Shown here: one piece after another, positions 1 through 42,875 of the stretch
Layout: each line of letters starts with the position of its first letter
Position numbering within the stretch: position 1 is the first letter of the stretch
Assembly (NCBI RefSeq): GCF_947072685.1
Contig: NZ_CAMTIK010000017.1
Span: forward strand, 1-42,875
DNA from: an uncultured Cetobacterium sp.
Lineage (GTDB): Bacteria; Fusobacteriota; Fusobacteriia; Fusobacteriales; Fusobacteriaceae
Direction of reading: 5' to 3'
Length of the DNA stretch: 42,875 nt
Translations under genes and position numbers: made by a program
Notes under the pieces: model-generated
Seen by the model: the letters and a program-made list of their open reading frames with translations, nothing else
The model's database searches: none
What the model was told of the DNA's origin: nothing

Positions 1-53
1 GCACACGACTTTTAATCGTGTTGTCACTGGTTCGAGCCCAGTATGACGCACCA
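1..53 (+). tRNA. tRNA-Lys (TTT), 5' end outside window
   Basis: Only the 3' part is inside the window. The anticodon arm is a CACGA/TCGTG stem around the loop CTTTTAA, giving anticodon TTT. It is followed by a T-arm with GGTTCGAGCC and an encoded CCA end at 51-53. It is the first visible member of a tRNA cluster spaced by only a few bases. Confidence 0.9.
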
Positions 54-56
54 TTA

Positions 57-131
57 TGGGGTGTCGCCAAGCGGTAAGGCAACGGACTTTGACTCCGTCA
101 TGCGTTGGTTCGAATCCAGCCACCCCAGCCA
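57..131 (+). tRNA. tRNA-Gln (TTG)
   Basis: The acceptor stem TGGGGTG pairs with CACCCCA. The anticodon stem ACGGA/TCCGT encloses the loop CTTTGAC, giving anticodon TTG. The T-loop TTCGAAT and an encoded CCA end are present. It lies 3 bases after tRNA-Lys and 1 base before tRNA-Met, so the three are probably cut from one transcript. Confidence 0.95.
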
Positions 132-132
132 T

Positions 133-210
133 TGCCTAGATAGCTCAGTTGGCTAGAGCACTCGGTTCATACCCGAGCGGTCGAAGGTTCGAATCCTTTT
201 CTAGGCACCA
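133..210 (+). tRNA. tRNA-Met (CAT), probably elongator
   Basis: The acceptor stem TGCCTAG pairs with CTAGGCA, and the CCA end is encoded. The anticodon stem CTCGG/CCGAG encloses TTCATAC, giving anticodon CAT. The body resembles elongator Met. It lacks the three G-C pairs typical of the initiator anticodon stem. A lysidine-modified Ile2 tRNA also carries CAT and cannot be fully excluded by eye. Confidence 0.9.
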
Positions 211-222
211 TTTAAATAATTT

Positions 223-252
223 AAGCATAGTATTTAGCTATGCTTTTTTTTT
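223..252 (+). terminator. Terminator of the tRNA cluster
   Basis: A hairpin AAGCATAG/CTATGCTT with a 7-base loop runs directly into a T-tract at 244-252. It sits 12 bases after the CCA end of tRNA-Met, which fits an intrinsic terminator. Confidence 0.85.
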
Positions 253-282
253 ATATTGTAATATACTTTGGGATAGAAAAAA

Positions 283-291
283 TGATATAAT
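283..291 (+). promoter_or_regulatory. Extended -10 promoter element for the YczE-like gene
   Basis: TGATATAAT at 283-291 is a perfect extended -10 (TGnTATAAT). No good -35 is seen at 16-18 bases, as is usual for extended -10 promoters. It lies 28 bases before the start codon at 320. Confidence 0.5.
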
Positions 292-319
292 GATTGATTA
301 TAAAAGAAGAGGGGTAGTA

Positions 320-973
320 ATGAAAGAGGAGATTTTTAAATATTTAAAACTTATGGTTGGATTGATGCTTTGTGCTTTGGGAGTTGTGACAATTTTAAAC
401 TCAAATCTAGGATTGTCTCCTTGGGATGTTTTAAATCAAGGGTTAAATGGGGTTTTAGGAGTGACTTTAGGAGAGGCTAATTTATTGGTTGGCGGATTTG
501 TTGTATTTTTTAGTATTTTTTTAAAACAACCAATAGGAAGTGGAACGATTTTAAATTTTTTAACAGTAGGAATTTTTATAGATTTTTATATGTATTTAGA
601 TTTTATTCCAAAAGGTGATATTCTTATAAAGAAGATTGTTATATTAGTAGTTGGGATAGGAGTATTTAGTTATGGGTGTTATCTCTATATCTCTACAGGA
701 TTAGGATGTGGTCCTAGAGATGGATTGATGGTTGTTTTAACGAAGAGAATGAAATATCCTTTGTGGAAAATTAAAACATGTATAGAGATTGTAGCTCTTA
801 GTTTAGGGTATCTTTTGGGAGGAACAGTGGGGGTGGGGACAATTATATCGTCTCTTTGCGTTGGACCTTTAATACAATTTTTCTTTAAGTTGAATAATCA
901 GGATATAAAAACATTAGAGCATAGAAGTGTTTTAAGTGAAATAAAGCTGATGAAAAATAAGATATTAAAATAA
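320..973 (+). CDS. YczE/YitT-like integral membrane protein
   Basis: This 217-residue protein is almost entirely hydrophobic, with about five or six membrane segments and a short charged C-terminal tail. The motifs GLSPWDVLNQG (about residues 33-43) and TGLGCGPRDGLMV are those of the YczE/YyaS/YitT membrane family, whose substrate is not established. The frame is open upstream into tRNA-Met, but the ATG at 320 is the first start after the tRNA terminator and has the ribosome binding site AGAGGGG just before it. It ends in a hairpin shared with the convergent antiporter gene. Family call is fairly sure; the function is unknown. Confidence 0.8.
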   Translation: MKEEIFKYLKLMVGLMLCALGVVTILNSNLGLSPWDVLNQGLNGVLGVTLGEANLLVGGFVVFFSIFLKQPIGSGTILNFLTVGIFIDFYMYLDFIPKGDILIKKIVILVVGIGVFSYGCYLYISTGLGCGPRDGLMVVLTKRMKYPLWKIKTCIEIVALSLGYLLGGTVGVGTIISSLCVGPLIQFFFKLNNQDIKTLEHRSVLSEIKLMKNKILK

Positions 974-1010
974 AAAATGGAAAACACTAGTGTTTTCCAT
1001 TTTTTATTTT
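974..1010. terminator. Bidirectional terminator between convergent genes
   Basis: A long perfect inverted repeat centred on 988/989 (AAAATGGAAAACACT and its complement) is flanked by A-runs on the left and T-runs on the right. It can therefore end transcription from both the YczE-like gene and the minus-strand antiporter gene. Confidence 0.85.
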
Positions 1011-1012
1011 AC

Positions 1013-1957
1013 CTATTTGAACAGTGAATATAGATACACAGAATAGATTGCTAAAAAAAAGAATCCATGCCATCTGTTAAGCGTTTGTTTTCTTATAACA
1101 AAGATTAAAAGTAGTAATGCAGCAACAATATTTAAAATCAAATCAATATTAGAGCTTGCAGGAATTTTAATTGGGGTGATAGCGACAGAAATTCCTAAAA
1201 TAAATAGTGTATTGAAGATATTAGAACCCACAACATTTCCTATAGCTATGTCTGTATTTTTCTTAAAAGCTGCAACAACAGATGTGGCAAGCTCAGGTAA
1301 AGATGTACCTAATGAAACAACTGTAACAGAGATGATTCTTTCAGAAATACCAAAATTTCGAGCAATCTCAACAGCAGAATCGACAATGAATTTTCCTCCA
1401 AATACTAGCAGTGCGAAGCCAGATAGAGTAACAAAACAGGCAATAGGAATTGTGTAATTTTTAACTTCCAACTCGCTCTCTTCACGATTATTAACAGTGA
1501 GATACGCATTGTACATTAAAAAGAGTATGAAGAAAAATAATAAAATCCCACCATCAAATCTGTTAATAATATTTTCAGTTCCTCCTAAAAATCTTTTGTC
1601 ATTTGCTAAAATAAATGTAATAACAGCTGAAAAAAGAGCGATAGGAATTTCATATCTGATTGTATTTCTGGAAACAGCTAATGGATAAATTAAAGCTGTA
1701 ATTCCTAAAATAACAAGTATATTTATAATGTTACTTCCAATAACATTACCTAAAGTTATTGCAGAATGGCCATCTAAAGCTGAAATTACATTGACAACTA
1801 GCTCTGGAGCAGATGTTCCAAAAGCAACAATAGTTAAACCTATAACAATATTGGGAATGTTAAATTTTTTTGCGATAACAGAAGCTCCATCCACTAAAAA
1901 ATTAGCTCCAAAAACCAGAAATACGATACCTATAATTAAAATAAAAAAAGAAATCAT
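1013..1957 (-). CDS. Calcium/sodium antiporter, CaCA family (YrbG type)
   Basis: This 314-residue, roughly ten-segment membrane protein is predicted to exchange Ca2+ for Na+ (or K+/H+) across the inner membrane. Both internal alpha repeats of the CaCA superfamily are visible: GTSAPELV at about 47-54 with GNVIGSN at 70-76, and GTSLPELA with GNVVGSN in the second half. The acidic residues of these repeats form the ion site in the family. It starts at ATG 1957 with the ribosome binding site GAGGAGG. It follows the MATE gene by 16 bases on the same strand, so the two are very likely cotranscribed. Length is normal for YrbG-like proteins. The exact ion pair cannot be read from sequence. Confidence 0.9.
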   Translation of the reverse strand: MISFFILIIGIVFLVFGANFLVDGASVIAKKFNIPNIVIGLTIVAFGTSAPELVVNVISALDGHSAITLGNVIGSNIINILVILGITALIYPLAVSRNTIRYEIPIALFSAVITFILANDKRFLGGTENIINRFDGGILLFFFILFLMYNAYLTVNNREESELEVKNYTIPIACFVTLSGFALLVFGGKFIVDSAVEIARNFGISERIISVTVVSLGTSLPELATSVVAAFKKNTDIAIGNVVGSNIFNTLFILGISVAITPIKIPASSNIDLILNIVAALLLLIFVIRKQTLNRWHGFFFLAIYSVYLYSLFK

Positions 1958-1973
1958 AAAAACCTCCTCTAGA

Positions 1974-3329
1974 TTATACTAAACTTTTAATCCATTTATA
2001 AGACTTAACTCTAGGATAAGTAATGGCACATTTAACCAACTCTTCTAAACAAATTATAAAGTATAAGGTTGTAATTGAAAGACCAGGAACAAAATAGATT
2101 GCAGCAAAAGCCATAGGGACTCCAATAACCCAAATACCAATCATCTCTGTTGCGATGGCGTAAACAACATCTCCGCCACCTCTTAAGGTCCCGATAACTT
2201 GTATAATTGCGTAGAATCTAGCTGGAATAAAGACAGCCATTATTTTTAATACAATGATAACATTTTTAGTTGTTTCCGGCGTGATTTTGAAAACTCCAAC
2301 AACCAAAGGTGAAAGAAAATAAAATAATACACCTATAATTATTCCGAGTAAAACTCCAAATTGTGATATTTTTATAGATAAGAAATGAGCTTCTTGAGTT
2401 TTACCTTCTCCAATTTTATTTCCAATAATTATAGCTGAAGCAACACCGATACCAATACCAAAAATGTTGAACATATTGTTGACTGTAATTGCAATTTGCA
2501 TTGTTGCTGTTGCATTAACACCAAGTTTAGCATAAGCTATAGAGTATGTAGAAATTCCTAAAATCCACATAATATCGTTGAAAATAACAGGGGATGCAAT
2601 TTTAAAAAACTCTCTAAATTTATTGAGTGTCAGCGTTTTTAGACTTACAAATTTAGTAGCTATAATATTATCAAATTTATAAATCATAAATAAGACAAAA
2701 GATAACTCCATAACTCTTGAGATTGTAGTACCTAGAGCAGCTCCAGAAACACCCATTTGTGGAAATCCAAATTTACCAAAAATAAGTAAGTAGTTTAAAA
2801 TACCGTTAAAAATAATACCAACAATACTTCCGTACATAGGAATTTTTGTTTGGGCAGTACTTCTAAGAGCCATTGAGTAAGCTAATGTTATAGATGAAAT
2901 TATATAACTGACTGAGACAATTTTCAAGTAACTGACTCCTAGGGCTGTAACATTAGCGTCTTTCAAGAAGATATGAATGATATTTTCAGGAAAAATAAAT
3001 GCTATTGCAGCAAAGAATACAGAAACTACTGTGGAAATAAGTAAAGATAAATCTAAAAACTCATGAATTTTTTTTACATCTCTTTTTCCCCATAGTTGCG
3101 ACATAAAAATAGATGCTCCCATTCCAATACCTGCTACAGAATAGAAGAAAATCATGTAAAATTGGTTTGAAAGTCCCACTGCGGCAATTTCATTTTCACC
3201 TAATTTTCCAACCATGACATTGTCAAGTAGGTTAAGTGAGGCAGTTATTAAACTTTGTAAAATAATAGGGATGGCTAAAGACATCAACATCTTTATAAAA
3301 CTTTTTTCGAACTTGAATTTTTGTAACAT
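1974..3329 (-). CDS. MATE family efflux transporter
   Basis: This 451-residue protein has about twelve membrane segments and the two-fold repeat of MATE (NorM/DinF-like) exporters. Visible signatures include the N-terminal IPIILQSLITASLNLLDNVM stretch and GIGMGASIFMSQLWGK, with the equivalent GVASAIIIGNKIGEGK in the second half. The family exports cationic drugs or metabolites using Na+ or H+ gradients; the substrate here is not known. The start at ATG 3329 has the ribosome binding site AAGGAGTG. A strong terminator-like hairpin (3349-3389) ends only about 20 bases upstream, so transcription must read through it or begin inside it. The antiporter gene follows 16 bases downstream. Confidence 0.92.
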   Translation of the reverse strand: MLQKFKFEKSFIKMLMSLAIPIILQSLITASLNLLDNVMVGKLGENEIAAVGLSNQFYMIFFYSVAGIGMGASIFMSQLWGKRDVKKIHEFLDLSLLISTVVSVFFAAIAFIFPENIIHIFLKDANVTALGVSYLKIVSVSYIISSITLAYSMALRSTAQTKIPMYGSIVGIIFNGILNYLLIFGKFGFPQMGVSGAALGTTISRVMELSFVLFMIYKFDNIIATKFVSLKTLTLNKFREFFKIASPVIFNDIMWILGISTYSIAYAKLGVNATATMQIAITVNNMFNIFGIGIGVASAIIIGNKIGEGKTQEAHFLSIKISQFGVLLGIIIGVLFYFLSPLVVGVFKITPETTKNVIIVLKIMAVFIPARFYAIIQVIGTLRGGGDVVYAIATEMIGIWVIGVPMAFAAIYFVPGLSITTLYFIICLEELVKCAITYPRVKSYKWIKSLV

Positions 3330-3348
3330 AGAACACTCCTTTGATAAG

Positions 3349-3389
3349 AAAAAAGCAGATGGGTTATAAGCTGCCCATCTGCTTTTTTT
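3349..3389 (-). terminator. Terminator after the flavin reductase gene, just before the MATE gene
   Basis: AAAAAAGCAGATGGG (3349-3363) pairs with CCCATCTGCTTTTTT (3374-3388), a 15-bp stem with a 10-base loop. On the minus strand it ends in a T-run, so it should terminate the flavin reductase transcript. T-runs exist on both sides, so it can also act in the plus direction. Confidence 0.8.
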
Positions 3390-3400
3390 ATTTTGTTTAA

Positions 3401-4096
3401 TTATTTTTTCTTTTTATTTTTAGTTTTTTTTATGTCTTTTTTCTTTCGGTCAGGAGTAATTTTTTTATTTTTTTTCTCCTCAGTATATTCAATATATGAT
3501 TTTATATGACTATATTTGTCGATTAAAGCGGGGTTTTTCGCAACGGAAAATCCGAACTGTCCTATAGGTTTTTTAGACATTGGAAAGTATTCTCCATGAC
3601 AATAATTTATAAGATTTGCCCATTCGAAATGGATTTTTCCATTATCATCAATAATTTTTTTATCTATATGTGAACCAGCAACTTCTGCAAGAAAAAGATC
3701 ATGTGTCCCAAGAGGTATGATTTGTGTAACTTTACATTCAATATTAACTGGACACTCTTCAATATACGGAGAGTTGATATGATGGCCCGGTTTAGATGTT
3801 AGTTTTAGATGTTTGATTTTATCGATGTCTCTTCCTGATACAACACCACAGTAGTCTGTTTCTCTAACTTGAAAACTATTTGGAAGATTAACTGTAAACT
3901 CCATAGTTTCTTTTATATATTCATATGATAATCTTTCTGGTCTGATTGCTATTGAGAGCATAGGAGGGTTTGTACAGATAGTTCCTGTCCATGCTACAGT
4001 AAAGGCATTTTCTTTGCCCTCTTTATTTTTAGATGTAATTATAACAGCAGGAACTGGGTTTAAAAAAACACTTCCTTTAAATAGTTCTTTACTCAT
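3401..4096 (-). CDS. Flavin reductase family protein with lysine-rich tail
   Basis: The first 200 or so residues of this 231-residue protein resemble the flavin reductase-like FMN-binding split-barrel family. Visible stretches include FLNPVPAVIITSKNKEG near the N-terminus, TNPPMLSIAIRPERLSYEYI, and LFLAEVAGSHID further on. Such proteins bind FMN and reduce flavins or act as small flavoenzymes. The last 25 or so residues (from about 207) are nearly all Lys, Asn, Asp and Thr, an unusual basic tail not part of the family fold. The start at 4096 has the ribosome binding site AAGGAGTTGAG. A promoter is visible upstream at 4154-4182 and a terminator follows at 3349-3389. The family is fairly certain; the partner enzyme and substrate are unknown. 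Confidence 0.85.
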   Translation of the reverse strand: MSKELFKGSVFLNPVPAVIITSKNKEGKENAFTVAWTGTICTNPPMLSIAIRPERLSYEYIKETMEFTVNLPNSFQVRETDYCGVVSGRDIDKIKHLKLTSKPGHHINSPYIEECPVNIECKVTQIIPLGTHDLFLAEVAGSHIDKKIIDDNGKIHFEWANLINYCHGEYFPMSKKPIGQFGFSVAKNPALIDKYSHIKSYIEYTEEKKNKKITPDRKKKDIKKTKNKKKK

Positions 4097-4153
4097 AACT
4101 CAACTCCTTAAAAGTAGATAGATGCGTTATTAAAAAAAATGCATCTTCCTTAT

Positions 4154-4182
4154 ATTATACATGATATATTATTTTATGTCTA
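4154..4182 (-). promoter_or_regulatory. Promoter of the flavin reductase gene
   Basis: On the minus strand TAGACA (plus 4177-4182) and TATAAT (plus 4154-4159) are separated by 17 bases, close to the housekeeping consensus. They lie about 60 bases before the start codon at 4096. The leader can form a 9-bp hairpin (4120-4146) with no T-run. Confidence 0.7.
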
Positions 4183-4272
4183 GGTCTATGAATCGATTTA
4201 AGTGAGCGGAATAAACTTTTTGGTCCAAAATTTTACTTTTAAAACTTAAAAATAGATAAAAAAAAGAATCTC

Positions 4273-4301
4273 TTTAAAATTTATGAATATTATTGTATAC
4301 T
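4273..4301 (+). promoter_or_regulatory. Possible promoter of the lipoprotein gene
   Basis: TTTAAA (4273-4278) and TATACT (4296-4301) are 17 bases apart, 56 bases before the lipoprotein start. The -35 is weak. The remaining intergenic DNA from 4183 to 4272 shows nothing else recognisable. Confidence 0.45.
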
Positions 4302-4356
4302 AATCTATATTTTTAAAGAAAAACAGACATATTATGATGTCGAAAAGGAGAACGCT

Positions 4357-4695
4357 ATGAAGAAGTATTTGATATTATCTGTATTATCAGTTGTACTTTT
4401 AACAGGATGCTCTAATGTTGGTTCTAACACAATAGGTTCTACTACTGTTGGAGCAGGAACGGGTGCATTATTAGGACAAGTTATTGGTGGAGATAGTAAA
4501 GCTACATTACTAGGAGCTGGAATAGGAGCTGCTGCTGGAGCTTTGGTGGGATCAGTTCAAGACCAAACTCAAACTATTAAAGATAACAACTATAATAACT
4601 CAAGACCATATAATCAACCACAGTATTATAATCAACCACAACAATACAATCAACCACAATATAATTCAGGATATAACTACAATACAGGTTATTAA
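4357..4695 (+). CDS. Glycine-zipper lipoprotein with Tyr/Gln/Asn/Pro-rich tail
   Basis: This 112-residue protein begins with a lipoprotein signal peptide ending in the lipobox LLTGC, so Cys18 should be lipidated. Residues about 25-68 are Gly/Ala-rich with GxxxG spacing (VGAGTGALLGQVIGG, GAGIGAAAGALVG), a glycine-zipper 2TM-like domain found in envelope lipoproteins. The C-terminal 35 or so residues are low complexity, built from repeats of YNQPQ. The start at 4357 follows the site AAAAGGAG. It stands alone between its own putative promoter and a clear terminator. The role is unknown; envelope association is well supported by the signal and zipper. Confidence 0.85.
   Translation: MKKYLILSVLSVVLLTGCSNVGSNTIGSTTVGAGTGALLGQVIGGDSKATLLGAGIGAAAGALVGSVQDQTQTIKDNNYNNSRPYNQPQYYNQPQQYNQPQYNSGYNYNTGY
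4609..4659 (+). repeat. Short imperfect tandem repeat inside the lipoprotein gene
   Basis: Three related units (4609-4623, 4624-4644, 4645-4659) share the core ATCAACCACA and encode the Tyr-Asn-Gln-Pro-Gln repeats. Unit copy number could vary by slippage without breaking the frame, because unit lengths are multiples of three. Confidence 0.7.
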
Positions 4696-4700
4696 TAGTA

Positions 4701-4732
4701 AAAGCAGAGATTTGTACAGTCTCTGCTTTTTT
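4701..4732 (+). terminator. Terminator of the lipoprotein gene
   Basis: AAAGCAGAGA (4701-4710) pairs with TCTCTGCTTT (4720-4729) around a 9-base loop and is followed by a T-run to 4732. It begins 6 bases after the stop codon. Confidence 0.85.
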
Positions 4733-4765
4733 CTATATATACCTATATAAAAATTTTGAAAAAGA

Positions 4766-4794
4766 TTGACTTGTGTACTATCATTATGTATAAT
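4766..4794 (+). promoter_or_regulatory. Promoter of the cobalamin operon
   Basis: TTGACT (4766-4771) and TATAAT (4789-4794) are separated by exactly 17 bases. The predicted transcription start near 4801 places the riboswitch at the very 5' end of the transcript. Confidence 0.85.
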
Positions 4795-4810
4795 CATAAT
4801 AAATATGTAT

Positions 4811-4970
4811 ATTATTTATGGTTCAAATGTGATTAAAAGGAAAGATGAGTGCAATTCTCACACGGTCCCGCCACTGTAAAGATGACGAAATTAGACGATG
4901 CCACTGTATTTGTATATGGGAAGGCCTAAAAGTAGGATGATTCTAAGTCAGGATATCTGCCACAAATATT
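4811..4970 (+). ncRNA. Cobalamin riboswitch
   Basis: The conserved core CACGGTCCCGCCACTGTAA is present at about 4861-4879. A second CCACTG lies at about 4901-4906, the GGGAAGGC element at 4918-4925, and the B12 box GTCAGGATATCTGCC at 4947-4961. ATTATTTATGG (4811-4821) can pair with CCACAAATATT (4960-4970) as an imperfect P1 stem, which sets the limits given. It precedes cbiP and should lower expression of the whole operon when cobalamin is abundant, as is established for this RNA class. The rest of the gene-free stretch 4696-5097 holds a terminator, the promoter and the leader. Confidence 0.95.
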
Positions 4971-4980
4971 AACGAATATA

Positions 4981-5001
4981 AAATCTGCGGTGAACAGATT
5001 T
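4981..5001 (+). promoter_or_regulatory. Candidate expression-platform hairpin of the riboswitch
   Basis: AAATCTG pairs with CAGATTT around the loop CGGTGAA, starting 10 bases after the aptamer. The loop is partly complementary to the conserved CCACTG of the aptamer core, so a loop-loop contact of the type known in this class is possible. It lacks a clean T-run, so a classic terminator is not obvious. The cbiP ribosome binding site AGGAGA is at 5085-5090. Confidence 0.4.
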
Positions 5002-5097
5002 CTATTTAGATTTGTTTAAAATCATTTCTAATTTCAATTTTCTATTCATTTTTGCACTTTTTATATTTCCACTAAATTTAAGCTAGGAGAAATAAAA

Positions 5098-6582
5098 ATG
5101 AAACATAAGAACATAATGGTTGTTGGAACATCTTCGGGAGCAGGGAAGAGCATAACAGTAACAGGTTTATGTAGGGCTTTTTTTAAGGATGGGTACAGTG
5201 TAGCTCCTTTTAAATCACAGAATATGGCATTGAACTCTTACATAACAAAAGATGGGCATGAGATGGGAAGAGCCCAAGCTTTACAAGCTATGGCTTGTGA
5301 GATTGAAGCTCACTACTCTATGAACCCAATTTTATTAAAACCTACAGGAGATAGAAGAATACAGGTTATACTAAATGGAAAATCTGTGGGTAATATGGGA
5401 GGCTTCGAATATGGTGAATATAAGGAGAGTTTAAAAAAAGATATATTAAAAGCATACGAAGGAATAAAAAAAGACTATGATATCTGTGTTATTGAAGGAG
5501 CTGGAAGTCCAGTAGAATTAAATATGAAACATGATGATATTGTAAATATGGGATTGGCTGAGATGGTAAATGCGCCAGTTATCCTAGTTGCTGATATAGA
5601 TAGAGGAGGAGTTTTTGCTTCGATTTATGGGACAATAGAGCTGATGGAACCTCATGAAAAACAGCGTGTCAAAGGGGTTGTCATAAATAAGTTTCGAGGA
5701 AACGTTGATATATTAAGGCCAGGTCTTAAAAAGATAGAAGAATTGACGGGAGTTCCAATTTTAGGAGTGATGCCATACTTTGAACTAGACATAGAGGATG
5801 AGGATGGAGTAACTGAAAAGTTTAATAAAATAAAAGATAAAAAGGGACAAATAAATATATCTGTCATAAAATTAAAGCATATATCTAATTTTACGGACAT
5901 TGATGCTTTGATGGTAAATAAGGATGTAAATATAAATTATGTGACATCATTTCACGAGATTGGAGATGAAGATTTAATTATAATTCCTGGATCGAAAAAT
6001 ACTATAGATGATTTAAAAGATATAAAAGAAAAGGGTATAGCTCAAGAAATAATAAAAGCCTCAAGAAAAGGCACTCCTATTATAGGTGTGTGTGGTGGCT
6101 TCCAAATCTTGGGTCAAAGAGTTCTTGATCCTTATGGAATAGAAGGAGATATAAAAGAGTTACCAGGATTGGGGTTACTAGATATGGAAACTGTTATGGA
6201 GAGAGAAAAATTAACTAAACAATACTCTGGGACATTGTTAGGAAAAGCAGGTTTGCTTGAAGGTTTAGGGGATGTATCTATAAATGGTTATGAAATACAT
6301 CAAGGTGTTACCACTGGAAATGAAGTTTCAGTGACAGAAGATGGAAGATTTGTAGCGGTAGTAAAGGATAATATAATGGGAACTTATCTTCATGGAATAT
6401 TTGATAATCTTGAATTTACAGATTTTATTTTAAATAAAATTAGAGAAAAGAAGGGATTAGAAGCGAAGAATAGTGAGGTAAGTTTTGATGAATATAGATT
6501 ACAGGAACTCGATAAACTTGAGCAAATATTGAGAGAAAATGTGGATATGAAAGCTATTTATAAAATTTTGGAGGAAAATTAA
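5098..6582 (+). CDS. cbiP: Cobyric acid synthase CbiP
   Basis: CbiP amidates four carboxylates (b, d, e, g) of adenosylcobyrinic acid a,c-diamide with glutamine and ATP. The 494-residue length is normal. The N-terminal ATP-binding domain has the loop GTSSGAGKS at residues 10-18. The C-terminal glutaminase domain has the nucleophile in GVCGGFQ (Cys near 332) and the His in YLHGIFDN near 432. It starts at ATG 5098 after AGGAGA and is the first gene of a 13-gene operon under the cobalamin riboswitch. The next gene begins at the base after its stop codon. It differs from CbiA by sequence and length. Confidence 0.97.
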   Translation: MKHKNIMVVGTSSGAGKSITVTGLCRAFFKDGYSVAPFKSQNMALNSYITKDGHEMGRAQALQAMACEIEAHYSMNPILLKPTGDRRIQVILNGKSVGNMGGFEYGEYKESLKKDILKAYEGIKKDYDICVIEGAGSPVELNMKHDDIVNMGLAEMVNAPVILVADIDRGGVFASIYGTIELMEPHEKQRVKGVVINKFRGNVDILRPGLKKIEELTGVPILGVMPYFELDIEDEDGVTEKFNKIKDKKGQINISVIKLKHISNFTDIDALMVNKDVNINYVTSFHEIGDEDLIIIPGSKNTIDDLKDIKEKGIAQEIIKASRKGTPIIGVCGGFQILGQRVLDPYGIEGDIKELPGLGLLDMETVMEREKLTKQYSGTLLGKAGLLEGLGDVSINGYEIHQGVTTGNEVSVTEDGRFVAVVKDNIMGTYLHGIFDNLEFTDFILNKIREKKGLEAKNSEVSFDEYRLQELDKLEQILRENVDMKAIYKILEEN

Positions 6583-7530
6583 ATGAGTTTTATTCTAAAA
6601 GTTTGGGTAGCGTATATTTTGGATTTGATATTGGGAGATCCACAATGGTTTCCACATCCTGTAAGAGTAATTGGAAAATATATAAACTTTTTAGAAAAAC
6701 TTTTTTATAAGAGAGAGAATAAAATTTTTTTTGGTGGAGTTTTAGCAGTGATTGTTATTTTAACAACGGGGATAGTATCCTATTACCTTGCTAAAACATC
6801 AAAATATTTAGAGATATTTTTTCTTTATACAACACTAGCTACTAATAGCTTGGGTTCAGAAGGGATAAAAGTTTACAATATATTGAAAAGTGGCGATTTA
6901 AAAAAAGCACAAAAAGAACTGTCATATCTTGTGAGTAGAGATACTGGGGAGATGGATGAGATTCAAGTTGTAAGAAGTACTATGGAAACTATTGCAGAAA
7001 ATAGTGTGGATGGGATTATAGCCCCAATGTTTTATGCGTTTGTAGGAAGTTTAATCAGTATAGGTGGAATTAGTCTAGCATTACCATTTGCAATGGGCTA
7101 TAAGGCTGTCAATACATTAGATTCAATGGTAGGATATAAAAATGAAAAATATATTGATTTTGGTATGGTTTCAGCAAAAATTGATGATTTCTTTAATCTT
7201 GTACCAGCTAGAATATCCGGATTTTTAATAATACCTATAGCGACATTAATTTTGGGGATGGGATTTAAAAATCCTTTTAAAATTTGTTTAAGAGACAGAA
7301 AAAATCATGCAAGTCCTAATTCTGGGCACCCAGAATCCGCTTTTGCAGGAGCCATTGGAGTTCAATTTGGTGGAAAAACAAAATATTTTGGTAAATATTT
7401 TGATAAGCCCACGATAGGAGATAAAATTAAAGAGTTTGAAGCAGAGGATATAAAAAAATCGTATAAAATTATGTTTACAACATCTTTAGTAGGGATAATT
7501 TTATTTTCAGGTTTAATTCAAATCATATAG
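6583..7530 (+). CDS. cbiB: Adenosylcobinamide-phosphate synthase CbiB
   Basis: CbiB joins (R)-1-aminopropan-2-ol phosphate to adenosylcobyric acid, attaching the nucleotide-loop linker; it is an inner-membrane protein. The 315-residue protein has several membrane segments and the family signature LGDPQWFPHPVRVIGKYI near residue 18. Further landmarks are SRDTGEMDE, TIAENSVDG and the conserved late motif NSGHPESAFAGA. The ATG directly abuts the cbiP stop codon, with the site GGAGGAAA inside the end of cbiP, so translation is probably coupled. cobD, which makes the linker precursor, follows. Confidence 0.96.
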   Translation: MSFILKVWVAYILDLILGDPQWFPHPVRVIGKYINFLEKLFYKRENKIFFGGVLAVIVILTTGIVSYYLAKTSKYLEIFFLYTTLATNSLGSEGIKVYNILKSGDLKKAQKELSYLVSRDTGEMDEIQVVRSTMETIAENSVDGIIAPMFYAFVGSLISIGGISLALPFAMGYKAVNTLDSMVGYKNEKYIDFGMVSAKIDDFFNLVPARISGFLIIPIATLILGMGFKNPFKICLRDRKNHASPNSGHPESAFAGAIGVQFGGKTKYFGKYFDKPTIGDKIKEFEAEDIKKSYKIMFTTSLVGIILFSGLIQII

Positions 7531-7541
7531 GAAGTGAAGAG

Positions 7542-8597
7542 ATGGATTTACATGGAGGAAATATTTATAAATTAAAAAGAGAAAAAGGGATTGAAGTTTT
7601 GGATTATAGTTCAAATATAAATCCATTAGGAGTTCCAGAGAGTTTTAAAGATGCAGTTATAAAAAATTTTGATTCTTTAGAAAGATATCCAGATATAGAT
7701 TATACAGAATTGAGACAAGCAATTGCAAAATATAATGATTGTTCAATTGAAAATATAGTGGTAGGCAACGGAGCAACAGAGGTTTTATTTCTTTATATGA
7801 AAGCTATTGCGGCTAAAAAAGTATTGATAATAGCGCCAACTTTTGCTGAATATGAAAGAGCAGCAAAATCGGCAGGAAGAGATGTGAAATTTTTTCCTTT
7901 GAGTAAAGACTTTTCTTTGAACGAAAATTTATTGCTTGATTTTATAACAGATGAAGAGGTTGTAGTAATTTGTAATCCGAATAATCCTACAGGAAAGTTT
8001 CAAAAATTAGAAAAAATAGAGAAAATAGCGAATGCTTTGGAAAAAAAGGGAAAAAAATTATTTATAGATGAAGCTTTTGTTGAATTTGTAGATGGTTGGG
8101 AAGAAAAGACAGCAGCCCTCCTTAAACATAAAAATATTTTTATATTGAGAGCGTTAACTAAATTTTTTGCTCTTCCAGGAGTAAGACTAGGTTATGGAAT
8201 AACTTTAGATTTAGAACTTTTAGAAAAAATAAAAGAGATTAGAGAACCTTGGAGTGTAAACGGTGTAGCAGAAATTGCAGGAAAAACAATGCTGTTGGAT
8301 AAAAAATATATAAGAGAAACAGAAGAGTGGATAAAAGAGGAAAAAATTTGGTTTTATCAAGAACTTTTAAAGTTAGATAAAGTGGAGGTTAGCCCTACAG
8401 AAACAAATTTTATACTTGTAAAATTATTGGAAGATAATGCTAAAAGTTTTAGAAAAAAAATGATAGAAGCGGGTGTTCTAGTTAGGGATGCTTCCAATTT
8501 TATGTTTTTGGATGAGAGCTATATAAGGCTTGCAATAAAAGATAGGGATAAAAACCAAAAGGTTTTAGATGCTTTAAAAAAGGTGATGGAGGCATGA
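7542..8597 (+). CDS. cobD: Threonine-phosphate decarboxylase CobD (PLP enzyme)
   Basis: This 351-residue protein belongs to the fold-type I PLP aminotransferase family near histidinol-phosphate aminotransferase. Landmarks are LHGGNIYKL at the N-terminus, SSNINPLGVP, and NPNNPTG. The PLP lysine is predicted at K207 in ALTKFFALPGVRLGYG. In a cobalamin operon next to cbiB it is best read as L-threonine O-3-phosphate decarboxylase, which supplies aminopropanol phosphate. It starts 11 bases after cbiB with an AGGAAG site, and its end overlaps cbiA by 4 bases. A histidinol-phosphate aminotransferase is the alternative, made unlikely by context and by the LHGGN start. Confidence 0.93.
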   Translation: MDLHGGNIYKLKREKGIEVLDYSSNINPLGVPESFKDAVIKNFDSLERYPDIDYTELRQAIAKYNDCSIENIVVGNGATEVLFLYMKAIAAKKVLIIAPTFAEYERAAKSAGRDVKFFPLSKDFSLNENLLLDFITDEEVVVICNPNNPTGKFQKLEKIEKIANALEKKGKKLFIDEAFVEFVDGWEEKTAALLKHKNIFILRALTKFFALPGVRLGYGITLDLELLEKIKEIREPWSVNGVAEIAGKTMLLDKKYIRETEEWIKEEKIWFYQELLKLDKVEVSPTETNFILVKLLEDNAKSFRKKMIEAGVLVRDASNFMFLDESYIRLAIKDRDKNQKVLDALKKVMEA

Positions 8598-9922
8598 AAG
8601 GATTTGTTTTAGCAGGAACAAGGAGTGGGATAGGGAAAACAACTATTTCAATGGGATTGATGTCAGCTTTTGAAGATGTTTCACCTTTTAAAGTAGGGCC
8701 GGATTATATAGATCCAAGTTTTCATAAATTTGTAACAGGAAATAAAAGTTATAACCTAGACCTTTTTTTGATGGGAAAAGAGGGTGTAGAATATAGCTTC
8801 TATAAACATTCTAAACAAATATCTATTGTCGAGGGTGTTATGGGATTATATGATGGCTTGGGAAATGATTTAGATAATTTTAGTACAGCTCATCTTTCAA
8901 GGGTTCTTAATCTTCCTGTTATATTAGTAGTAGATTCTGGAGGGAAGAGTACAAGTATAGCCGCAGAGATTTTAGGGTATAAGTTATTAGATCCAAAGGT
9001 AAATATTGCAGGGGTTATTATAAATAAAGTGAATAGTGAGAAGCTTTATTTTATGTTAAAAGAAGCTATAGAAAAGTATACCGGAATTCCTTGTGTGGGT
9101 TATTTAAAAAATGATGAAAAATTAGCAATAAGTAGCAGACATTTAGGACTTTTACAAGCTGAAGAGATAGAAGATTTAGAAGAAAAAAAATCAATTTTAA
9201 AAGAAGAGATAAAAAGAACAATAGATTTAAAACAAATATTTGAAATTGCTACAAATATCTCTTTAAAGAAAGAGCAAGATCTATTTAGTGAGTTTGAAAA
9301 TAAATATAGAGGTTTAAAGGTAGGAATAGCAAAAGATTCGGCATTTTCATTTTATTATGAGGATAATATAGAGTTACTTCAAAAGATGGGGATTGAAATT
9401 TTAGAATTTTCACCTATCAAAGATAAAAAAGTTCCAGATGTAGATTTATTGTATTTTGGTGGAGGATATCCTGAAAATTATTTATCAGAACTTTCAGAAA
9501 ATATATTATTTATAGATTCTTTAAAATCTTACCATGAAAAAGGTGGGTTTATATATGGAGAATGTGGTGGATTTATGTACTTAAGTTCCGCTATAAAAGA
9601 CCTATCAGAACAAAGATACACAATGGCAAATATTTTAGATTGTGATGTTAAAATGACAGGAAAACTTTTTATAAAAAGATTTGGTTATGTGGATGTAGAG
9701 TGGGGCGACTTGAAAGGCAAAGCTCATGAATTCCACTATTCGACAATAGATAATCAAGGTTTAGATGAAAGAGTTTTTAGGGTAATAAAACAAGATGGAA
9801 GAGAATGGATGTGTGGATATAAAAATAAAAATTTAATAGCTGGTTATCCTCATATACACTTTTTTAAAAGTTTAGACATAATTTTAGAAATATTAGAAGG
9901 AGTAAGAAGATGTCATACATAA
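8594..9922 (+). CDS. cbiA: Cobyrinate a,c-diamide synthase CbiA
   Basis: CbiA amidates the a and c side chains of cobyrinic acid using glutamine and ATP. The 442-residue protein has the ATP loop AGTRSGIGKT at residues 7-16, the substrate region VGPDYIDPSFH, EGVMGLYDG, and a C-terminal glutaminase domain with C324 in YGECGGFMYL. It starts inside the last codons of cobD (ATGA overlap) and overlaps the start of cbiC by 13 bases, which suggests translational coupling. Its ATP domain is clearly distinct from that of CbiP upstream. Confidence 0.97.
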   Translation: MKGFVLAGTRSGIGKTTISMGLMSAFEDVSPFKVGPDYIDPSFHKFVTGNKSYNLDLFLMGKEGVEYSFYKHSKQISIVEGVMGLYDGLGNDLDNFSTAHLSRVLNLPVILVVDSGGKSTSIAAEILGYKLLDPKVNIAGVIINKVNSEKLYFMLKEAIEKYTGIPCVGYLKNDEKLAISSRHLGLLQAEEIEDLEEKKSILKEEIKRTIDLKQIFEIATNISLKKEQDLFSEFENKYRGLKVGIAKDSAFSFYYEDNIELLQKMGIEILEFSPIKDKKVPDVDLLYFGGGYPENYLSELSENILFIDSLKSYHEKGGFIYGECGGFMYLSSAIKDLSEQRYTMANILDCDVKMTGKLFIKRFGYVDVEWGDLKGKAHEFHYSTIDNQGLDERVFRVIKQDGREWMCGYKNKNLIAGYPHIHFFKSLDIILEILEGVRRCHT

Positions 9923-10554
9923 AAAGACCACAAGATATAGAAATAAGAAGTTTTGAAATTATAGAGGAAGAGATGGGAGAAAAAGCATATGAATTTTCAG
10001 CAGAACATCTTCCAGTTGTAAAAAGGGTAATACACACCACAGCAGATTTTGAATATGCAGATCTATTGGAATTTTCGGAGGATGCTGTAAAATCTTGTAT
10101 AAAGGCTTTGAAAGAGGGCGGTAAAATCTATTGTGATACAAATATGATTTCTAATGGACTTAGTAAAATTACACTAAATAAATTTGGATATTCTTCATAT
10201 TCGTTAGTTTCGGATAAAGATGTTGCAGTAGAAGCCAAAGAAAGAGGAGTGACTAGATCTATAGTAGGAATAGAACATGCAGCAAAAGACCCGGATACAA
10301 AAATATATTTGATTGGGAATGCCCCCACAGCTCTGTTTAGATTAAAGGAGCTTATAGATTCAGGGGAGGTTCCAAAACCGGCTTTAATAGTTGGAGTTCC
10401 GGTGGGATTTGTTGGAGCTGCAGAGTCTAAAGAGATTTTACCGGGGAGTGGAATTCCATATATAATAGTAAAAGGGAGAAAAGGAGGAAGTCCAGTAGCC
10501 GTTTCAATATTACATGGAATTTTATATCAAATATATAAGAGAGAAGGATTCTAA
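9910..10554 (+). CDS. cbiC: Cobalt-precorrin-8 methylmutase CbiC
   Basis: CbiC moves the methyl group from C-11 to C-12, converting cobalt-precorrin-8 to cobyrinic acid. The 214-residue length fits the family. The catalytic His is H42 in RVIHTTADFEYADL, and the conserved CDTNMISNG and late motifs VGVPVGFVGAAESKE and KGRKGGSPVA are present. It overlaps cbiA by 13 bases, with a GGAG-type site in the cbiA end, and cbiD starts 2 bases after its stop codon. Confidence 0.96.
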   Translation: MSYIKRPQDIEIRSFEIIEEEMGEKAYEFSAEHLPVVKRVIHTTADFEYADLLEFSEDAVKSCIKALKEGGKIYCDTNMISNGLSKITLNKFGYSSYSLVSDKDVAVEAKERGVTRSIVGIEHAAKDPDTKIYLIGNAPTALFRLKELIDSGEVPKPALIVGVPVGFVGAAESKEILPGSGIPYIIVKGRKGGSPVAVSILHGILYQIYKREGF

Positions 10555-10555
10555 T

Positions 10556-11680
10556 ATGGATAAAGAACTAAGATCTGGTTATACAACTGGAACTTGTGCT
10601 AGTGTGGCTGCATATGTTGCTCTTAGTTTATTGCTTGGTAGAGAAGTAGAGAATGAAATTGAAATTGTAACTCTAAATGGAATAACTTTGAAAGTGCCAG
10701 TGCATTCTAAAAAACTTGGTAATGGTTGGGCAAGAGCGGTTGTTTTAAAGGATGCGGGAGATGATCCAGATGTTACTAATGGTATAGAGATATGTGCTAA
10801 GGTGAGAATTGTTAAGGGTCTACCAGATATAAAAAAAGCTCATAGACATTCAAATATACTTATATTGGGTGGAAGAGGTGTTGGATTAGTAACTAAGAAA
10901 GGGTTAAAAGTTGAACCAGGAAAGTCGGCTATAAATCCAGGACCTCAAGAGATGATTGTAAAAGCGCTAAAAACAATATTAGATGAAAATACATATGTAG
11001 TTGTTACTGTGTATGTGCCCAAAGGAAGAGAAAAAGCTTTAAAGACATTCAATGCAAAGTTGGGGATACTGGGCGGAATATCGATTTTAGGTTCAACAGG
11101 AATAGTAAAACCTATGAGTGAAGATGCTCTAACAAAATCAATGTTTGCAGAATTAAAGGTATTGAAAGAGAATAGCTCAAGAGATTGGGTGATATTTGCT
11201 TTTGGAAATCATGGAAAACAGTTTTGTATGGATAATAACATTGATATTGAGCATATGGTCGTAACTAGTAATTATATAGGATTTATGATAGATTCAGCAG
11301 TGAAATTGGGGTTTAAGAAGGTGCTGTTGATTGGTCATATAGGTAAAGCTATAAAAATAGCTGGTGGAATATTTAATACTCATAGTAGAGTAGCAGATGG
11401 GAGACTTGAAATTTTAGCTGCAAATGCAGTTTTAGTTGATGAACCAAGAGAAAATATACTGAAAATATTAAAATCTAACACAGCTGAAGAAGCTTGTGAA
11501 TATGTCAGTAGAAAAGATGAGCTATTTAATTTATTGTCAAATAAAGTAGCAAGCAGATGCAAAGAATTTTCAAGAGATGAGATTCGATTTGAAAATATGA
11601 TGTTTAACTATAGAGGAGAAAGTTTGGGAAGTAGTGATGGATTCTATAGTATGATAGAGGAGTTAAGAAGTGAAGAATAG
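10556..11680 (+). CDS. cbiD: Cobalt-precorrin-5B (C1)-methyltransferase CbiD
   Basis: CbiD methylates C-1 in the anaerobic pathway. The start chosen is ATG 10556, giving 374 residues. An in-frame ATG 42 bases upstream lies inside cbiC and would add 14 residues with no family match, whereas MDKELRSGYTTGTCASVAA matches the CbiD N-terminus. Later landmarks are VGLVTKKGL, INPGPQEMI, GISILGSTGIVKPMS and IGHIGKAIKIAGG. The site GAGAAGGA lies just before the chosen start. It overlaps cbiE by 11 bases. Confidence 0.96.
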   Translation: MDKELRSGYTTGTCASVAAYVALSLLLGREVENEIEIVTLNGITLKVPVHSKKLGNGWARAVVLKDAGDDPDVTNGIEICAKVRIVKGLPDIKKAHRHSNILILGGRGVGLVTKKGLKVEPGKSAINPGPQEMIVKALKTILDENTYVVVTVYVPKGREKALKTFNAKLGILGGISILGSTGIVKPMSEDALTKSMFAELKVLKENSSRDWVIFAFGNHGKQFCMDNNIDIEHMVVTSNYIGFMIDSAVKLGFKKVLLIGHIGKAIKIAGGIFNTHSRVADGRLEILAANAVLVDEPRENILKILKSNTAEEACEYVSRKDELFNLLSNKVASRCKEFSRDEIRFENMMFNYRGESLGSSDGFYSMIEELRSEE

Positions 11681-12302
11681 AGAGATAAAGGTGATAGGGT
11701 TAGGCCCTGGAAACCTAGACTATATAACAGGAGCTGGGATAAAAGCAATTCAAGATTCAGAGATTATTATCGGTGGAAAAAGACAATTAGAGGAGATAGA
11801 AACTCTTTTAAAAAATCAAGAGCAATACACACTTGGAAAACTTCAGTTGATGAAAGAATTTGTTTTAGAAAATCTAGATAAAAAGATTGCGTTTATAGTT
11901 TCTGGTGATACTGGATACTACAGCCTACTAACATATTTAAAAAATAATTTTATGGACATAAAATTTGGTGTTGTACCAGGAATATCTTCATTTCAGTATC
12001 TTTTTTCAAAAATAGAGATGACATGGGAATATTTTTCACCGCATAGCGTTCATGGAAGAGAATTTGATTATATAAAAGCTCTTGAAAATAGTAAAAATGG
12101 GGTTATACTTTTAACAGATAGTATTAATAATCCTATTGAAATATCAAAAGTACTTTTAAAAAATGGGATTGAGAATATAGAGGTTATTGTAGGAGAGAGA
12201 TTATCCTATGAAGATGAGTGTATAACAAGATTTGATGTAAAAGATTATGAGCGGTACGATAGAGAGTACCTTATGAATGTGACAATTTTAAGAAAGATAT
12301 AG
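11670..12302 (+). CDS. cbiE: Cobalt-precorrin-7 (C5)-methyltransferase CbiE
   Basis: CbiE methylates C-5 (in concert with CbiT at C-15) on the corrin ring. The 210-residue protein has the tetrapyrrole methylase N-terminal loop VIGLGPGNLDYIT and the central SGDTGYYS and VVPGISSFQYL motifs that bind S-adenosylmethionine. It starts with GTG at 11670 after GAGGAG, overlapping cbiD by 11 bases. cbiT is a separate downstream gene rather than fused as in CobL. Confidence 0.94.
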   Translation: MKNREIKVIGLGPGNLDYITGAGIKAIQDSEIIIGGKRQLEEIETLLKNQEQYTLGKLQLMKEFVLENLDKKIAFIVSGDTGYYSLLTYLKNNFMDIKFGVVPGISSFQYLFSKIEMTWEYFSPHSVHGREFDYIKALENSKNGVILLTDSINNPIEISKVLLKNGIENIEVIVGERLSYEDECITRFDVKDYERYDREYLMNVTILRKI

Positions 12303-12310
12303 GTGTTTAT

Positions 12311-12886
12311 ATGGGACATATTTATGACAAGGATTTTATTCAAAAAGAATTACCTATGACTAAACAAGAGATAAGAGCAATATCTATAGCTAAATTACAG
12401 CTAAAAGATGACTCTATCCTTATTGATGTGGGTGCAGGAACAGGAACTATAGGAATTGAAGGTGCTACATACCTTAGAAATGGTATGGTTTATTCCGTTG
12501 AAAAAGAGGAGAAAGGCATTGAAACTCTTAAAGAAAATATTAAAAGATTTAGACTAGAAAATATAAAGGTTATTGTAGGAAGAGCACCAGAAGCAATTCC
12601 AGAAATAAATTATGATAGGATGTTTATCGGAGGATCAACCGGATCGATGAGAAGCATTTTAGATCATTTTAAAAAATATGCTAAAGAAGATGCAAGAATT
12701 GTTATAAATGCTATAACATTGGAAACTTTAGCAGATGCTACAAAGTTATTAAAAGAGTTAAATTTTAAAAATATAGAAGTTGTAAATGTTGTTGTATCTA
12801 GAGGGAAAAATATCGGACCATACACAATGATGTATGGAGAAAATCCAATTTATATAATAACAGCAGATAAGGAGGAAATAAAGTAA
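12311..12886 (+). CDS. cbiT: Cobalt-precorrin-6B (C15)-methyltransferase, decarboxylating, CbiT
   Basis: CbiT methylates C-15 and decarboxylates the C-12 acetate side chain. The 191-residue protein starts with the family-typical GHIYDKDFIQKELPMTKQEIRA and carries the Rossmann S-adenosylmethionine motif DVGAGTGTIGIE at about 38-49. It differs in fold from the other cbi methylases. It begins 9 bases after cbiE, and its TAA overlaps the cbiL ATG as TAATG. Confidence 0.95.
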   Translation: MGHIYDKDFIQKELPMTKQEIRAISIAKLQLKDDSILIDVGAGTGTIGIEGATYLRNGMVYSVEKEEKGIETLKENIKRFRLENIKVIVGRAPEAIPEINYDRMFIGGSTGSMRSILDHFKKYAKEDARIVINAITLETLADATKLLKELNFKNIEVVNVVVSRGKNIGPYTMMYGENPIYIITADKEEIK

Positions 12887-13611
12887 TGTCAACAGCAAGA
12901 TTTTATGGAATAGGAGTAGGGGTTGGAGATCCCGATATGCTAACATTAAAGGCTATAAAAGCATTTAAGGAGTTAGATGTGGTTGTTTTACCTGAAGCTA
13001 AAAAAGCTGAGGGGAGTACAGCTTATGAAATAGCAAAAGAGTATTTGAAAGAGGGAGCAGAAACTTTATTTGTTGAGTTTCCAATGCTAAAAAGTGTTGA
13101 AGCTAGAAAAGAATTTAGACAAAAGAATGCGGAAGAGATTATTGCGCATTTAAACGCAGGTAAGAAAGTTGGATTTTTAACAATAGGGGATCCGATGACT
13201 TATAGTACTTATGTTTATATATTAGAATATTTAGATGGGAAAATTCCAGTGGAAACTGTGCCGGGAATATCATCTTTTTCAGATATGTCATCAAGATTTA
13301 ATCTGCCTCTAGTTATGGGAGAGGAATCTTTAAAGGTTGTTTCTTTAAATGGAGATACAGATATAGTTGGAGAGATTAATTCAGCAGATAATATTGTATT
13401 TATGAAAGTATCTAGAAATTTTAATAAATTAAGAGCTGGATTAGAGGCGACAGGAAATTTAGAAAATGTAATAATGGTTTCAAACTGTGGAAAAGATATA
13501 CAAGAAATAAATTTCGATTTAACAAAAAAAGAAGAGGAAACTATTCCTTACTTCACAACTTTAATATTAAAAAAAGGTGGTATCAATCAATGGAAAAAGT
13601 TTATTTCATAG
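12886..13611 (+). CDS. cbiL: Cobalt-factor II / precorrin-2 C20-methyltransferase CbiL
   Basis: CbiL methylates C-20, the first committed ring methylation after cobalt insertion. The 241-residue protein has the methylase loop GIGVGVGDPDMLTLKA, the TIGDPMTYSTY motif and VPGISSFSD. Start ATG 12886 shares one base with the cbiT stop and has AAGGAGG 9 bases upstream. It overlaps cbiF by 22 bases. Confidence 0.94.
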   Translation: MSTARFYGIGVGVGDPDMLTLKAIKAFKELDVVVLPEAKKAEGSTAYEIAKEYLKEGAETLFVEFPMLKSVEARKEFRQKNAEEIIAHLNAGKKVGFLTIGDPMTYSTYVYILEYLDGKIPVETVPGISSFSDMSSRFNLPLVMGEESLKVVSLNGDTDIVGEINSADNIVFMKVSRNFNKLRAGLEATGNLENVIMVSNCGKDIQEINFDLTKKEEETIPYFTTLILKKGGINQWKKFIS

Positions 13612-14345
13612 GAGCAGGACCTGGGGATCCTGAATTAATAACAGTAAAAGGGCAAAGACTTGTAAAAGAGGCAGATGTAATAGTATATGCAGGGTCTTTA
13701 GTGCCAAGACAAGTAATAGAGTGCCATAAAGAGGGAGCTGAGATTCATAACTCTGCTTCGATGACCTTAGAAGAGGTTATAGATGTAATGGTTGCAGGGA
13801 TAAAAGCGGGAAAGAAAGTAGCTAGAGTTCACACAGGAGATCCAGCTATATTTGGGGCTCATAGAGAACAGATGGATATGTTAGATGAGTACGAAATTGA
13901 GTATGAAGTTGTACCTGGAGTAAGTTCATTCTTAGCATCCGCAGCAGCAGTAAAAAAAGAGTTTACATTACCAAGTATATCTCAAACAGTTATCTGTACG
14001 AGAATGGAGGGAAGAACTCCTGTTCCAGAAAAAGAGAGTTTGGAGTCTCTTGCTTCTCATAGAGCTTCAATGGCAATATTTTTATCTGTTCATATGATTG
14101 GGGATGTTGTGAAAAAATTAGGAGTACATTATCCAATGACAACTCCTATTGCTATTGTTCAAAGAGCAACTTGGGAGGATCAAAAGATTGTTCTAGGAAC
14201 TTTAGAGACAATTGAAGAAAAGGTAAAAGAAGCTAATATAACAAAAACAGCTCAAATTCTAGTAGGGGATTTTTTAGGAGATGAGTACGAAAAGTCATTG
14301 TTATATGATAAGCACTTTACACATGAATATAGAAAAGGAATCTAA
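13590..14345 (+). CDS. cbiF: Cobalt-precorrin-4 (C11)-methyltransferase CbiF
   Basis: CbiF methylates C-11. The 251-residue protein has the N-terminal loop FIGAGPGDPELITVKG, the family motif ADVIVYAGSLVP, HTGDPAIFGAHREQMD and VVPGVSSFLASAA. The start at 13590 lies inside the end of cbiL with AAAGGTGG upstream. cbiG starts 2 bases after its stop codon. Confidence 0.96.
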   Translation: MEKVYFIGAGPGDPELITVKGQRLVKEADVIVYAGSLVPRQVIECHKEGAEIHNSASMTLEEVIDVMVAGIKAGKKVARVHTGDPAIFGAHREQMDMLDEYEIEYEVVPGVSSFLASAAAVKKEFTLPSISQTVICTRMEGRTPVPEKESLESLASHRASMAIFLSVHMIGDVVKKLGVHYPMTTPIAIVQRATWEDQKIVLGTLETIEEKVKEANITKTAQILVGDFLGDEYEKSLLYDKHFTHEYRKGI

Positions 14346-14346
14346 A

Positions 14347-15336
14347 ATGAAACTGGCTATATGGAGTGTAACAAGAGGAGCCGGATTTATTGGAGTTGGA
14401 ATTTCAAAAAAAATTCCAAACTCCACCCTTTTCACGCTGAATAAATTTAATATAGATGAAAGTATTCAAATGGAAAACTTTACAGAAACTTTAAATGAAA
14501 AATTTCATGAATTTGATGGACATATATTTATAATGGCAACAGGAATTGTAGTTAGAAAAATATCTGAATTGATTGTTTCTAAAGATACAGATCCTGCAGT
14601 TGTTGTAATAGATGAAGGATTAAATTTTGCAATATCTCTTTTATCAGGACATTTAGGTGGTGCAAATGAACTTGTAGAACACCTAGGAGGTCGTTTAGGA
14701 GTGGTACCTATAGTTACAACGAGCTCAGATATAACAGGAAAAATAGCAGTTGATACTCTATCTCAAAAATTAAAATGTCAATTAGAATCGCTTGAGAAAG
14801 CCAAAAATATAACAGCTTTAATAGTGGATGGGAAGGATATAGAGTTGCATTTACCCAGAAATATATGCTCAGAGGGATGTAGTGAAGGAGTTATAGTTGT
14901 TTCAAATCGTGAGAAAGTAGAAATGATACAGTTATACCCTCAAAATATTATAGTAGGTATAGGTGCTAGAAGAGGTATCGAAAAAGAGATTATCTTTGAT
15001 TTTTTAAAAGAAATATTTAATAAAAATAATCTTTCCTTAAAAAGCATTAAACATTTTGCTACAGTAGATTTAAAAGCTGATGAAGTTGGAATTTTAGAGG
15101 TAGTAAAAGAGTTGGGTAAAGAGTTAAAAATTGTTTCTCGAAGTGAAATTTTAGAGGTTGAAAATTTATTTGAAGGATCAGATTTTGTAAAAAAAGAGAT
15201 AGGAGTTAGAGCGGTATCAGAACCATGTGCTTTTTTAACTTCTTCAAAAGATGGTAAGTTTTTAGAAATGAAAGCAAAATATAAGGGTGTAACCCTTTCA
15301 ATTTATGAGGAGAGATTTATATATGAAAAAAGGTAA
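14347..15336 (+). CDS. cbiG: Cobalt-precorrin-5A hydrolase CbiG
   Basis: CbiG opens the delta-lactone of cobalt-precorrin-5A with release of acetaldehyde, the step that marks the anaerobic route. The start chosen is ATG 14347, giving 329 residues. An in-frame ATG 66 bases upstream lies inside cbiF and gives a non-homologous leader. Landmarks are MATGIVVRKISELI, DPAVVVIDEG, SLLSGHLGGANEL and the C-terminal GIGARRG with ATVDLKADE. The site AAAGGAAT precedes the start. It overlaps the cbiH start by 14 bases. Confidence 0.94.
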   Translation: MKLAIWSVTRGAGFIGVGISKKIPNSTLFTLNKFNIDESIQMENFTETLNEKFHEFDGHIFIMATGIVVRKISELIVSKDTDPAVVVIDEGLNFAISLLSGHLGGANELVEHLGGRLGVVPIVTTSSDITGKIAVDTLSQKLKCQLESLEKAKNITALIVDGKDIELHLPRNICSEGCSEGVIVVSNREKVEMIQLYPQNIIVGIGARRGIEKEIIFDFLKEIFNKNNLSLKSIKHFATVDLKADEVGILEVVKELGKELKIVSRSEILEVENLFEGSDFVKKEIGVRAVSEPCAFLTSSKDGKFLEMKAKYKGVTLSIYEERFIYEKR

Positions 15337-16054
15337 GATATACGTAGTAGGAATTGGACCAGGAAACATGCAAGATATCACTGTAAGAGCATATAACACT
15401 TTAAAAAATGTGGATGTTATCGCGGGATATATAACATATATTGATTTAGTAAGGGATGAATTTTCAGAGAAAGAGTTCTATGTTTCTGGAATGAAAAAAG
15501 AAGTAGCGAGATGTGAGCAGGTTTTAGAAATTGCAAAATCTGGTAAAGATGTTGCTCTTATAAGTAGTGGAGATGCTGGAATATATGGTATGGCTGGAAT
15601 AATGATAGAGGTTGCACAAAAAGAAGGATATGACGTTGAAGTTATTCCTGGAGTTACTTCATCAGTTGCAGGAGCCGCTATCGTGGGGGCACCACTTATG
15701 CACGATCATGCTACGATAAGTTTAAGTGATCTTTTAACTGACTGGGATGTAATAACAAAAAGAATAGATAAGGCAGCTGAAGGGGACTTCATAATATCTC
15801 TTTATAATCCTAAAAGTAAAGGAAGAACAACTCAAATAGTAGAGGCTAGAGAATTAATGTTAAAACATAAAGCGGAAAAAACACCAGTAGCTCTATTAAG
15901 ACATGTAGGAAGAGAGGAAGAGAATTATACTCTAACAAATTTAGGTGAATTTTTAAATCATGATATAGATATGTTTACTGTAGTTGTAGTAGGAAATTCT
16001 AAAACATACATTTCAAATGATAGAATGATAACTCCAAGAGGATATCATATATGA
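15323..16054 (+). CDS. cbiH: Cobalt-factor III (C17)-methyltransferase CbiH
   Basis: CbiH methylates C-17 with ring contraction. The chosen start is ATG 15323 (243 residues), because the strong site GAGGAGAG at 15307-15314 sits 8 bases before it; an ATG 18 bases upstream lies before that site. Landmarks are VVGIGPGNMQDITVRA, VIAGYITYIDL, ISSGDAGIYGMAG, VIPGVTSSVAGAA and SLYNPKSKGR. It overlaps cbiG by 14 bases and cbiJ by 4. Confidence 0.95.
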   Translation: MKKGKIYVVGIGPGNMQDITVRAYNTLKNVDVIAGYITYIDLVRDEFSEKEFYVSGMKKEVARCEQVLEIAKSGKDVALISSGDAGIYGMAGIMIEVAQKEGYDVEVIPGVTSSVAGAAIVGAPLMHDHATISLSDLLTDWDVITKRIDKAAEGDFIISLYNPKSKGRTTQIVEARELMLKHKAEKTPVALLRHVGREEENYTLTNLGEFLNHDIDMFTVVVVGNSKTYISNDRMITPRGYHI

Positions 16055-16791
16055 TTTGGGTTATAGGTGGAACAAAGGACTCTAGAGATTTTATAGAGTC
16101 CTTTCCTTTTAAAGAAAAACTGATAGTTACTACTGCAACAGAGTATGGTGGTAAATTATTGGAGGGGTTTAAAGAGTTAAAAGTTTTTTGTAAAAGAATG
16201 GACCAGAAAGAGATGGTTGAATTTATAAAAGAGATGAAAATAGAAAAAATAGTAGACTTATCTCATCCCTATGCTATAGAGGTTTCTAGAAATGCAATTG
16301 AATGTTCTGAAACTTTGGAATTGGAGTATATAAGATTTGAAAGAGAAAATCTCTTTCATGAAAATGGGATTTTAGAATTTAAAGAGGTTAATTCTTTAGT
16401 GAAGTATATTGAAGAACTTGATGGAAATATATTTGTGACGTTGGGAAGCAATAATATTGAAAAATTTAAAGGATTAAAAAATTTACAAAAGATATATTTT
16501 AGAATTTTACCAAAATGGGATATGATAAAAAAGGTAGAAGATATAGGAGTTTTGCCAAAAAATATAGTTGCAATGCAGGGGCCATTTAGTAAAGAATTAA
16601 ATATTGCAATGATGAGGCAACTGGATATAAAATATATGATAAGTAAAAAAGGTGGGAATACTGGAGGAGAAAAAGAAAAGCTAGATGCCACGTTAGAAGT
16701 AGGAGCTAAATCTATTTTATTATCTAGACCAGAGATAGAATACCCCCTAGAATTCTCAAATCTGTTGGAACTTTTAAAATATATGAAATGA
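16051..16791 (+). CDS. cbiJ: Cobalt-precorrin-6A reductase CbiJ
   Basis: CbiJ reduces the macrocycle of cobalt-precorrin-6A using a nicotinamide cofactor. The 246-residue protein starts with WVIGGTKDSRDFIE, and DLSHPYAIEVSRNA and the late KYMISKKGGNTGGEKEKL region are typical of CbiJ/CobK. It starts in an ATGA overlap with cbiH and is the last gene of the operon. Only a weak AT-rich terminator (16874-16903) follows. Confidence 0.94.
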   Translation: MIWVIGGTKDSRDFIESFPFKEKLIVTTATEYGGKLLEGFKELKVFCKRMDQKEMVEFIKEMKIEKIVDLSHPYAIEVSRNAIECSETLELEYIRFERENLFHENGILEFKEVNSLVKYIEELDGNIFVTLGSNNIEKFKGLKNLQKIYFRILPKWDMIKKVEDIGVLPKNIVAMQGPFSKELNIAMMRQLDIKYMISKKGGNTGGEKEKLDATLEVGAKSILLSRPEIEYPLEFSNLLELLKYMK

Positions 16792-16873
16792 ATATATAGG
16801 AGTAAATTTTATTTATAAGACAGTAATGATATTTATATGTACAATAAATAATTAAATAGTATAAAAAATATGT

Positions 16874-16903
16874 TAAATGTAATCTTGCAAAACATTTATT
16901 TTT
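16874..16903 (+). terminator. Possible weak terminator after the cobalamin operon
   Basis: TAAATGT (16874-16880) pairs with ACATTTA (16892-16898) around an 11-base loop, followed by a T-run. The stem is short and AT-rich, so this is tentative. No better hairpin is seen between 16792 and 16960. Confidence 0.4.
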
Positions 16904-16961
16904 AATATACTTACTATTCACCCCATATATAGTTGAACTATTCATTATTTATATAATGTCA

Positions 16962-16990
16962 TTGACATTTTATATGAAAAGAGGTATATT
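16962..16990 (+). promoter_or_regulatory. Promoter of the small secreted protein gene
   Basis: TTGACA (16962-16967) and TATATT (16985-16990) are separated by 17 bases, a near-perfect housekeeping promoter. The predicted start lies about 27 bases before the start codon. Confidence 0.8.
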
Positions 16991-17023
16991 TACTCTATAA
17001 GAAATATATGGAGGAAGATATAG

Positions 17024-17266
17024 ATGAACAAGAAAATTGTATATGTTATTTTAGGAATGGCTGTAGCTATTAATATATATGCAAAGGGTTTAAAGAGTGA
17101 TACAACTGAGGATAGACAATTTTCTTTGAAGAGATCTACAATTGCAAAAACAACAGAGATTTTTAATTATTTAAATAAAAGTTCAGAGTTAAAACCTATT
17201 ACTGAAGAAGGACTTTCAGATGTAAGTAATCAAAATGTGAATTTTGTAATAAACAAAATGAGATAA
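17024..17266 (+). CDS. Small predicted secreted protein, unknown function
   Basis: I do not recognise this 80-residue protein. Residues 1-20 form a Sec-type signal peptide (MNKK, then a hydrophobic core), with a likely cleavage after the Ala of NIYAKG. The mature part is about 60 residues, polar, and has no Cys and no repeats. It has a very good ribosome binding site (GGAGGAAG), a near-consensus promoter and a bidirectional terminator, so it is a single-gene unit rather than a chance frame. It follows the cobalamin operon but need not be related to it. It could be a small periplasmic protein. Confidence 0.7.
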   Translation: MNKKIVYVILGMAVAINIYAKGLKSDTTEDRQFSLKRSTIAKTTEIFNYLNKSSELKPITEEGLSDVSNQNVNFVINKMR

Positions 17267-17296
17267 ACTATTTTAGATAAAGTGTGATGATGAAAT

Positions 17297-17328
17297 AAAA
17301 AAAGACTGAGTAGACGCAGTCTTTTTTT
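17297..17328. terminator. Bidirectional terminator between convergent genes
   Basis: AAAAAAAGACTG (17297-17308) pairs with CAGTCTTTTTTT (17317-17328) around an 8-base loop. A-run and T-run flanks allow it to serve both the small secreted protein gene and the minus-strand TudS-like gene. Confidence 0.85.
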
Positions 17329-17337
17329 ATTTTATAA

Positions 17338-18264
17338 CTATCTATCGGGTTTGTAATTTATTGGAGAACTCTTGAAAAATAGATTCGCTTTTCTGGCTTC
17401 TTTCTCGACTCCTAAGAGCTCTTCTGCAATATGTGTCATATTTCTTAAAATATGAGGTTCAAAAACATTTTCAACAATAATCCCCTCTTTATTTTTTAAA
17501 TCAATATAATTTTTCCAAAGATATTTTTTTATATTTTCTATTTCGGCAGGCTTTCTGAGAAGTGTTAAAAAGTCCTCTTTTATTTTATTAAATTCCACGT
17601 TGTCGATGGCTTCTTTTTTTAATACTTCATGAAATTTATTTTTTAGTTTGGTTGTTTCCTCTTCGTGTAGTTCATAGAGAACATATTTGATCTTATCCCA
17701 AATCTCTTTTAGAGAATCTTTTGAACAAATGTTTTGTTCCTTTACCCAAACGAAGGCAACGAGTCTTCTTTTCCAATCCCACCATCTAATAGGGCTTTGT
17801 AAATCAACAGAGCTTATTAAAAAAATGTTCCTATCTAGCAAAAGAGCTCCAAAAACTCCAGGTGGATTTCCGAGTCTTTGATTTTTTAAACTTGTTCTAT
17901 AAACACCGCAAGATGGACTTCCTTCCATAAAAATATATGCATCAATATTTGCTCTTTCAAGAGTTTCCAAACAAGCATGAGCCCCACTTTTAATCACTTC
18001 AGATTTATTTTTACCCTCTTTATTTTTAATTATAGCTTTTCCTCTCCAAAAATCAAAACCATCGCCTCCAGAGAGTTTAATACTCGCTCGAGGGACACCC
18101 ATTCCACTCATAATTTCAGGGCAGACAGGGGTCCAAATGAATTGCCCTCTATCTCGACCTAGACATTGAGTTAAATCAATACCTTTACCATTGTATCTAA
18201 CTTTAGATCCAAATTGGCAAGCAGATATTCCTATTCTTAACTTTCGTTTTAATAAATTCTCCAT
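17338..18264 (-). CDS. DUF523 (TudS-like) plus DUF1722 fusion protein
   Basis: The N-terminal half (about residues 8-150) matches DUF523. It has C16 in GISACQFGSKVRYNG, C48 in VCPEIMSGMGVPR, and a third Cys near 118 in EGSPSCGVYRT. These are the three cysteines that hold a [4Fe-4S] cluster in characterised TudS thiouracil desulfurases. The C-terminal half is DUF1722 (YbgA-like), of unknown role, with FHEVLKKEA and the EIENIKKYLWKNY region. The fused order is common in bacteria. The start at 18264 has AAAGGAG upstream and lies 14 bases after the Ca2+-ATPase gene, so both are one transcript. Desulfurase activity is inferred from the family. Confidence 0.85.
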   Translation of the reverse strand: MENLLKRKLRIGISACQFGSKVRYNGKGIDLTQCLGRDRGQFIWTPVCPEIMSGMGVPRASIKLSGGDGFDFWRGKAIIKNKEGKNKSEVIKSGAHACLETLERANIDAYIFMEGSPSCGVYRTSLKNQRLGNPPGVFGALLLDRNIFLISSVDLQSPIRWWDWKRRLVAFVWVKEQNICSKDSLKEIWDKIKYVLYELHEEETTKLKNKFHEVLKKEAIDNVEFNKIKEDFLTLLRKPAEIENIKKYLWKNYIDLKNKEGIIVENVFEPHILRNMTHIAEELLGVEKEARKANLFFKSSPINYKPDR

Positions 18265-18278
18265 ATTTAAAACTCCTT

Positions 18279-20840
18279 TTATTTTGTATTTCGTCGAATA
18301 AATCTAACTAATTCATTAAAAAAAATAATACTACAGCTAAAAGAAATGATTTTAAAGTATTCGTAGAAACTTAACTTATGGACAGAGAAAAATTCTGGAA
18401 GAAATATGTTAATAGTTATTTGAACAAAGAACATTAGACAGAATACAATGTTAAGATTTCTATTGTCAAAAGCTCTATTTAGAATAGATGTTTTCCCAAT
18501 TTCTTTACAATTAAAAACATTTATTATCACCATAAATGTGAAAAAGTTAAAGATATAAGTGGGAATGTAAAAAGGAGGTATTTTTAAAAATCTGATAATA
18601 AATGTAGAAAAGCAAACAATGAAAAGAGAATTACTAAGAGTATTGATCCACATATTTGCAGTTAAAATACTTTTTTTCTTATCTCTTGGTTTTTCTTGCA
18701 TAATATTATCTCTAGTTTTTTCAAATCCTAGTGAAATTGCTAGAGGACCGTCCATCATTATATTTATCCAAAGGATTTGTATTGGTCTTAGAGGAGTAGT
18801 CCAGTCAAAAATTTCAAAAAGTAAAATTAAAAAAAGAGCACTTAAATTAACAGTTTGTTGAAATTGAATAAATTTTTGAAAATTTTCATAAAGACCTCTT
18901 CCTTCTTTTATTGCTTTTACAATGGTAGCAAAAGAGTCATTTAAAAGAACTATATCAGCTGTTTCTTTAGCCACTTCAGTACCAGTAATTCCCATTGATA
19001 TACCAACTTCAGCTCTTTTAAGAGCAGGAGCATCGTTGACACCATCTCCGGTAACAGCCACAGACTTTCCAGATTTCATTAAAGAATCCACAATCCTTAA
19101 CTTTGTCATGGGATTGCTTCGTGCAATAATTGAGATGTTTTCGAGTTGTAGTTGGAGCTCGTTATCTGTCATTTTATCAATATCACTAGCCTCAAGAATT
19201 AAATTGTTTGTTTTTATTAGATTTAATTGTTGAGCAATTGAAGTTGCTGTAAAAAGATTATCGCCTGTCAATATTTTTATATCTATGCCAGCATCTTTAC
19301 AGATTTTAATTGCAGGAAAAACTTCAGGTCTAATAGGATCTGTAATAGCCATGAAACCATCAAAAATAAGTTTTTTTTCAAAGTTTATCTCTCCATCAAA
19401 ATGAGAATTGTCATCAATAATAGAGTGAGCAAAAGCAATGATTCTTTTAGCTTGTTTTTGATATTGCTGAATCTCCTCTTCAACTTCTTGTTTATTTTCA
19501 ATATTTAAAGATTCTAAAATTATTTCAGGGGCACCTTTGATCAAATATATAAAACGATCTTCAAACTTAATAATTGTACTCATTTTTTTCTTTTCAGAGC
19601 TAAAAGGATATTTGTGAATGACTGAAATATTTTTAGGAGGCTCTTCAAGGGTTGTGTGATTTAAAAGAGCTACTTCTGTGGGATTACCAAAATATTTATC
19701 GATACCATTTTCATTTTTTAAAAAAGAGTTATTATTAAATTTAATATTTAAAAGCAAAAATTGATTATTAATGATAAAAGAATCTGTGACAGTCATTTTA
19801 TTTTGAGTGATTGTTCCAGTTTTATCAGAACATATTAAATCAATAGATCCAATAGCTTCACAGCTAACTAATTTTTTAACAAGAGCATTTTCTTTACTGA
19901 GTTTAATCATAGATAAGGCAAGAGTTGTTGCAACCATAGTAGAAAGACCTTCTGGAATAGTAGAAACGATTAAAACAATACTCAAAGTTAAGGCTTCGAT
20001 GATATTCTCTAAAGATATTTTTTGATGAACGCTAAAATTAAATATTTTTAATAAAAATACGACAATAGCTATAGATGTTCCAATTAAAGCGATTTTTTTG
20101 CCTAAAAGACCCAGTTCTTTTTGTAGCGGTGTTAAAATTTCATAGTCTTTTTGAATTGATTTGGATATCTTTCCAAATTCGGTATTATCTCCAGTATTTG
20201 TTATGACAAATTGACCGCTTCCATCAACAACATACGTTTCGGCAAATACTTTAAAATCAAGATTTGAATCTAAAGAAAAAATTTGTTTTTTAACGGGAAA
20301 ACTTTCGCCTGTTAAAATGCCCTCTTCTACTTCCAAGTTAAAGCTTTCAATGACAACTCCATCGGCTGGAATTTTATCTCCAATACTTAAAATAATAATA
20401 TCACCGGGATAAATATTTTCTTTAGAAATTTCTAAAATTTTATCATCTCGAATAGTTTTTACAAAAGTTTTTTCACCAATCTTTTTAAGAAGGTCAAAAG
20501 ATTTTTGAGATTTCATCTCCATAAGAACAGTTATAGAGCTAGCTAGAATAACAGACAGAGTAACCCCGATAGTTTCAGGCCAGTCAGGGGGTTCGCCTTT
20601 AGAAATTTTTAGAAAATTTATTATAACAGTTAAAAATATTGCGAAAACTAAAACTTTTACCATAGGTTCTGAAAGAGCGACAATAACTCTTGTAAGGAAA
20701 GTTTTTTGTGGGATATCAGTAATTATATTTTTGCCAAATTTATTTTCTTTAGACTCTAATATTGATGAATTTAATCCAGTAGAAGAACTATCAAGTTCTT
20801 CTAAAAAATCTTTAATTTCTTTAGAGAATAGATTGTGCAT
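18279..20840 (-). CDS. Cation-translocating P-type ATPase, Ca2+ type (P2)
   Basis: This 853-residue P2-type ATPase probably exports Ca2+ from the cytoplasm. Visible elements in order are an N-terminal cation-ATPase domain, the actuator motif ILTGESFPV, and the M4 motif IPEGL. The phosphorylation site SDKTGT follows, with the Asp near residue 339, then the hinge TGDGVNDAPALKRAEVG, and M6 residues in NIMMDGPLAISLG. The PEGL and N..D pattern is that of Ca2+ pumps rather than Mg2+ or heavy-metal pumps. It starts at ATG 20840 after AAGGATGG. A 35-base palindrome overlaps its leader. It is divergent from the envelope operon and cotranscribed with the TudS-like gene. Confidence 0.92.
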   Translation of the reverse strand: MHNLFSKEIKDFLEELDSSSTGLNSSILESKENKFGKNIITDIPQKTFLTRVIVALSEPMVKVLVFAIFLTVIINFLKISKGEPPDWPETIGVTLSVILASSITVLMEMKSQKSFDLLKKIGEKTFVKTIRDDKILEISKENIYPGDIIILSIGDKIPADGVVIESFNLEVEEGILTGESFPVKKQIFSLDSNLDFKVFAETYVVDGSGQFVITNTGDNTEFGKISKSIQKDYEILTPLQKELGLLGKKIALIGTSIAIVVFLLKIFNFSVHQKISLENIIEALTLSIVLIVSTIPEGLSTMVATTLALSMIKLSKENALVKKLVSCEAIGSIDLICSDKTGTITQNKMTVTDSFIINNQFLLLNIKFNNNSFLKNENGIDKYFGNPTEVALLNHTTLEEPPKNISVIHKYPFSSEKKKMSTIIKFEDRFIYLIKGAPEIILESLNIENKQEVEEEIQQYQKQAKRIIAFAHSIIDDNSHFDGEINFEKKLIFDGFMAITDPIRPEVFPAIKICKDAGIDIKILTGDNLFTATSIAQQLNLIKTNNLILEASDIDKMTDNELQLQLENISIIARSNPMTKLRIVDSLMKSGKSVAVTGDGVNDAPALKRAEVGISMGITGTEVAKETADIVLLNDSFATIVKAIKEGRGLYENFQKFIQFQQTVNLSALFLILLFEIFDWTTPLRPIQILWINIMMDGPLAISLGFEKTRDNIMQEKPRDKKKSILTANMWINTLSNSLFIVCFSTFIIRFLKIPPFYIPTYIFNFFTFMVIINVFNCKEIGKTSILNRAFDNRNLNIVFCLMFFVQITINIFLPEFFSVHKLSFYEYFKIISFSCSIIFFNELVRFIRRNTK

Positions 20841-20852
20841 ACATCACCATCC

Positions 20853-20887
20853 TTTTTTAAAGTATATTTTAAATATACTTTAAAAAA
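20853..20887. promoter_or_regulatory. 35-base palindrome in the Ca2+-ATPase leader
   Basis: A perfect inverted repeat has 17-base arms and one central base (20870). The inner core AAAGTATATTT is mirrored on the right arm. It lies 13 bases upstream of the ATPase start codon, next to its ribosome binding site. It could be an operator or an RNA hairpin; no T-run-only terminator logic fits better. Confidence 0.6.
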
Positions 20888-20924
20888 ACTTCACTCCTTT
20901 ATTTTTTTGATAAATACTCAACTA

Positions 20925-20953
20925 TTGACAATTTATAAGTGATAGGGTATATA
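20925..20953 (+). promoter_or_regulatory. Promoter of the envelope glycosylation operon
   Basis: TTGACA (20925-20930) and TATATA (20948-20953) are 17 bases apart. The predicted start is near 20960, leaving an 80-base AT-rich leader before the first gene at 21042. Confidence 0.75.
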
Positions 20954-21041
20954 AAGATAGAGAATTAAAAAAATTAAAAGTTTACCAAAATTTTATTTTT
21001 GCAATGTACAATAAGAAAAACTTAAATTTGTGGAGGGGAAA

Positions 21042-21755
21042 ATGGAAATTTCAGCAGTAATTCCTGTTTATAACGAAAAGGATAATATTTATCCCATGGT
21101 TGATGCAGTAGAAACCGCTTTAAAAAAAGGTTTTAAAAATTATGAAATTATATTTGTAAACGATGGTAGCAAAGATGGAAGCTATGAAGTTTTAGAAGAG
21201 TTAAAAAAAAATAACCTAAATATAAAAGTTTACCATTTTACAAAAAATAATGGACAGAGTGCTGCGATAGAAGCTGGATTTAAAAAAGCTAGCGGGGAAC
21301 TAGTTCTTATGATGGATGGGGATTTACAAACAGATCCAGAAGATGTATATGAGCTGTTAAAATATATTCCAGAATACGATATGGTGAATGGAAAAAGAGC
21401 AACAAGAGAGGATGGATTTAAAAGAAAACTAGCTTCCAAAATAGGGAACGGGTTTAGAAATTTTGTAACTGGAGATAATATTGAAGATACTGGATGTCCA
21501 TTAAAACTCTTTAAAAAAGAGGTCGTAAAATCATATAAAATGTTTAATGGAAGTCATAGATTTTTACCGACACTCGCTAAATATATGGATTACAAGGTAA
21601 AAGAAGTTCCAGTAAGACATTATGATAGACTTTATGGGAAATCAAAATATAAAGTTTTTGGAAGAGGATTTAAAGCCTTCAAAGATGTATTTGCAACTAG
21701 ATGGATGAAAAGCAGAATGTTAAATTGGCGAATAGAAGGAGAATTAAATGCTTGA
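21042..21755 (+). CDS. Polyprenyl-phosphate glycosyltransferase (GT2), soluble GtrB/ArnC-like
   Basis: This GT2 enzyme of the dolichyl-phosphate mannose synthase type probably moves a sugar from a UDP or GDP donor to undecaprenyl phosphate. Landmarks are AVIPVYNEKDNI, VNDGSKDGS, the DxD motif in MMDGDLQTDPED, and EVPVRHYDRLYGKSKY. The start ATG 21042 is preferred over an in-frame GTG 12 bases upstream, because the site GGAGGGG lies between them. At 237 residues it lacks the two C-terminal membrane helices usual in GtrB/ArnC. It overlaps the next gene, a small membrane protein, by 8 bases. Confidence 0.9.
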   Translation: MEISAVIPVYNEKDNIYPMVDAVETALKKGFKNYEIIFVNDGSKDGSYEVLEELKKNNLNIKVYHFTKNNGQSAAIEAGFKKASGELVLMMDGDLQTDPEDVYELLKYIPEYDMVNGKRATREDGFKRKLASKIGNGFRNFVTGDNIEDTGCPLKLFKKEVVKSYKMFNGSHRFLPTLAKYMDYKVKEVPVRHYDRLYGKSKYKVFGRGFKAFKDVFATRWMKSRMLNWRIEGELNA

Positions 21756-22026
21756 TAACTGGAATATTTTTTTAATTATAGGGTTTGTAGGACAGGGGCT
21801 TTTTTCTATGAGATTTATTATTCAATGGATAGCTAGTGAAAAAGCAAAAAAAAGTGTAATTCCTTTTTCATTTTGGATATTTAGTTTGTTTGGAAGTATT
21901 CTTTTATTGATCTATGCAATCTATAAAAAAGATCCAGTATTTATTTTAGGGCAGGCCCCAAATGTATTGATTTATTCTAGAAATATATATCTAATAAAAA
22001 GAGAAAAACTTGGAGGAGAAAGATGA
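21748..22026 (+). CDS. LAB_N (lipid-A-disaccharide synthase N-terminal domain) small membrane protein
   Basis: This 92-residue protein has about three membrane segments and the signatures FVGQGLFSMRFIIQWIASE, VIPFSFWIFSLFGS and LGQAPNVLIYSRNIYLI. These match the LAB_N domain, which occurs at the N-terminus of some LpxB proteins but is also free-standing, and is grouped with PQ-loop/MtN3-like membrane folds. No LpxB catalytic part is present here. It overlaps the GT2 gene by 8 bases and the epimerase gene by 4. From context it may anchor the GT2 enzyme or flip the lipid-linked sugar; this is inference. Confidence 0.85.
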   Translation: MLDNWNIFLIIGFVGQGLFSMRFIIQWIASEKAKKSVIPFSFWIFSLFGSILLLIYAIYKKDPVFILGQAPNVLIYSRNIYLIKREKLGGER

Positions 22027-23060
22027 AAATAATTGTGACGGGAGCTGCAGGATTTATAGGTTCGCATTTGGTAGAGAAATTGTTGAAACATGGGCATAAA
22101 GTTATTGGGATTGATAATTTTCATGATTTTTATTCAGAGGATATAAAGGTAAAGAATGTTTTAGAAAGTTTGAATAAAGTTGAAAAATTATCTGAAGTAT
22201 TAATAGAAAAGAATAGAGATAAAAAAATTAAAAAATTACTTGAAATCACTCAGTGTGAGGGATACTATCTTAGTTTTTCAGATCTTAGAGATATTGACAC
22301 TTTAGATAGACTTTTTAAAGATAACAAAATAGACTTAGTGATCAATTTAGCGGGCCTTGCAGGGGTGAGACCCTCTTTGGAAAAACCTATGGAGTATGAA
22401 GAGGTTAACGTTAAAGGCTATTTAAATCTACTTGAGTGCTGTAAAAAATATGGAGTACAAAAGTTTATTCAAGCCTCATCGAGCTCTGTTTACGGAAATA
22501 ATAAAGAGGTTCCATTCAGAGAGGACGCAGTTGTTGACTTTGCAATCTCTCCCTATGCAGCTACAAAAAAATCTTGTGAAGTTTTTGGACATGTCTATTT
22601 TAAACTCTACGGAATAGACACATTACAGTTTAGATTCTTTACTGTTTATGGTCCAAGACAAAGACCGGATTTAGCTATTTATAAATTTGTAGATAGAATT
22701 TTAAAGAATGAGAGTATTCCATTTTTTGGAACCGGAGATACCTATCGAGATTATACATATATAGATGATATTATAGATGGGGTTATGAAAGGTGTTTTAT
22801 ATTTAGAGAAGAATAAAGATGTGTATGAGATTATTAACTTAGGAGAATCTGATGCTATATCGTTAAAAGAGATGGTAGAAATAATTGAGATGACATTGAA
22901 TAAAAAAGCTGTTTTAAACAGATTACCTATGCAACCAGGAGATGTAAAAAGAACATTTGCAAATATAGATAAAGCAAAATCTCTTTTAGGATATACTCCA
23001 AAAACAGATTTTAAAGATGGAATACAAAAGTTTGTCAATTGGTATTTAGGAGGTAAATAA
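22023..23060 (+). CDS. NAD-dependent sugar epimerase, probably UDP-glucuronate 4-epimerase
   Basis: This 345-residue short-chain dehydrogenase/reductase has the NAD site VTGAAGFIGSHLVEK at residues 5-19, the SSSSVYG motif, the catalytic YAATK, and RFFTVYGPRQRPDLAI. The last motif and FHDFYSEDIKVKN are typical of UDP-glucuronate 4-epimerases, which make UDP-galacturonate. A charged insertion of about 30 residues follows the latter motif. The next gene makes UDP-glucuronate, which supports the assignment. UDP-glucose 4-epimerase (GalE) is less likely. It overlaps both neighbours by a few bases. Confidence 0.85.
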   Translation: MKIIVTGAAGFIGSHLVEKLLKHGHKVIGIDNFHDFYSEDIKVKNVLESLNKVEKLSEVLIEKNRDKKIKKLLEITQCEGYYLSFSDLRDIDTLDRLFKDNKIDLVINLAGLAGVRPSLEKPMEYEEVNVKGYLNLLECCKKYGVQKFIQASSSSVYGNNKEVPFREDAVVDFAISPYAATKKSCEVFGHVYFKLYGIDTLQFRFFTVYGPRQRPDLAIYKFVDRILKNESIPFFGTGDTYRDYTYIDDIIDGVMKGVLYLEKNKDVYEIINLGESDAISLKEMVEIIEMTLNKKAVLNRLPMQPGDVKRTFANIDKAKSLLGYTPKTDFKDGIQKFVNWYLGGK

Positions 23061-24382
23061 TGAATGTTACTGTAATTGGAACAGGGTATGTGGGATTGGT
23101 TCAAGGTGTTATTTTGAGCGAGTTTGGGCATAGAGTAATTTGCATGGATATAGACAAATTGAAGATAGAAAATTTAAAAAAAGGAGTTCTTCCAATATAT
23201 GAACCCGGATTAAAAGATATATTGGAAAATAATGTAAAAGAAAAAAGATTAACTTTTACAACAGATATAAAGGAAGCAGTTGAAAATTCTGAAGTCATAT
23301 TTATAGCGGTTGGGACACCTCCAGCAGAGGATGGTTCAGCAGATTTAAAATATGTTTTAGAATGTGCTAAAAATATTGGTGAAAATCTTGAGGAGTATAA
23401 GGTGGTTGTCAATAAATCGACTGTTCCAGTTGGAACTGGAGACCTAGTAGAAAAAGAGATAAAAAAAGTACTGGAAAAAAATGGGAAAATAGTTGAATTT
23501 GATGTTGTTTCAAATCCAGAATTTTTAAGAGAAGGAAAAGCAGTAAATGACTGTTTAAGACCTGATAGAGTGGTTGTTGGGTCTGAAAGTTTAAGAGCAC
23601 TAGACATTATGAAAAAAATTTATAATGTTCTATATATAAATAAAACTCCTTTTGTTTTTACAAATAGAAGAACTTCAGAAATGATAAAATATGCATCCAA
23701 TGCATTTTTAGCAGTAAAAATTTCATATATTAATGAGATGGCACTTCTAGCAGAAAAGGTAGGAGCCAATACTCAAGAAATTGCACAAGCTATGGGTATG
23801 GATGGTAGAATATCTCCAAAATTTTTACATTGTGGTCCAGGATATGGGGGATCATGTTTTCCGAAAGATACAAAAGCAATTGTAGAGATTGGAAAAAAAT
23901 ATGGAGAGAATATGTCTGTAATATCTGCAGCTATTAGTGCAAATGAAAAGCAAAAACAAAAGATGATAGAAAAAATATTGAAAGAGATGGAAACTGTTTC
24001 GGAAAAAATAATAGGGATTTTAGGACTGACATTTAAGCCGGAGACGGATGATATGAGGGATGCACCAAGTATTGATATAATTAGAGGACTTATAAAAAAT
24101 GGAGTGAAAATAAAAGCTTATTGCCCTAAAGGTATTGAGGAAGCACGATGGAGATTAAAAGATTTAAAAGGAAATATAGAGTTTTGTGAAAGTGAAATTA
24201 AGTGTTCTGAAGGTGTAGATGGAATTGTACTTATGACTGAATGGAATCAGTTCAGAGGAATGGACTTAGAGGGATTAAAGAAGAGAATGCGAAATAATTT
24301 TTATTTTGACTTGAGAAATATTCACAGTAAAGATGACAATGTAAGAGCATTGTTTAAGTATTTTCCTGTGGGACAATATTAG
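23060..24382 (+). CDS. ugd: UDP-glucose 6-dehydrogenase
   Basis: Ugd oxidises UDP-glucose to UDP-glucuronate with two NAD+. The 440-residue length is typical. Landmarks are the NAD loop VIGTGYVGLVQGV at residues 4-16, VGTPPAEDGSAD, NPEFLREGKAV, and the catalytic Cys C266 in CGPGYGGSCFPKD. GLTFKPETDDMRDAPS lies in the UDP-binding part. It shares one base with the epimerase stop (TAATG). Together with the epimerase it should give UDP-galacturonate for the glycosyltransferases in this operon. Confidence 0.96.
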   Translation: MNVTVIGTGYVGLVQGVILSEFGHRVICMDIDKLKIENLKKGVLPIYEPGLKDILENNVKEKRLTFTTDIKEAVENSEVIFIAVGTPPAEDGSADLKYVLECAKNIGENLEEYKVVVNKSTVPVGTGDLVEKEIKKVLEKNGKIVEFDVVSNPEFLREGKAVNDCLRPDRVVVGSESLRALDIMKKIYNVLYINKTPFVFTNRRTSEMIKYASNAFLAVKISYINEMALLAEKVGANTQEIAQAMGMDGRISPKFLHCGPGYGGSCFPKDTKAIVEIGKKYGENMSVISAAISANEKQKQKMIEKILKEMETVSEKIIGILGLTFKPETDDMRDAPSIDIIRGLIKNGVKIKAYCPKGIEEARWRLKDLKGNIEFCESEIKCSEGVDGIVLMTEWNQFRGMDLEGLKKRMRNNFYFDLRNIHSKDDNVRALFKYFPVGQY

Positions 24383-24390
24383 GAGATAAA

Positions 24391-25785
24391 ATGAAAAAAT
24401 TAGAGAGTGTTTTTAAGGAAAAATATAAAATATTTTTTATTGGTTATTTTGCATTGATTATTGGTATAGCATTTTTAAGATTTCCTGATATAAGAAATGA
24501 ATTGAAATATTTTGTAATAACTGACCAAATGTTAGAAAATAACAGGTTTTTAGTATTGAAATATTTCAATGAGTTATATCCAGATAAGCCACCTGTATAT
24601 TTTTGGTTATTATCTTTTTTGAGATCAATATCTAAAGAAAATTTTTATCCTTTAGCTTTGATATGTGGAGGAGTAATACCAGCGGGGATATCAGCTTTTT
24701 TTAGTTTTAAAATTTTAAAAAAACTTTGGGGAGAAGAGATGGCATATTTATCGACTTCAGTTTTGATAACCCTTCCCTACCTATTTGGAGTTTCTTTAGT
24801 TTTAAGAATGGATTACTTGATGATGATGTTTATAGTTATAACTTTATATATATTTTTTGATTCATATTATAATAAAGAAGTCATAAGTGATAAGCAAATA
24901 ATAATTTTTTACTTTTCAATTGGCTCAGGGATTTTAGTAAAAGGTGGTGGCGCATTTGCAATCCCAATGATAACCATACTCACCTTTTTATTTTTAGATA
25001 AGAATTTGAAGTTTTTAAAAAAATTAAGACCATTTCTGGGTTTAATAATTTTAATGGCTATTTTAGGCGGATGGTTTTTTGCATTATCACTAAATGAAGA
25101 TGGGAAAGAGTATGTGAAGTTATTATTAGGACAGGAAACATTGGGAAGAATGGTCAAGGCTAAAGCACACACAAAACCAATCTATTATTATATTCGTCAG
25201 CTTCCATTAACAACTCTACCATTAGCACCATTTTTTATAATGGGGATTTATTCTCTTTTGAAAAAAATAAAGAGTTTTAAAACTTGGAAGAGCATCGATA
25301 AAATAAGTTTTTGTTGGTTTGTTCCAAATCTTGTATTTTTTAGTTTTTTAAGTGGAAAATTAGAGATCTATATGTTACCTCTATACCCAGCAATAGTTAT
25401 AATATCATTAAGATTTGTAGAGAAAACTTGGAGTGGAACAAAGGAAAAAATACTAAAAAAAATATTGTATATAAATTTATCGGTTATATTTATTTTGTTA
25501 CTAGCACTGCCATATTATAATAAAAATTATACATTAAAACCTGTGGTGGATTTTTTAGTAGAATCAAACGATAGAGTTTTTAGCTATAGGTTTGTAGATG
25601 CTAAAAATATAACTTACGAAATTAAAAGAGATTTTATAGAGGAAATACCTTTGGATAGGGTAGAAAAACTTTCTGAAGGAGATTTGATTGTAGTTAAAAA
25701 CAAATATAGAGCTGAATTGGAGAGATTAAAGGTAGAAGAGGTTTATACAAATAAAGAGTACAGTATTTTAATAAAAATAAATTAA
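24391..25785 (+). CDS. GT39-type lipid-linked sugar transferase (ArnT-like) 1
   Basis: This 464-residue integral membrane protein has about ten or more hydrophobic segments. The motif LYPDKPPVYFWLLS near residue 65 is typical of the ArnT/PMT (GT39/GT83) family, which transfers sugars from polyprenyl phosphate to lipid A or proteins on the periplasmic face. A short soluble region of about 70 residues ends it. It starts 8 bases after ugd. A second ArnT-like gene follows, so the two may modify different acceptor positions. The acceptor cannot be read from sequence. Confidence 0.82.
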   Translation: MKKLESVFKEKYKIFFIGYFALIIGIAFLRFPDIRNELKYFVITDQMLENNRFLVLKYFNELYPDKPPVYFWLLSFLRSISKENFYPLALICGGVIPAGISAFFSFKILKKLWGEEMAYLSTSVLITLPYLFGVSLVLRMDYLMMMFIVITLYIFFDSYYNKEVISDKQIIIFYFSIGSGILVKGGGAFAIPMITILTFLFLDKNLKFLKKLRPFLGLIILMAILGGWFFALSLNEDGKEYVKLLLGQETLGRMVKAKAHTKPIYYYIRQLPLTTLPLAPFFIMGIYSLLKKIKSFKTWKSIDKISFCWFVPNLVFFSFLSGKLEIYMLPLYPAIVIISLRFVEKTWSGTKEKILKKILYINLSVIFILLLALPYYNKNYTLKPVVDFLVESNDRVFSYRFVDAKNITYEIKRDFIEEIPLDRVEKLSEGDLIVVKNKYRAELERLKVEEVYTNKEYSILIKIN

Positions 25786-25811
25786 AATTTAATTTAACAT
25801 CTGGAGGAGTT

Positions 25812-27401
25812 GTGTCAAAAAATAAAAAAATATTGTTAATATCGTTGTTGAGTGTCATATCATTTTTTAGTACACTCTGGATAAGAGGAGCGGACTTAAT
25901 GGAGTCTAGAAATTTTATTTCAGCCAGAGAGATTGTTATAAATAATGAGTGGTTTGTGACAACACTTAATGGAGAGTATAGATTTGAAAAGCCCCCACTA
26001 CCCACATGGCTAACAGCAGCAGTTATGAAAATTTCTAATAATTTTTCTGATGAATGGTTACTACGACTACCAGTCGCATTAATTTGCTTACTGTTAATCT
26101 ATTATATATATAAGCTGGTAAAGATATTTTCAAACTCTGAAAATCTAGCTTTTATAACATCTTTTGTTGCGGCAACAACGTTTATGTTAACAAAAATAGG
26201 TGCTGAAAATGCGTGGGATGCATATCCGTATGTATTTATGTTTGGAGTAATAACTTATTTGGTTACAGGAGTTAAAACTCAAAAATTATCAGATTTTTTA
26301 TTGAGTGGAGTTTTATTTGCCTGTTCACTTTTAAGCAAAGGACCTGTAGCTATTTATGGGATGCTTCTTCCGTTTGTACTGTCATATATCTATATATATA
26401 AATTTGAGGAGATACGAAAGAACAAAACTGGAATATTATTATCTTTTGTAATAGGTATTTTATTAGCAATAATTTGGCCTGTTGGAATGATAATTGAGAA
26501 TAAAGACCTTTTTTTCTCGGTTTTAAATAAAGAGAAAGATACTTGGACAAGTAAACATGTCAGAGGATTTTTTTATTATTTTAATTATTTTGCATACATG
26601 GGTTCTTGGGCAATCTTCTCAATAGTTCCATTTTTAAAAAAATGGAATTTTAGGGATGAAAAAAGAAATAAATTTTTTAGATTTGGAATAATTTGGAATC
26701 TTTTGACATTGCTCTTTTTATCGCTTATAAAAATGAAGAAAGAAAGATATGGATTGCCAATTTATATAGTCTCAACCATTCCTGTCGGAATAATTTTAGA
26801 TTATTATCTAAATAAAAAATGGGAGCTTTTTAAAAAATTTGATCGAATTATCTTCTATATTCAATTTATTTTGATAGTGATTGTGAGTTTAGCGGGAGTA
26901 TTTATATTAAAATGGAAATCATATTCGCTTAATTTTAAAAATTATTGGTTATTTTTAATATTTATAGGGTTATTTATATATATAGTAGTTGATTTATTTA
27001 AAAGTTATCTCAGAGAAAAAGATAAATTTAAGAAAAAAATAGTTTTATACAGTGGGTTAATATTGGTATTAGTGAACGTGAGTTTAACTTGGATAATTGA
27101 GAAGGATATAAGAGGAAAAAATAAGAATGAACATTTATTGTTAGAAACATTACAAAAATCTAAATTAGAATACCCCATATATTCTGAAGATTTTTCAATT
27201 GAAGATGTTTGGAATGTTGGAAAAGAAGTGATTAAGTTAACACCTGAAAAAAAATTACCAAATAAATTTTATTATTTAAGTGGAAGAAAAATAGATGAAA
27301 AAAAATTTAAAGAATATAAAATAGAGTTAAAAGATGATTTTTATAGATTTAAGAATAATAATAAAATTATATATCTATATTTTTTAGAAAAAATTAAATA
27401 A
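25812..27401 (+). CDS. GT39-type lipid-linked sugar transferase (ArnT-like) 2
   Basis: This 529-residue multi-span membrane protein contains LNGEYRFEKPPLPTWLTAA near residue 60, matching the ArnT EKPP motif, and SKGPVAIYG further on. The C-terminal region of about 130 residues is largely outside the membrane. It starts with GTG at 25812 after GGAGGAG, 26 bases after the first ArnT-like gene, and is the last gene before a 15-bp terminator hairpin. It is only distantly similar to the preceding gene, so it is not a recent duplicate. Confidence 0.83.
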   Translation: MSKNKKILLISLLSVISFFSTLWIRGADLMESRNFISAREIVINNEWFVTTLNGEYRFEKPPLPTWLTAAVMKISNNFSDEWLLRLPVALICLLLIYYIYKLVKIFSNSENLAFITSFVAATTFMLTKIGAENAWDAYPYVFMFGVITYLVTGVKTQKLSDFLLSGVLFACSLLSKGPVAIYGMLLPFVLSYIYIYKFEEIRKNKTGILLSFVIGILLAIIWPVGMIIENKDLFFSVLNKEKDTWTSKHVRGFFYYFNYFAYMGSWAIFSIVPFLKKWNFRDEKRNKFFRFGIIWNLLTLLFLSLIKMKKERYGLPIYIVSTIPVGIILDYYLNKKWELFKKFDRIIFYIQFILIVIVSLAGVFILKWKSYSLNFKNYWLFLIFIGLFIYIVVDLFKSYLREKDKFKKKIVLYSGLILVLVNVSLTWIIEKDIRGKNKNEHLLLETLQKSKLEYPIYSEDFSIEDVWNVGKEVIKLTPEKKLPNKFYYLSGRKIDEKKFKEYKIELKDDFYRFKNNNKIIYLYFLEKIK

Positions 27402-27410
27402 AAATATTCT

Positions 27411-27455
27411 AATACGCTCTTAAGTTGTAAATTTCACGACTTAAGAGCGTATTTT
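27411..27455 (+). terminator. Strong hairpin ending the envelope operon
   Basis: AATACGCTCTTAAGT (27411-27425) pairs perfectly with ACTTAAGAGCGTATT (27439-27453), a 15-bp stem with a 13-base loop, followed by only a short T-run. The -35 of the mgtA promoter abuts its right arm. Confidence 0.75.
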
Positions 27456-27482
27456 GTTAAGACCACTTTTAAAGGATAAAAT
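27454..27482 (+). promoter_or_regulatory. Promoter of the Mg2+ ATPase gene
   Basis: TTGTTA (27454-27459) and TAAAAT (27477-27482) are 17 bases apart, directly after the terminator hairpin. The leader to the start at 27535 is then only about 45 bases, too short for an M-box type Mg2+ riboswitch. Confidence 0.65.
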
Positions 27483-27534
27483 ATATTTGAGGAGTACTAT
27501 AAAAATAAGTAGTCTAATTTTAAAGGCGGTGCAT

Positions 27535-30150
27535 ATGGAAAAATATGAAATGGAAAAGCAGATAAAACAATCATTGATATTCTATTCAAAATCTAATATA
27601 GAAGCTTTATATCAAGAGTTTAAAAGTGGAGAAGAGGGATTGAATTCAAATATCGCAGAGGAAAAATTAAAGATATATGGACTAAATGAAATATCTAGTC
27701 AAAAATCTAAAGTGTGGTATATTCAATTGTTTTTAGCATTTATAAATCCATTTAATTTTATACTGGGGACCTTAGCTATAGTTTCAATTTTTACGGATGT
27801 AATTTTTGTCAGTAAAGAAAATAGGAGTTGGGTTTCTATATTTTTAATACTATCTATGATTCTTGTCAGCAGTTTAATAAAATTTATACAGGAGTATAAA
27901 TCCAATAAAACAGCGGAACATTTAAAAGCATTGATAGTGACTAAGGTTTCAGTTTTAAGAGATAGTGTTTGGAAAGATATAGACTTAAAAAAAATTGTAC
28001 CTGGAGATTTGATAAAATTAGCAGCAGGAGATATTGTACCTGGAGATTTAAGAGTTATTAAAAGTAAAGATTTATTTATAAGCCAATCGGTTTTAACAGG
28101 GGAATCAGATCCTGTAGAGAAGTCTGTAAATTTAGCAAAAGAAAGTATTATAATATCTGAAATATCCAATTTGGCATTGATGGGAACAAATGTACTCAGT
28201 GGGTCTGCTGTGGGGATAGTTTTACATACAGGTGGGATGACGTTTTTAAGCACAATAAGTGAAAGCTTAAGCGGAGTGAAGATTGAAACTAGTTTTGAAA
28301 AAGGGATTGATGATATCTCAAAACTTTTAATTAAGTTTATGTTTTTAATGGTTCCAATTGTATTTTTTATAAATGGATATTTAAAAAATGAGTGGTTTGA
28401 ATCTCTTCTTTTTAGTTTATCTGTTGCAATTGGATTAACACCAGAGATGTTACCTATGATAGTGACTGGAAATTTGACTAAAGGAGCTATTGAGCTATCT
28501 AAGAAGAAAACAATAGTAAAAAAACTTGATTCAATACACAATTTTGGAGCAATGAATATCCTTTGTACTGATAAGACAGGGACTTTAACACTGGATAAAG
28601 TATCTGTTGTAAAATATTTAAATTTACATGGAGAACAAGATGAAAACGTGTTATATTTTGGATATTTAAATAGTTTTTTTCAAACAGGATTAAAAAATCT
28701 TATGGATAGAGCAATTCTTGATTTTGAAGATCAGCATTCGCATATAAAAAATGAATATAAAAAAATAGATGAACTTCCTTTTGATTTTGATAGACGAAGA
28801 ATGTCAGTTATTTTAGAAAATAACTCAAAACAAAGAGTTATGATAACTAAGGGAGCTATTGAAGAGATGTTGGCAATATCTAAATTTGCAGAGATTGATG
28901 GAGTAATAATGCCTTTGGAAGATGAGGTAGGTAATAGAATAAAGAGTTTAGTTAATGATTTGAATAATGACGGAATGAGAGTTATAGGAATCAGTAAAAA
29001 AATACTATCGATGGAAAGAGAGTTGAATTTTACAGTTAAAGATGAAGCAGATGTAATTTTTATAGGAGTTTTAGGATTTTTAGACCCAGCTAAGGACGGC
29101 GTTGGAGATGTTTTGAAATCACTAAGCGAGTATGGTGTGAGTGTTAAAATTCTTACAGGAGATAATGAATTAGTTACTAGAAAGGTTTGTAGAGATATAG
29201 GAATTGATACAAGTAATACAATAGATGGCGAGCTAATAGACAGTTTAAAAGATATCGAATTGAAAAAACTTTTGAACAACACTACAATATTTTGTAAATT
29301 ATCACCGACAAATAAGTCTAGGATTATAAAGCTACTCCAAGAGATGGGAAATACAGTTGGATTTATGGGGGATGGAATAAATGATTCCCCTGCTTTAAGA
29401 CGGGCGGATGTTGGAATATCCGTAGATACAGGGGTAGATATAGCTAAAGAATCAGCTGAAATAATTCTTTTGGAAAAGGATCTAACTGTTTTATTAGAAG
29501 GGGTTATTGGTGGAAGGAAGGTATTTACAAATATGACAAAATATTTGAAAATGACAGCTTCATCAAATTTTGGAAATGTCTTTAGTGTAGTTATAGCGAG
29601 TGCATTCTTACCATTTTTACCAATGTTACCAATCCAGATATTGTTTCAAAATCTTTTGTATGATATCTCACAAATCTCAATTCCATGGGATAATGTAGAT
29701 GAAGATGAGATTTTAAAACCTAAAAATTGGAGTGCAGAAAGCATAGGGACATTCATGATATATATAGGTCCTATTAGTTCTATTTTTGATGTATTAACAT
29801 TTTTATTGATGTTTTATGTATTTAAGGCAAATACGATAGAGACACAGGCACTATTTCATACGGGCTGGTTTATAGAGAGTATTCTTTCGCAAACACTGAT
29901 AATTCATTTGATAAGAACAAGAAAAATACCATTTATAGAATCTAATGCCAATATAAAAGTGATATTATTGACCTCTATAGTGATGATATTTGCAATAATT
30001 GTACCCTATACAAGATTAAATATAAGTCTAGGATTTGTTCCAATTACACCATCTTATTTTATGTGGGTTGCTTTAATGTTGTTTGGATATTTTCTTCTTA
30101 TTTTAGCTATGAAAAAATATTATATTAAAAAATTTAAAAATTGGTTGTAA
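27535..30150 (+). CDS. mgtA: Magnesium-translocating P-type ATPase MgtA
   Basis: This P3B-type ATPase imports Mg2+. The chosen start ATG 27535 gives 871 residues and has AAAGGCGG just upstream; an earlier in-frame start at 27454 lies inside the promoter. Landmarks in order are the actuator motif VLTGESDPVEKS, the MgtA-specific M4 motif GLTPEMLPMIVTGNL, and D346 in LCTDKTGTLTLDK. These are followed by KILTGDNELVTRKV, GFMGDGINDSPALRRADVG, and a C-terminal membrane domain. M4 clearly separates it from the Ca2+-type pump at 18279-20840. It follows the envelope operon on the same strand but has its own promoter. Confidence 0.94.
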   Translation: MEKYEMEKQIKQSLIFYSKSNIEALYQEFKSGEEGLNSNIAEEKLKIYGLNEISSQKSKVWYIQLFLAFINPFNFILGTLAIVSIFTDVIFVSKENRSWVSIFLILSMILVSSLIKFIQEYKSNKTAEHLKALIVTKVSVLRDSVWKDIDLKKIVPGDLIKLAAGDIVPGDLRVIKSKDLFISQSVLTGESDPVEKSVNLAKESIIISEISNLALMGTNVLSGSAVGIVLHTGGMTFLSTISESLSGVKIETSFEKGIDDISKLLIKFMFLMVPIVFFINGYLKNEWFESLLFSLSVAIGLTPEMLPMIVTGNLTKGAIELSKKKTIVKKLDSIHNFGAMNILCTDKTGTLTLDKVSVVKYLNLHGEQDENVLYFGYLNSFFQTGLKNLMDRAILDFEDQHSHIKNEYKKIDELPFDFDRRRMSVILENNSKQRVMITKGAIEEMLAISKFAEIDGVIMPLEDEVGNRIKSLVNDLNNDGMRVIGISKKILSMERELNFTVKDEADVIFIGVLGFLDPAKDGVGDVLKSLSEYGVSVKILTGDNELVTRKVCRDIGIDTSNTIDGELIDSLKDIELKKLLNNTTIFCKLSPTNKSRIIKLLQEMGNTVGFMGDGINDSPALRRADVGISVDTGVDIAKESAEIILLEKDLTVLLEGVIGGRKVFTNMTKYLKMTASSNFGNVFSVVIASAFLPFLPMLPIQILFQNLLYDISQISIPWDNVDEDEILKPKNWSAESIGTFMIYIGPISSIFDVLTFLLMFYVFKANTIETQALFHTGWFIESILSQTLIIHLIRTRKIPFIESNANIKVILLTSIVMIFAIIVPYTRLNISLGFVPITPSYFMWVALMLFGYFLLILAMKKYYIKKFKNWL

Positions 30151-30155
30151 AAAAA

Positions 30156-30187
30156 TAAGAGAGCGATAAGCTCTCTTAGATTTTTTT
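30156..30187. terminator. Bidirectional terminator between mgtA and yjdM
   Basis: TAAGAGAGC (30156-30164) pairs with GCTCTCTTA (30170-30178) around the loop GATAA. An A-run lies to the left and a T-run to the right, so it can serve both convergent genes. It includes the yjdM stop codon. Confidence 0.8.
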
Positions 30188-30514
30188 TACAAATTCAGAT
30201 TTTAGTTTCATAGCACCAATACCATCAATTTTACAATCGATATTGTGATCTCCATCAACTAATCTGATATTTTTTACTTTTGTACCAATTTTAACAACAG
30301 ATGAACTACCTTTTATTTTTAAGTCTTTAATAACTGAAACAGTATCTCCATCAACTAAAAGAGTTCCATTTGCATCTTTAACAGTAAGTGTATCCTCAGA
30401 GTCATCATTCGATTCCATAGACCACTCATAACTACATTCAGGACAAACAAGAAGATTTCCATCCTCATAAGTGTATTCTGAATTACATTTTGGGCAATTT
30501 GGTAAATTTGTCAT
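30176..30514 (-). CDS. yjdM: YjdM/PhnA family zinc-ribbon protein
   Basis: This 112-residue protein begins [19 protein letters not shown] and has a second pair of cysteines in [10 protein letters not shown], forming an N-terminal zinc ribbon. The C-terminal half (about 45-112) with [25 protein letters not shown] is the PhnA/YjdM beta domain. The start at 30514 is preferred to an in-frame ATG 45 bases upstream because GGAGAAAT lies between them and the family starts here. Despite the old PhnA name, no phosphonate role is established and no phn genes are near. A good promoter lies at 30548-30576. Confidence 0.92.
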
Positions 30515-30547
30515 ATTATTTCTCCATTCTATATAAAAATTACTTAT

Positions 30548-30576
30548 ATTATAGAACATATTTTAAAATTTTTCAA
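30548..30576 (-). promoter_or_regulatory. Promoter of yjdM
   Basis: On the minus strand TTGAAA (plus 30571-30576) and TATAAT (plus 30548-30553) are 17 bases apart, about 34 bases before the start codon at 30514. Confidence 0.8.
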
Positions 30577-30633
30577 GGAAACAAAGTTAAACTTCTGAAT
30601 ATTTGTTTATAACTTATTTTAAGGGGAAGATTC

Positions 30634-31422
30634 ATGGATAAACTTAATGACAATTTAACGGCGATCAATGAAAATGATATTCTTTATTTAGCTAGTTATG
30701 TTGGAAAGCTAATATTGGAATCTGGTGGAGAAACTTATAGAGCAGAGGATATGGTGGATAAAATATGTAGTTATTACGGTCTCCAATCAAACTCCTTCGC
30801 AGTGTTGTCAAGTATTTTAACAACAATAAGAGGCAAAGAGAGGCGATTTTTTACAAATATAGAAAAAATTAGAATCAGGACAATCAATGTGGATAAAATA
30901 ACACAATTAAGTAATTTGGTTAGAGATATAGATAAATATACATTTAAAGAGTTTTTAACTCAAATACAAGAGATAGATGAACAAAAAGCAAATAGATTTG
31001 TATATACTTTGATAGGGAACTGTTTAGCTGCAGGAGCATTTGCATTTTATTTTAATGGAAATTATAGGGACTGTATAGCTTCTATAATAGGAGCGCTGTC
31101 TATTTCAATGTTGGGATATTATTCAGCAAAATTACAGATAAACAATTTCTTTTTGAACTTAGTTGGAGGTATAGTTTGCTCATTGTCAGCATACATTTGT
31201 TTTAAATGGGGAATTATATTTAATATTTCAATTTCAGTTATTTCAACGCTTATGCTTTTAGTTCCAGGAATAGCATTTACTAATTCAATAAGAGATTTGA
31301 TAGCCGGAGATTTAGTTTCTGGTATAGCGAGAGGGGTAGAGGCGTTTATGATTGGAACTGCGCTTGCCATTGGTTCTGGAATTACATTATCTATCATAAA
31401 AACATTAGGAGGATTCCTATGA
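30634..31422 (+). CDS. Threonine/serine exporter, ThrE N-terminal part (DUF1212)
   Basis: This 262-residue protein has a cytoplasmic N-terminal region of about 120 residues followed by about five membrane segments. ASYVGKLILESGGETYRAEDMV near residue 16 and LLVPGIAFTNSIRDLIAGDLVSG near 210 are the hallmarks of the ThrE/YjjP family. In Corynebacterium the two halves form one protein exporting threonine and serine; here, as in many bacteria, they are two genes. It starts after AAGGGGAAG and overlaps the next gene by 4 bases (ATGA). Confidence 0.9.
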   Translation: MDKLNDNLTAINENDILYLASYVGKLILESGGETYRAEDMVDKICSYYGLQSNSFAVLSSILTTIRGKERRFFTNIEKIRIRTINVDKITQLSNLVRDIDKYTFKEFLTQIQEIDEQKANRFVYTLIGNCLAAGAFAFYFNGNYRDCIASIIGALSISMLGYYSAKLQINNFFLNLVGGIVCSLSAYICFKWGIIFNISISVISTLMLLVPGIAFTNSIRDLIAGDLVSGIARGVEAFMIGTALAIGSGITLSIIKTLGGFL

Positions 31423-31880
31423 ACTATATAATAATTCAAGTCATTGCAGCAATATTTGCAACATATGGATTTGGGATAATCTTTAATGTTAGAGGCAAAA
31501 AAAATATATTTGGAAGCTTTGGAGCAGGAATAGGTTGGTTGGTATATAGTTTACTAAATCAAAAAGGTTTTACTTATTTTATATCATATACAGCCGCAGC
31601 CGCGTCAATAACAATATATTCAGAACTTTTATCAAGAAAAATGAAAGTTCCAACAGTAGCATTTTTATATCCTGGAATGATTCCACTTGTTCCTGGCGGG
31701 GGGATATATTATACAATGTATTACATAGTTCAAGATAATATTTCCCAAGCTGTAGGGAAGGGAATCGAAACATTTATAATATCTGGTTCTATTGCAATTG
31801 GTATTCTTAGTGTTTCAACTTTTTCTCAACTTTTTTATCGAATAGTTAAGAAAAAAGAGTATGATGACAAGAAATATTAG
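31419..31880 (+). CDS. Threonine/serine exporter, ThrE C-terminal part (DUF3815, YjjB-like)
   Basis: This 153-residue membrane protein has about four or five segments and the motif FLYPGMIPLVPGGGIYYTMY, typical of the YjjB/ThrE C-terminal half. Its start overlaps the stop of the ThrE N-terminal gene by 4 bases, so the two are translated together and presumably form one transporter. No amino-acid biosynthesis genes lie near, and the true substrate could be another small carboxylate, as suggested for YjjPB. Confidence 0.9.
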   Translation: MNYIIIQVIAAIFATYGFGIIFNVRGKKNIFGSFGAGIGWLVYSLLNQKGFTYFISYTAAAASITIYSELLSRKMKVPTVAFLYPGMIPLVPGGGIYYTMYYIVQDNISQAVGKGIETFIISGSIAIGILSVSTFSQLFYRIVKKKEYDDKKY

Positions 31881-31896
31881 TCTTTATTGTTTTTTA

Positions 31897-31905
31897 TGTT
31901 ATAAT
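31897..31905 (+). promoter_or_regulatory. Extended -10 promoter element of the recQ gene
   Basis: TGTTATAAT at 31897-31905 is an exact extended -10. No good -35 is seen. It lies 34 bases before the recQ start and 17 bases after the previous stop codon. Confidence 0.6.
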
Positions 31906-31938
31906 ATAAGGACCAATTAAGAATAAAAGGGAGATATT

Positions 31939-33861
31939 ATGGAAGATACGCTACAAAAATATTTTGGCTTTACCCATTTTAGAGAAGGGCAAAAAGAGGT
32001 AATAGGTAAAATTTTAAATGATAAATCAGCTATTGCTATATTTGCAACTGGAAGTGGAAAATCTTTATGCTACCAACTTCCGGCATTGAAATTGAAAAAT
32101 ATAACCTTAGTAGTATCTCCGCTAGTAAGTTTAATGCAAGATCAATTAGATTTTTTAAATAGAAAAAATATTCCAGCCGTAAGAATAGATTCATCTCAAA
32201 CGAGAGATGAGTTTATAAAAGCTATTGAGTTAGCTAAAAAAAATCAGATTAAAATTCTGATGATCAGTCCAGAAAGATTTAAAAATGAGATTTTTAGATC
32301 TCATTTGAAGGAGATAAAAGTTGATTTGATGGTTATTGATGAAGCACATTCGATATCTGAGTGGGGACATAATTTCCGACCAGATTATTTGAAGCTACCT
32401 ATCTATAAAAAAGAGTTTAATATAAAAAACGTATTGCTACTTACTGCGACAGCTACTCCAAAAGTTATTGAAGATATGAAAAAAGAGTTTGATATTTTAG
32501 AAGAAGATGTTATCATAACAGGATTTTATAGAAGCAATTTGGAACTTAATGTAGAAGGAGTAGAGAACTATTTAAAGGATAAAAAACTATTGAAAGAGTT
32601 GGAGTTAAAAAAGCACGAGTCTACAATTGTATATGTGACACAACAAAAAACAGCGGATAGATTATCTAATTTTCTAAGCAGTAATGGTTTTATTTCAGAG
32701 TCTTATCATGCTGGTAAAAATAGTGGTCAAAGAGAGAATATTCAAAATAAATTTATGTGTGGAGAGACAAAGATTATTGTTGCTACAATAGCTTTTGGAA
32801 TGGGAATTGATAAGAGTGATATAAGAAATGTAATACATTATAACCTTCCGAAATCTTTAGAGAATTATGCTCAAGAGATTGGGAGGGCAGGAAGAGATGG
32901 GGAAAAATCTTTCTGTAAAGTACTTGCTACCAAAGAGGATTTAGCAATACTTAAAAACTTTATATATGGAGATTTTATTGAAAAAAATACTTTGAAAAAG
33001 TTTTTGATAGATTTAGAAAAAACTGAGGGAGATCTATTTGAACTGAGTGAATATCATGCAAGTCGGGATTATAATATAAAGGTGTTGCCATTAAAAACGC
33101 TCATGGTATATTTAGAGATGAATAATATTTTAATGCCGGTGTCATATTCATTTAAAAAATTACAGATAAAGTTTTTAGAGCAGGATGAAATTATAAAAAA
33201 TGTCCTTGAAAGTAAAATATCTAAAGAGATAGTTGAACATTTTTTTAAATCTTTAGATAGAAAAAAAGTTTGGAGTTATTTAGAAGTTGATGGCTTTGAG
33301 AATAAGGATTTAAGAATAAGAAAAAGCGATTTGACTGAGATTATAAAAATTTTAGAGAAAACTGAAATAATAGAATATAGGGTAAAAGAAACATATCAAT
33401 TATTTAGGATAATAAATAGACCGTCAGAGGTGGAGTTGATACTTGAAACAATTTATGACCTATTTATAAACAATGTGAAAAAAGAGATTGAAAGATTTGA
33501 TAAAATGATTGATTTTTTTGAGAGTACAGATTGTTTGAGCATGAAACTATCATCTCATTTTGGAGAGACAAACAAAATTCAAAAGTGTGGGCATTGTTCA
33601 GTTTGTAAAGGAGAACCTATAAAAATACCAGAGATTGATTCTAAAGAACTTTTAGAATTAGAAAAACTGGACTTTGAAGAGTTGTCATATCTAAAAGACT
33701 TGATGGGAGAGTTTTGGAGTTTAATAGGAGTTATTAAATATTTGAGTGGGATAAATACTCCAAAATTTGGAAATAAAGGGAATGATCCATATTTTGGAAA
33801 ATTTGAAAATATAGAATTCAATACAATATATAAAGTTTTAAAATCAAAAATAAAAAAATAA
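31939..33861 (+). CDS. recQ: RecQ family ATP-dependent DNA helicase
   Basis: This 640-residue protein has the Q-motif region FGFTHFREGQKEVI, Walker A FATGSGKSLCYQLP with K41, SPLVSLMQDQ, and the Walker B box DEAH at residues 134-137. TATATP and the C-lobe motifs YHAGKNSGQRENIQ, ATIAFGMGIDKSD and IGRAGRDG follow. A RecQ zinc-binding site with four Cys (DCLSMKL, KCGHCSVC) lies near 530-555. It unwinds DNA in recombination and repair. No clear HRDC domain is seen in the last 90 residues. It starts after AAAAGGGAG and has its own promoter and terminator. Confidence 0.92.
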   Translation: MEDTLQKYFGFTHFREGQKEVIGKILNDKSAIAIFATGSGKSLCYQLPALKLKNITLVVSPLVSLMQDQLDFLNRKNIPAVRIDSSQTRDEFIKAIELAKKNQIKILMISPERFKNEIFRSHLKEIKVDLMVIDEAHSISEWGHNFRPDYLKLPIYKKEFNIKNVLLLTATATPKVIEDMKKEFDILEEDVIITGFYRSNLELNVEGVENYLKDKKLLKELELKKHESTIVYVTQQKTADRLSNFLSSNGFISESYHAGKNSGQRENIQNKFMCGETKIIVATIAFGMGIDKSDIRNVIHYNLPKSLENYAQEIGRAGRDGEKSFCKVLATKEDLAILKNFIYGDFIEKNTLKKFLIDLEKTEGDLFELSEYHASRDYNIKVLPLKTLMVYLEMNNILMPVSYSFKKLQIKFLEQDEIIKNVLESKISKEIVEHFFKSLDRKKVWSYLEVDGFENKDLRIRKSDLTEIIKILEKTEIIEYRVKETYQLFRIINRPSEVELILETIYDLFINNVKKEIERFDKMIDFFESTDCLSMKLSSHFGETNKIQKCGHCSVCKGEPIKIPEIDSKELLELEKLDFEELSYLKDLMGEFWSLIGVIKYLSGINTPKFGNKGNDPYFGKFENIEFNTIYKVLKSKIKK

Positions 33862-33879
33862 AATTGATTATATCAAAAG

Positions 33880-33922
33880 TATCTAGATAGAATATTAATA
33901 TATTTTATCTAGATATTTTTTT
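33880..33922 (+). terminator. Terminator of the recQ gene
   Basis: TATCTAGATA (33880-33889) pairs with its copy at 33906-33915, and the pairing extends inwards to a 4-base loop, giving 16 pairs with one G-T. A T-run to 33922 follows. It lies 18 bases after the stop codon. Confidence 0.85.
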
Positions 33923-33931
33923 ATAAAAAAT

Positions 33932-33960
33932 TTGACAAGATATTTTTTTTGATGTATATT
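33932..33960 (+). promoter_or_regulatory. Promoter of the GH4/GH38 sugar locus
   Basis: TTGACA (33932-33937) and TATATT (33955-33960) are separated by 17 bases, a near-perfect consensus. A palindromic operator follows directly after the -10. Confidence 0.85.
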
Positions 33961-33961
33961 T

Positions 33962-33975
33962 GTTGTATATACAAC
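33962..33975. promoter_or_regulatory. Palindromic operator, likely for the GntR/UTRA regulator
   Basis: GTTGTATATACAAC is a perfect 14-base palindrome starting 2 bases after the -10, covering the predicted transcription start. Its TTGTATATACAA core resembles operators of TreR-like members of the GntR/HutC (UTRA) family. Such a regulator is encoded at the end of this locus (40467-41195). A half site TATACAA follows at 33977-33983. Confidence 0.7.
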
Positions 33976-34001
33976 TATACAAATTTTGAGGGGTGAGTTT
34001 T

Positions 34002-35330
34002 ATGAATAAAAAGGAGTTTACTATAACGATTGCAGGTGGTGGAAGTACTTGGACACCAGGTCTTTTAAAGGCTCTTTGTAAAAGAAAAGGGACTTTTCCA
34101 CTAAAGAGAGTTGTGCTTTTTGATAACAATACAGAAAGACAAGCGGTTATCGGAGAATTTGCAAAAGTTCTTTTTAAAGAGGAATATCCAACAGTGGATT
34201 TCGAATATACAACATCTCCAGAGGTAGCCTTTACAGGAACAGATTTTATATTTTGTCAAATCAGAACTGGTGGATATAAAATGAGAGAGCTAGATGAAAA
34301 AATTCCTTTAAGTCTTGGAGCTATTGGACAGGAAACTTGTGGTCCAGGTGGTTTTGCCTATGGTATGAGATCTATTGGAGATATGATAAAACTTATAGAA
34401 GAGGTAAGAAAGTATGCTCCAGATGCTTGGTTTTTAAATTATACAAACCCAGCTGCTATCGTGGCAGATGCACTTAAAAAAGCTTTTCCAAATGATAATA
34501 AAATTTTAAATATCTGTGATCAACCAATAAACCTTCTTAGATCATACGGTAGACTTTTAGGAATGGATTCAACTGAGTTTGAACCTGTTTATTTTGGCTT
34601 AAATCACTTTGGATGGTTCACAAATATATATGATAAAAATGGAGTGGATTTAGTTCCTAAATTAAAGGATATAACTTTAAATTCTGGATTTAAACCAGCT
34701 GATGCCGAGCAAAGAGATCAGTCTTGGCTTGACACATATGCAATGGTAAGAGATATGCTGGTTGATTTTCCTGACTATATGCCAAATACATATTTACAAT
34801 ATTACTACTATCCAGAGTATAAAAAGTCAAAGCTTAATCCAGAGTACACTAGAGCTAACGAAGTTATGAATGGAAGAGAAAAAAGGGTATTTGAAGAGTG
34901 TAAAGAGATTGCTACAAGAGGAAGTATGGGAGAATCCAATGTAGTTCATAACGATGCTCACGGAGAGATGATTGTTGAAGTTGCTGAATCTATCGCCTTC
35001 AATGAAAATAAAGTCTATATAGTAATAGTTCAAAATAATGGATTAATCTCTAACTTAGATGATGATGTAATGGTTGAAGTAGCAGCTAATTTAGGTATTA
35101 ATGGCCCTAGAGCATTTGGAGTAGGAAAGATTGGAACATTCTACAAAGGACTTATAGAACAACAATTTGCTTATGAAAGATTAACAGTTGAAGCATGGTT
35201 TGAAGGATCGTATTCTAAAGCACTTCAAGCACTAACATTGAATAGAACAATAGTTGATGCTAAAAAAGCTAGAAGGATTTTAGACGAATTAATTAAAGCA
35301 AATAAGGATTATTGGCCAACATTAAAATAA
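34002..35330 (+). CDS. GH4 6-phospho-alpha-glucosidase
   Basis: This NAD+- and Mn2+-dependent GH4 enzyme is predicted to split phosphorylated alpha-glucosides after PTS import. The start ATG 34002 (442 residues) is preferred to an in-frame GTG at 33993, which lies inside the ribosome binding site GAGGGGTGAG. Landmarks are the NAD loop IAGGGSTWTPGLL at residues 8-20, GQETCGPGGFAYGMRSI, NYTNPAAIV, the metal ligands C172 in NICDQP and H202 in GLNHFGW, and RANEVMNGREKRVF. These positions agree with the known Cys and His ligands of GlvA-type enzymes. The alpha preference is inferred from similarity to GlvA/MalH; the natural substrate is unknown. Confidence 0.9.
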   Translation: MNKKEFTITIAGGGSTWTPGLLKALCKRKGTFPLKRVVLFDNNTERQAVIGEFAKVLFKEEYPTVDFEYTTSPEVAFTGTDFIFCQIRTGGYKMRELDEKIPLSLGAIGQETCGPGGFAYGMRSIGDMIKLIEEVRKYAPDAWFLNYTNPAAIVADALKKAFPNDNKILNICDQPINLLRSYGRLLGMDSTEFEPVYFGLNHFGWFTNIYDKNGVDLVPKLKDITLNSGFKPADAEQRDQSWLDTYAMVRDMLVDFPDYMPNTYLQYYYYPEYKKSKLNPEYTRANEVMNGREKRVFEECKEIATRGSMGESNVVHNDAHGEMIVEVAESIAFNENKVYIVIVQNNGLISNLDDDVMVEVAANLGINGPRAFGVGKIGTFYKGLIEQQFAYERLTVEAWFEGSYSKALQALTLNRTIVDAKKARRILDELIKANKDYWPTLK

Positions 35331-35353
35331 TATGTTAATATTTAATTAACATA
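35331..35353. repeat. Inverted repeat between GH4 and RpiR genes
   Basis: TATGTTAAT (35331-35339) and ATTAACATA (35345-35353) form 9-base arms with a 5-base spacer. It begins at the base after the GH4 stop codon and lies 20 bases before the RpiR start. It could be an operator or an mRNA-end hairpin; no T-run follows. Confidence 0.5.
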
Positions 35354-35373
35354 AAAGTAAAAGGGTGGTTTCA

Positions 35374-36090
35374 ATGGAGTATAAAGTTATAAATCTATTA
35401 CAAACAAGAGAATTAAAAGCAAAATTTACTAAAAGTGAGGAGAGCATTTTAGATTTTATCGAAAAAAACTTCAATAAGATTCCTAAATACTCTGTAATTA
35501 AACTATGTACAGAAGCTTATGCCTCTCAAGCAAGTGTAAATAGAGTTTGTAAAAAACTTGGATTTAAGGGGTTTAGTGAATTGAAATACTCCATTGAGCA
35601 GGATTTAGAAAAGATGGAAAGTTCAAAAAGTCTAAGTATGAACAATACATTTTTTTATATAAAAAATATAAATTTTCAAGATGTTCAGGGAATAGCAGAA
35701 ATAATAAAAGAAAATCGGAAAATATTGATATATGGACTAGGAGCTTCTCAGATAACAGCTTCATATTTTCAAAGACAGTTACTATATCTAGGATTTCAAA
35801 CTATTGTGGTGAGTGAGGAAAGAATGATAGAACAGTTTGATGATTTTATACTTTTTATTTTATCGAGCTCAGGAGAAACTTTAAGAGTTAAACATGTAGC
35901 TAAAAAATTTAAAGAAAGTGGAAAAACTGTCATAGCTATAACAAAAGCTGAAAGTTCACTCGATGAACTGTGTGATTTTACCTTTACCCATAATATTTCA
36001 ATAGATAAATTAGACGCTATATCTCGGGAACAACAGCTACATATGATAATTATGGTTAATGAGTTAATAAATAGAATTCAAAACGGATAA
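35374..36090 (+). CDS. RpiR/MurR family transcriptional regulator
   Basis: This 238-residue regulator has an N-terminal RpiR helix-turn-helix (about residues 10-80, with ASQASVNRVCKKLGFKGFSELK) and a C-terminal SIS domain (ILIYGLGASQITASYFQRQLL, LSSSGETLRVKHVAKK) that binds phosphosugars. The start ATG 35374 follows AAGGGTGG; an in-frame GTG 9 bases upstream overlaps that site and is rejected. It lies between the two glycosidase genes on the same strand. Its operator may be the inverted repeat at 35331-35353 or the palindrome at 36085-36096. Activator or repressor action cannot be read from sequence. Confidence 0.92.
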   Translation: MEYKVINLLQTRELKAKFTKSEESILDFIEKNFNKIPKYSVIKLCTEAYASQASVNRVCKKLGFKGFSELKYSIEQDLEKMESSKSLSMNNTFFYIKNINFQDVQGIAEIIKENRKILIYGLGASQITASYFQRQLLYLGFQTIVVSEERMIEQFDDFILFILSSSGETLRVKHVAKKFKESGKTVIAITKAESSLDELCDFTFTHNISIDKLDAISREQQLHMIIMVNELINRIQNG

Positions 36091-36096
36091 TTATCC
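36085..36096. repeat. Short perfect palindrome at the RpiR stop codon
   Basis: GGATAATTATCC is a perfect 12-base palindrome that includes the RpiR stop codon (36088-36090). It lies 36 bases upstream of a TATAAT (36132-36137) that may be a -10 for the GH38 gene, so it could be an operator. Short AT-rich palindromes do occur by chance. Confidence 0.35.
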
Positions 36097-36168
36097 ATAA
36101 AATAGGATTACAATATTTTGTTCTATTAGATTATAATAGTTTTAAAAAAAGAACAAAGAGGTAATTAA

Positions 36169-38733
36169 ATGAGTAGAGATATAAAGTTATTGATGCATAC
36201 GCATTGGGATAGAGAATGGTATTTTACAAAAGCTGAAACACAGGTACTTCTGAGAAATCACATGTTTGAAGTTATTGAATTTTTAGAAAAAAATGAGGAT
36301 ATAATCTATATTTTAGATGGTCAAAGCATAATGCTTGATGATTTTATAGAATTCGCTCCAAAATGGAGAGAGAGAACAGAAGATTTAGTGAAAAAAGGGG
36401 CACTTAGAGTGGGCCCTTGGTACACTCAAACAGACCTACTGCTAGTACATGGAGAATCTATTATTAGAAATCTATACTATGGTATAAAAAAAGCTAGTGA
36501 GTATGGAGATGTGATGAACGTAGGATATGCACCAGATACTTTTGGTCATTCAGCTCAAATGCCACAGATATATTCTCAATTCGGAATAGATAGTACTTTT
36601 TTCTGGAGAGGTTATAGTGAACTGAAAGCTGAAAAATCAGATTTTCTTTGGAAAGGTATCGATGGAAGTGTCATATTTGGAGTTAATTTAGCTACTGGTT
36701 ATCAAGGAGCTAAATATTTAGAAAGTGATAAAGATGAGTTAAAAGTTAGAATGGATAAGATAATGAAAGTTCTGGATAAGTATTCAGCCGGAGATGCTAG
36801 ACTTATAATGAATGGTCATGACCAAATGCCAATTCAAAAAAATATCCATTCAATCATGGAAAATATAAAAGATTTTTATAGTGAAGATAATGTTTCTATC
36901 TCGGACTTTGAAAGTTATATAGAAAGTTTAAAAGGGTTAGTTTTAGAAAGTGTAGAGGGTGAATTAAATCATAGTAAACACGCAAGAATTCATAAGACTA
37001 TAACATCGACTAGAATGGATATAAAACTACTAAATACTGAGTTGGAATATAAAATTTATAATATTTTAGAGCCACTAGCTTTACTCGGAAAAGAATTAAA
37101 TATAGACTATCCACATGAGATATTTGAAAAGTGTTTAAAAGAACTTTTTGGAGCCCATGCTCATGATAGTATCGGAGGATGTAATTCTGATCTAGTAAAT
37201 AGAGATATAAAACAAAGATTGACTCAGATAAAAGAGATATTAGATACTCAAATTGAACTTTATATGAGACTTATATCTTTAGCTTCTACTAATGAAGACA
37301 GAGATATAATAACTCTTTATAACTATTTGCCATACAAAAGATACAATGAAAAAGTTGAAATTGAATTTATTACAAGGACTAGTGATTTTAAGATTTTTAA
37401 TGGAGATAAAGAAATAAAATATTTGCTATTAAATCAAGAGATTGTCGATGCAGGTCTTATAGATAGACAAGTGGCTGCAAGACTTTTAGACATTAAAGTT
37501 TTCAAAAGTAAGATTACCTTTATAATAGATGAAATTGATGGGTTAGCAGTTAAATATTTAAACTATAAAGATGGCGACGACCACTCATTGAAGTTTGAGA
37601 AAAAATCTGATACATATATAGAAAATTCTTTCTATAAAATATCTGTAGAAAATAACAAACTTAATCTTTTGATAAAAGATGAAAAAAGGGTTGTCGAAAA
37701 TGTATTCTATATTGAAACTAGTGGAGATGCAGGGGATAGTTACGATTATTCACCTCCTCATAAAGATTTAGTTTTAGATTCTAAGGATGTAAAAATAGAA
37801 AATTGTGAAGTTTTAAAATCAAATATTCAATCTATTTTAAACTATGATTTAGTATACAATCTTCCTAAAAATCAAGATTCAAGAGATTTAAAAGTTTTAG
37901 ATGGCGAGGTTAGATTTAATGTAAGCATCTCTTTAGAGAAAGAAGATGTAGCAAAATTAGATATAGATTGTACAAACTACCTAGAAGATACAAGGTTTAG
38001 AGCTGTTTTAAATACAGAGATTTTAACAGAAACAGTGGAATCTGATTCACATCTTTGCGTAGTTGAAAAACCAGTATATTTAAAAAAAGAATTAAATATT
38101 TGGGAAGATGATAAATGGGCGGAGAAACCAGTATCCATTGAAACTTTCAACTCATACGTATCACTTAAAAATGAAGAAAAAGAAGCGACAATGTTCTCAT
38201 ATGGATTAAAAGAGTATGAGGTTGTAGATAAAAAAATATTTATAACTCTATTCAGAACTTTCTCACATCTAGGGAAGAGAGAACTTATAAATAGACCTGG
38301 AAGACCTTCTGGAATAGAAATTGAAACTCCAGATAATCAGTTATTTAAAGAAAAGTTTAATTTTAAATTAGGATTTACTTTTATAAAGACTGATAAAAAT
38401 AATAGTGAGAAAGCAAAAGAGTTTTTAACTCCAGTAATGGGATATCAATTAAAAGAATTTAATAGATTCAATATCAATATTCCAAACGTTAGAAAAAATA
38501 TAACTACTAATTTAGAGTTAAAACTAAACGGGTGTGTATTAAGTACAATAAAAGAGAGTGAAAAAACTGGTGAAACATTTATAAGAGTGTTCAATCCAAC
38601 AAAAGAAAAAGTAGAATTATTATTTAACGAGGGAGTTTTCTTAAGCAATATGTTTGAGGAAAAGTTAGAAACATTAAAAAAATATAAAATAAAAAGTCAG
38701 GAGATTTTAAATATATTAATTGAGAGAAAATAG
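36169..38733 (+). CDS. GH38 alpha-mannosidase (MngB-like)
   Basis: This 854-residue GH38 enzyme is near the size of MngB, which splits 6-phosphomannosylglycerate after PTS import. All key sites are visible. Zinc ligands H12 and D14 lie in MHTHWDREW, the predicted nucleophile is D123 in YAPDTFGHSAQMPQ, and NGHDQMP and the zinc His in GAHAHDSIGGCNSDLVN follow. A long beta-rich C-terminal region completes it. No signal peptide is present, so it acts in the cytoplasm, probably on PTS-imported phosphosugar. It starts after AAAGAGGTAA. The PTS gene begins 16 bases after its stop. The substrate may differ from mannosylglycerate because the PTS here is of another family. Confidence 0.92.
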   Translation: MSRDIKLLMHTHWDREWYFTKAETQVLLRNHMFEVIEFLEKNEDIIYILDGQSIMLDDFIEFAPKWRERTEDLVKKGALRVGPWYTQTDLLLVHGESIIRNLYYGIKKASEYGDVMNVGYAPDTFGHSAQMPQIYSQFGIDSTFFWRGYSELKAEKSDFLWKGIDGSVIFGVNLATGYQGAKYLESDKDELKVRMDKIMKVLDKYSAGDARLIMNGHDQMPIQKNIHSIMENIKDFYSEDNVSISDFESYIESLKGLVLESVEGELNHSKHARIHKTITSTRMDIKLLNTELEYKIYNILEPLALLGKELNIDYPHEIFEKCLKELFGAHAHDSIGGCNSDLVNRDIKQRLTQIKEILDTQIELYMRLISLASTNEDRDIITLYNYLPYKRYNEKVEIEFITRTSDFKIFNGDKEIKYLLLNQEIVDAGLIDRQVAARLLDIKVFKSKITFIIDEIDGLAVKYLNYKDGDDHSLKFEKKSDTYIENSFYKISVENNKLNLLIKDEKRVVENVFYIETSGDAGDSYDYSPPHKDLVLDSKDVKIENCEVLKSNIQSILNYDLVYNLPKNQDSRDLKVLDGEVRFNVSISLEKEDVAKLDIDCTNYLEDTRFRAVLNTEILTETVESDSHLCVVEKPVYLKKELNIWEDDKWAEKPVSIETFNSYVSLKNEEKEATMFSYGLKEYEVVDKKIFITLFRTFSHLGKRELINRPGRPSGIEIETPDNQLFKEKFNFKLGFTFIKTDKNNSEKAKEFLTPVMGYQLKEFNRFNINIPNVRKNITTNLELKLNGCVLSTIKESEKTGETFIRVFNPTKEKVELLFNEGVFLSNMFEEKLETLKKYKIKSQEILNILIERK

Positions 38734-38749
38734 CAAAAGGGGTATTAAT

Positions 38750-40366
38750 ATGCAAAATTTAAAAAAAGGTCTTCAAAGTTTTGGAAAAACATTATTATTT
38801 CCAATATCAATATTATCATTTATGGCAATATTTTTGGGATTATCAGCAGCTTTACAAAATCCAAATATAGTTCAGTTCCTACCTTTCCTTCAGGGAAGTG
38901 GAGCACAAACGTTTTTAGGGTTTATCAGAAAATTAGCTGGAATCCCATTTGGACAACTTCCACTATTATTTGCTATGGCTATTCCACTTGGAGTTGTTAA
39001 AAGAGATAAAGAAGTTGCGGTTTATTCATCAGTTGTTGGTTATATAGCCATGTTAGTTGGTATGAACTATCTTTTAGGGGTACAAGGATATAATTCATCT
39101 ACAACTAGCGTAAAATATTTGATGGATACAGTAGGCATGTCAGCAGTTGATGCAACTCTTCATAACTCACAATTTACAAATGTTCTAGGAATCTTTGTAT
39201 ATAATATGAATGTTATTGGTGGTATGATTGCCGGAATTTTGGGTGTTGTTATTCATAATAAGTTTAGACAAATAGAACTACATCCATCACTTACATTCTA
39301 TAGTGGAAAAAGATTTGTTCCTATAGCTGCAGCACTTTTTATGCCTTTAGTGGGAATGGCTTTAGTTCATATATGGCCACTTATAAATGATGCTATCATG
39401 AGTTTGGGAACAGTAATATCAAAATTTCAAATTTTTGGAGTTTTTCTATATGGATTTTTAGAAAAAGCAATAAATCCAACTGGACTTCATCATATTTTAA
39501 ACCAAGCTTTTAGATTTACAGCTCTTGGTGGAATTGAAAATGTGGCAGGACATACTCAAGTTGGTGCTTTAAATATTTATTTTGCTGAATTAGAAAATCA
39601 TGTAGTTTTCTCTCCAAGAGCCACTCAATATTTAGCTCAAGGAAAAATTTTACATATGGTCTTTGGAATGCCTGCAGTTATATTTGCAATGTATAAGTGT
39701 GCTTTACCTGAAAAAAGACAACAGCTAGTTAAATATTTTATTCCAGGATTAACAGCAGTTATTTTAACAGGAATAACTGAGCCTATAGAGTTTACTTTTA
39801 TATTTATATCACCGATGCTTTGGTTTGTTAACTCAATTCTTGCAGGACTATCATTTATGATACCAGCTATGTTTAATGTTACAATAGGAAATATTCAAGG
39901 TGGAATAATTGACTGGTTTGTATTTGGAACTTTGCAAGGAATGCAGACAAAATGGTATTTATACTTGTTCTTAGGCCCAATCTTCTTTGGACTTTACTAC
40001 TTTGCATACAGCTTTGTAATTAAAAAATTTAATGTTATGACAATGGGAAGAAGTTATAGTGATTTTGAAGAAGTTGAAGAGATTTCAAACGATGATAAAG
40101 TTTTGGGTACAGAGGACAGTAAAGTTGCTGAAAACTTAATAACTGGTCTTGGAGGAATTAAAAATATTGTTGATGTAGATAACTGTATCTCTAGACTTAG
40201 AATAGAGATACAAGATAAATCTTTAGTTAATGAAGAACTTATAAAAAAATCTAAGCCAAACGGAATTATTATTCCTGACAACAACAACGTTCATATAGTT
40301 TATGGTGGAAGAGTTACTAAAATGAGAAATCTTGTTGATGACTATATATTTTCAGCAAAAGCTTAA
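38750..40366 (+). CDS. PTS EIICB transporter, glucose/maltose superfamily
   Basis: This 538-residue protein imports and phosphorylates a sugar. Residues 1 to about 420 are the EIIC membrane domain (FGKTLLFPISILSFMAIFLGL, AIPLGVVKRDK, the GITEPIEFTFIF motif). After a charged linker, residues about 455-535 form an EIIB domain with the phosphocysteine C479 in DVDNCISRLRIEI. No EIIA domain is fused, and none is encoded nearby, so a EIIA from elsewhere must serve it. The start ATG 38750 has AAAGGGG upstream; an in-frame earlier start lies in the GH38 end. It resembles maltose/alpha-glucoside EIICB more than the fructose-family MngA. A terminator follows. Confidence 0.92.
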   Translation: MQNLKKGLQSFGKTLLFPISILSFMAIFLGLSAALQNPNIVQFLPFLQGSGAQTFLGFIRKLAGIPFGQLPLLFAMAIPLGVVKRDKEVAVYSSVVGYIAMLVGMNYLLGVQGYNSSTTSVKYLMDTVGMSAVDATLHNSQFTNVLGIFVYNMNVIGGMIAGILGVVIHNKFRQIELHPSLTFYSGKRFVPIAAALFMPLVGMALVHIWPLINDAIMSLGTVISKFQIFGVFLYGFLEKAINPTGLHHILNQAFRFTALGGIENVAGHTQVGALNIYFAELENHVVFSPRATQYLAQGKILHMVFGMPAVIFAMYKCALPEKRQQLVKYFIPGLTAVILTGITEPIEFTFIFISPMLWFVNSILAGLSFMIPAMFNVTIGNIQGGIIDWFVFGTLQGMQTKWYLYLFLGPIFFGLYYFAYSFVIKKFNVMTMGRSYSDFEEVEEISNDDKVLGTEDSKVAENLITGLGGIKNIVDVDNCISRLRIEIQDKSLVNEELIKKSKPNGIIIPDNNNVHIVYGGRVTKMRNLVDDYIFSAKA

Positions 40367-40386
40367 TACAGAATATTAAAATTTGG

Positions 40387-40418
40387 GAAGCTAGTATAAA
40401 ATGCTAGCTTCTTTTTTT
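40387..40418 (+). terminator. Terminator after the PTS gene
   Basis: GAAGCTAG (40387-40394) pairs with CTAGCTTC (40404-40411) around a 9-base loop, followed by seven T. It separates the PTS gene from the GntR gene, which therefore either has its own promoter or relies on read-through. Confidence 0.85.
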
Positions 40419-40466
40419 GAAAATATGTTAAGATATTATAAAAATATAGATTAGGAGGCTTTTATA

Positions 40467-41195
40467 ATGATTGATAAAAATTCACACATTCCAATATATT
40501 ATCAACTCGAAAGTATTCTATTAGAGATGATAGAAAGTGGAGAATTAAAACCAGGGGATATGGTTCCATCAGAAAATGAGCTTTCAAAAAAATATAGTAT
40601 CAGTAGAATGACAGCTAAAAAAGCGATAGATTCATTGACAGTAAGGGGATTGGTAGAAAGATCCCAAGGAAAGGGGACGTATGTTTCTAGTCATGAAAAG
40701 AAAATAGAGTTACCAATAAATAGACTTCGTGGTTTTACTCAAAGAGTTTGTGAAATGGGATTAACTCCGGAGAATAAAGTTTTAACGTTTGAAAAAATTC
40801 CTTGTCCTAAAAACATCTGTAATATTTTAGGAATTAAAGAGGGAGATAGTATTTGGAGAATGGAAAGAGTTCGGCAAATAGATAAGGTTCCGGCGGTATT
40901 TGAAGAGAGTTATATAAGTGTAAAACTACTTCCAAATTTAAAAGAAAAAAATTTATTAAAATCTAAATTTGATTATATAAAAAGCTTAGGTTTGGAGATT
41001 GGAAATAGTGATAGAGAGATTTCGGCAGAAATTCCCAGTGATTATGTGGCAAGTGCTTTAAAACTTAAAAGAAATGAACCTATTCTTTTGGCAGAAAATA
41101 TCACTTATTTAAAAAATGGTGATATTTTAGAATATTCTAAAATATATTATAATCAAAAAAAATATAGATTTAAGTTTATAGCAGAGGGGAATTAA
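40467..41195 (+). CDS. GntR family regulator with UTRA domain (HutC/TreR type)
   Basis: This 242-residue regulator has an N-terminal winged helix (about 1-75, with PIYYQLESILLEMIESGELKPGD and SRMTAKKAIDSLTVRGLVERSQGKGTYV) and a C-terminal UTRA ligand domain (about 90-240, with IWRMERVRQIDKVPAVFEESY). Members of this type repress sugar operons and are released by the phosphosugar. The start follows AGGAGG closely. The palindrome at 33962-33975 is its likely operator, placing it as repressor of the GH4/GH38/PTS genes. A terminator lies between it and the PTS gene, so its own level is set separately. Confidence 0.92.
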   Translation: MIDKNSHIPIYYQLESILLEMIESGELKPGDMVPSENELSKKYSISRMTAKKAIDSLTVRGLVERSQGKGTYVSSHEKKIELPINRLRGFTQRVCEMGLTPENKVLTFEKIPCPKNICNILGIKEGDSIWRMERVRQIDKVPAVFEESYISVKLLPNLKEKNLLKSKFDYIKSLGLEIGNSDREISAEIPSDYVASALKLKRNEPILLAENITYLKNGDILEYSKIYYNQKKYRFKFIAEGN

Positions 41196-41207
41196 ACTTT
41201 AAATAAA

Positions 41208-41232
41208 AAAGAGAGGATAAACTCCTCTCTTT
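41208..41232 (-). terminator. Terminator of the minus-strand ABC transporter operon
   Basis: AAAGAGAGGA (41208-41217) pairs with TCCTCTCTTT (41223-41232) around a 5-base loop. The T-run lies on the minus-strand exit side (41201-41210), so it best terminates the ABC transcript, about 85 bases after its last stop codon. It may also help end the GntR transcript. Confidence 0.7.
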
Positions 41233-41316
41233 AACAAATACAATCACAAAATTAAAAATAGTAGAAAAGATTTTCTGCAAAGCTCAGCCATCTATTTGGG
41301 CGTTTAGAGTTTACAT

Positions 41317-42381
41317 CTAAATTATATGCATTGCTAAATTATCAAATTTAAAATCTAATGTCTCATCCACATTCTTTATAATTTTTCCAAGTGGGCTGTG
41401 AACACAAATTTCAATTAATTGATTATTTAAAATAACTTCATATTCGTGAACCTCTCCCATAAAAATACTTTTTACAACTTTTCCAGAATGACCAGGTTGA
41501 TTTGTAGTAATAGATTCAGGTCTAACAACAACTTCAACACTATCACCAACATTTAGAACTTTATCACTTTCAATTTTATAAATTACCCCATGAATATCAA
41601 TATCTTTGAAATTTGAGTCTTGACTAATAACAATACCTTTAACTATATTAGCTCTTCCAATAAATTTTGCTATAAATTCACTATTAGGTTTTTGATAGAT
41701 GTCTTTAGGACTTCCAACCTGCATAATTTTTCCATCTTTCATTATGACTATTTTATCAGAAAGAGCCATAGCTTCAGCCTGATCATGAGTAACATAGATA
41801 GAAGTAATACCAACTCTTTGTTGTAACTTTCTAATTTCATCTCTCATATGTAATCTTAATTTGGCATCTAAGTTTGATAGAGGTTCGTCAAAAAGTAGAA
41901 CTTCTGAGTTCATAATAAGAGCTCTGGCTAAAGAGACTCTTTGCTGTTGTCCACCAGACATTTGAGAGGGAACTCTATAAGCGAAGTCTTCCATTTTCAT
42001 AATTTTTAGAATTTCTTTAACCCTCTCTTCAATTTCAGATTTTGATCTTTTTTGAATTTTTAAACCGTATGAAATATTATCATAAACATTCATATGTGGA
42101 AAAAGAGCATAGTTCTGAAAAACCATCGCAGTATTTCTTTTATCAGGAGTTAAATTGGCAATATCTTTATCACCTATAAAAATATTTCCTGATGTAGGAA
42201 CTTCAAAACCTGCAAGCATTCTCAAAGTTGTAGTTTTTCCACATCCTGAAGGACCTAAAAGACAAACGAATTCTCCAGGCTGAATTTCAAGATCAATATT
42301 ATCAACAGCAATCACTTCTTTTTTATTTGAAGTGAAAACTTTAGTTAAATTTTTTATAGTTACTTTCTTTGGATTATTCAT
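41317..42381 (-). CDS. ABC transporter ATP-binding protein, Fe3+/AfuC-FbpC type
   Basis: This 354-residue ATPase has Walker A GPSGCGKTT at about residues 43-51, the Q-loop in MVFQNYALFPHMNVYDN, the signature MSGGQQQRVSLARAL, Walker B VLLFDEPLSNLD, and the switch His in YVTHDQAEAM. A C-terminal regulatory TOBE-like region of about 110 residues follows. This build fits the FbpC/PotA/UgpC importer ATPases. The start at 42381 overlaps the permease stop by one base (TAATG). The partner permease looks most like the FbpB iron type, so Fe3+ uptake is the best guess; a phosphonate or polyamine substrate is possible. Confidence 0.9.
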   Translation of the reverse strand: MNNPKKVTIKNLTKVFTSNKKEVIAVDNIDLEIQPGEFVCLLGPSGCGKTTTLRMLAGFEVPTSGNIFIGDKDIANLTPDKRNTAMVFQNYALFPHMNVYDNISYGLKIQKRSKSEIEERVKEILKIMKMEDFAYRVPSQMSGGQQQRVSLARALIMNSEVLLFDEPLSNLDAKLRLHMRDEIRKLQQRVGITSIYVTHDQAEAMALSDKIVIMKDGKIMQVGSPKDIYQKPNSEFIAKFIGRANIVKGIVISQDSNFKDIDIHGVIYKIESDKVLNVGDSVEVVVRPESITTNQPGHSGKVVKSIFMGEVHEYEVILNNQLIEICVHSPLGKIIKNVDETLDFKFDNLAMHII

Positions 42382-42875
42382 TATTCAGCTCCTGTCTTTT
42401 TAAAATCTAGTGTTAATTTTATTGCAAACATAACAAATGAAACAATAACAATAAGTATCGTACAATATGCAGAAGCGACACCAATTCTACCAGTATCTAT
42501 ATTATTCATGATAGCAGGAGTTAAAAGTTTCCATTTAGCAGAAATTAAGAAGATAATTGTACTTACTAAAGTCATACTACGAGCAAAAGAGTAGATTAAA
42601 CCACTGAAAAAAGCATCTTTGATCATAGGAATAGTTACTGTTCTGATGACAGTGCTACTAGAAGCTCCTAAAATATGAGCAGCTTCTTCAATAGAAGGAT
42701 CTATTTGTTGCAATGAACTGATACCAGACCTTATTCCCACAGGAAGATTTCTAATGATAAATGCCATTATGATAATAAAAGCAGTTCCTGTAAGAGTTGG
42801 AATAACAACAATATTTGTAAAAGGGATATTGTAGGTAACATTATAACTTATAACATATCCTAAACCAATTATAGT
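42381..42875 (-). CDS. ABC transporter permease, FbpB-like, 5' part outside window
   Basis: The minus-strand frame is open from its stop at 42381 through the window edge at 42875, so only the C-terminal 164 or so residues are seen. They contain the EAA-loop motif DPSIEEAAHILGASS, preceded by NLPVGIRSGISSLQQI and followed by two membrane segments. ARSMTLVSTIIFLISAKWK and NNIDTGRIGVASAY resemble the second half of two-domain Fe3+ permeases (FbpB type). An ATG at 42767 is internal: residues upstream of it continue a membrane helix without a ribosome binding site. A solute-binding protein gene would be expected beyond the edge. Confidence 0.88.
   Translation of the reverse strand, partial: TIIGLGYVISYNVTYNIPFTNIVVIPTLTGTAFIIIMAFIIRNLPVGIRSGISSLQQIDPSIEEAAHILGASSSTVIRTVTIPMIKDAFFSGLIYSFARSMTLVSTIIFLISAKWKLLTPAIMNNIDTGRIGVASAYCTILIVIVSFVMFAIKLTLDFKKTGAE

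Follow-up and report, generated by a model that had tools for sequence, protein, structure and literature searches.

A GH38-GH4 phosphotransferase locus of a Cetobacterium-like genome as a probable operon for mannosylglycerate and glucosylglycerate use

Why a GH4 6-phospho-alpha-glucosidase and a glycoside hydrolase of family GH38 should share a single transporter of the phosphotransferase system (PTS) is the question raised by the right end of the window, i.e. the whole stretch of 42,875 nucleotides analysed here, which belongs to a Cetobacterium-like genome of 2.15 Mb. Five intact genes, spaced 43, 78, 16 and 100 bases apart and equipped with clear ribosome-binding sites, follow each other there on the + strand, encoding GH4, an RpiR regulator, GH38, EIICB and a GntR/UTRA regulator:

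33932-33960, + strand: promoter TTGACA-17-TATATT of the operon beginning with GH4 (11 of 12 consensus positions)
33963-33982, + strand: putative GntR operator TTGTATATACAACTATACAA (conservation with GH4 loci)
34002-35330, + strand: GH4 6-phospho-alpha-glucosidase, CDQP clade (PF02056/PF11975; nearest structures; tree and motif)
35374-36090, + strand: RpiR/MurR regulator with SIS domain (PF01418 and PF01380)
36169-38733, + strand: GH38, MngB-like, i.e. resembling mannosylglycerate hydrolase (NF007331 match; catalytic residues)
38750-40366, + strand: PTS EIICB of the glucose family, in a clade of its own, without an EIIA domain (PF02378 and PF00367)
40385-40413, + strand: terminator-like hairpin (stem of 13 pairs with a downstream T run) at the end of the predicted four-gene operon
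40467-41195, + strand: GntR/UTRA repressor, candidate for the operator at 33963-33982 (PF00392 and PF07702)

The first-pass annotation had described an operon-like run of five genes starting at position 33932. This start is exactly the first base of the promoter, whose -35 box and downstream region are kept among the aligned relatives, and all five genes are present. However, the hairpin between EIICB and the last gene suggests that the operon probably comprises GH4-RpiR-GH38-EIICB and that GntR forms its own transcription unit, although hairpin-plus-T-run patterns of this kind have a mean chance expectation of 2.3 in the region.

We consider it likely that this PTS operon serves the breakdown of two 2-O-alpha-glycosyl-D-glycerates, mannosylglycerate and glucosylglycerate, widespread osmolytes that occur, e.g., in thermophiles, in red algae and in marine cyanobacteria. 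EIICB, served by the single EIIA of glucose type encoded in the genome, would import both compounds and phosphorylate the sugar at C6. GH38 would cut the mannosyl compound after import, and GH4, with NAD and a divalent metal, would release glucose-6-phosphate and glycerate from the glucosyl compound, as its clade and context suggest. The glycerate could be passed to glycolysis by a glycerate kinase; in many relatives its gene lies in or beside the operon, in the present genome on a separate contig. GntR probably represses the GH4-first promoter until the phosphorylated glycoside binds, repression being the presumed direction of regulation.

A GH38 of the MngB kind adjoins an EIICB of this clade in 28 loci from two phyla, a group that also takes in more distant members of the Peptoniphilaceae, and GH4 is present too in 21 of them. 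A search in other genomes had been suggested beforehand; the trio of GH38, EIICB and GH4 occurs in three different gene orders, and co-location kept over two phyla rules out chance neighbours. The order GH4-RpiR-GH38-EIICB is seen in Cetobacterium/Fusobacterium, GH4-GH38-EIICB in Helcococcus and Anaerococcus, RpiR-GH38-EIICB-GH4-(glycerate kinase) in Alkalibacterium and Halolactibacillus, and the same in Proteiniclasticum and Youngiibacter, where no kinase adjoins (the Youngiibacter contig begins just before GH38). Another uncultured Cetobacterium (locus L002) has all five genes, with identities of 88-95%. GH4 is absent from seven GH38-EIICB loci, including that of Trichococcus, which reads RpiR-GH38-EIICB-ManA-EIIA-glycerate kinase. 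A relative of RpiR with 44-94% identity precedes GH38 in most relatives, and on this evidence RpiR is part of the GH38-EIICB core.

Among 96 Fusobacteriales genomes, orthologs of EIICB and GH38 occur in the same eight and are always adjacent; in five of these a GH4 with at least 90% identity joins them, and the three loci without GH4 have glycerate kinase (L105, L107) or ManA (L109) beside the operon. GH4-EIICB without GH38 and GH38-EIICB without GH4 both exist among the relatives. A scattering of GH38 and GH4 to unrelated places in these relatives, named beforehand as the refuting outcome, was not found. An EIICB ortholog was detected in one of 399 genomes of the Alkalibacterium class and one of 391 of the Proteiniclasticum class, each time in the centre genome alone, and this EIICB clade is therefore rare.

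GH38 matches the mannosylglycerate hydrolase model NF007331 with 793 bits over 819 residues, nearly the full length, without reaching the equivalog cut-off of 1138. Its residues H12, D14, D123, D218 and H332 correspond to the zinc ligands, nucleophile and acid/base H13, D15, D125, D232 and H351 of the bacterial alpha-mannosidase SpGH38 used for comparison (PMC2815779), and none of them varies among the 95 relatives compared. By the model match and these residues, the enzyme is of MngB type. The GH38 tree contains a group of 27 beside glucose-family EIICBs and a sister group of 68, in which the large flanking ORF is MngA in 45 of the 46 cases tested. A public-genome scan gave a GH38 group with at least 51% identity, beyond which identity dropped to 38%; GH38 adjoins this EIICB in that group and also in more distant Peptoniphilaceae. 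Taken together, a role of the window GH38 in mannosylglycerate breakdown is highly probable.

The identity of the aglycone is indicated by the neighbouring genes. Glycerate kinase lies within 6.5 kb of EIICB in 14 of the 28 GH38-EIICB loci and within 6 kb of GH38 in 15; it is absent by either count from 13, the window's included, and from all 23 GlvA-type GH4 loci used as a comparison set. The 28 loci are not all independent, but the kinase-positive ones, found in Alkalibacterium, Halolactibacillus, Trichococcus, Helcococcus and Cetobacterium/Fusobacterium relatives, span at least four lineages. In the genomes of Alkalibacterium gilvum, Halolactibacillus halophilus, Trichococcus and Helcococcus, the operon copy is the sole glycerate kinase found. 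Mannose-6-phosphate isomerase (ManA) occurs in two of the 28 loci (L012, L109). Since both enzymes handle products of a glycosyl-glycerate, the aglycone is most likely glycerate, and these genes give good support to the first-pass suggestion that glucosyl- and mannosyl-glycerate are handled as two related osmolytes. The window's genome has one glycerate kinase, on a different contig beside a GntP permease; in L108, a locus of another genome from this family, the operon has a sugar-diacid regulator, a GntP permease and a glycerate kinase as neighbours. In Anaerococcus hydrogenalis, the glycerate kinase is distributed over two frames (G106:C6:3549-4470), possibly as a pseudogene or by assembly error.

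The transporter carries the EIIB cysteine (Cys479) and stays below the cut-off of every NCBIfam EIICB model. The nearest is TIGR02004 malX (455 bits, cut-off 632), and the alpha-glucoside model TIGR02005 gives 221 bits with a cut-off of 607. A second EIICB elsewhere in the genome reaches 906 bits against TIGR02005 and is paired with a GlvA-type GH4; judged by these matches, this pair is an orthodox alpha-glucoside PTS. No other EIICB near the window's clade was found in this genome. The existence of a separate alpha-glucoside PTS and the lack of a second EIICB for the window GH4 argue that one EIICB probably carries both mannosylglycerate and glucosylglycerate. EIICBs linked to GH38 group in a single clade of 27 (100% support), and those paired with GH4 alone fall outside it, except that of L184. 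In this locus of a Peptoniphilaceae-family genome (G954), a decayed GH38, recognizable as collinear scraps (10569-11043; best E = 9e-4), lies between intact EIICB and GH4, which fits a GH4 working with such an EIICB alone. The decay amounts to a natural loss of the mannosyl half.

Bacillus subtilis GlvA-GlvR-GlvC and Fusobacterium MalH are maltose-6'-phosphate systems. The window GH4 residues C172, D173, H202 and Y264 align with C171, D172, H202 and Y265 of GlvA (metal-site Cys/His, catalytic Asp and Tyr), whose sequence was taken from structure 1u8x. The earlier statement that both enzymes have their catalytic residues thus holds residue for residue. The nearest solved structures (6vc6, 1u8x, 6dux) are all 6-phospho-alpha-glucosidases, and the window GH4 belongs with these enzymes by its metal site, Asp, Tyr and closest structures. 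However, the tree splits a CDQP clade (motif in 35 of 35 members, the window's among them) from the GlvA side (CDMP in 22 of 23) with 100% support, so that the window GH4 is, by tree and motif, outside the GlvA clade and not a MalH/GlvA enzyme. The solved relative of the CDQP clade, 6vc6, is annotated as 6-phospho-alpha-glucosidase only.

The GH4s of GH38 loci do not form one clade (AU p = 3e-52) and require at least three label changes on the tree, which could be gains or losses; the pairing with GH38 therefore arose repeatedly or was kept selectively. The Cetobacterium GH4s are sister to the GH4 of a GntR-EIICB-GH4 locus (L171), and those of Alkalibacterium fall among Carnobacteriaceae GH4-EIICB loci and Bacillus L060. 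The latter (8026-17922) has mngA-mngB beside a divergent EIICB-GH4-glycerate kinase run, apparently separate transporters for both glycosylglycerates side by side. In L172 (7732-13263) and L173 (8040-13575), CDQP-clade GH4s without GH38 belong to GntR-GH4-EIICB-glycerate kinase-EIIA operons; elsewhere in the same two genomes, GH38 is followed directly by glycerate kinase (L099, L097). Together with L182, these two and L060 represent dedicated GH4-EIICB operons with glycerate kinase. By contrast, the kinase is not nearby in 9 of the 13 CDQP GH4 loci without GH38, which suggests that part of the clade may act on other alpha-glucosides and makes the assignment of GH4 to glucosylglycerate weaker than that of GH38 to mannosylglycerate. 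We nevertheless favour a 6-phospho-alpha-glucosylglycerate hydrolase as a reasonably likely function of the window GH4.

The putative operator TTGTATATACAACTATACAA sits just after the -10 box of the GH4 promoter and contains a perfect 12-bp palindrome, TTGTATATACAA, or alternatively 7-bp arms TTGTATA/TATACAA. It is kept, with one change in genome G017, in the window and in all four other Cetobacterium/Fusobacterium loci that have GH4. Among 189 loci scanned, the pattern TGTnTAnACAAnTAnACAA matched, beyond these loci, the GntR-GH4 operons L171, L172 and L173 and nowhere else, and every site precedes a GH4 or EIICB-GH4 operon with a related GntR gene nearby. The window GntR is 57% identical to that of L171 and 48% to that of L172. 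This distribution suggests that GntR binds the site at 33963-33982. Neither GntR nor operator was found in L105 and L107, where GH4 is absent from GH38-EIICB, which points to GH4, GntR and operator as a module that, in this lineage, joined an RpiR-GH38-EIICB core as a unit. A one-mismatch match to the operator near the genome's glycerate kinase was no better than chance and was rejected.

The 9 of 13 CDQP loci without the kinase and the seven GH38-EIICB loci without GH4 could also mean that EIICB and GH38 use mannosylglycerate only, while GH4 serves another alpha-glucoside, maltose-like or glucosylglycerol, through the same or another EIICB. This is rather unlikely: the genome already has a second GH4 that belongs to its orthodox alpha-glucoside PTS, operons dedicated to GH4 and EIICB can include glycerate kinase, and GH4 seems to have entered GH38 loci in several lineages. 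Glucosylglycerol might instead be the substrate of GH4, although glycerate kinase would then not be needed. A maltose locus of the MalH/GlvA type is ruled out by the EIICB subfamily, the GH4 clade and the second, orthodox locus, so that the initial likening of GH4 to MalH systems was too loose.

The occurrence of both enzymes behind one EIICB in 21 loci would be compatible with a single substrate, i.e. a mixed glucose/mannose disaccharide or a mannosyl-glucosyl-glycerate that is imported whole and attacked by both enzymes in turn, as the first-pass annotation had offered for a mixed glycoside. We regard this as very improbable and have abandoned it, because each hydrolase is found with EIICB without the other, L184 keeps GH4 and EIICB beside its decayed GH38, and the recurring glycerate kinase has no role for a plain disaccharide. 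Moreover, the PTS adds one phosphate, which would leave the second 6-phospho-specific enzyme without a phosphorylated substrate. Still less credible is a release of 6-phospho-mannose by GH38 from manno-oligosaccharides of N-glycan or alpha-mannan origin. Although other bacterial GH38s such as SpGH38 act on alpha-mannosides (PMC2815779), the window GH38 is far nearer to the MngB model (793 bits) than to SpGH38 (191 bits) or the Enterococcus faecalis GH38 structure (219 bits), and none of the conserved neighbours examined was recognized as a glycan-cleaving enzyme.

The use of two glycosylglycerates, the reading preferred here, places the locus close to the mannosylglycerate PTS MngR-MngA-MngB of E. 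coli (Sampaio et al. 2004, as cited in PMC8490865 and PMC2815779). The two would share PTS import, cleavage by GH38 to mannose-6-phosphate and glycerate, and a GntR-type regulator, which is a repressor in E. coli; glycerate kinase or ManA lies beside many of the loci related to the window's. In contrast to MngA, a fructose-family EIIABC, the window EIICB belongs to the glucose family and needs a separate EIIA; an MngA-type EIIABC next to GH38 is absent from the window and was seen in the sister GH38 set only. Unlike MngB, the window GH38 lies in the separate clade (27 versus 68), and RpiR and GH4 are added. As the locus would work like MngA/MngB with a different transporter, it is a variant rather than a member of that system, by its gene content a transporter-swapped and probably two-substrate one. 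Like GlvA-GlvR-GlvC and MalH, it combines GH4 and RpiR with a glucose-family EIICB in a single operon, but it differs in the TIGR02005 score of EIICB, in CDQP instead of CDMP, in the presence of GH38, in the glycerate kinase of relatives and in the true GlvA-type pair elsewhere in the genome.

Release of glycerate from glucosylglycerate is also known from a mycobacterial hydrolase and a GH13_18 phosphorylase, both of which act on the unphosphorylated compound (PMC6608630, PMC11009771), without PTS or GH4, whereas the route proposed for the window is phosphorylated. In the open literature searched, neither a PTS route for glucosylglycerate nor GH38 with a glucose-family EIICB turned up, and nothing relevant on GH38 or GH4 with a glycosylglycerate PTS; this argues only weakly that none has been described. 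We consider it about evenly balanced whether, in this locus, an undescribed PTS route for glucosylglycerate with GH4 shares one EIICB, which accepts either C2 epimer, with mannosylglycerate use and the GH4 module, which in the window includes a repressor and an operator of its own, was added to the mannosylglycerate core several times independently. If true, the PTS route would explain how fermentative bacteria of the gut and of saline habitats use both osmolytes, offer a candidate substrate for the CDQP GH4 clade with its solved relative 6vc6, and correct the annotation as maltose transport and maltose-6-phosphate glucosidase. It would also be a clear case in which the logic of a glycosyl-glycerate PTS keeps the hydrolase type and changes the transporter family.

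Elsewhere in the window, three tRNA genes, the first of them cut off, lie at the left end of the contig (1-207). A cobalamin riboswitch (RF00174) precedes a long same-strand run with cobyric acid synthase, CbiB, CobB and CbiD (4802-16791), a cobalamin biosynthesis operon. Two P-type ATPases on opposite strands (27454-30150 and 18279-20840), magnesium-translocating and calcium-type, both score above the curated cut-offs.
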